Assembly (NCBI GenBank): GCA_022113835.1
Contig: JAILWY010000001.1
Span: forward strand, 6,200,001-6,264,000
Direction: 5' to 3'
Source: Atopsyche davidsoni
Lineage: Eukaryota; Arthropoda; Insecta; Trichoptera; Hydrobiosidae
Length of the DNA stretch: 64,000 nt
This document shows positions 1 to 64,000 of this stretch, one piece after another. Every line of letters begins with the position of its first letter. The first letter of the stretch is position 1. The translations under genes were made by a program, and so were the position numbers. The notes under the pieces are model-generated. The model saw nothing but the letters and a program-made list of their open reading frames with translations, was not told where the DNA came from and ran no database searches.

Positions 1-382
1 CATTTGAATGAAAAGTTTTTTTACACCTATATGAGTGAGAAATCTGAAGTTAATTTCTTACCTGCTACTATTTCGTACATAATAATCAAACCTATAATAG
101 ACGCCAAGTGGTACAGTAATTTCCTTGACACACGAAAATTGAATTAATGGAAAGTGTGGCAGAAATCTACGTCTCTGTCATCTGGTTGTCGGTTATAAAA
201 GAATAACAGAAATTTTTACCCTCCAAGATTTTCAATAAGAAATGAATTATTATTATTTTTTATTTACAAATATTTTTTGCACATAAAAAACACGTCTAAA
301 GAATTTAAGTAATTTGTGCTCTTATGTTAAAATCCAAAAAATCTACTTTAATATTTAGGTAATTTTTAAAAATATATAGATA

Positions 383-426
383 TTAATTTTAATGCTGTAA
401 AAATATTTTAACAGCATTAAAATTAA
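383..426. repeat. 16-bp perfect inverted repeat
   Basis: TTAATTTTAATGCTGT at 383-398 is followed after a 12-nt AT-rich spacer by its exact reverse complement at 411-426. It could be a small foldback remnant or cruciform-prone site. No direct repeats that would mark an insertion were seen. Confidence 0.7.
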
Positions 427-3162
427 ATAATTCATCAAAATTAAATTGCTATTTTTAGTTTACAAAAAAAAAACATACAGATTAAGTTGAATCAGATATT
501 TATAATTTTTAAACTTTTATTAAGTATAGGAAAAATAATATTTGACAACAGTAGTTTAATTAGCCAAGACTAAATCCCCGTTGAGTTACCCCTTACTAAA
601 AGCTTTTAAAAGCAACAATAAAAACTGTAGGTAAAGCACTAGAGCTTGTAGCGTCGGACGGTTAAAATGTATGCGAATTTCAAGTTTCACCGGAAACTTC
701 CAACGAAAGACTTATTCCATTGTTTGCGTGACGTTCCCGAATACACCGTTTTCTTGGTCGAGGTCACACGCTATCAGATCCGATACCAGGAATCACTGAT
801 AAAAATGTTTTGAATTTAGATTATACACAAAGCTATGCTAGATTACCCAGTAAAATAAATCAAGCAGTTCGCAATCACTGCATTATAATAAGGCTCAATG
901 TATGTAAATAAAAATGCTTCAATCCCATTATGACATAAAAATTTAACTTATTTGTACAACAAAGTAGTTTGATTCGTAGTCTATAAATAATTGCGTTAAA
1001 ACAACGCATTCAACACGTTGAAAACTTATGGTGTAATTTGTTAAGTATGCAATATAAAAAAACTTAAAAATTGAATTTGATGAAAAATGCGTGATACAAG
1101 CGGCGCTACATTTTCCTTATTTACTACACTCCGTTAAATACACAAAACATGCAACTCAATAAATCTACAAAAAAGGGGTTGTATTTAAAACGCAGCAGAT
1201 ATTTTGAAAAAACAACAAGCCCTGCATAATTACAGGCGTACAAGAGTCGAGCCATAACCCACGGCATTCTTTTTAAGTAGATTACTGTTTGTCCATTGTT
1301 CAACCCCTCCGTTCACATACGTTCGATGCACTTAAAGCGATAGCCGGCACTCGACTCAGACCCTGGCCATTATCTCCGCACAGGTAGAGGCTAGGTATAT
1401 TAATTAAAAAGCAATTAGCCGTTACCCCATAAATATGCAAACACTTGTATGTTTGGCACAGGAGCAGATAGTATACGCTCCAAAACAAAGGCTGCACTTT
1501 TTGCTGAGATGTAAAAGCCTTGAGTCTCGATAGAAAAATATATAATTTAGTGTTAAATAAAAAAAAAAACTACACATGTTGCATTTTCTTGTTTTACAGT
1601 CAATATGATACGTAGCTAAGCCCTTAGTTAAATGCAAACTCACAGCTTGCAAAATATGAAAACAGCCTTTTTTTAAGTACATACCAGTAGAGTTTCATGC
1701 ATAAGACGACACAAAAAAGTCTTTCTATAAACTAGGCGAACGTTTAAGTAAATTATATGGAAACAAACAAATAAAATAAAAGGAAATAATTCCAATTCTT
1801 TTAAGAAAAAATTATTAGACCAAACGTCATTCAATAATATATTTTTTTAACACTTTTAAGTTAAACTATTCATTATTTATCTGGTATAAAAGAAATATTT
1901 AAAAAAATTTGAAAAAAATATTATAAAATGTAAAGACATTTATCGTCAATAATCAGCTAAGTATTATTAATGTATAATCCATTACATTTTAGTATGTAAC
2001 ATTGTAAAAACTGTCGTTGTTGCTAAAAGCTTTGAAAATATTGAAATAAATTCTTTATTTTACGGAACAAGACTTAAAGTGCACTGCTGAGGTAGAATGT
2101 ACGGGAATGTGTGCGCAGCGGAGAGTTGAGTTATGTTCATACTAAGCTTTTTTTTGCTCCTATTAATTGTGTTTGGTGAATACAGGTCGTAGATTAGTGT
2201 AAACGTTTTACGTGTACGTGAAAGCTTCGGCTCTGCATTGTGTCTAATGGAGATCTATGATTTCTGAGCAAAAACCCCGGGGCTTTTTAACATAACACTT
2301 TTCTTTTCAAAAATATTCTTCGCTAAGCTTATCAAATAAAGGCAGCTCGTTTCGAAAATAAACTCTTAGAATACATTTACATATTTTAAGTGAGATTTTA
2401 AATATCTGTGAAATGAAAATAGAATCGATGGTGATATTAAAAAAAATCTGTTCTTTTGAAGTTGAATTATTTGCAAAAAGACTCCATGACCTGTAAATTC
2501 ATATCCACAATAGGTCAAATCAAAATCTTGAAAGCCTCCGGAAATTTCAATATTCACTGTGCATTGCTGAAATTAATACGCGAAAGTCCTGCCTAATGCT
2601 CAATGCTCCTTTTTAATAAGACGATTTTCATTATGAAAATGGCCGCCTTGGTTTTGCATGGGGTGACAATACTTCAAGTAGCGGAGAAATACATTATTTA
2701 AAAACGATACTGAATAAAATACATAAATGGTCATTTTATTACTATACTAATATTTTTTCACACCCCGGATAATAATAAGACCCAGCAAAAATAAAATTTG
2801 CACATTGAAAATAAAAATATAAAATCATAGAACTATTTGGTTACGATAATTATTTTTACACTGAGTGAAGATTATAAGATGAAAAATGTACATAAAAAAT
2901 ACACTAATTAATGCATAATGAAGCAAGTTTCAAATATTTATGGCGAGTCTACTTTAGCAGACATTTTCATACATAAATAACGTTTAGATATTATGTTTTA
3001 GGCTGTGAACAGAAGTTGAACTTTGGCTTATCAGGTACCGGTCTGTTTCCTCGAAACAATGAACACGAACAAGAGGACACCCCACCGAGGAGGCTTTGGG
3101 GCTTCCGTTAGGTGTTATTGCAGCGGCGCGGGATGTTGCCGGAAGTACTGAGCGCTACACTT

Positions 3163-3178
3163 GCCTGTAATTACAGGC
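3163..3178. promoter_or_regulatory. 16-bp perfect palindrome in a GC-rich patch
   Basis: GCCTGTAATTACAGGC is a perfect dyad around TAATTA, the core bound by many homeodomain dimers. It lies in a GC-rich patch at about 3010-3260. The sequence shows the dyad. A regulatory role is inference. Confidence 0.3.
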
Positions 3179-4515
3179 CTTTCAGGAATCTCGGCCCCTC
3201 TTACAAGTCGCGGGGCGCCACTGGAGCAAGGCTTTATTATCGTGTCAAGTGTCATTGCGGATTAGTCACGTGGATTTAATTATTTATAGTATGAAGAAAT
3301 TGCTTATTTACAATATTGGTTTTTAAATATATTTATGTTTTTAATAATATAAGAAAATCGCTTCTGAGCTGACAATAATATGTTCGGATTCATACTCTGA
3401 CAATTGAATAAAATACTAATTACCAAACATATTAATTAAATTTAGACGACGTCTTTATAAGAAGAAAGACTTTTCGCCAAGTAATTACCCTCACAAGTCT
3501 TTTGGTTTTATTTTCACATATAAAATAAAATTCTTCATGACAAATATCAATGCTGAATTCTTAATCTTATTGCAAAATTTCAACTATAACTCAAAAAACA
3601 TATTAAGTATATGCATGAATTATTTATTTTTAATTTAATTGAATATTGAAAATTTACGAACTTCGTTTAATATTATATTATATACAATTGAAAACAATTT
3701 AAAATATTTGTGAAATTAATTGTTTAAAAAAAAAAAATTCAAATTATTTTTTATTTATTTAAGAATATTATAAATTAAAAATTGGTTTATGTTTTATCAA
3801 CTGCACAGGTTTATACAGTAATATATGCTGTTTATGAAAAAAAAAAGTTTAACCAGGGTATTATATTTATACAAACTACGAAAACGTTTAAAACATGCAC
3901 ACGAGTATGATACGTAATGTCTTAAACGTCACACAGTCGGTCGCGATAAATAAGATAGCTATTTTAAAAATATTTTCTGTAAAGTATGTCCGTCATACAA
4001 TCTGGGAACTTATAAATATGCAAAGTAAGTAAAAATCCGAGTACATGCCTTACACGCAGAGAATCCGATAAGAGGGCATAAATGGATGTAAGAAATGAAG
4101 AAAATACAAGGGTAGCATAGTAAAAGTTCCGCCTTTTAACGCTTTTGCGGTTTTCTTGGTAATAGAAAAAGTATTCCAAAGCAAGTCTTCGAATATGAAA
4201 CGTTGGAAATATAAAACTTGTAGAGTTTAATATTTTCACGGTAGTTTTATTAAATACATGTTCAACTCGAAATGTTATACTCTCAATACGACCATTTAAT
4301 AGGTTTATCCAATGTGTAGTTAATCGATACAAAAGTTTACTTTATATATGTCAATATTCTTAGACGTGCTAAGGAATGCGAAACAGTAACTTAACGTGGA
4401 ATCATATATGAAAGAATTACGGTCGGAGAATCTAGCACAATGATACTCTTGAAAACGTTACATTGCATTGAGTTGGTTCATGCATGTGTTTTCCCATGTA
4501 TATTCGATAAATATA

Positions 4516-4702
4516 AATATAATGATAAAAGTACCTTTGTCATGCTTAACTAAACAGTTTAGTTAAGCATCTGATGATGACCCAGTGTATTGGGTCGAAA
4601 CTAGTAATGCAAATAATTTTAATATGAAGACAAAATACAAAGGTACTTTTATTATTATAATAATAGATCTTCATGAATCAAATGTCTTGTCCCTCAACAA
4701 GA
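4516..4702 (+). mobile_element. Hammerhead-bearing short retroelement, copy A
   Basis: This 187-bp element is the first of three related copies (A, B and C at 13902 and 32841). Its core is a hammerhead-like motif at 4567-4610, followed by an AT-rich tail shared with copy B up to CTCAACAA. The sequence ATAAATATA occurs on both sides (4507-4515 and 4703-4711), a possible target duplication, though the AT-rich context weakens it. The 5' part (about 4519-4553) is an inverted shortened copy: reverse complement of the tail joined to the leader before the ribozyme, meeting the direct copy at GCTTAACTAAAC/AGTTTAGTTAAGC. No protein is encoded. The structure resembles non-autonomous Penelope-type elements. 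Confidence 0.6.
4567..4610 (+). ncRNA. Hammerhead ribozyme-like motif (family 1, copy A)
   Basis: Read 5' to 3': stem I strand GCAU; core CUGAUGA; one extra U; stem II GACCC, an 8-nt loop, GGGUC; GAA; stem III AC-UA-GU (two pairs); H17 = A; stem I strand AUGC. All conserved hammerhead core positions (C3 U4 G5 A6, G8 A9, G12 A13 A14, a 15.1-16.1 A-U pair) are present. Predicted cleavage is after A4606. A two-pair stem III is known from hammerheads of Penelope-like elements, which are thought to work as dimers. The unpaired U between A9 and stem II is unusual. Activity is untested. Confidence 0.6.
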
Positions 4703-4711
4703 ATAAATATA

Positions 4712-7700
4712 TTTGTAATATTTTTAAAATGTCAATCCTCCAGTTTAATTTTTATTCTTTTAACTTTTACAAGCTCTATTTATTCAAACAAAAAGCTATA
4801 AATTTGTGATGCTTTAAAAAATATACATATTATTTTTATAATAGTATACTCTATATTTAAATTGTTCGGTCACAGGTAAAAGTTTTTTTTAATCCATTAT
4901 AAGTGGTGAACTATAAATTTGAGGCTGAAATTTCAAAGAATAAAACAATATCAATAATGAAACATTACTTATTTTGGAGATACTAAAATACCAATGAATA
5001 AATTTAAAATCAAGATAATTTATTTAATCTTTAAAATGTCAAAACATTGTTTGGACACATGATAAGGCAATCTAAGAAAGACAGACCCTTAGACATTATT
5101 TAAACATTCCAATATAAATATTTATTTAGGCATCCAAAAAAGACAAACTTTTAGACATTATTTAGCGAAAAGGCAATTAATTATTACCAATGTGATATAA
5201 CAATATGTTTTGTAGCAATAGCACTAGAATATGAACAACCAGACTTTTATGTATACCTATAATTAAACCATACAATTTATTAATAAGATTTTGAATTTTA
5301 AAAAAATGTATATACACCTGCTCAGCTTTTATTTTTACTAAACATATACAAATTTCAGTTATAGACAATAAGCCTCCGTACTGAATAAAAAATCATATCA
5401 TGAAAATGACCCGTTTAGGAGCTGGAGATAAGAAAAGCACGTCTTTTAGATAGTATCTGGAAGAAAAGGTTGTCCTTCCTATTCTATGTGGAGTTTTATA
5501 GATCGTCTTGGAGTATTTTTTTCTTATACCATACCGAAAGTTGAAATAACAAAGAAATTATATTATCAACATTGAACATTTCAAATATACTCTTTGAAAA
5601 CTTAGACTTATTTATAGTTATTAAAAATATATATACATTTATTATTTTTTTGGGAAATCTGTCGTTTTTATTGTAATGACAGGCGAAAAAAAAAATAACA
5701 GTGTAACATTGTGAGTTTTAGACTATCTTGGGTATTTTTTATATATAATTACTGACTCTTGTTTTACTTTACGTGTTTTTCTTATAACCGAATATATATT
5801 TTATTAAATTAAAATTTTCTGCATTAATGGTTAGTATTTTATTAGAAAACGTCACCATAAAAAGAACGGCTGCGAAAATTAAGAAGTATATATTTTTATT
5901 TGGTTTCAATAACAACCCCTTTCAATCGATCGGTATTACGACAGTATTATCTATAATGAGGAACAAATTTATATAATAGATTCTAAGGCATAAACCTAAA
6001 AACCACCCTCTCGAGTCTTAGCGCAAGCCTCTCTCAGCTGGGTGCAAAATTTTAAAAAGTGAAAGAGCTAATAAGGGAGAGAAATTTATTCGTACAATTT
6101 CGCGGGCCGTGGCTTACCGCAAGAGAGGCGTCAACCTCTCCCCACCCGAGCGGGGTCTACTGCATTCTGCATTCCGACTTTTAACCTTTTAATTAAAGTG
6201 TCAAACATAAGTCAACCGGTAGCGTCGCGCCGTATAAATTGCCAACATATCGCGCTGGGGTATTTAATTTTTAAGAAGTTGCTCTAGATTTATGCCGTGC
6301 CCCCCCGACAGGGTTAGGATAGTGGGGGAGGCTGCGGTGCTGGGTTATATCTTGCATGTTGTTTCTTCGCTGTGGGCTTTATAAGACAGCGTGGATTTAT
6401 TAGATATTAAATTAGGAGTAAGGAAAATAAATATGCTCACAAACAATATTGAAAACCAGTGCATGATGATTATGTTGGTAAATTCACTGTGAAATATTTA
6501 AAAAAAATATTTAGGTTTTTAGGCTATAAACAAAACCACCAGTTACAAAATATATATTTTGGGCACAAATAATATTTTGAATCTATTTAATCGTAGTTAT
6601 TTTTTGATTAAACAAAATAAGACATTGATATATTTATTCTAGTTATACTATTGGTGTTTTTATTTCTGCAATAACAATTAGATTTGTCTTTATCTGTCTG
6701 TAATTATAAAGAAAATAAAGCTATTACATTGAAATAATCTAAACCAAACTCTAATAAAATGTAAATATATGTGTCTATAAATTACTTTTTTTTAGTTTAT
6801 ATTTTAAGTTTATATAAATATCATAATATTTTTTAAATTAAATCTAATTTCTAAAAATACACTTGTTATGCAATGTTGAATTGCTTACTTAAATTTTAAA
6901 ATGAGTTATGTGTTTAAATTAACAAAAAACAAGTGTCTTTAAAACCACACAAAGTTTTTTAAAACATTAAAATTTATTCGCCTTCATCTGTGTTATTATT
7001 TAAACTACAGACAATATATTTTAACAAAAAAATCAATATCAAACAAATGTGTTCGTATAATATACAAAGATTCCAGCACAATAGACACAGTTGCGAGCAA
7101 AAACTCCTAACTCGCTTCAAACAGCACACAAAGGTCCTGTATGTGAATAACGCAAGACACAGAAATATTTCTTAGCCAATTCATCTTTATACAAAGCCAG
7201 CAGATAACGCAGCGGGCACAATGAAAGAGATAGCTTCGCAGATACTCGGCGCCGCAGCCTCACAATGCCGCGCCGAGCCTGCGAGGGCGCCGCGCCCGTC
7301 AATTAGCGCTCTCAATCTAGTAACAACGATATAATTGACGGAGATATACCCGAACGTGCACGTGCGAGCGTCTGGCTACACAGGGATTAACGGTCGAATC
7401 AAACTTTACAGCTTGTACTGCGATTTCAGCTTTCCTGAATTCCGAGGCTGTGATTTTTCCACTGGCTGTGTGCACAGGGTGTACCAAAAGCTACAGTCTC
7501 CACGAGTAAAAATAATTTATTTTTTTAAGTATGAACAATGACTGATTGTGGTTAAAACTTGGACGACGAATCAAGGAGTTTGAAATGTAGCCATATATGA
7601 AGTTGATCGCGTCACAAAGGAGTCTTGCACAGAATGAGAACTTATAACGTCAGTAAAGAAGCGGAAGTTCTCATATTTTGAACACATTTTTTGTTACCTG

Positions 7701-8345
7701 ATTTTCCAATAAAAAATCGATGTAAAAAAAGGGCATCGGAAGTTTACGTGCATGCGGATTTTGGGCCAGTGATTGGAGGTCGGAAGTATTGCCGAATTAG
7801 TGGATAGAAATGTGTTCGATGAAATGGTCACCAACCTTCTATGAGGAGGGCATAAGAAGAAGAATAAGGCTGATTTGGTGTGAAATATTAATATTTTTTT
7901 TTTTGTCTAGTAAAAATTATCCGTATATCTGATAGGCTATCTGGAAAATGTAAATAAAATTAAAAAGTTCGGTGTTCAAATCATCTATAGAAACTGTCTT
8001 AAAGTTGTAAAATAATTCATGAAAAGACAGCTCGTATTTAAAAAATATTTTTTATGAATATTATAATTCTTTGTACATCACTAATATACGTGTAAAACCT
8101 TACAGCGAATGTTCGATTTAAAAGATCTCAATAAAACGCGCTCTTTGATTTTATTGCAATCGAAGATACGAAGAAACAAGCGCTCCAATACAAAGAGCAC
8201 TAAGCCGGCGTGTTTGTCGTAGCTGCTGCAGTACCGAGTCCATACATTACAGTCGAAGACAATAAGACGCTGTAACGAGCGGGAAGAGCTATAATGCCTG
8301 CAATTCAATTGGTGGCCATACATTATCTCTCATTGCAAGTTACAG
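4712..8345. other. Noncoding stretch with GC-rich patches
   Basis: No gene is supported. GC-richer patches occur at about 6000-6340 (with a minus-strand GTAAGC donor-like site near 6111), 7200-7300 and 7340-7480. The short frames at 4585-4809 and 7117-7541 are chance frames, the first being the tail of hammerhead element A. Confidence 0.55.
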
Positions 8346-8410
8346 CTCGGCCGTAGCTGCAGGCAGCCACCGGCTCGCTGCGGCATGTGCAGGGCTGCTG
8401 ATGCCTGGAG
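8346..8410 (+). CDS. Candidate internal exon (weak)
   Basis: The segment follows TTGCAAGTTACAG and ends at GGAG|GTACGT. It is open in two frames. One reads a cysteine-rich peptide containing CRQPPARCGMC, the other an alanine-rich one. It lies in a GC-rich patch (8200-8470), where stops are rare by composition, so two open frames are a warning. I recognise no family. Confidence 0.15.
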
Positions 8411-11400
8411 GTACGTCCAGGCAGCTTGCCGTGGAAGACCGCATACGTAGCTATATGCTGAGCTATTAGCTTGCGTTAGTTAATAGCTATTTACTGCAAG
8501 TTAATGGGCATGTACAGTTTAATGCTTTAAATATTTATTATCTGAACTAATATACTATTATTATTTAATGTGTTATTTATACGAGAATTTATTATTTGTA
8601 AAGGAACTTGTATCGCGTGCAGGCGTCGAAGAAATGCTTATCGGTGCTATCTTAGTTTATTGGCAAAGTCAACAACTTAAAATTAACACTAATAATAGAA
8701 CTAAATTTAGTTTTACTTAGATTTAAATGAATTAATTGAATATTAAGGGTAGTTTATGTAAAATTTGCGGATGTTTATTTTAAGTATAATCATAAATTGC
8801 ATTTTGTGTAATATGAACAGACAAACTTTTGATTTATTTATTTTTATAATTGCATACACTTTTTTATAATTTAAAATAATTCGAAAAATAATTTTGAGTT
8901 TCTTACATGTACATTTTGTCTATCGCATAGTTAGTATAAAATATGAATGCATTGAAAATAGCGAATTTATGAATATATATCATCAGCAAAGATTATATTA
9001 AGTTAAAAAAATTAAATTAAGTATCAGTGAAATATCAGCGGCTTTGATCTGTAATTCATTTACATAATGTTACCTTAAGTAGGATGCTTTATCGAATTTC
9101 TCCTTTAATCACCATTTTTCATGCTATAATATTGTATTAAAATAACAGCCTTATACATACATAAAATTTCAATAAAACGAATGGAAAACATACTAATTTA
9201 GGGTTAAATCCGAATCTTGGGAGCTATTTTTTTGATTTAATCGTGCAACCTCGGCCATGTCTTCGTCCGTTAAGACGGCACGCGATAGCTGAAGTAAAGC
9301 TCGGATGCACCGGACATGGCTGGGAATATATACGTTAGCTCTAGCAAGTTAGCGTTACGGACTTGTATATTTTGGTTAACACTGCTACGGTAGTTGCGCG
9401 CCTGGAAGACTACACGAGAAGATGGTAGAGAAGGCTACATGGTCCCCGAGGACGGACCTTATAGTCGGTACTGATGTAGAACCACTGCAGAGTTGCATTG
9501 ACCTCTGCACAGATTAGTCTTGCCTTGTGAGTGTTACCATATATGCGCGAGCAAACCGCTCTCTGAAGGGTACGTATGTTTAGATTGCAGTACCTAGATT
9601 AATTACACATTTTTTTAAATTTCTAAAACAAAATAACCCAACAGACTATGTACATATTAGTTTAAAATAATAAATAATTTTGCAGCAAAGAACTGCTTTT
9701 AATTTAATGTAGATAGCTTTACTTTATTATATTATAGAAAAGTATTTGTCCATATATTGTACTGTGGTTTTCAGTTGATTACTTGCTAGCAGCTCGTGCT
9801 ATCTACTCTCAATCAAACTGAAAAATGATTGAGAATGATAGCACTTTTCTCAACTGTCAGCATCTTTTTTTATTTTGAATTTTTTCATATATTTTACCAA
9901 ATGATATCTCAATAAAAAACAATTCTATTCATCATTTCACTATTGTTTTCGCAGATGGTGTACAAATGTTTTTTTTTACATAGCAGATTATCTATTTGTA
10001 TATAAGTTATTTAAAAAAAAAGATTTTCTTTAGATAATTCATTCAGACTTAGGTTGTATATTTTACGTGGTTCGTTCAATTGATTTGATTTTTTTTAAAT
10101 TCTACCTATAAATTAAATTTAAATTGACTAAATTGTTAATTATTAATGAACAAGTGAAACTATCGGTACTAGGGAGCTTACTTGCACACTGTGGTAACAA
10201 AGTGCTCACAATATGTCAGAGGCGTTATCACGCTCAGGCGCCGGTCTTTGGGGACATTCCTTACCAGAACACTTTGACACATCATTGTCAGTTAGATGCG
10301 CAGCCCCTGCTGAGCTCAGCCGCTGGGGACGACGCTACATGAATCAGGCAGCGCATCAGCTTAAGTTACAACATTTCAAAAACACTAAACTCAATTATTT
10401 TTATTATAAAAAATTGAATACTACCTTTAAAAATAACATAACAGGTCTTTGTCTTCTATCCCAAGATAAATATGTATTTAATGATATGGTCACCAACATT
10501 ATCGGAGGAGCGGCACTCGAAGAGAAAGGATAATCTTTGTCATTCTTATAGTGTACATATCAATGCTTAAATTATTCTTTTTATTTAAATTTGATCAGAA
10601 GTTTTTAAAAATAACAAAATTAAAATATACATATACTTGCTAGTGATTGATGTAGTTTATAAAAGTTATGATAATCGTGATGGATTCATTTATGCTTTAA
10701 TGTACTATCTCGATTGTATATTTTAAATAAATATGGTGAGTAATAATATGTTCGTAAAAAAAATCTCTTTTTTTTTTATTCTGTTGGTATTTATATAGTA
10801 TAATACTTTGAGATAGTCAAATACATTTCTTACTTAATAAAATTTAAAAATATATAAATATTCCGTGATGAAGTATTTTTTCATAAAATTTTAAAATTAT
10901 ATACCTAGATCATAATTTTAAAATACAAACCAAACCACCCTTTAAATGAAAGGCTCTCTAGCTTCACGTAACTTTGCACAAAATAGATTCTTATTAACTG
11001 ATTCCCCATAAATTTCAACCAACTCCCCTGGAACAAACTGGATTAGTATCCAGTCGTTTCAATTAAATTGCTTGCATGGTTAAGCAGTATGAAGAACTAA
11101 ATTATTCATCCACAATGACAAGAACGCACATTAATTACATTCACTGAATGGCTCCATATTTATGCAGACTTTTTACGGAATGTTAACAATTGACTTTTAA
11201 TAACAATATGTATGTCGAATTTTGTGAGGCTTATCATATAATTAATTCCATGTTTATTTTTCATGCTGTGAAAATATTATAATTACTATAAAATTCATCA
11301 TTAGCAAGAATTTGTTGTTTATATTGCTTTTAATAATTTATAAATAATTAAATTTGATTAAAATAAAGCATCAATGTGATTATAAGTAATTTAAATGTTT

Positions 11401-13146
11401 GTGCAGAAAAATTTTTTAGTTACTATTTTATTTTTATTAACATTAAAAGTATAAAAATTCAAATCATTAAACGTTAAGGAATTTTTTTTAAACTATAAGA
11501 GTAGAATGTTTAAAAGCACAGGTAATCTGTAAGAGTACTGCAGATTAAATGATAAATAAGCAGAGGAAGGATATAATAAAATATGTATGATCAATTGTTT
11601 TTAAATATTTATTTATATATAAATATATAGAATTTAATATTACGGCATAATAAAATAGAACTTAATAGTTATTTTAAAATAAAATGGATAACTGTAAAAT
11701 TATAAAATCTGCTATTTTTAATACAAGTATTGCAAATTTTTTTAATGCTTTTAAAATTATGCGTAACATTCAGAAATTGGTATAATTTTTTCAAAATAAA
11801 ATCATATGTTGCATAAATATATATTTTTTAAGAATATTATTTTTCCAAGCTTTGTGTCTAAAAATATATCACTAAACAATGATAATTAAACGTATAAAGA
11901 ATACGCAGTGATTGTGTAAACATTGAAATATGGATATAATCCTTAATTAATTAATTTTTATAATGCGATGATATTTCATACTTTGCTCTATTGTATTAGC
12001 AAAAATATATGTGCCACTAGGTACATATTTTGTGTCAATTCTAAGAAGCTTGTTCACATTCGGTAAAACACTAAGGCTCTAACTAGGCGTATAATCAAAA
12101 TCATGACCGAGGGGGTGGGAGGGTGAACAAACCGAGTAGCTCCCCTCAAGCCTGTATAATTTGATTATTTGTTTTTCAGGTGGAATGCTTTTCAATTTGA
12201 TACGATAAGAAACAAAGATTGACTGGTTTGGGTGCTTTAATATATGGGTCCATTGTAAGGATCGTTATCTTCGAAAAGTCTGGCGTGAATAGAGAAGGGC
12301 CTCTCGGATTGTTCCATTGAATACGGTTAATTTCAGAGTTTTAATTTTAAAAAAATATCAAATTCTAACGAGAGAAAGGATTGTCTAAAATTTTATTAAA
12401 ATAACGTTTGGCTAAAGTAATGATATGTTTTATATACCAGCTCCACAATATGTATACATCAATTTGATTTCAAGTTTTTTTTGTATTTTTCCTACATTGT
12501 TTTTATGTAGCATATTTTCTTGCGTTTTATACGTTGGCATAAATATGAATTGCTTTAACCCTTACACAATGTTGCATATACTGCCCTATGACACAAATAA
12601 TAGCTTCAAGATAACGATGCTTTTATTTGTATTTTATTCGATGTTTAAAAATGTTTCCTCTAATACGCATGTAAACAATCGTAGTTAAATCTATTAATTA
12701 ATCAAGATGAAAAATCAACTCAAGGTTTCAAAATATTACCTGCTGGATCATTTTTTTGAGTCGATCACCACGCTACTAAATATTAGTTTTATTGATATTG
12801 TAATAATTTGATACAGAACTTGTTATACACTAATTACATTTTGCGGAGCAAACGCAGCTCAGATAAGTAGTACATTCATTATATGTAGAATTCATGTAAA
12901 AATATTTGAAAAAAAAAGTAATTTGTTTTTCAAGACCATTTTACGCTTAAATTTTAACTCATAACTCTTAGATAACCAGGCACTTACGATAAGTAAAAAT
13001 CTGAAAATTATGCAAAAACTAGTTTAAAGTGCGTCTTTAACGGAGTATAAATATTGTCACTTGCAAGTAAGGCTTTTAGGGAGGCGTTTAACATAGCTCT
13101 GTGGTCTAAGGCCGCCGTTAAATCGCCCCGTAATAACTCTACTTAC
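8411..13146. other. Noncoding stretch
   Basis: No gene is supported. GC-richer patches are at 9240-9560 and 10190-10350. In the latter, overlapping plus frames of 72 and 106 codons coexist with a minus-strand donor-like CTG|GTAAGG near 10264, which suggests composition rather than coding. The T-rich 87-codon plus frame at 12425-12688 gives a hydrophobic peptide only because TTT/TTA codons dominate. Confidence 0.5.
9772..9856 (+). ncRNA. Pre-miRNA-like hairpin
   Basis: The 85-nt segment folds as CAGTTGA/TCAACTG at the base, then GTGCTATC/GATAGCAC (8 bp) and TCTCAATCA/TGATTGAGA (9 bp), separated by a 3x2 internal loop, with a 10-nt terminal loop. The upper stem of about 20 nt has microRNA precursor dimensions. 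A 17x5 asymmetric loop above the base is less typical. It matches no microRNA I recognise, and the opposite strand folds equally well. Confidence 0.3.
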
Positions 13147-13202
13147 GGCACCGTGTCGCCGGGGTAGCGTAAATAACGTAACGGGCGAACCATTAAGTGG
13201 AC
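13147..13202 (-). CDS. Candidate minus-strand exon ending at a GTAAGT donor (weak)
   Basis: On the minus strand a frame runs to GTGCC|GTAAGTAG, with a possible acceptor TTTCTACCTAAG at 13203. The 18 codons include RPLRYLRYPGDTV. The same frame is open further upstream, to about 58 codons. A second frame is also open, and the patch (13080-13340) is CpG-rich, so chance is a serious alternative. Product unknown. Confidence 0.17.
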
Positions 13203-13889
13203 CTTAGGTAGAAATTGTGCCACTTTCGAATGCACGGACGCGGCGAGGCTGCGGCGCAGACATGTTCGTTCTGCCAAGTTTTTTTATGTTCCTCATCGTA
13301 AATGTCGCAGCATGATACGTGGCGCTGTCCCGACCTTAATAAGAGTACTTTGTTTCACGATAATCCTGCAGGTCTCGTGAACATTTATGCTGGAATACTA
13401 GAAACATATTTGCAACGGTACACCTTGCCTGTGTCTCAATAGTGCACAGATTATAACAGACGTGAGTATAGGATAACTAATAACGTGACAATAATATCGC
13501 TTTCATATAAAATAACTTACCAGTTGCGAATATATCTTACATGCTTGTAGCTTTATAATTATGAAACGCCACATTATCTAAACACGTTTGCTAATATATT
13601 TATTTTCTTGATATCTGTTTGTTTTAGTTTCCAATTGTCAAAATTTTTATTGTATATAAAGCCTTTCCATATTTATTATAAATACTAATGTTTAAATATC
13701 GATATGAACACCGCTACTCGTATTTATTTTTATTTTATTCAATTCATTTTAAATTTAATTAATTTAGTATTAAAAAACTTTTATTTTAAACTATTCCTAG
13801 TTATATTTTTCATCTCTCATCATTCATATTTTTTATTATTAAAATTAATATAAATGGTTATTTTACTATCTATAAATCAATGCATTAAA
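13203..13889. other. Noncoding stretch with an isolated splice donor
   Basis: No gene is supported. A perfect minus-strand donor CTG|GTAAGTTAT lies at about 13513-13523. Above it, a short minus frame starting ATG TGG CGT reads 19 codons into the donor, which would make a tiny first exon. Nothing else supports it. Confidence 0.4.
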
Positions 13890-13901
13890 CAATTTATTCG
13901 T

Positions 13902-14072
13902 ATATATAAAATTTAAGTTTAGTTATGCATCTGATGATGACCCAGTGTATTGGGTCGAAACTAGTAATGCAAATAATTTTAATAAACTCAAAGTGAAGAC
14001 AAAATACGAAGTTACTTTTATCATTATAATAATGGATCTTTACGAATCAAATGCGTTGTCTCTCAACAATAT
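13902..14072 (+). mobile_element. Hammerhead-bearing short retroelement, copy B
   Basis: This 171-bp element is bounded by a perfect 12-bp target duplication CAATTTATTCGT (13890-13901 and 14073-14084). From the leader GTTTAGTT through the ribozyme motif to CTCAACAAT it matches copy A at most positions, and it lacks the inverted 5' segment. Duplications of this length fit target-primed reverse transcription rather than a TA-specific DNA transposon. The 60-codon frame inside it is not a gene. Confidence 0.75.
13927..13970 (+). ncRNA. Hammerhead ribozyme-like motif (family 1, copy B)
   Basis: The sequence is identical to copy A across the motif: stem I GCAU/AUGC, core CUGAUGA, extra U, stem II GACCC/GGGUC with loop AGUGUAUU, GAA, stem III AC-UA-GU and A17. 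Identity of the motif beside diverged flanks suggests the copies derive from a recently active source. It could also reflect constraint on the motif. Confidence 0.6.
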
Positions 14073-14084
14073 CAATTTATTCGT

Positions 14085-17000
14085 TATTGCCAAACATAGA
14101 TTTCAAGAAGGCAAATGCAAAAGCTGAAAAATAGCGTTTTTTTAGATTAGTGTGTAGCTTGTCTAGTATGATTGTTCTTTAAAAATAATAAATTCTTAAG
14201 CCAAACATACATGTAAACTTCAATTCAATTTGTATGAAAAGTTCCATCAGTGCTGCCGTCACAAAATAAATAACTTCCACACAGGTACGTAATAAACCTG
14301 CAGTACTCAATTTGATATCGCAAAGACAGAAGCATAACCGTGTCACGGTGCATAAATAAAATATTTCAAATATAATACAACGGAAAAGATTCCTGAGGCA
14401 TGGTCGTAATAAACGAGAGGAACGAAGTCCTCCTTGCTCCGCCCTCACCGCGAACGGGATGTATCCAAATGTCGGCTCCTGGAAGGACATAAATATATTT
14501 ATGATGTACCGAGACAGCGGCGGTCCTTGTTTCAACTCAACTTCATAATATATTAAACTGTTACTTGGGAATTATCGTTTACCTAATGTCGTCAAATTTA
14601 AACTCGATTTTTGAATATTTTATTCACTACAGCTGCGTTTACGAGCGATAAATTTATATGACTCCTCTATAACGGAAGTTTCTCCAACTCTGTAGATATT
14701 AAATTAATAAGTGCGAGTATAAAAATTAGATGAACCGGATGTCCGGCGTGATAAAAAACCTCTTAAATATATACCTGCTTAACTTTATTATTGATGGAGC
14801 TATTTTGTGGAGAATGTTATGTTACTAACTGCTCAAGGTTTGTGAATTCTTTATCGATTCTAGTTCAGCTGTTTTTTAGCCCTTAACCAAATATATTTGT
14901 AGATTTTAAAGCTATTAAGGTGCTTTACTTATAGTGAAATAAAATAACTGCTTAATTGTTCGGTGAATAGTGAATTTTTTTCCAAAAATTTAAGGTTGAT
15001 GATACTGAAAACTTTATATTTTATGGAAATTATTCTTGTTAACTTACAAAACAATACATACTGCAATATTAAAAAGATAAATTATTAATATTAATGATCA
15101 ATATATTGATGTGTAGTTTAACAATGTTTTCAAATGTTTGACAAAATTGACAATAAGTTTTTCCGTCGTTATATATAAATCATTTTCCTTTTTTTTTTTT
15201 TTAAAAAATCATGAACTTACGTAAAAAAAAAAACTTCTTAAATATTCTTGTTTTTTTGGAATTATATTATTATTTAATATTGTATTCAACGTGAACATAA
15301 AGAATTTGATAGTATTTATGTTATCCTTCAACTAACATGTTTGAGATAAAAAAAAGTTGCTAGTTAAGCATGAGCAAAAAATATTGGTCTATATTGACGC
15401 TATAAATTTTTTTTCTCAAATTTATTTACAATAAACCTTATTAAAATAATTGATTCGAAATCAAAAATCCAAATTTGATAGTATAAAATACAATTAAAGA
15501 TATCAAATTATATATTTTATGACAAAATTCGTTTTATAACATATTTTTTTCAGCGTTCATGTTCGAAATTTTATATAAAAACTCTACTTCCCCAAATTTA
15601 TTTAATTTTTGTAATAGTACCTGTTTCTGGCAAAAATCGAAAATGAAATATTACGATGTGAGTCAAGGGTTCCATGTTAGAATACTTCATAGTTTTTATA
15701 TATATATAAAATGATTTTAAATAGTATTGTTTGTATTTAAAAGTTTTAAGCCCATTAACTTGTTTTTTCAGGTGACATTTTACAATTTATTTATTGACTA
15801 TATCTATATATCATTCAATTAAAATAGAGCAGCTCTAAATTTGTAAACTCAGCCGCTTTAATGTCAATTCGTTAATTTTACTATTACAATAAACACGTTA
15901 CTCCTAAAATATCAAGCAAGTATTATATAATTATCTTTTTTTATTAATAAGTTACAAGAAAAACCGTTCTACAGTACACCTAATAGTAATATATACGTCT
16001 TCACCGGCACACGCAACGTTTTTTCTTGCCTAGATTCTTTTCCGATCCTACTTCCCTCGAGGGTATTAAGCGTTGACGTCCATCGAAATGTAACGATGAA
16101 TATTTAAACATAATAAAGATCGATACTTGAACGCTCTGGCCTCTAATTTCGGTATTGCATGCCACAAATATGGCGGCCTGTCAAATTCTGTTAGCGGGCG
16201 TAGCTATTTGGTTCAAACAAAAAGTATGTGATTTTGTATGTGTTTCTTCGTTACAAAAAGATTGAGAAATATTTTTCATTTGATTTTAAGGCTTGATTTG
16301 ATTAACACATAAGAAATATACGAGTTGAAAAATGTTTTGAATTAATTGATTTTAGGCTTATTAAGAAATATTTTTTTATTCAAGAAGTGTGTGTATTATT
16401 TACATATAAATTTATTAAAAGCACTTGAAACAAATTTGGCATCATATTAACAAATAAAATGCTAGTCTGCATGTAAAATAACTGTCTAATAATAATATGA
16501 TATACTTAAAACAAAGTGCATCTTTAATTTCAAACGTTGTAAATGACAAGTTAAATGAATAGGACGGTCTGCCTGATCCTATTTTGTGGACGCAGCACAT
16601 TTTGTTGATTCGGTCTTATATTGAATTTTATCCGAGGGACCTCAGTCAACATCCGGTAAACTTTTTTGTAAAACATATTTGAACAGTGTTTAGCATACAC
16701 GGAACAAGCACATGTTTGAACAGTTAATTTAAATCTTAATTAAAAAAAACATGGCGGCCGATTGGCGCAGTTTCAGATCGATTATATCGGTACTTTTGGT
16801 GGCCGATCAAACAGAACGAAGAACATTTTCTGTTCACCACGGAATTCATTACAAACAAAATAAATCAACTTTTTTGAGATCATAGATTTAATTTGAGCAA
16901 CAGCTAAATAAGAAATCTAAATATAACCAGCACAATTTCTTTGATGGATTTTCGTAAGTAATAGCATGCCACGGAGCGCTAAATTACTCGGTTCGATATT

Positions 17001-17763
17001 TACTACGGGATTGGTAAGAAATAAACTATATGACAAAAGACATCTTTCACTTAAAGAAATGGCATAAATCCTATTCCACGTCGGAAGTATGACATTTATG
17101 ACCATAGTGTTTTAGTATGGAAGCTAAACAAGAATACACAAAAAAAAGTCGTTGAGGGCCTCGCGCTGGTTTATGATTGTTCCTCGGAAAGGTATGATTC
17201 ATATGTTATGTGCTACTCAAATATTCATGACATTTGATAATAGATCGACAAATAGTATGCTTTCAAATAAAAATCCCAAATCCTACCGAATTGGTTGTTA
17301 CGCCAGAAGTTTTCAAATCAAATGGAAAGTCAATATGTATACCGACTAATATAAATGTTACATCGTATTGGATGACAATTGTTATTAAATATTAATATTC
17401 TGAAGGGGTTGATATATGAACCTGTATAAACGGACTTGTTAAAATCAATACTTGCATAAATGAAATGACTGGAGCCGATCGAGGACTTTCAAACAAAATA
17501 TTTTACATTAGCTTATATGATACGTATCATTTCATCTCATATGTCATATGAGATACAATCTTTTGCAATTCTGTGCTGATTTTTAATATACTTATATTGA
17601 TGAGTTTGACTACAAAGATATATTCTTATCTGGAATTTCAGGCACAGGAATAATTTAAAATTGCGCTGCCCGTTAATAATAAATCACTGTTAAATTTGTT
17701 AACAATACTTTTAATCGCTTTAAAATGCTAAACAGTTCTTTCTCGGTGTGTTTCTACTGACAG
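14085..17763. other. Noncoding stretch
   Basis: No gene is supported. The 118-codon minus frame at 14179-14535 has no splice context or recognisable domain. GC-richer patches at about 16000-16220 and 16740-16850 show nothing I can name. Confidence 0.5.
17517..17553. promoter_or_regulatory. Two adjacent palindromes with doubled CATATG
   Basis: ATGATACGTATCAT (17517-17530) is a perfect 14-bp dyad. Four bases later TCTCATATG-T-CATATGAGA (17535-17553) has 9-bp arms and contains two CATATG E-box-type hexamers one base apart. Binding by dimeric bHLH factors is inference. Confidence 0.25.
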
Positions 17764-17945
17764 CGGAGCGTCACCGCCGCCGGGTCGGCCTGAACGAGCT
17801 CCACACACGCGAGCTGCGCCGGGCCTTCAACACCCTTCCCAGCCTTGTTTCAATTATACGACTTACTGCCTTCTCTCTTGTGTGCAGCACTCCGTGCAGT
17901 CAGCCCAAAACAACTACACAAATAAACTACTTGGTACTCATTTAA
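17764..17945 (+). CDS. Candidate 3' exon with basic, helix-prone segment
   Basis: A strong acceptor (pyrimidine-rich GTTCTTTCTC...CTACTGACAG ending at 17763) opens a frame reading ERHRRRVGLNELHTRELRRA, then FNTLPSLVS, to a stop at 17945. In the first 28 codons about four fifths of third positions are G or C, unlike the AT-rich surroundings. The ERxRRR...LN...LRR...LP spacing is loosely like a bHLH basic region plus helix 1, but the register does not fit the family exactly and no second helix follows. A second acceptor-like GTGTGCAG ends near 17887. It may be a terminal exon or a chance frame in a GC-rich patch. Confidence 0.3.
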
Positions 17946-20900
17946 TTCATAAAAATAGCTCCGTTCTGAGAATGCATGGCGCACTTCATTTCTTAAGGGT
18001 CTAGTTGGCACACCACAGGCAGTCCATTACCTGGCGAAATCGTGTCATTTAATTAATTTAATTGTCATTTTGTTTTGCTATGTTGAATATTGAATTTTTA
18101 ACAAAATATTGAAAAAACTATAAATAAAATGTATATATTTTTTATTATTTAATTACCGTCCATTTTCAGGGTAAAATAAAATCTTGAAGATGTTGAAAAA
18201 TTGGAAAAAATGACGACTTTTCAAAACCAAAGTTTGTTAAATATATATATTATTTTAATTTTTAAAATAATATATTGCACAGGGTTTATATTTAACCTTT
18301 TAATTCCAATTGAAAAAAAGACTTTTAAATGTTTAAGACTCTTGGAAAAGGGACATGACGAATCTCCAAATTCCTACACTTCAATCGGAAAAAGACATAT
18401 TTATCATATTAATAGTAAATTTATAAGAAATAAAATATATTGTGTTCGGAAGAAGGGACGTATCAAACTTTTTGCATTTAATTTTTTTTGATTGGTGCTA
18501 TCGATTTTTCGCAAAACGGACTAGAAAATGATCAAAAAAACTCGATTATAGGTCCTAGACCCTTAAAAGCTCATGACGCGTTTTCAAAATTACACTAGTG
18601 GCTGATAAACATGAAATATTGTATTGAATGTTAAATTCAAGTAATTAAACTTTGAGTGATATGAAACAAAAATAAAATAAAAATTTGAAACGCAGAATGT
18701 ATAGTTTAGCGTAATATTTTCATTCTGCTTTAAAAAAGAGATAATCATAAAATCTTTTTCAAACTGAAATAGTCAAGTAGTACTTTTATTTAATTTATCA
18801 AAATAATTATTGATAAATGCACTATTTTTTTACATATTACTCGAATAGTTAGAATTAAAAATTAAAAATATGTTTATGTCCATAACACTACCTCGGCAAT
18901 ACACAATCCGAGAGCCCCGATTCAAATTTTAACTTAAGCAGTGCAAGACTTCCTCCCAGACTTGTATAAACGCGTTTAATTTAACAGTTTGCCAGTTTCA
19001 GAAATTACTTTTGTAACTCCGCTGAAAAAAACGCCGGCGGAGCAAACACAGCAAAAAAAATAAAACATGACATTTTTCATTTACATTATAATTGCAAAAG
19101 GCTACAAGTGGGAATAAGTTAAAGGGAAAAACGATGCCCCTACCGGGAGCGTCCTGCGCTAAAGACGGGAAAGGTAATTCGTACTTTTTATCTGCAAATA
19201 AGTTTTGACTAAGAATATCCCTAATTTTGGGACGGCCGGTATTATGATAATTTGAAAACATGTTTTCGGGGCTGCTTGTCGTTTCGGTGTTTTCTAGGTT
19301 TGTTTGATGAGAAAGTTAAATAGCTTCGGATCAACTCTAAATGGTTTTTGCAAGAGTCCCTCAACGCCCTGGGCTCGAAAGAAAAGCACGACCTTATGAA
19401 ATTATGAAATTATTTATTTCATTTTTAATGAGATTTCGTTGTTTTACTTCTCAAAAAAGCTGACGACTGATTCTTCACCATTCTTTCGAAGAAAATATTT
19501 TTTTGCGGAAATGTAATTTAAGTTTTTGTATTTACGAATTTTTACAATGTTTAAACAAATAACAAGAATGAAACATTATAACGTGATGTTTTTGTCTTTT
19601 TTTGTGTGTTTTTGAAGATAAATTTGATTGTTTGACCTTTTAGAAGTTACAGAAACATCATAAACAAATTTAATAACTCAGGGAAAAATTAATAGTAAAA
19701 TACATTTAAAAAAATAGTTTAAGATTGCATAAGTTACTATATTTTATATTATTTTAATATCGATATATTGATAAAATTAATAAACAAAATTTAATAAACA
19801 TTTGCTAAGGTGCTTTAATGGTCTCACAAAGTGATTCATGTTGATAGAGTATCTTACCGTAGTTTGGAGGAGTATGTCATCTAGGAGTACTTCATGCTAC
19901 ATGTAATTGAAACCTGGTGGAGGCAATAAAGTTATTTTGGTATATAAATATAGTTTAAATAAAAGAATTATTATTAATTTGGTCTGAATTGTAATAAAGA
20001 TAGTAAAATTGACTTTATAGTACATACCTAGATAAATAAAGCAGATAAGGTGAAATATTTAAATAAATAAGAAATAAAAATACAAAGTATACAGTATCTA
20101 GTGTAGATAGTGGTTTATTTTACTATACCATTCTTCTCTAAACATCAGAACAAAAGTTTCTTCTTTGATTCTTCACTGAAAAGTTTTTCCGCAATCACAA
20201 GCAAGAATGTATCAAAAAATAAAATGACTGGTTTATTTAAACTTATGAAATAACAGATAATAAATTCTCTATAGTTGTCATTGCGTTTACATCGCTCAAT
20301 CCAAAACGTAGTCCCGTAATCCATATGCTGAAAATTAATTTTGTTTTTGTTTGTTCAAAGCTTAACAAGAGATTATCACCGCGATATTTTCATATATTTT
20401 AGGAGATACCCGCTGCAAAATTTGATTGGAATTATTAGGAGCAGCGCCCGAGGCTCAGTAGCATCAAAAGTTATTTTATATGAATTTTTAATGGTAAAAC
20501 ATGGGTAGTTTTGTTTACTCTGTCCACTTGGTCGTCGGTTTTGCATAATATCTACCTAAATTATAAATAGTAAATTTTAATGATTTAAAATTAACTTTGA
20601 TGAAGATATATTGCCTATTGTAAAGCAGTTAGGATGGTTTGAGATAATATATGGGTTAAATTTATGGGTCGTATAAATAGTCTCTTAGACTAGATATCGG
20701 CTCGAGTATATAATTAAAGCAATCCTTCTAATCTTCACTAAAAGTCTTAAAAATGAAAACCGATCCGCTCATTACATGTGTCTTTATATAAATATGAATT
20801 AAAATGTCTAAGCAAATAAAAAAAATCATTAAAACTTTTATTATTATCTGTTTGCATTTTTAAAAACTTTCCCATTTTTATAACAATGTTTGGAAATGCA

Positions 20901-21061
20901 TGTTAACATATGATAAAATACAAAAGTAAAATATTTAAATAACTGCATTTATCCATTGATAAAAATACAACATACAAATACTGGAATCTTTATAATTAAC
21001 AATAGATATAATTTATTGATAATAATTAAGTACATTTTTTCAAATATCGAAAAATGATTAG
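17946..21061. other. Noncoding stretch
   Basis: No gene is supported. A 96-codon AT-rich plus frame (18201-18491) and an 87-codon minus frame (18998-19261) have no context. A donor-like ACG|GTAAGATAC occurs on the minus strand near 19860 without a partner. Confidence 0.5.
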
Positions 21062-21180
21062 AAACTCTCAGAAAAATATCATCGTGATATGTGTAAGATT
21101 AGAATCCACATCCCCAAGCTTACATGGCTGGTGGATTACCAATTATGCCAACGAATCACTATTACTTGGCAAGAATTTTT
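21062..21180 (-). mobile_element. Old copy of tRNA-Thr-like SINE
   Basis: On the minus strand this aligns end to end, with roughly three quarters identity by eye, to the tRNA-like core and flanks of the element at 62.5-62.7 kb. Shared blocks are AGAATTTTT, the anticodon-arm region around CATGTAAGC, CCACATCCCC, and ATATCATCGTGAT beyond the 3' end. The B box is decayed (ATTCTAATC). No target duplication was found. Confidence 0.6.
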
Positions 21181-21367
21181 AATAATAATATCCTATAAGT
21201 GAAACAATGTACTTATTATGCCAATTAAATATTGTGTGTCTTGCAATACTAGACTTTTAACGTACTGAGTTCTGAGTACTGAGTGAAGTATTTAAATCAG
21301 ATCTGGATATTATTATTTTTAATGTCTATTTAATTAGGCCAATACACACACTTGATAAATATATTAA

Positions 21368-21488
21368 TGATTTTTTGTGAAGACCGTCTCACAGGAAGTA
21401 CGATTTTGCTTATACAGGTTTTATTGATTGATAATGATTAATTAAGGCAAAATCGTACTTCCTGTGAGACGGTCTTCACAAAAAATCA
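21368..21488. repeat. Foldback with 42-bp perfect arms
   Basis: Arms 21368-21409 and 21447-21488 are exact reverse complements around a 37-nt spacer. The arms contain GTGAAGACCGTCTCACAGG. It may be a foldback MITE or a snapback copy of a longer transposon end. If transcribed it would give a long perfect hairpin able to feed a small-RNA pathway. I found no second copy in this window. Confidence 0.75.
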
Positions 21489-21915
21489 ATAATATAGATA
21501 TAATTTACTTTAAATCAAAGGATGGTTCCCTTAAGTCCTTAGTTTCAATTTTTCAATAAAGTCTGGTAACAAATTCATGAATAATTATATAATTTTTGTA
21601 GTCTCCTCGACGTTATCATCTTTAAAAGTAAATGTTAGAAACCTATAAAAACCAAATATACTTCTTATTGCAGCAACGAAAATACAAGGAAGTTGTAATT
21701 TAATATCACAATGAATTTTTGAAATCCCAGTCAAAACCATCGTTTTTATTTTCAACTGCAAAACATAAACTAGTATATCCTGAGAACAAACTTTCAAACA
21801 AAAAAAAAAAAAAAACAAGCTGTTTTTTCCGTAAATTAGGCGATAGCTTTCCTGTTTTCAAAACTAAAAAAAAGAAAGTAAGCACAACAAGCGAAAGTTA
21901 GAGTGCAAAACTCAC

Positions 21916-21979
21916 CGGAAACTTGCAGGAGTAGCTGTACCAGAACAGCGGAAACGCCGGCGAAAACTCCCAAATACAT
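21916..21979 (-). CDS. Candidate first coding exon: signal peptide
   Basis: On the minus strand ATG (21979) is the first Met in its frame. The exon encodes MYLGVFAGVSAVLVQLLLQV plus Ser, then the first base of a Gly codon, and ends at CCG|GTGAGT, a consensus donor. That is a typical signal peptide (short N-region, hydrophobic core, small residues at the end) interrupted by a phase 1 intron, as is common for secreted or membrane proteins. Position -3 is G. The frame is open upstream to a TAG about 110 bp away. The leader lies in a CpG-rich block running to 22265. No downstream exon was identified, so the protein is unknown. Confidence 0.45.
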
Positions 21980-22265
21980 GACGCCGGAGGTGGAGGCGCA
22001 GCCCCAGCGCGGAGCACTTGCAGCAACTGACAGTTCACTCGAGTGCCTGCGACGCCCCTGTTGTCTGAGAAGCCTCTTCTATTTTCAGTCGTCCGCACAT
22101 TTCGCCTGCGCCTCTTGGGGCTCAGCCCGGGAGGCCCCGACCGCGGATCCCGCGCCGCTGGCTGACAACCGCTGGCCGGCTCATGACTCTCCGGACCACG
22201 GATGGTACAGATTCACGGATTCATTCTACTCACCGACCCGTCAGCTCCGATCCAATACGACGTGA
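21980..22265 (-). promoter_or_regulatory. CpG-rich leader/promoter candidate
   Basis: This block is far richer in G+C and CpG than its surroundings and lies directly upstream of the signal-peptide exon. A second minus-strand donor, GGGTCG|GTGAGTAGA (exon end at about 22231), suggests an alternative or upstream noncoding exon. No TATA box was seen. The 120-codon plus frame here is a product of GC content. Confidence 0.3.
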
Positions 22266-24611
22266 CCTAAACGCTACTCTTTACTTAGTTTTATTTTTAA
22301 GATTGCGGGAATTTAAATCACAAATTTGTTTTTGTTCTTTTGGTTCATTTGCATATCTGAAAATCAAGGGTTTTTTTGTATTTGCCGAGGGGTAATTTAA
22401 AAACGCTAAAGGTTCGTTATTAAAGAAATTTTACTTATTTTTAATACGTGTCGTTTTTTTTTACTTCGGGAAACTTTATTATGGATCAATTCTATAATTG
22501 GCTTGACCTTTTAATGTATGAGAAAATGTGTTAAATATTTTTGTATTAATTTTACGATAAATCCGCTTATGAAAAATTGGTGGTTTGAGTATATTAAAAT
22601 TTTATTTTTTAATGAATCAATTTGTTAAACGATTATTTTTGTCCTCCTATTTTATTTAAAATCTGCGATTCTTTTTTGATTCTTATTTTTGTTTTTAATT
22701 GTGTCATTGAATTTGTATATTACTTTCGATCTTATAAAATGACGTTTTTAGCGAAGATGATAAAATCATTGTGTTACTATGTATTTTTATTATATTAGCC
22801 AAACATATTTATACCATATTTAAGATTATCGAGTTCTTGAAAAATGTTAAGACAAAATAAATTGTAAAATAATGGTTTTTTTATTAGCTTCCCATTTGAT
22901 ATTTTGAATTAAAAAATATAGATTTTTCCCATTAAAAAATATAAAAAGGGCATTAATAACAATATTTTACACATGCCGACAACCGTGTCTAATATATATG
23001 GAGAAAGCTCAAAATATTATTATAAAATATGTTCTCAAAAGGTTTAGTGAATCTTTATTTTATATACATTTTACGATTGCTGTTTTATTTTAAAGTTGAA
23101 TTCAAAACATAAAGTTTACACAACAATTTATCAATTGATCAATCTTACTCTGTCACCCGAAATTTAAATTTTTCATTAAACACGGCCATAAGTCTCACCA
23201 TCGACGCGGCGGCGCAGATTTACCGCCGCGTGATTTATCATTCTTTCAATTAGTGTCCAGCCGCTTCGGAATTTCACATTGTTGTGTGAAAAAGTTGTCA
23301 CGAAAGCATGTTGAAATTAATACAAACAGGAGTATCAATTTGCAATTAGTCAGGGCGGCCGGTGGGCCCGAGAGCCCCGATGACGCGGCCGCCGCAGCCA
23401 ATTAGGGCGATCCACCCGGACATGCGATTACATACATTATGAAGGGTCCGCGCTGCAGCTGACCTGTCCTGCCCTGCCCTGCCTTGCCCAGCCCTGCCCT
23501 GCCCTGCCCAGCCCTGCCCTGCCCTGCCCTGCCCTGGACTGCCCTGCACTGCACTGCACTGCACTGCACTGCCCTGCGTCCCCTGAAAGCTCCAGGGCGC
23601 GCCGCGGCGCTTATCGGCGTCGAGCCTTCAGCTTTTCAGCTTTTCAGCACGTGCAGTTGTTTGGTCTTCTTTTTGGTGTGCTGTTTTTTTTATTAATTTT
23701 CTTTCAGTGCTTACTGAGTGCTGCATATATTAAAAACTGCTTATTAAGATGTGAGAAATAATTTAATAAAGGTTTTTATAGAAAAACTTTATACATATAT
23801 TTTAAGAATGTAGAATACACCCTATCTAATATTTAAGTCGTATTTTTCATATTATACGTAAGAAAGCTAAATAACTAAGAAATAGGATTTTTTTAAAAAA
23901 AATTTTTTAAATAATTACAAGTGAAAATAATTTATAAATCACAAATGTGAACTTTTAAGTTTATTGTATATATTGTATTAAAAATAATACTGCCTTTTCT
24001 ATTATGGTGCTGTAAGTATAATTTCAATTGCCGACGGAAAAATTAAATAAAATTGTAATTAGACGTAAGTAAAATTATCTTTTATATATTTTTATTGGTA
24101 GTATTTTTGATGACAAACTCGATAAGTGAATCTTAAAAAGACTCAGCATAACAAATAAATTATTTGATATACTATTTACACGTATTGTAAAATATTTTTT
24201 TTGTCAAAGAAATGCAATGAGATTATTTATTCATCATGAACTTTCTATATATTAAGAAGTTTGATAGAAATAAAATTACATTTGTATTATTTTAAATATT
24301 AAAATAACGTCTTTTTAAATACTACTTTTGCGATTCTAGAAAATATTGTATTCATATAAAACTTATTATGGTACAAATATCAAAAAAATACGTTAAATTT
24401 TGAGTGCTATGTTTAAGTTGACCGTTATTTAAAATTTATTTTCTTACATCCGTAGACGTAAGCATAGCATCAAATAAACCTAGACATATCTCAAACTTAA
24501 TCAGCGCTAAAAATGCCAGACTCATAATTCATTACGCCCAAGGAGGGAAAAAATTATAACGAACCCCTCCACAATAAAGTGGGCAGTTTTAAAATTTCAT
24601 CCGAATAAATT
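22266..24611. other. Noncoding stretch with GC-rich block
   Basis: No gene is supported. The block at 23180-23620 holds an 8-bp GC hairpin (CGCGGCGG 23205-23212 with CCGCCGCG 23223-23230), a minus-strand GATG|GTGAGA donor-like site and the pentanucleotide array annotated separately. The rest is AT-rich. Confidence 0.5.
23464..23577. repeat. CCTGC/ACTGC pentanucleotide array, G4-prone
   Basis: About 114 bp of tandem pentamers: mostly CCTGC, passing into (ACTGC)n at about 23547-23572. The minus strand carries many GGG runs at 2-nt spacing (GGGCAGGGCAGGG), a dense G-quadruplex motif. The overlapping ORFs reading AGQGRAGQG and PALPCPALP are translations of the repeat, not genes. Confidence 0.85.
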
Positions 24612-24661
24612 ATGCACGTCAAATGCAGTCTGGGCCTGGTGGCTAGACTGGGCCGGAGCAG
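24612..24661 (+). CDS. Candidate short first exon (weak)
   Basis: ATG CAC GTC AAA opens a frame of 16 codons plus two bases that ends at AGCAG|GTGAGCC, a strong donor. The peptide begins MHVKCSLGLVARLGRS. No promoter element or partner exon was found. Confidence 0.2.
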
Positions 24662-27055
24662 GTGAGCCATCACACCTGGCAAATGGCGCTTCCGTGTACC
24701 TTGTTCGCTACCGGTCGCATGCAAGTTTTATCATTTCTATTTTCAATCAAGTAATGAAAGCAGGTAAAAATTCTTATAGAAGCCAGCCGCTCAAGTTTTA
24801 CTGTATTTAAAGTTCTGTTCGATATTTGGTCTCAAAACTAAAATACGGTTTCAAAGATGCAAAATATATTGTAAAAATTATTATTCTTATAAAATTGATT
24901 TAGTTTAGCGTAAATTAATATTTTATTATGTATATGAGTATGTAAATAAAAAAAATACTGATAAAAAGTTTATATCTTTTTATATAGTCGTATTTAATCT
25001 GAGTCGAAAATTCAAACAACGTTATAAAAATTCGAGTACCATTTTTTTATGAAATATATGTGAATATTGGGTTTGGTTTGATGAATTGAAACAATTTTTT
25101 TTAATGAGACAATGATTATGAAATAAGTAGAGTTTATGAGCTATGATTTTTTAAACAATTTGGTTACAGTATTAACGCCTAAGTTTTTAATGAAATTATT
25201 TTTTTTGATACTGCGATATTTAAAAGATATGTATTTTAAATGCAACAAGAAACAAATTGTTTCCACTTAATTTTCTTGATGTAATGTTTTATTATGTAAA
25301 AAAAATTATATTGTAAATATTACATTATTAATATTGATTTCAACCCCAACACAACACAGATATTATATTAATATTTATGTTGGATGACAAATATTGGATG
25401 ATTTGTAGCTGAAAATTATCTTAATAATCTAATATGAAAGAACTGCCCGATAAAATACATTTCACGTTAATTGGATGAAAATCCGTAAACTTTAAGTATA
25501 CATTAATATTTTTCATAATTTATTTTCCTATCTTTTGATACGTGGTATGCACTTTAACTAAAATAATAATAATGTCAAGATTGATTTAAGCTAGAATCAA
25601 ATGGGAATTTGACTAACGAGTATTTCTTGATTTATTATAACAGTTTAATTACAAGAACATAAATCATTAAATATCACGATTGTATAAGTTGTTAATACTA
25701 ATACTAATTAACTATGAATTTTATTTGCCTAGTGCTCCAGCGGTTGAAAACTCAACGAATCATTAATGAAGATTAATTACAAGGCTTAAGGCAAATATTG
25801 TGCTATAATTTATCATGTAATTTCTAGAGCAATACATATTAAAATAATTATTTGCATTTGAGAATACGTTTAAGACGAATGAGTTTTTAATATGCGTTGA
25901 TTAAATGGATATGGGTGGGTTTGTATTTATTGAGTTTTCAAAGTAACTCATAGACTGTTAAATGTGTTTGCTGAGTAAATTACTACAATACCGTGTGGTG
26001 TGAAAAAAAACTTATCGTGATTGACTACCGTGTGGCGTGTACGAAACACTTAGGGAATGTTCTGATGTATCCTCCACGCGGTTTTATTTTTTATTATTAT
26101 AACTATCAATGCGGAATATTTGACAAATAAACATAATTAAAATTTTTAATTCGCAATTGCTCATTTAAAATATAAATAATTACCGATTGATAAATAATTA
26201 CACAGATATAAGTTAAAGCTGTGTTTTTAAAAAATAAAAATATATTGTTTTATAGTAAATAATATATTTTTTTTATAATGTTTTTCAATAAAATTAAAGG
26301 CTTTATAAACTGGTTAAAAACATTTGTAGATTTTGTATGATTATACTCTTATATTTCTGTCGATAAAGTATTGTATGCAAAAACAATAAATAATATATTT
26401 TATAGATTAAGTAAAACAGAACCTTGATATTTTTAGGTAGAATAAATACCATGAAAAGATGAGTGGGATCCGGAATTATTTCTGAAAAGCTTAAAAATAG
26501 AACTGTCAGGCGAAACAAATGTAATTCTATAATGCGATTAGCACATTTATACCTTAACGGTCAGAATGAAAACACACCCCCAATGTCGGATAATTATTCA
26601 AATCGGAGAAAATCTCTCCCTTATTATAAGCTATGTGAAAAGATTACCCGCATCCCTTCCAGCGAGGGCCTTCATCGTTCCTTTATTTTATCGTTTGTCA
26701 GACTATTTGTAAATGATATTAAATTATTTCAAATGGATTAATCTTGGAAACTTTTACGAGATTTTGGTTAATTAATTCAAAGTTAGATAACTTTTGGGAG
26801 ATTATCGGTTTTACGGCGAGGACATTTCAAAAATAATTAATTTCATTTAGACAAGAATATTAATGATTTTTATTTTTTTATTTGATTACAAAAACTTTTT
26901 GGCGCAAAGCAAATTGATTATTATTATCATTTTAGTTTATTAAAAATACAAATTATAAAAAAAACAATACTTTCAGGCAAATTTAAAAACTTAGAAAAAC
27001 TTTTTATTTTAATTTTTTTTCAAATCACTTTCGCAAAAATACACAGAATCTATCA
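24662..27055. other. AT-rich noncoding stretch
   Basis: Nothing is supported apart from the 92-codon frame at 26463-26741, which shows no domain or splice context. Confidence 0.5.
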
Positions 27056-27560
27056 ATGAATCATTTCAATTATTACCCTGCGGCTTTGCAATTGACTTTA
27101 CAAACTTTTATCGGCGATGGTTCCCGAGACTCGCTACGGTGGACAGAGCGCGGGGCTTGCGGACCGGCTACCCGCCAACATGTGTTCGCAGTACTGAGCC
27201 TAAAGCTCGGCTTAACCCAGCACATTCAACCGTCTACGCCGCTACATGGCTACGACCCCCGCGAGCGGCGCAAGGCCCCAACTCCGCGACGAAAAACCAC
27301 GCCAAACTGAGCTTTATTTCAGAGGCGAATACGGATCGCTTTCGACTGCGCCGCGGCCGGTAGATAGAGACAGCTGCAATCGACGGGGAACTTGCATTCA
27401 GTGTTTGGAAGTTTATTCCTCGGGTGCGAGCGAGACGGCGGCAGGGGCGGGGGAGGGGGCCGGCCTGGGATACGCTGGTGGTGGGGAGGGGCGGATAACT
27501 TTCCGCAGACGAAGAGACTCCCCGTCTAGCGTCTGAGGTCAACTTTTCGAGCCGCGGCCG
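27056..27560. other. GC/CpG island with overlapping chance frames
   Basis: This is the longest GC-rich island in the window. Frames of 124 codons on minus (27234-27608) and 74-96 codons on plus overlap here, as GC-rich DNA allows, so none is called. It holds a G-quadruplex motif at 27444-27469 (runs of 4, 5, 5 and 3 G), another G-rich run near 27482-27492 and an initiator-like TTCAGTG around 27398-27404. It could be a promoter or a conserved regulatory element. Confidence 0.45.
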
Positions 27561-29334
27561 AGTTGTTTTCCGCTCCGGTTCGAATACCTGTAATCCTTTA
27601 ATATGCATTTGTTTTGATTGCTGAAAATATTCTGTAAAAAATGATCAAAAATATCAAATTAAAAAAAAAACCGTTTGTAAAAAAAAAATTTCAAAAAATT
27701 TTTTCGTCTCATTATTATTCAATCTAAATGAAAAAACACAGTTATAAGCTTAAAAACAGATTTTTTTTTTAAAAGGTTACTGTGCCGTGATCTTGTACGT
27801 TAAACAATGCCAACATATAAAAGAAATCAAAAATAATAGAAGTCTATTCTGTTTAGTAATAAAACACCAAAATACTTACTTTAGCACACAAAATTTAATA
27901 TGGCAGCATGTATATTCGTAATAGAATTTCAACTGAGTTAGCCCATCTCTAAAGCGGTAACTACCATTTTGGCAGCACAACACCTGAAGTCTCATGACTA
28001 CAATATGAGGGGCAAGGTTATTCTGTTTGCAGTGCAGTCGGACTGGAGGGGCTCTTCAGCTCCTGGGATCCTTAAACATCGTTAGCGGAACTTTCAGCGA
28101 TTGCAATTAAATAAACTCTGGTGCATCTGGGTCAGGAGCCGCAGCGGAGAATTAGGTGACGGCAATAACCGCGGCTTACGGCCCCGTATTATCCGGCGCT
28201 GCTGGGAGATATCCGGAAATTCTTGACACTGGTAAAATGTACATAATAATTATGCTTATTAAAAACAATAGTTATATCACAACTCTAAAATTATCGAAAA
28301 CAAAATTTAAATCGATTATTAATAAATTTATGATTTCCATATTATTAGAGGTATATGTCTAAATTTTTCATAATTATTGTACATTTATTAATTGAAGCAT
28401 ATACTGTTAATTTCTTGTGTATTTAAATTAAATTTAAATGTAAACATATTTTGACTGTTTTTAAATAAAAAAGTATATTTTAATATTATTGGCAACTTAT
28501 TAATTTTAACTTCTGGGAAGTATTGTCGTATAACGTACTTTATTTTTAATATTCAAAACAACTTGTACATCAAACAAAATTATGAGCAAAAATATAAAAA
28601 CGCTAATGCTAAATAAATAAATACATTAGTCTGGTACGTTAAAATAAATTAGGTATGAAGTACTACAAATAGCACGTTATTATACGCGTTACATTCATAA
28701 TTGTAATGCTTTTTAATGTCAGTATGATCTAAATCAAATGTTTTATTTATAAACACCATAAATATTTATTTAAAAAGAATATACAAGCTTGATCTTGATA
28801 GGTTAATTTTATGGTATTTACACTGAAACACAAACGTTTGTTATAAAGTGGTGGTATATTAAAATTATTGTTTGTGTTTCAGTATTTATTTTTTTGAGCA
28901 TAGTTAAATTTTTTTGGCTATTAATAAAACTAACAAAAAAAGTGTACTGTCCGTGCTTTGCAATCGTTTGTTTTCTTGTGCTTTTTATGACTTAATTTTA
29001 TCTTTTCTCGCTATGCAAACAAATCGGGCGAGGCATTAATCCCGATTCGTCGGGTTGTTTGTTTTTACAGAAATTCGTGCGTTAAAAATAGTAAATCACC
29101 GTGGAAAAGAGCACATAATGAGGGCGCTCCGACGCTTTATTTCCACCTCCGCCGAGGTTCTCAATTAGCCGCGAAAACAGCCGGCCATATCATGTCCGAT
29201 CGCGGATGAGACCGGCGCAATCGATTCTTGATTCTAAATGAAGTCGGCAAACAAGGCGGTAGGGGTGATAAAATGTTCCACACAAATCAATCGTCGCCTT
29301 ATCGTGGATCTACGGATGCCTTCCACTTCTTCAG
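27561..29334. other. Noncoding stretch
   Basis: No gene is supported. A moderately GC-rich patch at 27940-28210 and another at 29080-29230 show no paired splice sites. Confidence 0.45.
28822..28883. repeat. Hairpin with 14-bp perfect stem
   Basis: ACTGAAACACAAAC (28822-28835) pairs perfectly with GTTTGTGTTTCAGT (28870-28883) across a 34-nt loop. It may be a small foldback remnant. The stem is too short to be a convincing microRNA precursor. Confidence 0.5.
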
Positions 29335-29459
29335 ACCCCGGCGATCTAAATAATGCTAACGATGGCCACGCGGTGTATCCGCCAGGGAGCCTTGCTGCCG
29401 TGAAACAGTCATTTGTAAAATGGGAACTTGGCTGTGGGGTTCGCGATTCAGCTATATAA
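29335..29459 (+). CDS. Candidate terminal exon (weak)
   Basis: An excellent acceptor (CCTTCCACTTCTTCAG, ending 29334) precedes a frame reading PGDLNNANDGHAVYPPGSLA and then AVKQSFVKWELGCGVRDSAI to a stop. The other two frames close within six codons. The frame is also open upstream to an ATG at 29238, and a minus frame covers the same patch. Product unknown. Confidence 0.25.
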
Positions 29460-32400
29460 TTCCACTCGGCGAGCACTGCTATTGACCCAAGCTGAAGGAT
29501 TCCTACTTGTTACACTATAATACATATTAAAGTATTTTATCCATACAAAAAGTATAATTTTTTTTGTTATTAAAACTATACTAAAAAAGAAATAATTTTA
29601 TTTAAACATTTTTACCTGATTATATCAACAAGTACATAACAGTTTAAAAAGGCTGTTAAAGGTGAAATTCAAATGATTGTCACTATAAGAATTAAATGTA
29701 TATTTAAATATTAGAAATTACTATTTTTTAATGAAGGCATATGATTTTAATCATCGTAACGAATTCCTAACTTTTTATGCCAAACTAACATCAATAAATA
29801 TATTTTTTTATGATACGATACGCAAGTAACTTATCTAATTACTGAAAATTTCAAATGCTTTTTGATTTCATTCAAAAATATATTAAAATAGCAAATTTAA
29901 TTGATGATCGCTGAGCAGATACAAGTTAATAATATACAAAGGGTCTGAGAGCTTCCAAGATAAGGGCAATGATAGGTTTGCGATGGAGTGGAAATTTCTC
30001 CAATTGAGGTCGCGCATAAAACGTAGCTTCATGGGATTGCCAAACACAAAATAAACCTGCGACATAAGCGCAGCAATTTAATTTATTACCAAAGCAACTA
30101 ATACCAGTGTTGATGTCACCATGTTTATATATGGTACATAGCAATAAAATCATAAAATAATATTTTATATTACAAAATTACAGTATATAAATGTTATTGT
30201 GTATGCAGTAACATAATAAAAATCGTACGAACAGAAAGTTTTTTTAAAACTGAAATTAAACTATAATGTGTATGGTTCCACAAGACCATTAGAAAGCTGC
30301 CAGACGCTTGAAACATTTTTCTAGTTATCTGATGAACTTGATAGATGCGCTATATACTCTTCGCAGGCCAAAGATACATTGAAATGCGTAGTATACTTAT
30401 CTCTTAATCAATGGTAATTTTTTTTGTTGACGATATCTTGAATAAAGTTGATAGTTCTGACTTTTTAAAATTTATATCAGTTTTTTTGCTGACAATATAA
30501 GTGTGTTAAATACTAAATTTGATAGGAATTTTAAAGGAAAAAAAAGAAGTTTTTTCTAAACAATATTAAGTGGTGGTTAAGAATCCATGCCGCACTTTAG
30601 TAAAAAAAACTGTACTTTGGTAATATTTTTACCGAGCAACTTAACATTATGCGTGACATAATGGTAATAAGGAAATCGTTTTCAATTCATGAAGATAAAA
30701 CTCTTTACATAGCGGCCGTATCCTTGCAGGATGCAAGGCAATATTGTTATGTGTAGTTCCATTTTAATACTGCCTTAACAGCGCTGGCGGAAGATTGATA
30801 GATTATTCATAGTATAGCAAATACTTTATATTTAAAATATAATTCATGCTTTATTATCAATGCAGGTATTTTGTAGTGCCATTTTTCATTGATTTTTAAA
30901 TTTAGTTAAAATTTAAAAATTTTGGCTTTTTTACTTCTCAAAAGCAGTGGTATTCAAATAAATGCCTTTTGTGTGTGTGCGTTTGTGTATGTATACATAT
31001 AAAAACACATCTTACAAAAGGCATTGATTTGCATATCACAGGTTTTATGAAATAAAAATGTTCAAAACTTTCTTACTTTTTTGTTTTCATATTGCTGTTT
31101 AAAATGAAATATAATCGGTATTTTTATAATGGTTACAATGTCATCTAATATCAATAATATTAACGCTAAAAAAAACTGTTTGAATTGATAGACCCCGTTT
31201 AGATATTTAGTGTAAACATATTAGATATGTTATACTTAAAATAAATAAACAACAGTTTTCCTACTTTGTCTGCCAAATTAATTTAATTTCTAGAGACGCA
31301 AAGTGCTAATGCTCTTGCATAATGCCTTCGTTCGAGTACCCACTTCCCTGTTTATCGAGTTGAATATGTACAGTATCATGTGCTGCACATTTGGTTGGTG
31401 AAAACTTCGCAAGGGATGATCTCTTACGAGTACGCAGGAATAAGAATATGTTATTCAATACAATCAAAGCTACTTCCCTTAAAAATAATCGAATTATTTC
31501 CTATTGATATAAGCTCAGTTCAGCTCAAATAAGACAATTTAATGAGTACTGTATACACGCACTTTTATTTTCTGTAATTGTACATATCCTGTAATATGAT
31601 GTTCAATTTTTTATATGGATTATTAAATTTATGTTTAAGTTAATTATTGGCTCTAGTGATCATTTTCCGTTGACCAATATAAAGCCGATGTATTTCATTG
31701 TATTGAAAAAAAAAAGTAATTTGAAGAGGCTATTCAACAGTCACAGAAATTTCTTCATCCTGATTTAGTATTTTTTTCAATTGTATTTAGAATTTTTAAA
31801 TGCAGCTTAATTGTAGTTCTTAAATATATATTTATTAATGTCATTTTGATACATGTTTTTTTTTGTTAAAAAAATAATATCAATAGTTAACCAAAAAAAT
31901 TTAATTACAATAAATAAGTGGGTAACCAGTGGCGTTGCGGTAGGTGACCTCTTTTCTTATCTATATGTTTCCCTTGGATAGCTGAAGGCGCTGCCCTGTA
32001 AAAAACTTCAGCACTGAAATTGGGGAACACATTGGAAAATACATTTATTGTGTGCTCGAGTGATTTATGATCACATGCGTGGAACGAGGAATAAAAATCA
32101 TTGGAAAGAAAATAGTATTCAGTGAAAGACATAAATATATTTCCCGGGCCGGTTAGCGCACACGTCTTTATTCGCTAGGCCTCCCCCTCGAGGAACTTGT
32201 TTGGCAAGTATCGATATATTTTCCACGCGGCGTTGGATTTTCTTAATTTATGCGACTCATTTTTTTATCGCGCGGTATTGTACTACTGCAGAATTTATCG
32301 CGACGCTTTATTTTGTTTGTTGAGATATTAATTTTACTTCCCGAGCGTAAGCTTCGGAAACACCTGTATGTAGAGGATAAATAATAAGTCACCCCGAGAG

Positions 32401-32830
32401 AGAGAGCCGAAGAAATGTTTTTTTGACAAGTGTAAATTTCGTGAATGATTTATAAATGATTTTATTTTAGCGAGTAAAGTTTTTTGGCTCACAGATTTAC
32501 TCCAATATAGCCGAGGCGCTCTGAGAAAAAACGCTTGTAAAGTTTGTAGAAAAAAATGGGTTTGATGGTTTATTGTTGAGTGAAAAATTATTGGATGTTT
32601 TATTCTAGTTTTTTTTTCTTAAAAAAAACGCTCAACAACCAAATGGATTTTTCTTTTCTTTAAATGTAATAAAATAATACTTTTTGCAAAATTTTAATAC
32701 TTATATCAAAGAAGTAAAGCATTTCATCATCAAACTAACTAAAAAAAATACTTCCTTAGCGGATTTAGTATCTTGGCAATTTTATTTAGTTATATCTAAT
32801 ATATAAATTAGTGTTTTTATATTTTTGTAA
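29460..32830. other. Noncoding stretch
   Basis: No gene is supported. Small minus frames near 29883-30153 and 31905-32132 lack context. A short (GA)n tract at 32394-32407 could serve a GAGA-type factor. GC-richer sequence lies at 32140-32310. Confidence 0.5.
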
Positions 32831-32840
32831 AAACTATTAA

Positions 32841-32950
32841 GGTAATGATAAAAAGTAACTTTGTATTTTTGTCTTCACTTTGAATTTATTAGAATTATTT
32901 TCATAACTAGTTTCGACCCTATACACCGGGTCATCATCAGATGCATGACT
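32841..32950 (-). mobile_element. Hammerhead-bearing short retroelement, copy C
   Basis: This 110-bp element in minus orientation is flanked by a perfect 10-bp duplication AAACTATTAA (32831-32840 and 32951-32960). It begins a few bases before the ribozyme motif and ends after TTATCATTACC, so it lacks the longer tail of copies A and B. The shared part matches them at most positions, including AAAGTGAAGACAAAA. It is the shortest clean insertion and defines the family's minimal unit. Confidence 0.75.
32902..32943 (-). ncRNA. Hammerhead ribozyme-like motif (family 1, copy C)
   Basis: Same core as copies A and B: CUGAUGA, extra U, GACCC/GGGUC (loop GGUGUAUA), GAA, AC-UA-GU. Here H17 is U instead of A, still a permitted cleavage base, and stem I is reduced to CAU/AUG. 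Stem II pairing is kept although the loop has changed. Confidence 0.55.
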
Positions 32951-32960
32951 AAACTATTAA

Positions 32961-34044
32961 AGTGTTTTAAAAATATGAATTAGTGACGAAAAATAAGAAT
33001 CCAGTTTATGTTCAGCAAATAGCGATGGGACGTAGAAATGGGAAATGTACAATAGGAAATGTACAGTTTCTTGTTCCAAGCTTTTCCATGAAAGTGAAGA
33101 GAAAATAAATAATTTTAAATTTTATAAAACATCTTCTATAACTCCCAACGTTCTCGTGTAAAAATATACATAACATCTCTCAAGATTTTGCTTTTATGAA
33201 CCGAATAATAAAAAAAATATGTCTAATTCAATATCTGTAAGAAGATCTTGTATATTTTGTTTTGATATATGTTCTGACACAAAATAATAGTATTTAAATT
33301 TATTCTCCAAGTTTAGTTTTATCTGAAATAAGAAAAAAAGGAAAGCCTAGTTTTTTGTACATTTATTAGGAAGCAGGTGCTGTTTTATTTTTCCACTATA
33401 CAAGTAATTATGTATAACCAGAGCAGTCTAGAAGAGTGGCATTTTCTTTATAAAAATGCAAATTCTAAGACGGGTTTGATAAATTGATTGCTTATGGAAA
33501 GTACCAGGCGAGAAAATAAGGGTGCAGTACAGCCCTCACAACTTTAATGTACGCAAAAGAACAACCCCAAACTTTAAGTATTCATTCGAGAATAAATCGA
33601 TTTTCAAGCCATTATAAATTAAAATGAAATGTTAATTTAATCATTGCGAAGTTTTTTAATATCGCAGACAATATTGCAAATAAGGTAAGAAGGCTATTGT
33701 AAGTTTACAGATTTTTTAGAGATCAAAACACTCGGTATTATGAAATATTCATATTTATGTTTATTTGAAAATATTAAAAACATACTTTGCAGATTTTTAG
33801 ATTAAAATATAGTAGATTATTTCATAACAAGCACATGTCATATTTTTGATTAAGAAAATTTTTGAATATTTTTCCTATTAACGCTTTGTTTTCAAAATAT
33901 CACAATGTATCAAACACAAGATATACTATAAATTGCATTTAACGCTATATTAATACGTATACTATATTTTTCTTTGATATATCAATTTTAAGTAAATAAT
34001 TACAAATTTGATCACCTATTATAATCTAAGCATTTATTTTTATT
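32961..34044. other. AT-rich noncoding stretch
   Basis: I see no gene, repeat or regulatory signal that I can support here. Confidence 0.5.
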
Positions 34045-34046
34045 TA

Positions 34047-34898
34047 CGGTGTGTGCATTAACTTTTTCAGATTTTTTCGTGAAATTGGAGCTTTATTATA
34101 AAAAATTGGTACAATATATTCTATTCAAAGTATTGTCCATCGCTAGCCACTACATTTCCCATCTTTCGGGCAAATTATGGATTCTATCCCAAAAGAACTG
34201 TTCGTCTTTTGAAGCCAAGAAAGAATCAAGTTAATTTTTGATACCCTGTTCAGAAGTGAAGCGTATTCCAGAAAGGGCATTCTGCATCGATTTAAACAAG
34301 TGGTAGTCGGAAGGGGCAAGGTCTGGGCTATAACTTCACAGCATCACCTTGGCGCCATGAATATTTGGCCTGGCCGTCGATGTTGGTGCATGTCCGGGCT
34401 AACCCCATGATTTTTTTACGCTTCAGATTGTCGTAGCGAATCCATTTTTCATCACCAGTGATGATACAATGCAAAAATGACTTCTTTTTGTGGCGTTCAA
34501 GCAGCATTTCCGAAATGCAAAATTGCCATTCGACGTCTCTCAGCTTCAATTCATGTGGCACCCGATTTCTTTGCTTTTGAATCATTCCCAATGCTTTGAA
34601 GTGTCTTGCAATTGTTGCTCGATCAACTCCCACACAACAATCAGTGACTTTCAGCTGGTTTTTTCTTCCAACTGAAACAGAAAAGTAAAGCTTCCCGCAA
34701 ATTGCGTTTTGTTGGTACAAAAGTTGACATGTTGAAAGCTCAAAAAAAAAGTTGTATACACATCAGCGATATGACATTTACTGAAAACAAAAGCGCAATA
34801 ATGACGCTTTACAATGAAATGTTAAAGTATAGTCTGATCCGATTCAATACTAGTAACGTCATCTCTTTGAAAATTCGAAAAAATTAATGCACACACCG
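34047..34898 (-). mobile_element. mariner (Tc1/mariner) element, decayed copy 1
   Basis: An 852-bp element on the minus strand flanked by TA duplications (34045-34046, 34899-34900). The termini are inverted repeats starting CGGTGTGTGCATTAA. It carries a broken transposase (34121-34730). Compared with copy 2 it lacks 188 bp of the helix-turn-helix region but keeps about 54 bp more leader. Tc1/mariner elements move by cut-and-paste into TA. This copy could be moved only in trans. Confidence 0.95.
34121..34730 (-). pseudogene. Mariner transposase pseudogene, copy 1
   Basis: Starts at ATG 34730 (MSTFVPTKRNLREALLF) and hits TGA after about 29 codons. A 188-bp deletion follows, so the reading continues in another frame as DRATIARHFKALGMIQ...VPHELKLRDVEWQF...ITGDEKWIRYDN. 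The first catalytic Asp (TGDEKW) is intact. An extra A after KRKK shifts the frame. The centre of the catalytic domain, with the second Asp (HDNARPH in relatives), is deleted, with a stop at the junction, and PDLAPSDYH with the third Asp then resumes. It ends KVVASDGQYF-type before TAG. The 130-codon open frame inside is an artefact of these lesions. Confidence 0.9.
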
Positions 34899-35005
34899 TA
34901 TATTATTTAATAAAGTTATGAAGTTATTAAAAGACAAAAGTATCTTCTAGTCTATTGGCTTTTCATATATGTTATAAAATATGAAGCATTACAAATGAAA
35001 TCAGT

Positions 35006-35350
35006 CTATCGTGGATAAATATTATAAGAACGCATAGCGTCATTAATCGTGTTCTCCTCGGATGCTTTTATTGCGTTTGATTTCATAGGCTTAATCATTT
35101 GCGCCAGTGCAGTCAGGAAGTTATCAGAAGCTCCGAGTGGATTTATGCAACACTGCACGGGGGTAGGCTGACGCCACCCTGTGCACGCAGACGGGGATGA
35201 TTGCCGACTAATATGGAATAAATATCGCTGTTCCGATACGCCGCCACGCTTCCTGCACCCGACCTGCGACTTGGAGTGCAATTCTAGCGTTTTATGTACC
35301 TGCATTAACGGATGTGTTCCCCGTTTCGGATTGCATAAATAATGCTTCAC
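35006..35350 (-). CDS. Unrecognised 114-codon ORF (weak)
   Basis: This minus-strand frame lies in moderately GC-rich sequence and uses a mixed codon set without the poly-Lys/Phe character of the AT-rich chance frames. It starts at GTG (35350), and no good ATG start or splice junction is evident. Segments include GASDNFLTALAQMIKPMKSN. No family is recognised, and the length is near chance expectation for the window. Confidence 0.15.
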   Translation of the reverse strand: MKHYLCNPKRGTHPLMQVHKTLELHSKSQVGCRKRGGVSEQRYLFHISRQSSPSACTGWRQPTPVQCCINPLGASDNFLTALAQMIKPMKSNAIKASEENTINDAMRSYNIYPR

Positions 35351-35545
35351 TTTCTGTTAACTGAACTGCATCAACTGCGGGAGCTTCCTGGAAGATTGTG
35401 CTGTTATTTGTTATAATATATGCAGATACACCCCTGTATCTAAAGTCGATTTTTTCGACAATTGTATTTTTAAAATAATCTTAAGCTTAACCTTTTCATG
35501 ATGATGGAATATTGGGTATCTTATCATTTACGAATTTAAGATACT

Positions 35546-35862
35546 TGAGTGATTTTCCACATTTTTATTTTTATTAGTGACCGGTTTCGCCAACCTTTCA
35601 CGTTGGCATTATCAAACAGAGTGAGATTTTATATAATAATAAGCAATTAGGTAAACAATTGTTAGAGGGAGAGGTTGTTGGAAAAAGAGAGAATGCTTAT
35701 TATTATATAAAATCTCACTCTGTTTGATAATGCCAACGTGAAAGGCTGGCGAAACCGGTCACTAATAAAAATAAAAATGTGGAAAATCACTCAAGTATTT
35801 TATTCAAAAATATTAAAATGGAATTCCACCAAGTACTCTCTGTCAAAAATATTGAATTTCTT
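35546..35862 (+). mobile_element. Inverted hammerhead-like retroelement, family 2 copy 1
   Basis: This 317-bp insertion has a perfect 13-bp target duplication AATTTAAGATACT (35533-35545 and 35863-35875). Its 105-bp arms (35541-35645, 35694-35798, the first overlapping the duplication) are complementary except for one base, around a 48-nt spacer. A tail follows on the right, ending CAAAAATATTGAATTTCTT, shared with the 60.3-kb copy. Each arm contains a hammerhead-like core. There is no coding capacity. Common 3' ends with different 5' ends and 13-14 bp duplications point to target-primed reverse transcription of a dimeric or template-switched RNA. Confidence 0.75.
35722..35762 (+). ncRNA. Hammerhead-like motif with U3-A8 core (family 2)
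   Basis: The core reads UUGAUAA, extra U, stem II GCCA.../...UGGC, then GAAAC-CG-GU-C. Compared with the canonical core, C3 is U and G8 is A. These two positions pair in hammerheads, so U3-A8 keeps the pair. Stem III is again two base pairs (AC/GU) and H17 is C. The outer pairs of stem II are weakened in this copy by one substitution (C35746). The left arm holds the same motif inverted at about 35577-35617. Stem I pairing is short (about two pairs), so this is less certain than family 1. Confidence 0.4.
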
Positions 35863-36083
35863 AATTTAAGATACTAGAATATTTTTTATCATAAATATTG
35901 AACTGCTACTAAAATTGCTAGTCATAGTTTTTTTATGAATCAGAAATAAAATTATTAAAAATATTTAAGCATGAAAAATATATTCATAAAGTATGCAAAA
36001 GCGTAAGCCGGCTGACATATTAAGTTTCGCAAATAAAGTCATACTTTCTCCCTACAGCGCAATACATTCCAAAGCAAACTTAC

Positions 36084-36179
36084 ATCCGAAAGAGCGGATG
36101 ATAATTTATTTAGCTGATATTTTTGAACCATGACACGTCTCCGGCGGCCGCGGCGGGCATATATACCTGCGCGGGCGAA
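36084..36179 (-). CDS. Candidate internal exon, basic peptide
   Basis: On the minus strand a long pyrimidine tract (TTTATCTTTATTTCTTTATTTCACCC...) ends at GTCGCAG, and the exon ends at CGGAT|GTAAGTTTG, both good splice signals. The 96-nt segment is open only in frame 0 and would be a phase 0-0 exon of 32 residues: FARAGIYARRGRRRRVMVQK then YQLNKLSSALSD. Arg comes from CGN codons in a CpG-rich patch, so composition may explain part of the frame. Product unknown. Confidence 0.33.
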
Positions 36180-36841
36180 CTGCGACAAGGGTGAAATAAA
36201 GAAATAAAGATAAATTGAGATAAACTCGCATATTGCCGCTTTTGTAAGGGAGCTGCGCCGCGGCGGACCATCGGTGGACATGAAAAAATCGTGCGCGGAA
36301 TTCCGCCCGATGAGCTCGGGAAGTATTTCAGAGCGGCGGCTCTCGATTGACACACGGCTTCGGCTAAATGACGGATGTAGCTGCGTCGCTTAGCCTGACG
36401 TTATCATAAGCTATAAATTTTCGTTGAGTTTGTAATATACCACCCTTTCACCTGCAGATATATAGCCTCTGTGCCAAGGCATAAAATGCTTACCGTCTGT
36501 TTCCGTGTAGACATTCACGGTGGTGACGCAATGATTGGATTTGATACTGGATATAAATATTTGATAAAAACGTTGATTATTGTAATGACTAGAGAATGAA
36601 TACAATTTAAATTTAGATATATTTACTTGATCATTTGTGTATTCCTATAATTGGACAATATAGTTCAATTTATTTGCAGAACAAAGAAAGTAGCTGAGAT
36701 CTAAAAATTCATGTAAATCGCAATAGCAAATAATATTTCATGAAAAGCAATTTTCCGATTATTCGGATAAGTCTTATTTTTCTAAGCCATTCGCTATCAT
36801 GTACCAAAATAAGCCCCAACGTTTTAGTTTCAGTTCTTGAA

Positions 36842-36883
36842 GGGTTAGGGATCGGGGGTGAAGGGTGAAGGTTCAGGGGAGGG
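36842..36883 (+). other. G-quadruplex motif in a purine-rich tract
   Basis: Six runs of three or more G occur within 42 nt (for example GGGATCGGGGGTGAAGGG), leading into a purine-rich tract to about 36960. Intramolecular G4 formation on the plus strand is plausible. Function is unknown. Confidence 0.5.
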
Positions 36884-37212
36884 AATAGGAAACAGCAGAG
36901 AGTAGAGATAGAAAAACAGATAAAAAGGAAATGGCCGGAGATCTCGCCGGTAGATTGTGACCCGATGAAGACAACTTTTAACTTATACTGTGGAGGGAGC
37001 GTTGTTGAAATTTTAATGCCTCATTTAGCTCCCGTAAGGGTGATGCGATGATGGCCAGTTTTATTGAAGGTGCTCTACATAAGGAGGGGTTTGGTCTCTG
37101 TCATAGAGTTTTATATGGAATATTCAATTATATTAGTGGTCCTACAATGGCCTTTTTGCTTTTTTACTGATATTTCTTCTGTTTAGGGCAACTCACTGGA
37201 TACATTACACGC

Positions 37213-37339
37213 ACGACGGAGCTTAAGTACTTATGCGCTCTCAAAATAGCATTTATTATATTACTATGCATTTGCATAGTACTATAATAAATGCTATTTT
37301 GAGAAATGACAGAGCACACAAGCACATAAGCTCCGTCGT
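37213..37339. repeat. Foldback element (MITE-like), about 62-bp arms
   Basis: The outer arms start ACGACGGAGCTTA and end with the complement TAAGCTCCGTCGT. The inner arms TCTCAAAATAGCATTTATTA pair almost perfectly around ATGCATTTGCAT. A few mismatches lie between the inner and outer parts. No clear target duplication was seen. It is probably a miniature foldback transposon. Confidence 0.65.
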
Positions 37340-39147
37340 ATATTTATACCTTACAAAATAAAATACGTTATTGTATAATGTAAAGATGAAAAACTCTACG
37401 TATACAAATTTCTGCCTAAATTTTTATTTGGGAAATAAAAGGCAGTGCTATTTATTTGCTTGGTGATTTTATGCCTCGATTCTTGTAAACTTATCCGTTG
37501 ATAGATATATAATAGATTTTTCATGTCGCAGACTATTTGATAAATAAATCCCGTATAATCCGACATACGGTTTCAGAAGAAATGCTTGGAGAAAATTTGT
37601 TCTAGTCTTTCTAATTCTGCATTTTACGAGCCCACAAAAAACAAAATGAATGCTGCTATAAGCACATACATAATGAACATAAAACTGTAAATAAACATAA
37701 ATGTGGTATTCAAACCCACACTTTTTGTTTGTAGCTTGTTAATAATATGTTTCCCCTCATAACATGATGTGATTGTCAATATTTCTAGGTATATATGTTT
37801 AGCTTTTTCAAACCAAAAAATATATTAACTATATACAATAATTTATAATTCTTTAAATTCAGCTACAAAATCCAAAACAAGCTTTTGTAATCTTTGATTA
37901 TATTTTATTTTATGCATGAAAATAAGTTGTAAGTATAGTATTTAATGCGTATAATATTTTGTCATAAAAATAATTTTTATATCAGTAAATGGTATATCCG
38001 TGCATGTAATGCTTTTACAAATTGTTTTCCACCACATGAACCCAAAAAGGCTTGCAAAACACATAGAAACAAGAAAACTGACATACAAAAATTCATGTAT
38101 TAGTTTAACTCGACACATATGGTGGTGTGCTGCAGCAAAAACGTATGATATTAGGCTTTTTGTATTTTTCTGAAACAAACAGCGGATTTTTTTTCACCCT
38201 CCCTATGTTACTAGAGATTTTTAGTTTGGTTATATTGTTTAATAAAAAAATATTAAGATGGTGGGTTATTTACAAGGGATATTAAAGGCCACTTTGAATT
38301 GATAAAATATTTTAAAATTCATGATTTTTTTTTGTATGTTTTTGCCATTTAATACTTATTGAATATCGATATAGAACGAACTCTAACTACACGCAAAAAT
38401 TCATATAACTCTACATTACTTAAAAAAAAACATCACTGAAAATCTAAAATAAATGTTAATAACAAACAAAAAACTATTGATAACTTATATATGGTTATTT
38501 TATAAAAAAATAACAATATCTGCTATATATTGAAAACTTAAGTAAAACTTGGTATTTGCACGAACAAAACATTCGAGATCATATACGCATAATGATTTCA
38601 AAAATAAGGCCACGTTTTCGGTTTTATTTTGACAAACATAATATTCCCTTCTCTCAAAATATCTTACTGACAAATGCATCTAACATAAGCCTACTTTACA
38701 ATAGATCAATACGACGGCTTACGGCGCTCCGAACAAAAACAAATAAAACGGACAGAAGACTTCCTCGGAACGTTGTTATGAATTTAAATCAATGCAAAAC
38801 GTCAAGTGGCTGCCCACCTTGCCCTTAGAGCAAGTGGGTGGATTTACTTCTCGTAAGGCACTAAATTCACAGGGACCACTTGTGAAAATATAAAAGTATA
38901 ATTTTACACAAACACTCGATGGATCAAATCAAAACTTTGCTTTTATTTTTCATAAATAAGCTAAAATCCTTTAGATTTTCATTGAATTATTCAAAGCTTT
39001 CAAAAACATTTTTATTGACAGCTTATTTTATAAAATTGAAATACCATTTAAAGCTTTATTTTAACTTAAATACCTTTTAATGATTGTTCACTTATTTTAC
39101 ACGATTTCAAATATTTCTTACACTAATTTGTTTTAGTGACAATATAC

Positions 39148-39150
<3 letters not shown>

Positions 39151-39209
<59 letters not shown>
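39151..39209. repeat. Compound (AT)n(GT)n microsatellite
   Basis: An AT dinucleotide run from about 39151 to 39185 passes directly into a GT run to 39209. It is likely polymorphic in length. Confidence 0.95.
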
Positions 39210-41793
39210 ACATAAATTTTGTTTTCAAGCAGGTAAATGTATTACTACATAGGTAGTTAGTAAAAAAACAGTTCACTTTATCCAAGAGCCCGGAAGTGGT
39301 GCCCGCATATAAGGGAATATCACTTTGCGCGCCAGTAGACGGTAGAAGCTCTTAGAATAGTAGAAAACCTTTTTCAAAAAACAGTTTTTGTGTGCTTATT
39401 AACTAGAAATGAATTAAAATACACATTTAAATATAATGATCGGTAAAAAGTTATTATGTTATTTAAAAAGTTCGAGGTGATCGCAACTTTAATTTTACAA
39501 TGGGTAAAATTTTTCACTGAGAAAGTGAGAGTTTATTCAACATACAAATACATGCTTAAACTAAGAGTTTTAAAAAGTAAATTTATATCGATTTAAGACA
39601 CTGCTTGATTTATTTAATTTTTAAATCTATAAAATAATCAACGGATAAACAGTAAAAAATACTATTTACGCTCATTGAAATATATCAAATACAGTTTTCT
39701 TCAAACGGGTAATGGTTTTTTCAAACCATTCAAATTAATTTTACGAGACAAGATGGCGGATTCTTCATTCATCATTTACATTTTGAAAGATGGCTCTAAT
39801 ACAATAATGCTATGCGAGTGCAATCAGTATAATCATTCTAAACAATTTGTTTTAATTTTCCCGAAACGAGAATAAAGAGAGAATAGCCAAGAGCAAAATG
39901 AGTGTCGCAAGTTGTTCATTAGCCAAATATAATTTTAAAGTGGAAATCCTCCCTCGCTCCCTCCCTATGACTAATGACCCACTCTTTTCCTCGGCTAAAG
40001 TAAATAGAATGAACAAATCGCACCATTTGTAACGCGTTTCCCGTATTGTTCGCCGTAAGTAGGAATAATTTACCTTCAGTTTCATTTACGGCGAGAATTA
40101 TCCACGACGTTGGCGCTGCTGAGGACCGACTGGCGCACTTGTCACTGTATTAACTGTAAAGCTCTCTCCGAGAATATTTCACCGCTCTCGGTACGCGCCG
40201 GGCTCGACAACATATAAATATTACCTGCCTCAAAAGCTTCATTTGTGATTTAACAAAAATACCAACAAAAAATAATAAAATATAAATATTTTTATCAAAA
40301 CTCATAATTAGTATAACATCAGTTATCTAATATATCAAAGAATTTTATTTAATGACACTTTTGTAATGTCGTAAAAATAAACAATCAAATATAATATTCA
40401 CTTTTAATCTATAGTATAGAAGTCGATGAAAAAAAAAACTGCATGAAAAACGTCAATCAAAACAGTTTAACCCAATTTCTGACACGATGTGCTGCTAAAT
40501 TTAGGGTGCGTCAGCAATTATCTAAGTAAGTAATTAAATATGCTTAGATTTACTATGAATAATAGTAAAGAAACAACCTAATCTATCAGTGAGGTATTTG
40601 TTCTTGAACACTTGAAAAAATATAGCGTCGTGAAAAAATAGTCTGGTTTAATGTCTACCAAAATAATTGTAATGAAGTTAGTATATAAAGTATTCACTCA
40701 TGTGAGTTTTTATATATTAGAACAATAAAGTGTGTTTTCACAAATTTTGTAAGATAATAACATGATAATAAAACAAGGTTAGACTACCGCTATATTTTGA
40801 TATTATAAAGCTGATATAGCTTATTATATATCCATAGTATATTAAGTATTGTTTTATATTTCTTGACAAAATATTTTGCTTTCAAAGAATTGAAGTAAAT
40901 GCTGTGAAGATACGGAACGTTTGCCTTTGAGGACGGGCTCTGCAGGCGAGGCCCGCCCTTTCCGGCGTGCGACAATCTCACCCCTAGACAATTTTTTAAC
41001 TTGCCAAATATTTTTCTTTGGTTTCCTTTTTCTGTGAAATTTGTATAATTTGCCGAGGGGCGTCTTGTTTGGCTGTAAATATTATACTGAAACAGGAAGA
41101 AACTGTGGCCACTGTTTCTCGCTCTGTTTTTTTTTGTTTTAAAAATTACTTGAAGTTATTATTGTGGTTGTTGAATTTTTTGAGAAATGTTTTCCGGTTT
41201 AACTCTTATTAGGCGTTTCAACTATTAAGTTATCATTAAGATTGTATGTACTTTTAGCTGATAATAGAAAGCGTGTATGTAATTTAATTTGCGTCTCCAA
41301 AATATAACATTCAAATTATTTTATTTAAAAAAAGCTGTGATACAATGAAGAAATATTCATATTTCATTAGATAATGGTTATTTATTTGAAGACCATTGGT
41401 CTAATTTTGTTGATGCGTAGAGTTGAAAAATATCAAAGATTTATCTTGTCATTGCAATCACAATTTCGTAACATGTACTCTCAATACATATGTTTATCAA
41501 AGTTAGTAGTAGTATTAGCATATACAAATTATGAATTAATATTGAATTGAGTATTTATTGAGGACTTAGATAGTAGAACAAGATTTTTTTGGTATGATCG
41601 GAACAATTATTAGTTAAAATGTTAATTTTACAATATAAAATACAGTTTTAGGTGCCAATTTTACATACAAACTTGGCAGAAGCAATTTACTTATAGAAAC
41701 ATTAATGTATGGCAGCATAAGAGCCGCAAAAACTAACATATTGACCATAAACTATGGATTCGAAGATTGCCCTAACTCAAATAGCAATCCTCG

Positions 41794-41801
41794 TGACGTC
41801 A
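41794..41801. promoter_or_regulatory. Full palindromic CRE-type site
   Basis: TGACGTCA, in the context GTGACGTCAGC, lies within a GC-rich patch. The same 11-bp context recurs at 47.6 kb. This is the binding dyad of CREB/ATF bZIP factors. Use in vivo is inference. Confidence 0.35.
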
Positions 41802-42803
41802 GCTGTTGCTACCCCACCGCTGTTTAAGCCGCCATTAAGGATAGCCTGATGTGTTCCTGATGTCCTTATGATGTCCCGGCCAGAGAGCAGGAGGGGGCTA
41901 ACGGGGTAAGAGAGAAGAAAACCTGGGGTAAAAATGAAAAAAAAAACTTTGCCCGATTTTTGTAAAGAAATCTAGGCAAAATTGACACAGCGAGCTAAAA
42001 GAGGTGGGAACGCACGGTGCGATGGGGCTAGTAAAACACAGGGTGGGTGATTTTTCATCTGAAGTATACGCATGAAGCGGGAGGGAGACATTTAGGGAGT
42101 TCGGCTAAGGAGATTCGGCGAGGGCGGTATGAAAACCGGTATGTTGGGAATAAAAAGGAACCACCGGTTAAATTGCATGTTAAGGGAAATATGAGTGGCC
42201 TTAATCTTTGTCTTTGCATACATTTTCTTTTGTCATTTTAGATGGGCAGCTTTGTTGTAAATGTATTTAAAAATCTCATATGCTTAAAAAAATATTTTAT
42301 AAAAAAAAATTATGTTGTGTGAATAAAAAAAATATATACATATCTTAATGTTTTTCAACACACTTGCATTCTACTAAAAAAATAATAAATCGTTCGTAAA
42401 ATCTGTTATAACAAAAAATAATGTATGCATTAATAACGGAACACTGAATGTGATTAGAAAGCAAGAGTTTATTAAGTACCCCAAAGTCATACTTATAACT
42501 ATTAAAAATACGCAACGACACATATTTAAAAAAATAAAGTATGTCCTGACCTTTAGCGAATAAAAGAGTGAAAACTCGTTTAATTATATACATATAAGCT
42601 ATACAAAGGTATTTCTGAATAAAAAATCTAACAAGTTTTTGCGTACATAATTTATTAAATATATATGGCATTTACAAAAAAAACTAAGTCTCTACGTTGT
42701 ATAAAAAACCTCAATAAAAAATGTGAAGCATGTTCAAAATACTAAACAAAGAACAGGGAAAAAACTAAGCAAACTGCTTTAATAATGGAGGAATAATAAT
42801 TAC

Positions 42804-42944
42804 CTGTACAAGAGGGTGTTGAAATACCCTTCCCTTCTTCGTTGGTGTGCCTTCCACCCCCTCCGCTCTAACCCCTCCAGGGAAAAACTTAAAAGATGTG
42901 TCAAAGATAAGTGTTAGAGTACAAGCAGAGTCTTCAGGAGTGTA
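42804..42944 (-). CDS. Candidate internal exon, 47 codons
   Basis: On the minus strand a T-rich tract (GGTTTTTTTTTCTG...) ends at TTTTGTAAG, and the segment ends at TACAG|GTAATTATT. Frame 0 is open: YTPEDSACTLTLIFDTSFKF, then FPGGVRAEGVEGTPTKKG, then RVFQHPLVQ. If a downstream AG (CCTGAAG, exon from DSACT) is used, the phase matches the end of the 56.4-kb exon (a lone G), so the two could join. The other frames are partly open and the frame runs on past the donor, so coding is unproven. No family recognised. Confidence 0.33.
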
Positions 42945-45900
42945 CTTACAAAATTAATTACAGAAAAAAAAACCATTAATTATTATTTTAAGCGCTATAG
43001 ATGGACTGCCGATGAAGAACTCTCTCTCCTGTAAGCCATGCAAACCTATGATGGACATAATAAATTTAGTTTATTTTTTTATAATAAATATTGTTAACTA
43101 CGATTTAAAAAACTACTTGCTACTAGTAGTAGGACAAGAAAAAAATAATTTTTTTTCGTAATAAATATTAGTTAGTATGAAAAATAAAACACAAATACTT
43201 TGATATAAATGACTTAAAGGTGAGATTTTTCTATGTAACCTGAAACAATATAAGATTTTTCATATATTAAAAAAAAATTATATCTTAATAGTATTCTTTT
43301 TTGATCAACGCTTAATTGATAAACTTTATTTTGGTGATTTTTTTATATGAGAGCTATCATATCATATATACGAAGTTAAGTTTAATTGAGACAGCGTTAA
43401 AAAACTCTGGAAAATGTAATTTACGCCACATGCACCTCGTCCAGGCCTGAGCGCAGGCAGATCCGCCTCATTAAATATAGAGGCCAGATAACGCGATAAG
43501 ACCCGGGCGTTTTTACTAAGCGCTTGGTCATTTTTTAGCCCCTTAAAAATTTAAGCCCCGTCAAGCCGCCCTGCTGCTCCTCGAGCCGGACCCGTGAATA
43601 AGTAATTATTCCAAAATTTCTGTCGCGTATCTCTATTGCTTAGCTTATTTCTTTAAATTTGTAATGCATGATACGATAATACCTTCATTATTACTCTCAT
43701 GTATACAAGTGTAGTCTAAAAGCTAAACTGTCAACACTGTCATTGAACAATCAATTTTTTTTTTTACATTTGAATGAAACGATGAATTTTCATGATTGAT
43801 TTTTCGGATTTAAAATTAAAGCATAGTCCTTTTGTAGTTTTTCGTGTTATAATATTTATACTGTTTTGACGATTCTGTGAAATATTAATACTGTTGAAAA
43901 AACTCCGATATTTTTTTGATATCAAACACAACGAATCCTGTTATTTTATTTATATTTTTTGAAGAGATAAAAATAAAAATAGTTTTAAACACGTTTATAA
44001 CCAAAACATTTAAATTATATTTTTAAAAAATCACTCTAACAAGATATCTGCAGTAAATATTCTGTTAGTGAAATATTTAAAATTTTCACACGGATCCATA
44101 AAACCATTCAAAAGTATCAATAGTCAGTTTCCGTACAAAAAGTAGCATTCGACCCTAATCTCTGCTATCGCCAGTCTTTTGGCATAACTCGAGTAGGAGA
44201 GGCCATCGCCGCCTGGCAACGGCCCAAGCCAAATTTGTCCCAAAATTACTTTATTTTTCAATTTGTATGATTTGCACCAACCATGGCTGTAAGTGCACCG
44301 ACTGTGTTATTAAACGCGAGAAACTCTAGGAACTAAATGCGCCCATAAAAATAAAACGCTTTAAAATTTAAATAAGTCAAATATTATACGTGGAGAGTAG
44401 CCATGTAAGTGTGTTCATAAAACAAGTAACTTATATAATCCTTACCATTGAGAATTTTTTTTTCTACTTATATGCAATCTTTTATTTTACGTTGGATTTT
44501 CAAAATATATAAAAATAAGATCTATACTGTTTTACTGAGAATAGACTTGCAAATTTTACTAAGTGATTTAAAGTTATGTGGAAAATTAAAACTTTGTGTA
44601 TATTATTATTAATAAATTGTCTTTTAATATTAGCTTACAAAAATATGTAATAACACATTATTAATAAAAATAAAGAGATTTCTTGGAGTAATAAAATTTT
44701 AGAGGTTAGTAATTATTAATATAAGCATCATAATAAGTTTATTTGACCATATATTTCCAAGTAGACAAAGCTACATTTGTTTTGGGGCATAAACTCGTAT
44801 GGTATATTAGCTTGTATATTTAGTTCGATCTTTTAACGTGATATTTAATGTTCCGGTATTTTTTAAAAGTCTAATTTTTTTATCAAAAATATTTATTATT
44901 TATAAATTAAGTTTATAATACAGCTAAAAATAATTAATATTTTTGGAATAACGATAAAATATTAATTTTCTCTCAATATTATTTTACACCGTGGCATGAC
45001 AGGTAATGTTAAGCAATCAGGCTATATTCATCAACAATGGTACGTATTAAATTTCGGGTATGGAAATGTTTCTGAATACGGTGAGTTGTTTGTTTATTTC
45101 GAAGTATGGATATTTGTTAATACCCGTTAAATTTAATGAGCTGTTGTATTCCCTTGAGTTCTGAATAATACGTGGGTTCCAATAGAATACATAAATAGAA
45201 GGCCCATTCGCCCATTGTGCGCTCGTCAACAGCGCTCTGAGTGGGATAGTGATTCAAATGTTGTTTTGGTATTTTAAAGGAAAATGATTTTCTTAGATAC
45301 ACAATGAAAATCATCTCTTGAAAGTCATAAAATATACCGAAAGCACAAAGGGAACATCAAAAATATTGTTATTTACATATGAATAATATAAATATAGATT
45401 AGTCATTTTAAATTTATCTTTGTAAAATCAAACGCTGATAAAAATAACGATTATTATACATAGATTGTATATTATTTATTATGTTTTATTAACACACCGT
45501 TTTGATTATTTATAACATATACATTAAAGTGAACAGATAAATTTGATTATTTAAGAATAAGTTTTACACATCAACACGTGCACAAAAATACACATGCCAT
45601 GCATCTAAAATCATTTATAATGTACAAAATTTTAAATTACAATTCAAAAATTTCTTGATTACAAAACAAACTCATTCAAACTTTACTGTTTTAGATCAAA
45701 AGGAAAAACTTTTAAGATTAAGATTAAATTTGTGATTTAAATAAAATTTGGAAAAAAATTCAGTATTTTTTAAAAAAGTAAAACAAAGTCCACAAATGAG
45801 CAGTCGTAATATTTCTTTGAGCATCATTTATTGAATAATGAACGGCCTGCCCATCAAAACATCCCCCGAGCGAGGCGGCCGGCTGTCGCGGCCGTGGCTT

Positions 45901-47540
45901 TCTGTTCGTCTCATAATACGTAGTCATAGGGCGGCTCGTAGCGCCGGTTTGTGTGGCTCGGGGGACGCATAAAAAGAAAACGTGTATAACGCAGTCAGTA
46001 AGAATTTGTCCAGGGGCGTTCCACGGAATTGGATTTCTTCGTAATTGAGAGCAAAGATCCAGACTTCTATATTTTGTCATTTATATTTTATGAATTATTA
46101 TGGTGCTGATAGAACAGTCTGGTGGCACGTCTGCTATTTTTATAGTTAAGTGTGAACAATATTTTAACAATATTTAAAATCATTCATTTATTTTACCATT
46201 TAATTATTTATACAAGTCTACTTTTTCTTCTTATTTTAAATAAAGTGATAATTAGCACTTTGAATCGACACTTCAATTTAAAATGTAATAATTCGTAAAT
46301 TACGAAACTGCCGTTTTGTAAAATGTTAAATATTGGATCAAATTTAAAAAAAAAATTTATATAAAAAAATAGTTTACCTTAATATATGAAGTATTATGTT
46401 TTATAAAAATTTCGTGTAATTTTTTTTAATACACGTCACATTCGATGAGTAATTATGTAAGTTAAATTTTAAAACTATAAAAAACAGACAATATACAAAA
46501 ACGATACTATTTCTAATAATGTGTTTTTAGGGACTTTCTCACGTTTTTACATATGTATGACATGATTTTTCCAAAATGCGTAAACCTCACTAATATGACT
46601 CTGTTTATAATAATTTCTATTTATCAAATTTAACATCTTAATACTAGCAGAAATAAAAAAAACATTTGAATGGTTAGTTGTTCTACTGAAAATATGGCGT
46701 TGGATGCACCAGGTTAGTATATTAATATAAACAGTCTAATGGCATACAAACTGGACATAAAAAAAAAATATTTACAACTGGCTGCTGTGGGCATTAATGC
46801 AAACATATTTTCAAATAAACCTCCTTGACTCGTCCCATTAAATAATTGATGAAGATCTTTAGTGGCGCCCCTGGAGAGATCGCCCCGCGGTAAGAGCTCG
46901 CGGCCGAGACGGTCGGGACCAAAAGTCTCCTTCGTCTTCACACGAGAACTCGAGGGTAATCAGGCGAAACTTGTGTAAGGTAAAAACTCTACCATTTCTA
47001 CAACCCGCAATTCGACTACCTAAATATATCCAGATTCAAAATATGCATATGATTAATAAATTATCATAATATTAATAAAATCTGTCACGACGGAGTTAAA
47101 ACAGAGAACCTTTCGACCAAGAGTCTGAAACTGAGAACTGAACTAAATTTTCAAAATATCAATGGATATCCCATTCTTCTATCATAAATCACTAGAGTCT
47201 CATTCTGAGACTAGACAGGTACCAATATATTTGTCGTAATTTGATATCGATCTTTATTTTGAATCCTTGGCTATATAATAATATTGAAATTTAAATATTA
47301 TGTATAGACAAATTTACTATTGATTTTAAATTTTTAAATGTAGCTTTATTTACGATGATTTAGTAAAATGCATATAGTTTGGTCACAACACGAGGTCGTT
47401 GTTTAATGATTGCATATTAAACAAAAATCTCCCTGTTTGATTATCAAACTCAAAATAGGTCTTTACGTGATAATTTATGATGGAAGGTTTTGATGATATG
47501 TGCGAGTATTCTCTGTTTCCGATGAATTGTGTTCATTGAA
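42945..47540. other. Noncoding stretch
   Basis: No gene is supported. GC-richer patches are at 43420-43600, 44150-44240, 45840-46050 and 46850-46960. Frames of 75-108 codons in them and in the AT-rich parts (for example 45760-46080 and 46714-46941 on minus) lack paired splice sites. Confidence 0.5.
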
Positions 47541-47608
47541 TTGAGGACGGTGAGCGTGGCTGCACAGCGCCCGGCCTAGTGTAGTGGACGCGGGGCAGGG
47601 CTGGCCCG

Positions 47609-47681
47609 TGACGTCAGCACTTTATCTATTTTTATTTTATTTTTCTAAAGGCGCCGGGGGTGGCTTAAATGTTTATAAAAG
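47609..47681 (+). promoter_or_regulatory. CRE + TATA core-promoter candidate
   Basis: TGACGTCA at 47609-47616 lies 58 bp upstream of TTTATAAAAGG (TATA box 47674-47681), itself preceded by GCGCCGGGGG. Transcription would start near 47703-47707. The surrounding 47540-47860 block is GC-rich. The spacing is textbook for a TATA promoter with an upstream bZIP site. No transcript evidence is available. Confidence 0.35.
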
Positions 47682-47778
47682 GAGCGCTTGGGCAGAATAG
47701 GCCCTTTGTGCTGCTATATTAATATTGTATCTTGAATTATTCCACTGGATTTAGTGTTATCGTTTTATTTTCTTCACA

Positions 47779-47841
47779 ATGCCCGTCGAGTATCTCACTC
47801 GGGCTGGAGCACTGGAATGTTGCGGCGCTCTGTGTGCTTAG
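47779..47841 (+). CDS. Short ORF downstream of TATA box (weak)
   Basis: The first ATG after the predicted start (CACAATGCC, a fair insect initiation context) opens a 20-codon frame, MPVEYLTRAGALECCGALCA, then TAG. It may be a leader ORF, the start of a spliced gene, or chance. No partner exon was identified. Confidence 0.17.
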   Translation: MPVEYLTRAGALECCGALCA

Positions 47842-49476
47842 TTCCTCCCGTACGGAAGGCCTAAGTTCTTTATGTTTGGATAGGCAATTTCCTTATTGAT
47901 ATGTGTGGGATAAAAAGATTGATTTGAATTTATCGGGGCCGGGGAATTTTGTTATATTTATCGAATAATAAATAAAAATCATCACAACTTACTCAGACAA
48001 TAATTTACGAGACATGTAAAGATACGAAATAATACGAATAAATAGCATGCTTAGGACACAAATGAAAAGTAATATTGCTCTTTAATAGGCACTAAGCCAA
48101 GTGAATGTGTGCCTTGATATTCTTAAAAAAATATTTCTTTATTTGTAATAACAATAAAGTATATTCATAAATAATAAACACTTAAAAAATATAAATCTAA
48201 TAGATAGTGAACTTTTTTAATATTGCAAAATTATGTGATCATTTTATACGAAATTAAAACAAATAAATTAATCCTATTTTATAAAACTTGCACTTCATTT
48301 CATAACTGTGCATATTTTTATTATATTTTATGTTACTGTTATAATTATAAAATACGTTTAAATGAGTGTGTGTTTGGATAATATTAAACGCAACTTTAAA
48401 AAATGGATTTTAAATAATTAAAACAATCTACTTTTATTGTAAGGATAGTTTGAAAAAATGACAAATCTACTTTGATCACTTTATAAGGAAATATTATTGA
48501 ACGTATGAATTCAAATACAACATAAATTAATGTTTGGTTGTGTTAAGAAATAACTCAACCCAATATTTATATTTTCCGTGATCGTGCGAAGAATTCGTGG
48601 TTGTGTTTTTTTACCGGATATAACACAATTACAAAAGCCATTAAGAATTTCAAGTAGGTCCCTTAAGCCGAGCCAACAACGTAACAACCTCGTGACGATA
48701 TGAATTATGATTCTTTACTAAAGCTCAGGAATTCGCATTGAGGACTTTTCGAAATTCGGCGAGTTCGAACATCGCGTGACAGACCGCCATTAGGCCAACC
48801 CTACGGATGACAGTGTTCACGAAAACTGGCTTTGAATTTCAGGCCATTTCCCGCGACCACCTGCCGCGTGAAAACAGCCCCTAATGTTTGACATCTTAAG
48901 AGTTTGTTTGGTAATTAGTGGCTTTTGGTACTTGCGCCTCTGTAGTCAAGTGTAGATCGCAGTGTGGGCTTGGGTAATAAGTATTCTTAGAACCAAAATG
49001 TGTCACGTTAACTCATCGCTGAAAGAAACCAACCTTACGTTTTGTTTACTAAAAGGTATGGGTTACTTCCGATTTTTTTATCATTTTTTTTCGATCTTAA
49101 AATAAAATTAGACAATCACACTATATTATGTTTTAAAAAGTATACGCTGCAAGTAATCAGACAGCATTTTGAAATGATTCATTATAATTTCATTAATCTC
49201 TTGAAAATTACATTTTCTTTTCTTATTTTAACACAAAAAACCATAAATTAATATATAAGCATATTAAATTTACATTTAAAATGTTTACTTTGTAAATAAG
49301 CTTGATTGAATAAATATTTTTTGTTGTATCTTGAAATTTTAAAGTGAAGGTTTGAAATAAGCAATTATTAGTATTTTGAAAACATAACAGATTAAAAATT
49401 TAATAAAACTAAAATGATGAGCGCAGCCAGGCGAGCATTTAATATGTTCATAAGTTGGAGGCTTTCCTTTTGACAG
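47842..49476. other. Noncoding stretch
   Basis: No gene is supported. The GC-richer patch at 48660-48960 contains an acceptor-like TTTGAATTTCAG (near 48841) followed by only 13 open codons. Confidence 0.5.
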
Positions 49477-49545
49477 TGGACACAGCCTTCTTTGGCTAGA
49501 CTGTCTCCTCAATGGCGGGTCGAAGCGCCTCCCTGCCTGGCGCAG
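49477..49545 (+). CDS. Candidate internal exon, 23 codons
   Basis: A strong acceptor (GGCTTTCCTTTTGACAG, ending 49476) precedes a 69-nt segment open in frame 0 and ending GCGCAG|GTTTGG, a weaker donor. The peptide is WTQPSLARLSPQWRVEAPPC then LAQ. It would be a phase 0-0 exon. It lies in a GC-rich patch (49410-49680). Product unknown. Confidence 0.25.
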
Positions 49546-51047
49546 GTTTGGCGCTGAAAACCACCCGCGCCCTTATCGGATGAACTCAGAGATGCACTTT
49601 ACCCAAATTACTTTCCCACATACAGCCTTTATTTCGGTACTTATTCGGCGATATGGCCGGCGCTGCAAATTTTTAATTACTTTACGCGATAACTTTGAAC
49701 TATTTTTGTTCATAGCCAGTTAGTTTTATTAGTAGCTTAAAAAACGAAACTTTAGAATTCAATACGTCAAATTTGTATTACAGTTTTTAATAATACTAGA
49801 AGAGAATTTTTTTCTCTTAACATTTAGAGAAAAATCACATATTAATTTTATGAATAGTAAGCATATTTTGAAATTTAACATAATTTATAATAATTATTTA
49901 AATGTGTTATATTTCCGAGTAAATATCCTTCATATACTTAAAAACTAAACTTAAACGAAAAAATATTGTCTAAATATTTTTATTTTATCTTGCAACTATA
50001 ATTTATTTTACAGAAAAATGTAAAAATTCCAACACTTTTTCTTTTAGTGTTGAAATTAATATTTAAGAAAGGCAATTAAATATAAAGTGTTCCAGACTGA
50101 AAGTAATACAGACGTAAGAACTGCGCAGGTAAGTGGTTCTGATTGTTAAAAATGTCTAGTTAAGATAAAGGTACTGGAAAGTTCTACAAAATTTATGACT
50201 CATTCGAGCAATGCAGCCTTTATTTACTTAAAGGACTCTGAAATTCAGTTATCTAAGGCTTTTCTTGTTTCTCTAAGAGCAAAGAGGCAGCACCTGATCA
50301 TGTGATTACTTTGAGCAGTGTACAGAGCACGTAAAGGGGAGGTACTCTAAGGAAATACTCATTGTTTGAGCTAGGGGTGAGGACTTTATTTTCATCCAAA
50401 TCAAATAGATGTTTATCAAAATATTACCCGATGAATAAATTAAATAAAGCGTACAGCTTAACGTTTGTAAGATCAATAATGCTTATTATATTGTTTTCAA
50501 AACCATTTAAAACTACATTGAGTCTTAATAAATACGAAATAACTTTAGCAATGTCCAGTTGTAAATTTAAACGTTGTATTACTTTTTGCGCTGTAGTACT
50601 ATTTGATTGTTTATTAAAATCTAAATATGAGTAAAATTTAAATATATATGAGAAATACCAACTTTATTAGAAACATCAGCTTCTAATAAAGTAGCTTATT
50701 TTAAAATGAAATATGAAAAGCACTAATTTTTTAATATTTTACCGAAAATGCAAAATAGGAGATTACGAAAATTTTTATTTTGAGTACTGTAATATTATTT
50801 AATTTCCTAGTAAGTTGGCAATTGATATTTGTGGATAAATATAACGGATTAAAAATTAACCCATGCCTTTATTTTATATAGCTGTGAAAAAATATCAATT
50901 TTCAAACGTAGAATAAGCACATCGTTTGTGGTCCAATGAAACTGAGAAGTAAAATAATTCATATATTTTCTTGGGTACCCAAATAAAACAACTTGTCGAG
51001 ACTTGCTTGTTGACTCCTGCATGCTCCTGCCATCAAACATGCATTAC
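49546..51047. other. AT-rich noncoding stretch
   Basis: No gene is supported. A perfect donor-like GCGCAG|GTAAGTGG occurs on plus at 50120-50133 with only a possible 33-nt exon before it. A perfect 12-bp stem with an 8-nt loop (ACTTTATTAGAA/TTCTAATAAAGT) lies at 50661-50692. Confidence 0.45.
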
Positions 51048-51085
51048 CGGTCGAGCACAGCGGCTCCCTGCACCCCCGCGGCCAT
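51048..51085 (-). CDS. Candidate first coding exon, MAAGVQ... (weak)
   Basis: On the minus strand ATG at 51085 begins MAAGVQGAAVLD plus two bases, ending at GACCG|GTAATG, a plausible donor. Unspliced, the frame would stop one codon later. The start lies in a short GC-rich patch with G at +4. No promoter motif or downstream exon was identified. Confidence 0.25.
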
Positions 51086-54000
51086 CAGGACTCCTGCACA
51101 ATGAACCCCGTTTCCAATGCGAAAACATGACAAAACTTTCAGCACAATAACTTGTCTACTGAAATTCTACGACTGCATTACTGTGGCTGACGCAAAAATT
51201 AATTAAATAATACTACAGTGCCTAATGGCGCTGTTAATCTGATGTGAAATCTACGCTAGCTTGATAAACGCGGATAATAACTTCATGTACACAATGACAT
51301 CGGGAAAAACATACTGGTTAAGTATTTTTTTCTATTTTATGTTATAACGTACTGAGCGTACAAAGCATTCTCATGTTAACAAGTCCATTTTAGTAAAGGA
51401 AATTTATTTAAATTTCAATATATTATGAGGACAACTTTGCTGGTTGTTTGACATAGCATGATATTACTTGTTATGGAAATATAGAGATTCTTATAGCCGA
51501 GAACAATAATACATTTATGCTAAAAAACTATTTATTATATGGATTATTATTATCATATCTATTATTATATATACAACTATTCATTTGTAGTTTTTAGCCA
51601 AGAAACTTTAAAACATGTGAATATAATATGTTAAATTGCGAAAAAAAGTGTTTACGTATATATTTATAATTGTTTTAGAAAAAATATCTAATCCTTAATC
51701 AGTATCTTGTTTCAACGTAAAGTTTTTGAAATTTGTTGTATAGTAAAACTATCAAAAAACAACTCGAATTTATGATAACAGAATATGTAATAAACGTTTA
51801 AGTTTTAAGTTTACATTTAAAAGATATTTTTTTTATTGATTTACGCCGTGATAACCACTCAGTCACTGGCGTCAAAGGTTATTGTTATTAGAGTTTGTTT
51901 CTTATTAAACATAACCAGTTCATTGATTGGTACTCCTTTATGTAGTCAATTATAATTGTTTACATTTAATTGGTATTGGGTGCGTTGACATCACGTAAGT
52001 CATAATAAATATCTCGTTTTTATTTATATATATTTGCAAGGGTGGAGGCACGCCTACAGAAAGAGGTCCCCAGAGCTGGTGTGTCGGGACGCTCGCAAGA
52101 AATAACACACGCGCCAGACAAAATGGGCTCGTAATCCGTAAAAATATTACCTTCCTGATGATATGGGCCAAAGCTGCCCCAGACAGGGGCAGTGAGAGAT
52201 GTCGAGGCTTAGCGCCGGTCGGGATCGTACAAATCAAAAGATCCCCGCGGATAGCGCCTGTAGCGGGGCTCTCATCGGGAAACTATTAATGCCGCCTGAT
52301 GGACCCTTTATTGAGAAATATCCTCACGCTCTCCTAATGAACTTCGCATGCCCCATTATTTTATTTTTATAAGTGTTACTTATTTATACATTTTTGATTT
52401 ACTCAATATATATAAACGACTACTTTGAAAATATTCATAATAAAAGTATATTATTCCAATGATTTTACTTATTACATTATCTGAATGAGTCTTTGCTTAA
52501 AATATTAGCGTTTATTCATTTAAAAGTATTTTGGTATGTTAAATTACTTATGAATATTCAAAACCTTAAAATTTTGAGAATAATATGTTTATCTTTTATC
52601 TCAATCAAATACTATAAAATTTATGAGTTGATGTAAATATATCTTGAATACACATAAAGAATAGGTAAAATAATTAGTATAAATACTCTGGAAATTGTGA
52701 TTTTAAAGCAGAAATGATCTCAAAAGTTATATTTTAAATTACACGTGCGGCATATTCTCTTGGAGAATTTACTTAAGAGAAAAAAGTAGTAATTTTCGCT
52801 AAAGCACTCTGTCAGTTAAGGTCGGGCTCAACTTTTCCTGAATATAAAACCAAGCAACCTAGAAACTTAGCTTTTAAGCGAAAAAAGGCATTTTGAACTT
52901 TCGTAAAACGACAAGAGCCATATAGCAGTTTTATGAACTCTTTGGCTTAAAAAGTGCATGGTTTTCGGCAGTCCAAGCAGTGGACGTTAGCGTCGGCTTC
53001 CTTGCGCCCTAAGTGCAAAAACTTGTCTGAAGAACGGCCAGTGTCCGTCAGCGGCCGCGCCCCGCCGGCCAGGGGAGCCGCACTTCTGCAAGTGGACTTG
53101 CAGCCGTCTCGACTTTTAATTAACTCGACTTTCTAAAAGATATACTTATAACTCAAACAATTTTAAATTATTTGCGACTATGACGAAAGAAATAAATAAC
53201 TCTTTAAAAGTTCTCCGTGAACTTTATTGAGGTTTCTTGTTGAATAGAAAACAGAAAATTAACTTTTGCAACTTCTCGTTTGAGTGTTATGAACATGATT
53301 TTTTCTTAAGTGTTACATGAAAAAAACTTTGATTTAATGAATACATGCAATCCACTTCCAAAGACAAATAATTGAAATAAACATTTTTTTTAAATGGCTC
53401 GCCAACCACGTGTTTACAATTCGTACTTCATAGTTTCTTTCTCTAAACTCAAGTTTAACACTAGGCTAGTTTCCATAGTAAACTACTTCTAGCGCATCTT
53501 TCTTGGTTCAGACTCGGCCATGATAGATGGAGAATCAATATACTTACTCATTCAGTAGCGCCATGAAAAACTGCGGAAAGAAAGGGATTGACCCTGTTTG
53601 GTCGTAAATTCATGAATTCCCCACTACCTGAATTTATATTTATACCGTTTTCAAATATACCTTGAAATACTCACGTATAACAGCAAGATATTAGCCGTGT
53701 TTAAATATTTAAATATATATATAAATATATTTTTTTTTTTTTTTCAATGTCCATGTTTTTTATTTTAATAAATACCTTTTAAGCATAAATAATTAAAAGT
53801 ATTACAGTCTTTGTCATGGGATTCTAATTTGTATAGCAACACTAAAAACAAGTACCAGTATGATTTTGAAAGAATTATAAAATATATTTTTTAAATACAT
53901 TATCCGTTTGAATTCGTATTTGGGCAATTTTAGATAATAACAATTAGCGTTTATTTTATTTATATGTTTATTTTCAAAATAAAATTAAAATATTTTGAAT

Positions 54001-54851
54001 ATATGTTTAAAAGTATTCTCCATTAATTTTATTTAAAGTTAATTACAATAAACACAATGTCCGTAACTCGACCTGCCGGTATATTTCCATTCATTGACTA
54101 CTTACTCGTTGTCTGTGCACTTTCATTTGATGATATGGATTAGATCCTGCCCGTCGGGAAGCACAAAAACTCATTCACTGGGGACATCAAGTCAAGCGGA
54201 CGATTGAAGACTACGCTGCAAGAAACTTGAGATGCTGCGGAACACCATGTCATAACGAATACACGAAACCTTAAAAAATATGGAGAGTAAAATAGTTCTT
54301 GAGTATTACTTGGATAAGATAAAATTTAGGGCTATCTTTTTTGCAGATTTTCTAATACTAATGTACTTTTGTGATATATATATACTTATATATACCCATT
54401 GTACTCATTCCTAACAATCAAGTTCGCTAGCTAGTGTATTTTTTAAGAGAAAAGCGGATCCCTTGCCACCAGCAAGTCCTGCAAAAGAGATCGTTGTTTA
54501 CGGTCGCGGTGGTGGGCTTGGCTGATTGGTATTTACGTTTATTTGTAAGGGAATGTCGAGCTGCTGATCAGCCCCCGCGCCGGCCATGGCTGCGGTACAA
54601 CCACCCGCTTTGGGGATAACACTCACTCCGGTGGCGTTGTATATCCACAGTACCTAGTTTTTATTAACTAATCTGCTACGTTTATTATTCAGTTAAAATT
54701 AAATAGATGCTTGCTTCACCAATCACAACTCTTTATTATTTAATAAGTATTTTTAGTTTACTGAAAAATAAGCATATTTTGTTTTATTAATTGTGAAGTA
54801 TAAAGACGTGACGATAGTACTTATACAAATGTACTAATGTGTAATAAACTA
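51086..54851. other. Noncoding stretch
   Basis: No gene is supported. The GC-richer patch at 52030-52330 holds a 95-codon minus frame (51950-52237) open further upstream, interrupted by a donor-like GGAAG|GTAATA. Without an acceptor I do not call it. Patches at 52960-53110 and 54440-54640 have single frames of about 60 codons. Confidence 0.45.
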
Positions 54852-54853
54852 TA

Positions 54854-55839
54854 CGGTGTGTGCATTAATATTTTCGGATTTTCTAAGAGATGGCGTTACT
54901 AGTATTGAATCGCATCAGGCTATACTTTAACATTTCATTGTGACAACATAATTTTTTTAACTCTCAACATGTCAACTTTTGTACCAACAAAACGCAATTT
55001 GCGGGAAGCTTTACTTTTCTGTTTCAATTGGAAGAAAAAACCAGCTAAAAGTCACCGATTGCTGTGTGAAGTTGATGGTGAACATGCTCCATCGCAAAAA
55101 ACGTGTGAGAACTGGTTTCGACGCTTTAACAGTGGTGATTTCGATGTGGATGACAAAGAACGTCCAGGCCAACCAAAAAAATTCGAAGATGAAGAATTAG
55201 AGGCATTGCTCGATAAATACTCGTGTCAAACGCAAGCAGAACTCGCAGAATCATTGGGAGTTGATCGAGCAACAATTTTAAGACACTTAAAAGCATTGGG
55301 AATGATTCAATAGCAAGGAAATTGGGTGCCACATGAATTGAAGCTGAGAGACGTCGAATGGCGATTTTGCATTTCGGAAATGCTGCTTGAACGCCACAAA
55401 AAGAAGTCATTTTTGCATCGTATCATCACTGGTTATGAAAAATGGATTTGCTACGACAATCTGAAGCGTAAAAAATCATGGGGTAAGCCCGGACATGCAT
55501 CAACATCGACGGCCAGGCCAAATATTCATGGCGCCAAGGTAATGCTGTGAAGTTATACCCCAGACCTTGCCCCTTCCGACTACCACATGCTTCAATCGAT
55601 GCAGAATGCCCTTTATGGAATACGCTTCACTTCTGAACAGGGTATCAAAAATTAGCTTGATTCTTTCTTGGCTTCAAAAGACAAACAGTTCTTTTGAGAT
55701 GGAATCCATAATTTGCCCGAAAGATGAGAAAAAGTAGTGGCTAGCGATGGACAATACTTTAAATAGAATATATTTTACCAATTTTTTATAATAAAGCTCA
55801 AATTTCACGAAAAAATCCGAAAAAATAATGCACACACCG
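54854..55839 (+). mobile_element. mariner (Tc1/mariner) element, decayed copy 2
   Basis: A 986-bp element flanked by TA (54852-54853, 55840-55841), with inverted termini CGGTGTGTGCATTAA... that match copy 1. The two copies point in opposite directions about 20 kb apart. It has the same internal deletion of the catalytic domain as copy 1 but retains the N-terminal region. It is followed directly by a short AT run (55841-55852). Confidence 0.95.
54969..55766 (+). pseudogene. Mariner transposase pseudogene, copy 2
   Basis: ATG 54969 opens MSTFVPTKRNLREALLFCFN and continues through the paired helix-turn-helix region (residues 1-114, including SCQTQAELAESLGVDRATIL) to a premature TAG at 55311, replacing the AAG of copy 1. 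The same frame continues VPHELKLRDVEWRF to KSWGKPGHAST and GAKVML. The first catalytic Asp is lost (TGYEKW for TGDEKW). The following segment with the second Asp is deleted, with a TGA at the junction. PDLAPSDYH retains the third Asp. It ends VVASDGQYFK before TAG. Full-length mariner transposases have about 345 residues, so roughly 80-100 are missing. Confidence 0.92.
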
Positions 55840-55852
55840 TATATATATATAT

Positions 55853-56357
55853 ATTTAAAAGTTTAAAAAATTGTTTTTATATCATTTTTTAACGTGATTG
55901 CATTTAAATATTGATACTACAATAGTTTTAAAACTTAAAATGGTCACACGTGGGTGCACAAGGAATATTTATGGTAGATTGAATATACATCCAAAAAGAA
56001 CGGAAGAAACTTTGATTAAAAAATGCAACAATTTTTATTATTATATAAAAACTATATATCTATATAAGTTGTGTTTGCGGTGAAGACTCTCAATATCTAT
56101 AGCCTTGGAATATTCTGGATCCAAAATAATTGTGTTTTTTATATAAAAAATCAAAACACTCAGAGATCTGTGAAAATAATACTGGGCCATTTTGCACTCA
56201 CAAATAACCAAAATGTACACTACATATTTAAGCAGGTCTGAAAAAATGAAGCTTTAAAAAACAAATTGATTACAAAGCTTCGAAGAACATTATAATACAT
56301 TCATACGCACGGAAAACAGACATTCAGTATAGGAAAAAGTACAGCCCAGTTACTTAC
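55853..56357. other. AT-rich noncoding stretch
   Basis: Apart from its boundary with the candidate exon at 56358, nothing is supported. Confidence 0.5.
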
Positions 56358-56512
56358 CTTTAACTTCTCCTTGCAGGCTCGCTGTATCCCAAATATAAAA
56401 AGGGGCGGGATCGACTAAAGCACACTGAGGTGCAATAAAAAGCTTTACATTAGCTTTTCCACTATTTCTTAGTTCCTCGGTACTGTTGGGTCCCTGTGGT
56501 AAAGTTTGCCTG
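56358..56512 (-). CDS. Candidate internal exon, 51 codons (best in window)
   Basis: On the minus strand the acceptor CTTCTCCATTTTCGGCCTTT-TCTGCAG is followed by CAG (a tandem NAGNAG acceptor, alternative start 56509). The segment ends at GTTAAAG|GTAAGTAAC, a near-perfect donor. Only one frame is open. It reads RQTLPQGPNSTEELRNSGKA, NVKLFIAPQCALVDPAPFYI, WDTASLQGEVK plus one base, entering in phase 2 and leaving in phase 1. It contains an N-glycosylation sequon (NST) and one Cys. Codons are mixed and G-starting codons are common. I cannot name the family. The plus strand has a TATA-like ATATAAAAAGGGGCGGG inside it, an alternative explanation for the patch. Confidence 0.45.
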
Positions 56513-59500
56513 CTGCAGAAAAGGCCGAAAATGGAGAAGCCACGAAAAGTTAGCCCTGACTAGAATGAAACGTTTATAAATATTTTTGTTGAATATTAGA
56601 GCAAAAACATTTGCGGTAGAGACTTAATAATACCCAAATAAAGATTATCGGATACAATAACTAAGTTTCAATTTTTAAGCAGTACATGTAATGGGTTAAG
56701 AAACTTATTTTAAATTGTTTTATCTGTGTATTTTACCCTAATGTTCACCACTCTGTATTTTAAAACAAATTATTTGACATAATTTAGCATATATATTAAT
56801 TGTATGTGTGTTATATTAAAGTGATAAAATTTTTATGTATTTCTGAAATTAAACGTCTCTATAAAAGAGCTTCATCATTATTTAATTTTAGTTATTTGAA
56901 ATTTAGTTAATGGTTTAAAAAAACTGCTAGCATTTAATGTATTGAGTTATTAAAGCTTCAACATAAAACATATTATAAGTCATCGATCAAATTATAAGAA
57001 GAGTAATTTTCAATGTTATTTATAAAAACATATTTAATAGATTTATAATCTATTTTTCCTTGTCATCATTTGCATATCTCTTTAGTAAAACAGAAAACAT
57101 CAGCGTATGCTACATTTAAAAATATTGGTTTTTCTTACTTTTTATTTTAAAAAATACTGGGATGTGAGGCTGTCTTAGTATGCGATGGGATTATTGTGTT
57201 AAGTATTTTTTTATCATGTTACAAAAAGATGTTTGATAGTGGTAAAATTCAAACATCGGTTGAACGAAATATCAATACGTCTTGTCGGTTTTTGTATCAT
57301 TCCCTTCGAATGATTAATGTTATTGAAATATGATCATTTGTATAGTTGTTGAAGTAGAATAGACATAATAAAAACACCTGCTGTGATTTTGAATGCTTTA
57401 CTTCGGGTATATTAGGCAGCTGCTTTGCAGAAAAGCTCTGTTATACTACTTAAGTTCCAAAGAAAGATTTTATTATAAAAGTGTACATATAATATGTGTA
57501 TGAAGACTATTATATCTATGTTATATATTTATATAAGTGGCTTGTATTATACTTTAATGCTTTAAAAAAAGCTCCAATAATAAAATTTAGATTTTTTTTT
57601 TTTAATCAGATAAAAAGTTTATTATTGGAAAAAATATTATAATATTGTTAATTCGTTAAAAGGATGATTATATAAATTAAAGAAGATTTTCATTATGTCA
57701 ATATAAAAACTACAAAGTTATCTACGATGCTACATACTTTGATTTTCAAAACAACTTTTTAGGAGCCATTGAAAATAAATAATGTAAACTACAAACCAAA
57801 AACTATCAAGAATAATATTTGTAAATACTTAACAAAAACTAATAATGCTTTATAAATAGTATATGGTTCTATCATTACAAATTATGTTGTATTCAGTTGT
57901 ATAAATAGAAAATCGAGGTTATTCGTTCGCTGTATACCTGTTTAGGAACGATCAATTTTTTAAAGCACCAAAGCAATAAATCAACCTTGTGATATAATTC
58001 CAATTGTTGTTCCTACAACATCTTTATTGCCAAATAAAAGAAAACACAAAGCCTTACACTTCCAACATAGCGCCTTTTAATTCGTCCATCACCGTTGGCT
58101 TTTGTACGGGCAACAATAAATAAAGCCCATCTCACTTATCGAGCAGTCGGGGCGGGGGCGAGGGCGGGGGCGAGAAAACAAGGGGTTGAAGGAGCCCGAA
58201 GTGGGGCAAAAAATAAATAAAAAAGGGAAACGGAAGAAAATGTGGTCGAAAAAAGTGGGTAGCAATTTATTTAGTGGAGAAGCGCGGTAGACAGATGAAC
58301 TTGCTCGGTAGATAATGGAGGAGCTCGCGCTCCGGGCCGCCAGGGCCTTCACACGGCGCGTCTAATGAACCCTATTAATGACTATTTCTGCATCGCACTT
58401 GTTTTTTCAGATTTGTTATTTAGACTAAATATATACGCCTGCCGATTTGCGTGAGATAAGTTATTTTTGGCATATTCTTCAGCAGTTGATTGAAGGACCT
58501 TGTCTTTCAAGTAGTTTGTAAAATCTATACCTGCAAGGTATATTTTTAAAATTGTTGTTTTTTAAAATAAGTATTTTAATATATATTTGATTTAATTTTG
58601 TTGAGGAATTTTGTTCAATCAAATAAAACTCACGCGAAATATTTAAAAAGTTAAATAGTTACCTTATTTATTATCATATTTGATTTAACTAAATTCATTC
58701 AAATAAGTATAGAACTTGTAATAAAATAAAACCAAGTGGTTTTGGAGACTACGTTTATTTCACATGTAGCGAGAGCTCTTTCGCCGAACGCGGCATCTTT
58801 AAAACTGAGTCTATACAGAAAAAAGCGAGCTTGTACATAACAAATTCAACAGAAATACATAAACGTGTTACAAACATTAAACGAAAAAGTCCAATAAACA
58901 TCAAAATACAATATTTTTTTATAAGAATATTTTACTTCCTAGATTCAGAACTTTTATCGTAAAAATTTATTTGTGGAAACAGTTATACATTGCATTAAAA
59001 TAATTAAATGGTTTTAGATAATTATTTGACTCCTCGAATTTGTCACTTTATAAAAGTGATTTATTTTTCTAGAAAATAAAACAGATGGAAAAATCACAAA
59101 AGTATTTTATTTAAAATATTTATATTTGATTGTATCAATTTGTTTGTAAAAATAATATACTAATGTAATGAAGAAAAAAAAATGTCTACAGCGCTATGCA
59201 ATATGTAATATATCTGAATAAATAGAATATAATAAATATTTTAAAAATACAATAAATATTTTTTATATTTATATAAAATGCATTATGTTCTCGTATAAAA
59301 GTCAAGATATTTATCACAAATTGAATAAAAGTAGTACGTTTATTTAAAGTATTTATTAAAAAATATCATTTATATATTTTAATGATTAAATTGATTGTAG
59401 GATTGCGTTTTTAAAAACTTATGTTTTGAAATAAGCCATTTCGACCAATGTAACCAATTTATCTTCAGTGAACGTAAGTAAGAATCAAAACAATATTATC

Positions 59501-60247
59501 AATTAAGAAAAAAAAGGAACATGAGAAACGGACGTAGGTTCCTTTATCCAGGTAAATTAAAGGAATAATTATTTTCATTGTGAAGTCCCATTTACTCAGC
59601 AAAACAAGTCAAAGAACCAAACAACCCCATTAGAAAGTATCATAAACCCACTTAAATTGGAGTCTTAAGGCACATCGCACAAATCCAGGTGAGTAACGAA
59701 TTCTCAGGCACATCCGTTATGTAAAAACAAAGGACCTTGGCGGGGTCTGGGCTGCTCCACCGCTTGGGAGGACGCGGCGATTTGTTACAGAGGGAGGGAG
59801 GCCCGAGGGGTGATAGGAAGGAGGGAGCCCCGCCACAAGTAGAGGGTTGTTAAAGTTGCCAGTGCAATGATTCGTGCGTGATGGTTTGGAATTGAAGTTG
59901 GTTGGCGGTTTGGCTTCATTGTGCTACTGCGACGGAATAATAATGAGGATGGCTTGTAATTTGGTACAGTAGGATCATGAATTCAAGAAATCTATTTTTC
60001 TACTAAAATATATAACATTTTAATTTCTTTATTCGAGATCATCAAAATCCGGCTATTTTTAAATGCAAATAAAATATTTCAACAATATCTGTTAGGGAAA
60101 AGCTAAAGGATGCAAGCGCTTACATAACTCTTTATTATGATGTATAGATATTATGAGATATTATATTATTATGAGACTTTTTTTAGTGTTATCTTTATTT
60201 CATATATCCGGAATCTAAAAAAGCTCAATATTTTTATTTGTACATTA
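56513..60247. other. Noncoding stretch
   Basis: No gene is supported. GC-rich patches are at 58080-58370 (87-codon minus frame of low-complexity R/P/S composition) and 59690-59860. A donor-like CCAG|GTGAGTAACG on plus at about 59685-59698 has no clear exon. Confidence 0.5.
58149..58170 (+). other. G-quadruplex motif
   Basis: Four G runs of 4, 5, 3 and 5 lie within 22 nt, separated by one to three bases, in a GC-rich patch. This is a strong G4 candidate on the plus strand. Confidence 0.6.
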
Positions 60248-60261
60248 TTAAACTTATTTAG

Positions 60262-60493
60262 ATATTTTTGAAGAAAATACTTGAATAATTTTCCACATTT
60301 TTATTTTTATTAGTAACCGGTTTCGCCAACCTTTCACGTTGGCATTATCAAACAGTTTGATAATGCCAACGTGAAAGGTTGGCGAAACCGGTTACTAATA
60401 AAAATAAAAATGTGGAAAATCACTCAAGAATTTTATTCAAAAATATTAAAATGAAATTCCACCAAGTACTCTCGGTCAAAAATATTGAATTTC
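60262..60493 (+). mobile_element. Inverted hammerhead-like retroelement, family 2 copy 2
   Basis: The element is bounded by a perfect 14-bp duplication TTAAACTTATTTAG (60248-60261 and 60494-60507). The 66-bp inner arms (60288-60353, 60355-60420) are exact reverse complements around a single A, and diverged pairing extends outward. The right tail CAAGTACTCTCGGTCAAAAA...GAATTTC matches the 35.5-kb copy, while the left breakpoint differs. No ORF is present. The near-zero spacer would make a very stable hairpin. Confidence 0.78.
60355..60395 (+). ncRNA. Hammerhead-like motif with U3-A8 core (family 2, copy 2)
   Basis: UUGAUAA, extra U, GCCAAC...GUUGGC (six pairs, loop GUGAAAG), GAAAC-CG-GU-U. 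Stem II is complete here, unlike the 35.7-kb copy. H17 is U. The mirror copy occupies 60313-60353 on the minus strand. In a folded transcript the two arms would pair with each other and compete with the ribozyme fold. Confidence 0.42.
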
Positions 60494-60870
60494 TTAAACT
60501 TATTTAGCATATTAAAAATTTCATCTGAGATAATTATATAATAAAATAAATTCATTGTTAACGTTATGCGGTCAGTCCTTAATTAACAACGTCGAAGGTT
60601 CAGCAAAGTCTTTACTGTAATAAACGGTTTAATAGGTGCTCTGGAAAAAAATCGGTTGTTGAAAAAGACAAGGTACAGGGTCTATACTTCATGGCACAAG
60701 TAGAATTGGTTTTACAAATAGTTCTGCACAACAAGGTGATTACTGAAGTCTCAAAATCAATACTTACTACAAATAGTACCGAGCATAGCATACACAGCAT
60801 TACCGTAGACCGCAAAACAACTACAACACTTGAAGCAAGAGCTCAAATCAACTCCCGCCTCCCATGCCAG

Positions 60871-60934
60871 GCTCGGCGCGGCGCCCAGTCTCTGGCGCCG
60901 AGACAAATGATCTTTCGGCCGTTAATTGATGTCG
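60871..60934 (+). CDS. Candidate internal exon, 21 codons
   Basis: A pyrimidine-rich acceptor (AACTCCCGCCTCCCATGCCAG) and an excellent donor (GTCG|GTAAGTATCG) bound a 64-nt segment. Frame 0 is the only open frame: ARRGAQSLAPRQMIFRPLID plus Val and one base (phase 0 in, phase 1 out). The frame is also open upstream to an ATG at 60691, so an 81-codon first exon is an alternative. Product unknown. Confidence 0.3.
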
Positions 60935-62499
60935 GTAAGTATCGCTGATGGGTGCGCCCGCCCCTCTCTTTCCCTCCTCGCGAGAAGCCTACAAAAAGTA
61001 ATTGGATGTTGCTACAGAACTTTAAAGGTTTTTGCTAGTTTCCAAGACTTACAAACTAGAAGTTGCTAGAATAATATTTTGCTGGCTAGAATGCGCTAGT
61101 TGGAGCTCTTGAGGTATGAAAGTAGAACAGTTACTTAAAAAAATATTTTATGCTAGTTAATAATGCAAACTCATCACCATTTTTAGAATCAATTTAAAAG
61201 ATAATTTAGCTTGTCTATCCTTCTACATTTTTTATGCTGAGCAATGAGGTAAACACGATTTTTAATTATTCTTTTATAGATAAAATTGAAGCATTAAATA
61301 AATAGTTCGTTTTTAAGCGGATGTAAAAAAATATTCAAATATAGTGTTTGTTTTACCATGTAAATTGGATCATGGCAGAAAAACCAGTTAATAAATAGTT
61401 ATTTACATTTAAAGCTCATATTAATATTCGTTCAAATAACTGAAATACAATTTTTATTAGAATATTATTATAATTCTCATGAAATTCAAAGTACACTTAA
61501 AAAGAAAAATTTGTGTGAACCACAATGTTTTGGGTGGACTTCTTATGTTCATCATCTTTTTTTTATTAAAATGTACTATGTATTGAATTTTTTTTTTCTG
61601 AACAGATATATTAGATATACTTAATAGAATTTTTAGTACTCTGCGCATGTAGTGTTATTTTAAAATACAACCTGTAGTTTTTTATCGTATGAGATAATTT
61701 TTTTTGTTTTGACCCCCGAAAATTTTCGGCATGGTGTTAATATGTTAACATAAAGCATATTATTATTTTTGTGAAATCATGCAAAACTATTGCTAATGCC
61801 ATTATTAAACAGGATGTCTAATCGGTCCGGCTTCATTAGTCCGGCACCTGAGAGGGCAGAGCCGCAGCCATAACTCAGCGGGGCCCGCACTCGTCCTGCG
61901 GCCCCCATTATCTAAGTTGCCGGTTTGTTTCCCGCAACGCCGGGCTGCGGTCGCGACTGATGCTGGGGGCCTGCGGGGCGGCATAGCTCTTCTGGACAGC
62001 TTGGAGTTGCATTGTTTTGGCTGTGATTATTTTGATATACTTACCCTTGAGTACCACGCGAGAAGTATTTCTTAACTTATCAGTATTTTCAAATTATCCT
62101 CGACAAACTGGTATACAAAAAAAACATTATTATATTACATATTGTTTCTAAATACTTTAATGTGAAGCATTACAAACCCATTTAAGTTCAAAAACAAAAC
62201 ACGCTTTTCAATAATGTATAGATAAAAAGCATATTTTTATCAAAATAATTATTATACATGCTGATTATATCAACGGTAGAAAATAAAATCAACGCATCGA
62301 AAAAGCTATGTATGGTAATACTTATTTAAATAAGGAGATTAATACGAAGATTGTAAAAATATAATACATTTATGAAAATACTAGGTGTTGAATGATATTA
62401 ACTTATGTTTACTTAATCATTTGGAAACTATGTTAAGTGTTTTAAAATATAAACAAGTTTATTTATAAGATACATTTATTATTTACTAATATAATTAGG
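60935..62499. other. Noncoding stretch
   Basis: No gene is supported. The GC-rich patch at 61820-62000 shows no frame with paired splice sites. A minus donor-like CAAGG|GTAAGTAT lies at about 62041-62052. The motif GCTAG recurs several times at 61030-61160. Confidence 0.5.
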
Positions 62500-62746
62500 C
62501 ACATTAGTTCACACATAGAATATGATTAAAAATAATAAAATAATAATTAAAAATATCACCGTGATCTGTGTGGGCATATGTAGAGTATGATTGTTAAAAA
62601 TTCTCGATTAATGGATGTGGTTCGTTAGTACAATGGTCAGTACACCGGCCATGTAAGCCTGGGGATGTGGGTTCAAATCCCACACAAATCACGATGATAT
62701 TTTTCTGAGAATTACTTTAATCATCTTCTATGTGTGAACTAATGTG
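62500..62746 (+). mobile_element. tRNA-derived SINE inside a foldback element
   Basis: A tRNA-Thr-like core (62614-62691) lies inside outer inverted repeats CACATTAGTTCACACATAGA (62500-62519) and its exact complement (62727-62746). Inner repeats AAATATCACCGTGATCTGTG (left) and CACAAATCACGATGATATTT (right) also pair, and the right one overlaps the tRNA 3' end. The left half thus carries an inverted fragment of the tRNA 3' end plus tail. A degraded relative lies at 21062-21180 without the outer repeats. Internal A and B boxes would drive RNA polymerase III. Confidence 0.65.
62614..62691 (+). pseudogene. tRNA-Thr(TGT)-like sequence of the SINE
   Basis: The T arm is perfect (GTGGG-TTCAAAT-CCCAC) and the B box reads GGTTCAAATCC. 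The anticodon arm is CCGGC-CATGTAA-GCCTG with anticodon TGT, but position 33 is A instead of the near-universal U. The acceptor stem pairs at five of seven positions. It resembles insect and vertebrate tRNA-Thr around TGTAA...GGGG. The defects make a working tRNA unlikely. Confidence 0.65.
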
Positions 62747-64000
62747 TATAATTATATATATTAATATTAGTACCTGTAATAGGTTATAAATACGCTTTGG
62801 ACTGACGCCCAATCAAAAAATAGACATACATAAATTTATTACGTATAAAAGTTACGTCGGTTTGAAAAGTATTGACTTTGTATTCAAAAATACAAAAAAA
62901 ATAATCATCGTGATAAAACGCATAAAACAATAAACAAAAAATAATTCAGCTTCATAAATACCAATAAAGATAATTTAATATACTTTTGACTTCAAGAAAA
63001 GTAATTATAAAATAAATTAAAAATAATCTCCTGAATCAAATTTCTAAACATCAAAACCCAAATGCTTCGATAATTTTTTCTTACTTATGATCCATCAAGC
63101 AATAAAATCTGACGTTCACGCTCAATAAATCCGATACTCGGATTCCCATTTAACATTTGCAATAAGGCAAAAGTTCTCAGGTGCCTGCGCCTCTCCGCGG
63201 GGCTCCTCGCCGCGCCCCGCGAAGGTTCTGGGGCTAGTTGGACGTAATATTTCAACGAGTTCGGTTTTTGGTTGCGGGCAAAGTTGTTAATATACGTCAG
63301 TTGTAACTCGGTGGTTGTAAAGTTTTTCGGTTCTCATAGAATTGAACACGAAACATTACAGTAGCTTGCTTTTTATATTTAACACATTTATATGCAAAAA
63401 AAAAATCTCAAGCCTTCGTATAAATAAGATATTCACTATCTTGTATTCAATGTAGATACAAACAATCAGATACAAAAAATCGTGTCAAGTTAAAAAGGCA
63501 TTATCAGAAAACTCAAAATAGATACCCGCATAATTTATGAAAATACGAAATTGACTAGGTTAATCTAAAAGTGACCTACAAATCCGTGGAATGACTCATG
63601 TCTAAAAGCACATTAGTGCGGCCTTCGATCGCCCGACTCCATCGGCATTAGAGCGCTAAATGGTCTAAAAACATTTCCTGTGCGACGGCTGTCCGCCGCC
63701 CTGCTGGCCGGGGAGACTTCCGGGAAGACCCCGCTCTGCTCCCTTCTAATTACCCCCTCCCTACAAAACGAATCTGTACACCTTCAATTTTAAAATTTTA
63801 TTATAAAAAAAAAATAAGCGTCTGATATGGTTTGAGGTTTTAAAAGCTACTGTTGGTGGTCTTTTTTTTATTTAAATGACGTATAAAAATAATTTTCTGG
63901 GATTCATTAATATTTTTATTAAAAAAGAATTACATCACATGTTAAGTTTCAGGAAATTATTCAGAGTTAAATCAATACACCAATAACTGTATGTGCGTGA
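62747..64000. other. Noncoding stretch
   Basis: No gene is supported. GC-rich patches lie at 63175-63245, with a 7-bp GC hairpin CGCGGGG/CCCCGCG, and at 63610-63760. The remainder is AT-rich. Confidence 0.5.

What the first reader, a model, noticed from the sequence alone, without database searches (positions are those of the whole stretch)
13902..14072. Short TSD-flanked retroelements built around a hammerhead ribozyme (family 1, three copies)
Three loci (4.5, 13.9 and 32.9 kb) share a motif with every conserved hammerhead core base, a two-pair stem III and an unpaired U before stem II. Copies B and C are bounded by perfect 12- and 10-bp duplications, so the unit is 110-190 bp and has no ORF. 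Penelope-like elements are known to carry minimal hammerheads with short stem III. A family this small, with the ribozyme near the 5' end, looks like a non-autonomous derivative.
Basis: partly seen in the sequence, partly recalled or inferred. Interest (0 to 1): 0.85.

Follow-up and report, generated by a model that had tools for sequence, protein, structure and literature searches.

The report
Ribozyme-bearing ends of Penelope-like retrotransposons
The short repeats with a hammerhead-ribozyme-like RNA motif are cut-short copies of one end of a self-copying genome parasite (a Penelope-like retrotransposon) that still has long, uninterrupted relatives in the same genome, so they are a known kind of thing, here abundant and well preserved.

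Summary
Observation confirmed. Three copies share a hammerhead core, a palindromic two-pair stem III (ACTAGT) and an unpaired U; 0 of 300 shuffles gave such a motif. B and C have 12- and 10-bp target duplications. Rfam's hammerhead models miss it.

The Penelope link is now shown. The host genome (370.7 Mb) gave 2,092 first-look candidates for the unit. Locus L099 carries the unit in both pseudo-LTRs of an element with an 826-codon open frame (RVT_1, GIY-YIG), an inverted left arm and a 13-bp duplication. The unit's 3' end is that element's first 13 codons.

So a separate non-autonomous family is not the best reading: these are very short insertions of an autonomous element. In 39 sampled copies the ends are not random: 35 lack pseudo-LTR sequence upstream, 24 are close head-to-head twins, and the twin arm ends near the short site in 20 of 24, at the long site in 0 of 24, with one exception at greater distance (L068). 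This fits internal start of reverse transcription at two sites, primed from both DNA ends. An unrelated second family repeats the plan. Self-cleavage is untested.

The parts
13890..13901 (.). copy B, left target-site duplication CAATTTATTCGT
13902..13915 (+). copy B, 14 nt between the duplication and the family unit; its origin is open (in most of the 40 scored genome copies the match to B begins after or within it)
13916..14072 (+). copy B, family-1 unit (157 nt): 3' part of a pseudo-LTR, ending in the ORF start ('tail')
13926..13971 (+). copy B hammerhead motif: stem I 13926-13930/13967-13971, core CUGAUGA 13931-13937, unpaired U 13938, stem II 13939-13944/13951-13956, GAA 13957-13959, stem III AC 13960-13961 / GU 13964-13965, H17 A13966; expected cut after 13966
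14032..14072 (+). copy B, first 13 codons and two bases of the element's ORF (MDLYESNALSLNN); L099 reads MDLHHANALSLNN
14073..14084 (.). copy B, right target-site duplication
4516..4555 (-). copy A, inverted left arm that ends near the short site and lacks the hammerhead core
4556..4702 (+). copy A, family-1 unit; hammerhead core 4571-4606; 9-bp TSD ATAAATATA (left copy at 4507-4515 or 4513-4521, right copy at 4703-4711)
32841..32950 (-). copy C, unit ending near the short site; hammerhead core 32940-32905; TSD 32831-32840 / 32951-32960
35546..35862 (.). family 2, head-to-head twin (left arm 35546-35645 minus, spacer 35646-35693, right arm 35694-35862 plus); 13-bp TSD 35533-35545 / 35863-35875; core UUGAUAA with U3-A8 in place of C3-G8
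60262..60493 (.). family 2, head-to-head twin (left arm 60262-60353 minus, right arm 60355-60493 plus); 14-bp TSD 60248-60261 / 60494-60507

Best explanation
The units are very short insertions of an autonomous, GIY-YIG-carrying Penelope-like element (PLE) of the host. Shown: the unit is the 3' third of this element's pseudo-LTR; it carries a minimal type I hammerhead motif and ends 13 codons into the RT-endonuclease ORF. Many copies have TSDs of 8-15 bp; there are two preferred 3' ends about 40 nt apart and a nearly fixed 5' end just upstream of the hammerhead; head-to-head twins are common. Inferred: the element's protein cuts AT-rich DNA and starts reverse transcription inside the RNA at one of two sites near the ORF start, as shown in vitro for the Anolis PLE (PMC11167929). 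It copies back through the hammerhead and usually stops at a defined point 15 nt before the core, most simply the 5' end of the transcript. When both DNA ends are primed, the two cDNAs join and leave a head-to-head twin. The hammerhead was uncleaved in the template wherever the whole motif was copied, which is so for the sampled main copies. With its palindromic stem III it is expected to work, if at all, as a dimer formed by two pseudo-LTRs of one transcript. My confidence of 0.9 is for the PLE origin; for the stop at the transcript end about 0.45.
For: L099: 13-bp TSD, inverted left arm of 79 bp, 468-bp pLTRs 98% identical, 826-codon open frame with RVT_1 (E 1.3e-10) and GIY-YIG (E 3.7e-5), unit in both pLTRs, ATG at unit position about 118. 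Its 810-residue ORF has 415 relatives at E up to 0.001, the best at 40-41% over the full length; the named ones among the 120 listed come from insects. 12 of 12 endonuclease loci returned (L087-L098; L087 is the L073 locus) carry a unit or part of one within 1 kb. Three loci have an 826-codon open frame. L073/L083: TSD GTTCTATTT, inverted pLTR, endonuclease end, pLTR, tail. 39 sampled copies: 24 twins with an arm within 60 nt; arm 3' ends at 108-118 in 20 of 24 and at 154-157 in 0 of 24; TSD of at least 8 bp in 23 of 39 against 8% for mismatched flanks; 4 of 39 continue upstream with pLTR sequence. Family 2, unrelated in sequence, has the same plan: 1,875 candidates, 40 scored, 19 with an opposite-strand head-to-head partner within 90 nt in the table, partner ends at 89-101 in 14 of 19 and at 137-139 in 0 of 19 (my tally).
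Against: The 39 copies are the best-scoring ones, so full-length units are over-represented and 5'-truncated ones missing; counts of ends are not genome-wide. In 16 of 39 no TSD of 8 bp or more was found. L068 has an inverted copy 92 nt away that does reach the long site, against the short-long rule; my 60-nt limit left it out of the 24. Several arms are internally deleted or rearranged, so a clean join is not universal, and two arms (L067, L074) begin within about 2 nt of the expected cut, which could mean cleaved templates. No transcript data: the RNA 5' end is inferred, and I saw no well-placed TATA box. L099 belongs to a subfamily whose unit is 82% like copy B; the copy nearest to family 1 with an endonuclease (L073) is broken. 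No relative bears the name Penelope, and no tree was built.
Confidence: 0.9

Rival explanations
1. A true non-autonomous family (SINE- or retrozyme-like): the short unit itself is transcribed, possibly circularised by the hammerhead, and mobilised in trans by the PLE enzyme.
For: 2,092 first-look candidates, fixed ends on both sides, 35 of 39 without upstream pLTR, low divergence (1.5% outside the ribozyme), 39 of 54 sequences with core, stem II, stem III and H17 intact. Metazoan repeats with type I hammerheads are 150-450 bp, with TSDs when present (PMC7229834, passages).
Against: The ends coincide with functional points of the autonomous element (inside the ORF start; just before the hammerhead). 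Apart from one partial direct repeat (L068) no direct tandem was seen in the 39 loci, whereas retrozymes are tandem repeats. Rfam's models of classical hammerheads miss the motif.
Confidence: 0.2
2. The fixed 5' end is a reverse-transcription stop caused by the folded ribozyme or its stem I, not by the end of the RNA.
For: The stop lies 15 nt before the core, and several left arms skip the ribozyme wholly or partly (A, L050, L072, L083), as expected if the fold hinders the enzyme.
Against: A stop caused by the fold should fall at its 3' foot, which the enzyme meets first, not after the whole motif has been copied; in family 2 the twin at 60262-60493 turns two bases before the core.
Confidence: 0.25
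3. The hammerhead match is a by-product of conserved PLE sequence (ORF overlap or protein-binding site) and has no ribozyme role now.
For: Across the three window copies the ribozyme region is not better conserved than the rest (12 of 168 against 15 of 190 differences pooled over pairs, p 0.84; A-B alone 1 of 56 against 9 of 89, p 0.09). In the genome sample stem II varies at 2.4% against 1.5% in the rest. A frame is open through the motif in A and B. Covariation is slight. In the Anolis PLE cleavage-dead ribozymes still insert in vitro (PMC11167929).
Against: Two unrelated families share the architecture, with palindromic stem III, the unpaired U and, in family 2, the compensated U3-A8 core pair, a natural variant whose covarying pair is active in vitro (PMC3088659). 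Variable columns of the window copies avoid 23 constrained columns (p 0.034, post hoc); core bases vary at 0.8%.
Confidence: 0.25

Closest known systems
Penelope/Poseidon-type PLEs with GIY-YIG endonuclease (Anolis PAc, PMC11167929; Adineta Pen2a_Av, PMC3846280)
   Same: pLTR-ORF-pLTR, single RT + GIY-YIG ORF, hammerhead motif near the ORF start (PAc), two alternative 3' ends ('tail'), inverted pLTR at the 5' side, palindromic head-to-head junctions, short TSDs, AT-rich targets.
   Different: In PAc the ORF starts at stem II and the cut is 26 bp inside it; here the ATG is about 65 nt downstream of the expected cut. In Pen2a_Av the pLTR holds 12 codons without the tail and 22 with it; here the short site lies at the ATG and the long one 13 codons in. 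Most sampled copies here are only the short unit.
Minimal type I hammerheads dispersed in metazoan genomes and in PLE pLTRs (Cervera and de la Pena 2014; Lunse et al. 2017; seen only through passages of PMC7761336 and recall, neither paper was held)
   Same: Very short or missing stem III, expected to cleave as dimers, found both dispersed and in pLTRs.
   Different: Here dispersed motifs are tied to PLE insertions with TSDs; family 2 has the U3-A8 core variant.
Metazoan non-LTR retrozymes (PMC7229834, passages)
   Same: Small non-coding repeats with type I hammerheads and TSDs.
   Different: Retrozymes are tandem repeats that give circular RNA; here copies are single or head-to-head and the 3' end is PLE coding sequence.

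Membership tests
Penelope-like element (PLE), EN-containing | single ORF with RT and C-terminal GIY-YIG endonuclease | tested here: met
   L099 open frame of 826 codons: RVT_1 at 362-543, GIY-YIG at 721-759, both above the Pfam cut-off. Not in the window copies themselves, which are too short.
Penelope-like element (PLE), EN-containing | pseudo-LTRs in direct order, often with an extra inverted one | tested here: met
   L099: 468-bp pLTRs 98% identical and a 79-bp inverted arm; L083 inverted arm.
[quoted passage not shown]
   arms end at unit 108-118 in 20 of 24, main copies at 154 or 157 in 39 of 39, which the search favoured; L068 is an exception.
Penelope-like element (PLE), EN-containing | phylogenetic placement with PLE reverse transcriptases | tested here: inconclusive
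   415 relatives at E up to 0.001, names generic ('reverse transcriptase', 'uncharacterized'), named ones from insects; no tree, no reference PLE.
Hammerhead ribozyme, minimal type I | conserved core, stem II, A15.1-U16.1, H17 | tested here: met
   39 of 54 sampled sequences intact.
Hammerhead ribozyme, minimal type I | compensatory changes in stems | tested here: inconclusive
   2 of 13 pairs with both sides changed (reached by 185 of 500 shuffles), 5 cells (reached by 6 of 500), few independent events.
Hammerhead ribozyme, minimal type I | score above an Rfam hammerhead model | tested here: not met
   no hammerhead family at E up to 10; a phage motif is matched by Hammerhead_3 at E 1.2e-5, though below its gathering score.
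Hammerhead ribozyme, minimal type I | RNA self-cleavage | not testable with these tools
   needs in vitro transcription of monomer and dimer.
Metazoan retrozyme | tandem direct repeats of a 150-450-bp unit with type I hammerhead | tested here: not met
   no full direct tandem in the 39 sampled loci (1.35-kb stretches); one partial direct repeat in L068.

The most novel reading that the evidence does not exclude
The short units are a distinct, dominant class of PLE product, the counterpart of strong-stop DNA: reverse transcription starts inside the RNA at one of two sites near the ORF start and runs to the 5' end of the mRNA, which begins just before the ribozyme. Twins arise because both DNA ends are primed, with a strong tendency that one end uses the short site and the other the long site. 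If so, thousands of insertions record the mechanism of the third class of retroelements in vivo, and many 'dispersed minimal hammerheads' of animal genomes are such inserts.
Probability: 0.4. Interest if true: 0.6.

Novelty: new member of a known kind. Interest (0 to 1): 0.4.

Why it matters
In the paper I read, insertion by a purified full-length PLE protein was shown in vitro for one element. This genome holds two unrelated PLE-type families, each with about two thousand first-look candidate copies, and the sampled ones are young enough for exact ends to be read. Both show two 3' ends, one-short-one-long twins and a fixed 5' end. That makes the internal-initiation and two-ended-priming model, and the unexplained role of the ribozyme, testable by counting ends and by mapping one transcript.

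Tried and rejected
Rejected: chance match (0 of 300 shuffles). A DNA-transposon or MITE reading of the inverted repeats in A and family 2 (TSDs of variable length, unequal arms, RT-bearing parent). Self-cleaved RNA as the usual template: of 24 arms two (L067, and L074 before a rearranged piece) begin within about 2 nt of the expected cut, the main copies include the whole motif; truncated copies were not sampled, so a minor use is not excluded. Strong purifying selection on the ribozyme was not seen.

Led nowhere: Rfam. Motif scans of viral and prokaryote contigs for both families (0 hits). A looser viral scan gave 35 loci, 21 with at most 3 stem II pairs, among them a phage group unrelated to this finding. 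Protein look-ups with the short N-terminal and endonuclease pieces; the full L099 ORF later did find relatives. PDB by sequence (nothing significant). The count of short against upstream-extended copies stayed open: the extended form gave 34 exact matches, the short form did not complete. A scan for GIY-YIG motifs in the loci fetched by then found only L073/L083. Papers not held: PMC4209133, PMC8557442, PMC5785218 and one DOI that I recalled wrongly.

Full report
OBSERVATION. The window holds three copies of a unit with a hammerhead core, at 4571-4606 (+), 13931-13966 (+) and 32940-32905 (-). Stem II is GACCC/GGGTC, extended by one or two pairs in A and B; stem III is AC/GU closed by two bases, so that ACTAGT is a palindrome; one U is unpaired before stem II; stem I has 4, 5 and 3 contiguous pairs in A, B and C. 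A search for core plus stem II plus AC..GU plus H gave 3 hits in the window; allowing the core pair U3-A8 gave 3 more, all in a second repeat family; neither form gave a hit in 300 dinucleotide shuffles. The bare core is expected 0.36 times per 64 kb, so the stems carry the significance. Rfam shows no hammerhead at these places at E up to 10 (family 2); the same tool matches a phage motif to Hammerhead_3 at E 1.2e-5, itself below the gathering score. TSDs of 9, 12 and 10 bp for A, B, C and of 13 and 14 bp for the family-2 loci exceed random expectation.

ANATOMY. Copy A is head-to-head: an inverted partial copy that ends at ...TATCATTATA joins the direct copy at AAAC-A-GTTT. Copy C stops near the same short point; B and A run about 43 nt further, in B into ATGGATCTTTACGAATCAAATGCG. 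Family 2 (35546-35862, 60262-60493) is unrelated in sequence (no match better than E 0.04) but has the same plan: U3-A8 core, GCCAAC/GTTGGC, palindromic ACCGGT, twins with one short and one long arm, and an ATG shortly after the short end. U3-A8 is a reported natural core variant (PMC3088659, section on core variation read).

GENOME. The window lies in an unnamed 370.7-Mb genome of 80 contigs. Copy B as query gave 2,092 first-look candidates; 40 were scored. I fetched 39 of the 40 (all but B itself). In these, 24 have an inverted partner within 60 nt (a few of the partners are matched over under 45 nt only); the partner's 3' end falls at unit position 108-118 in 20 of 24 and at 154-157 in none, while the 39 main copies end at 154 (10) or 157 (29), as the search favoured. 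Outside the 60-nt limit L076 has a short-ended partner about 200 nt away, and L068 one 92 nt away that reaches the long site. TSDs of at least 8 bp are found in 23 of 39 (8% among mismatched flanks), of at least 9 bp in 17 of 39 (3%). Four of 39 (L055, L068, L073, L081) continue upstream of the unit with pLTR sequence; for the other 35 no such match abuts the unit, and their similarity begins at unit position 1-4. Including 15 arms, 39 of 54 sequences keep core, stem II, stem III and H17; divergence from the majority is 0.8% in the core, 2.4% in stem II, 1.5% in the rest and 5.8% in the 5' foot, where one position is polymorphic. The family is young, and there is no clear sign of stronger constraint on the ribozyme as a whole.

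PARENT. Upstream of the unit L073 encodes ...SGIYRIRFNDCPLSYIGQTARNFKIRL... (Pfam GIY-YIG, E 0.0055, below the cut-off alone). The wider locus L083 is TSD GTTCTATTT, inverted pLTR, endonuclease end, pLTR, tail, TSD. A search with the adjoining coding piece gave 174 first-look candidates, 150 scored, 83 matches; three have an 826-codon open frame. The 12 loci returned (L087-L098) carry a unit or part of one close by. One 5-kb stretch, L099, shows the whole plan: TSD TTAATGTATTTTT, 79-bp inverted arm, 468-bp pLTR, 826-codon open frame with RVT_1 and GIY-YIG above cut-off, second pLTR ending in the unit. The ORF begins MDLHHANALSLNNI; copy B reads MDLYESNALSLNN in its tail. The 810-residue ORF has 415 relatives at E up to 0.001, best 40-41% identical over the full length; the named sources among the 120 listed are insects such as Parnassius, Diabrotica, Schistocerca and Cacopsylla. 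An alignment of 16 units (3 of the window, 12 from 11 of the 12 endonuclease loci, 1 of L099; L089 and a second, partial unit of L091 left out; 14 distinct) gives 92% paired cells, against 14-45% when the partners are slid, and two pairs with a change on both sides (stem II C-G to U-A; stem III C-G to U-A). Shuffles reach the paired percentage and the covariation score in 6 of 500, but the number of such pairs in 185 of 500. This agrees with the fold; few independent events stand behind it.

MECHANISM. In the Anolis PLE the protein cuts AT-rich DNA, extends both strands and starts reverse transcription inside the RNA near the ORF start, at two sites that explain the optional 'tail'; the ribozyme is not needed for insertion in vitro and cleaved only when protein was added (PMC11167929, main text read). 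In a rotifer PLE the inverted pLTR, the one-sided tail and palindromic junctions are described (PMC3846280, passages read). The present copies fit this in detail. What I add as inference is that the nearly fixed 5' end marks the end of the RNA template, so that the commonest product is a short cDNA from the internal start to the transcript end. Left arms that skip the ribozyme wholly or partly (A, L050, L072, L083) suggest that the fold hinders copying at times. That stem III is a palindrome in both families suggests dimeric cleavage, as proposed for such motifs (PMC7761336, passages read; Lunse et al. 2017 itself not seen).

VERDICT. A sound observation and a good guess at the relatives. It belongs to the PLE kind; the 'non-autonomous family' is better read as very short insertions of the autonomous element. 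The host was not identified; insect relatives of the ORF and a mariner fragment (HTH_48) suggest an insect (inference).

Noticed in passing
35533-35875 and 60248-60507: Second PLE-type family: head-to-head twins with TSDs of 13 and 14 bp and a hammerhead-like core with U3-A8; 1,875 first-look candidates in the genome. Its parent element was not found.
   Followed up: partly
59073-59120: A 49-nt stretch 84% like the post-ribozyme part of family 2, perhaps a decayed fragment.
   Followed up: partly
34042-34903 and 54850-55843: Two mariner-type copies in opposite orientation, about 95% alike, longest open frames 144 and 134 codons, HTH_48 in the second.
   Followed up: no
62477-62769 and 21060-21195: A foldback element (54-bp inverted ends) that contains a tRNA-like sequence scoring 54.5 bits; a 77% relative lies at 21060-21195.
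   Followed up: no
21355-21501: 55-bp inverted repeat, 95% complementary, with 37-nt loop, MITE-like.
   Followed up: no
4567-4806 and 13876-14124: A frame is open through the hammerhead motif and into the ORF start in both A and B (80 and 83 codons, running into the flanks); A lacks 9 nt relative to B, in frame.
   Followed up: partly
L002, L006, L011, L012, L013, L015, L018, L019, L020, L021, L022, L025: 12 of 35 viral contigs share a hammerhead-like motif (CTGATGATGGCTGTTAGGCCGAAACGGGT, or a related form in L021); in L015 it matches Hammerhead_3 at 32.6 bits, below the gathering score, just upstream of a small ORF.
   Followed up: partly
L044-L082: Left arms of twins that lost the ribozyme by internal deletion (e.g. 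L050, L072), and two arms (L067, L074) that begin about at the expected cut.
   Followed up: partly
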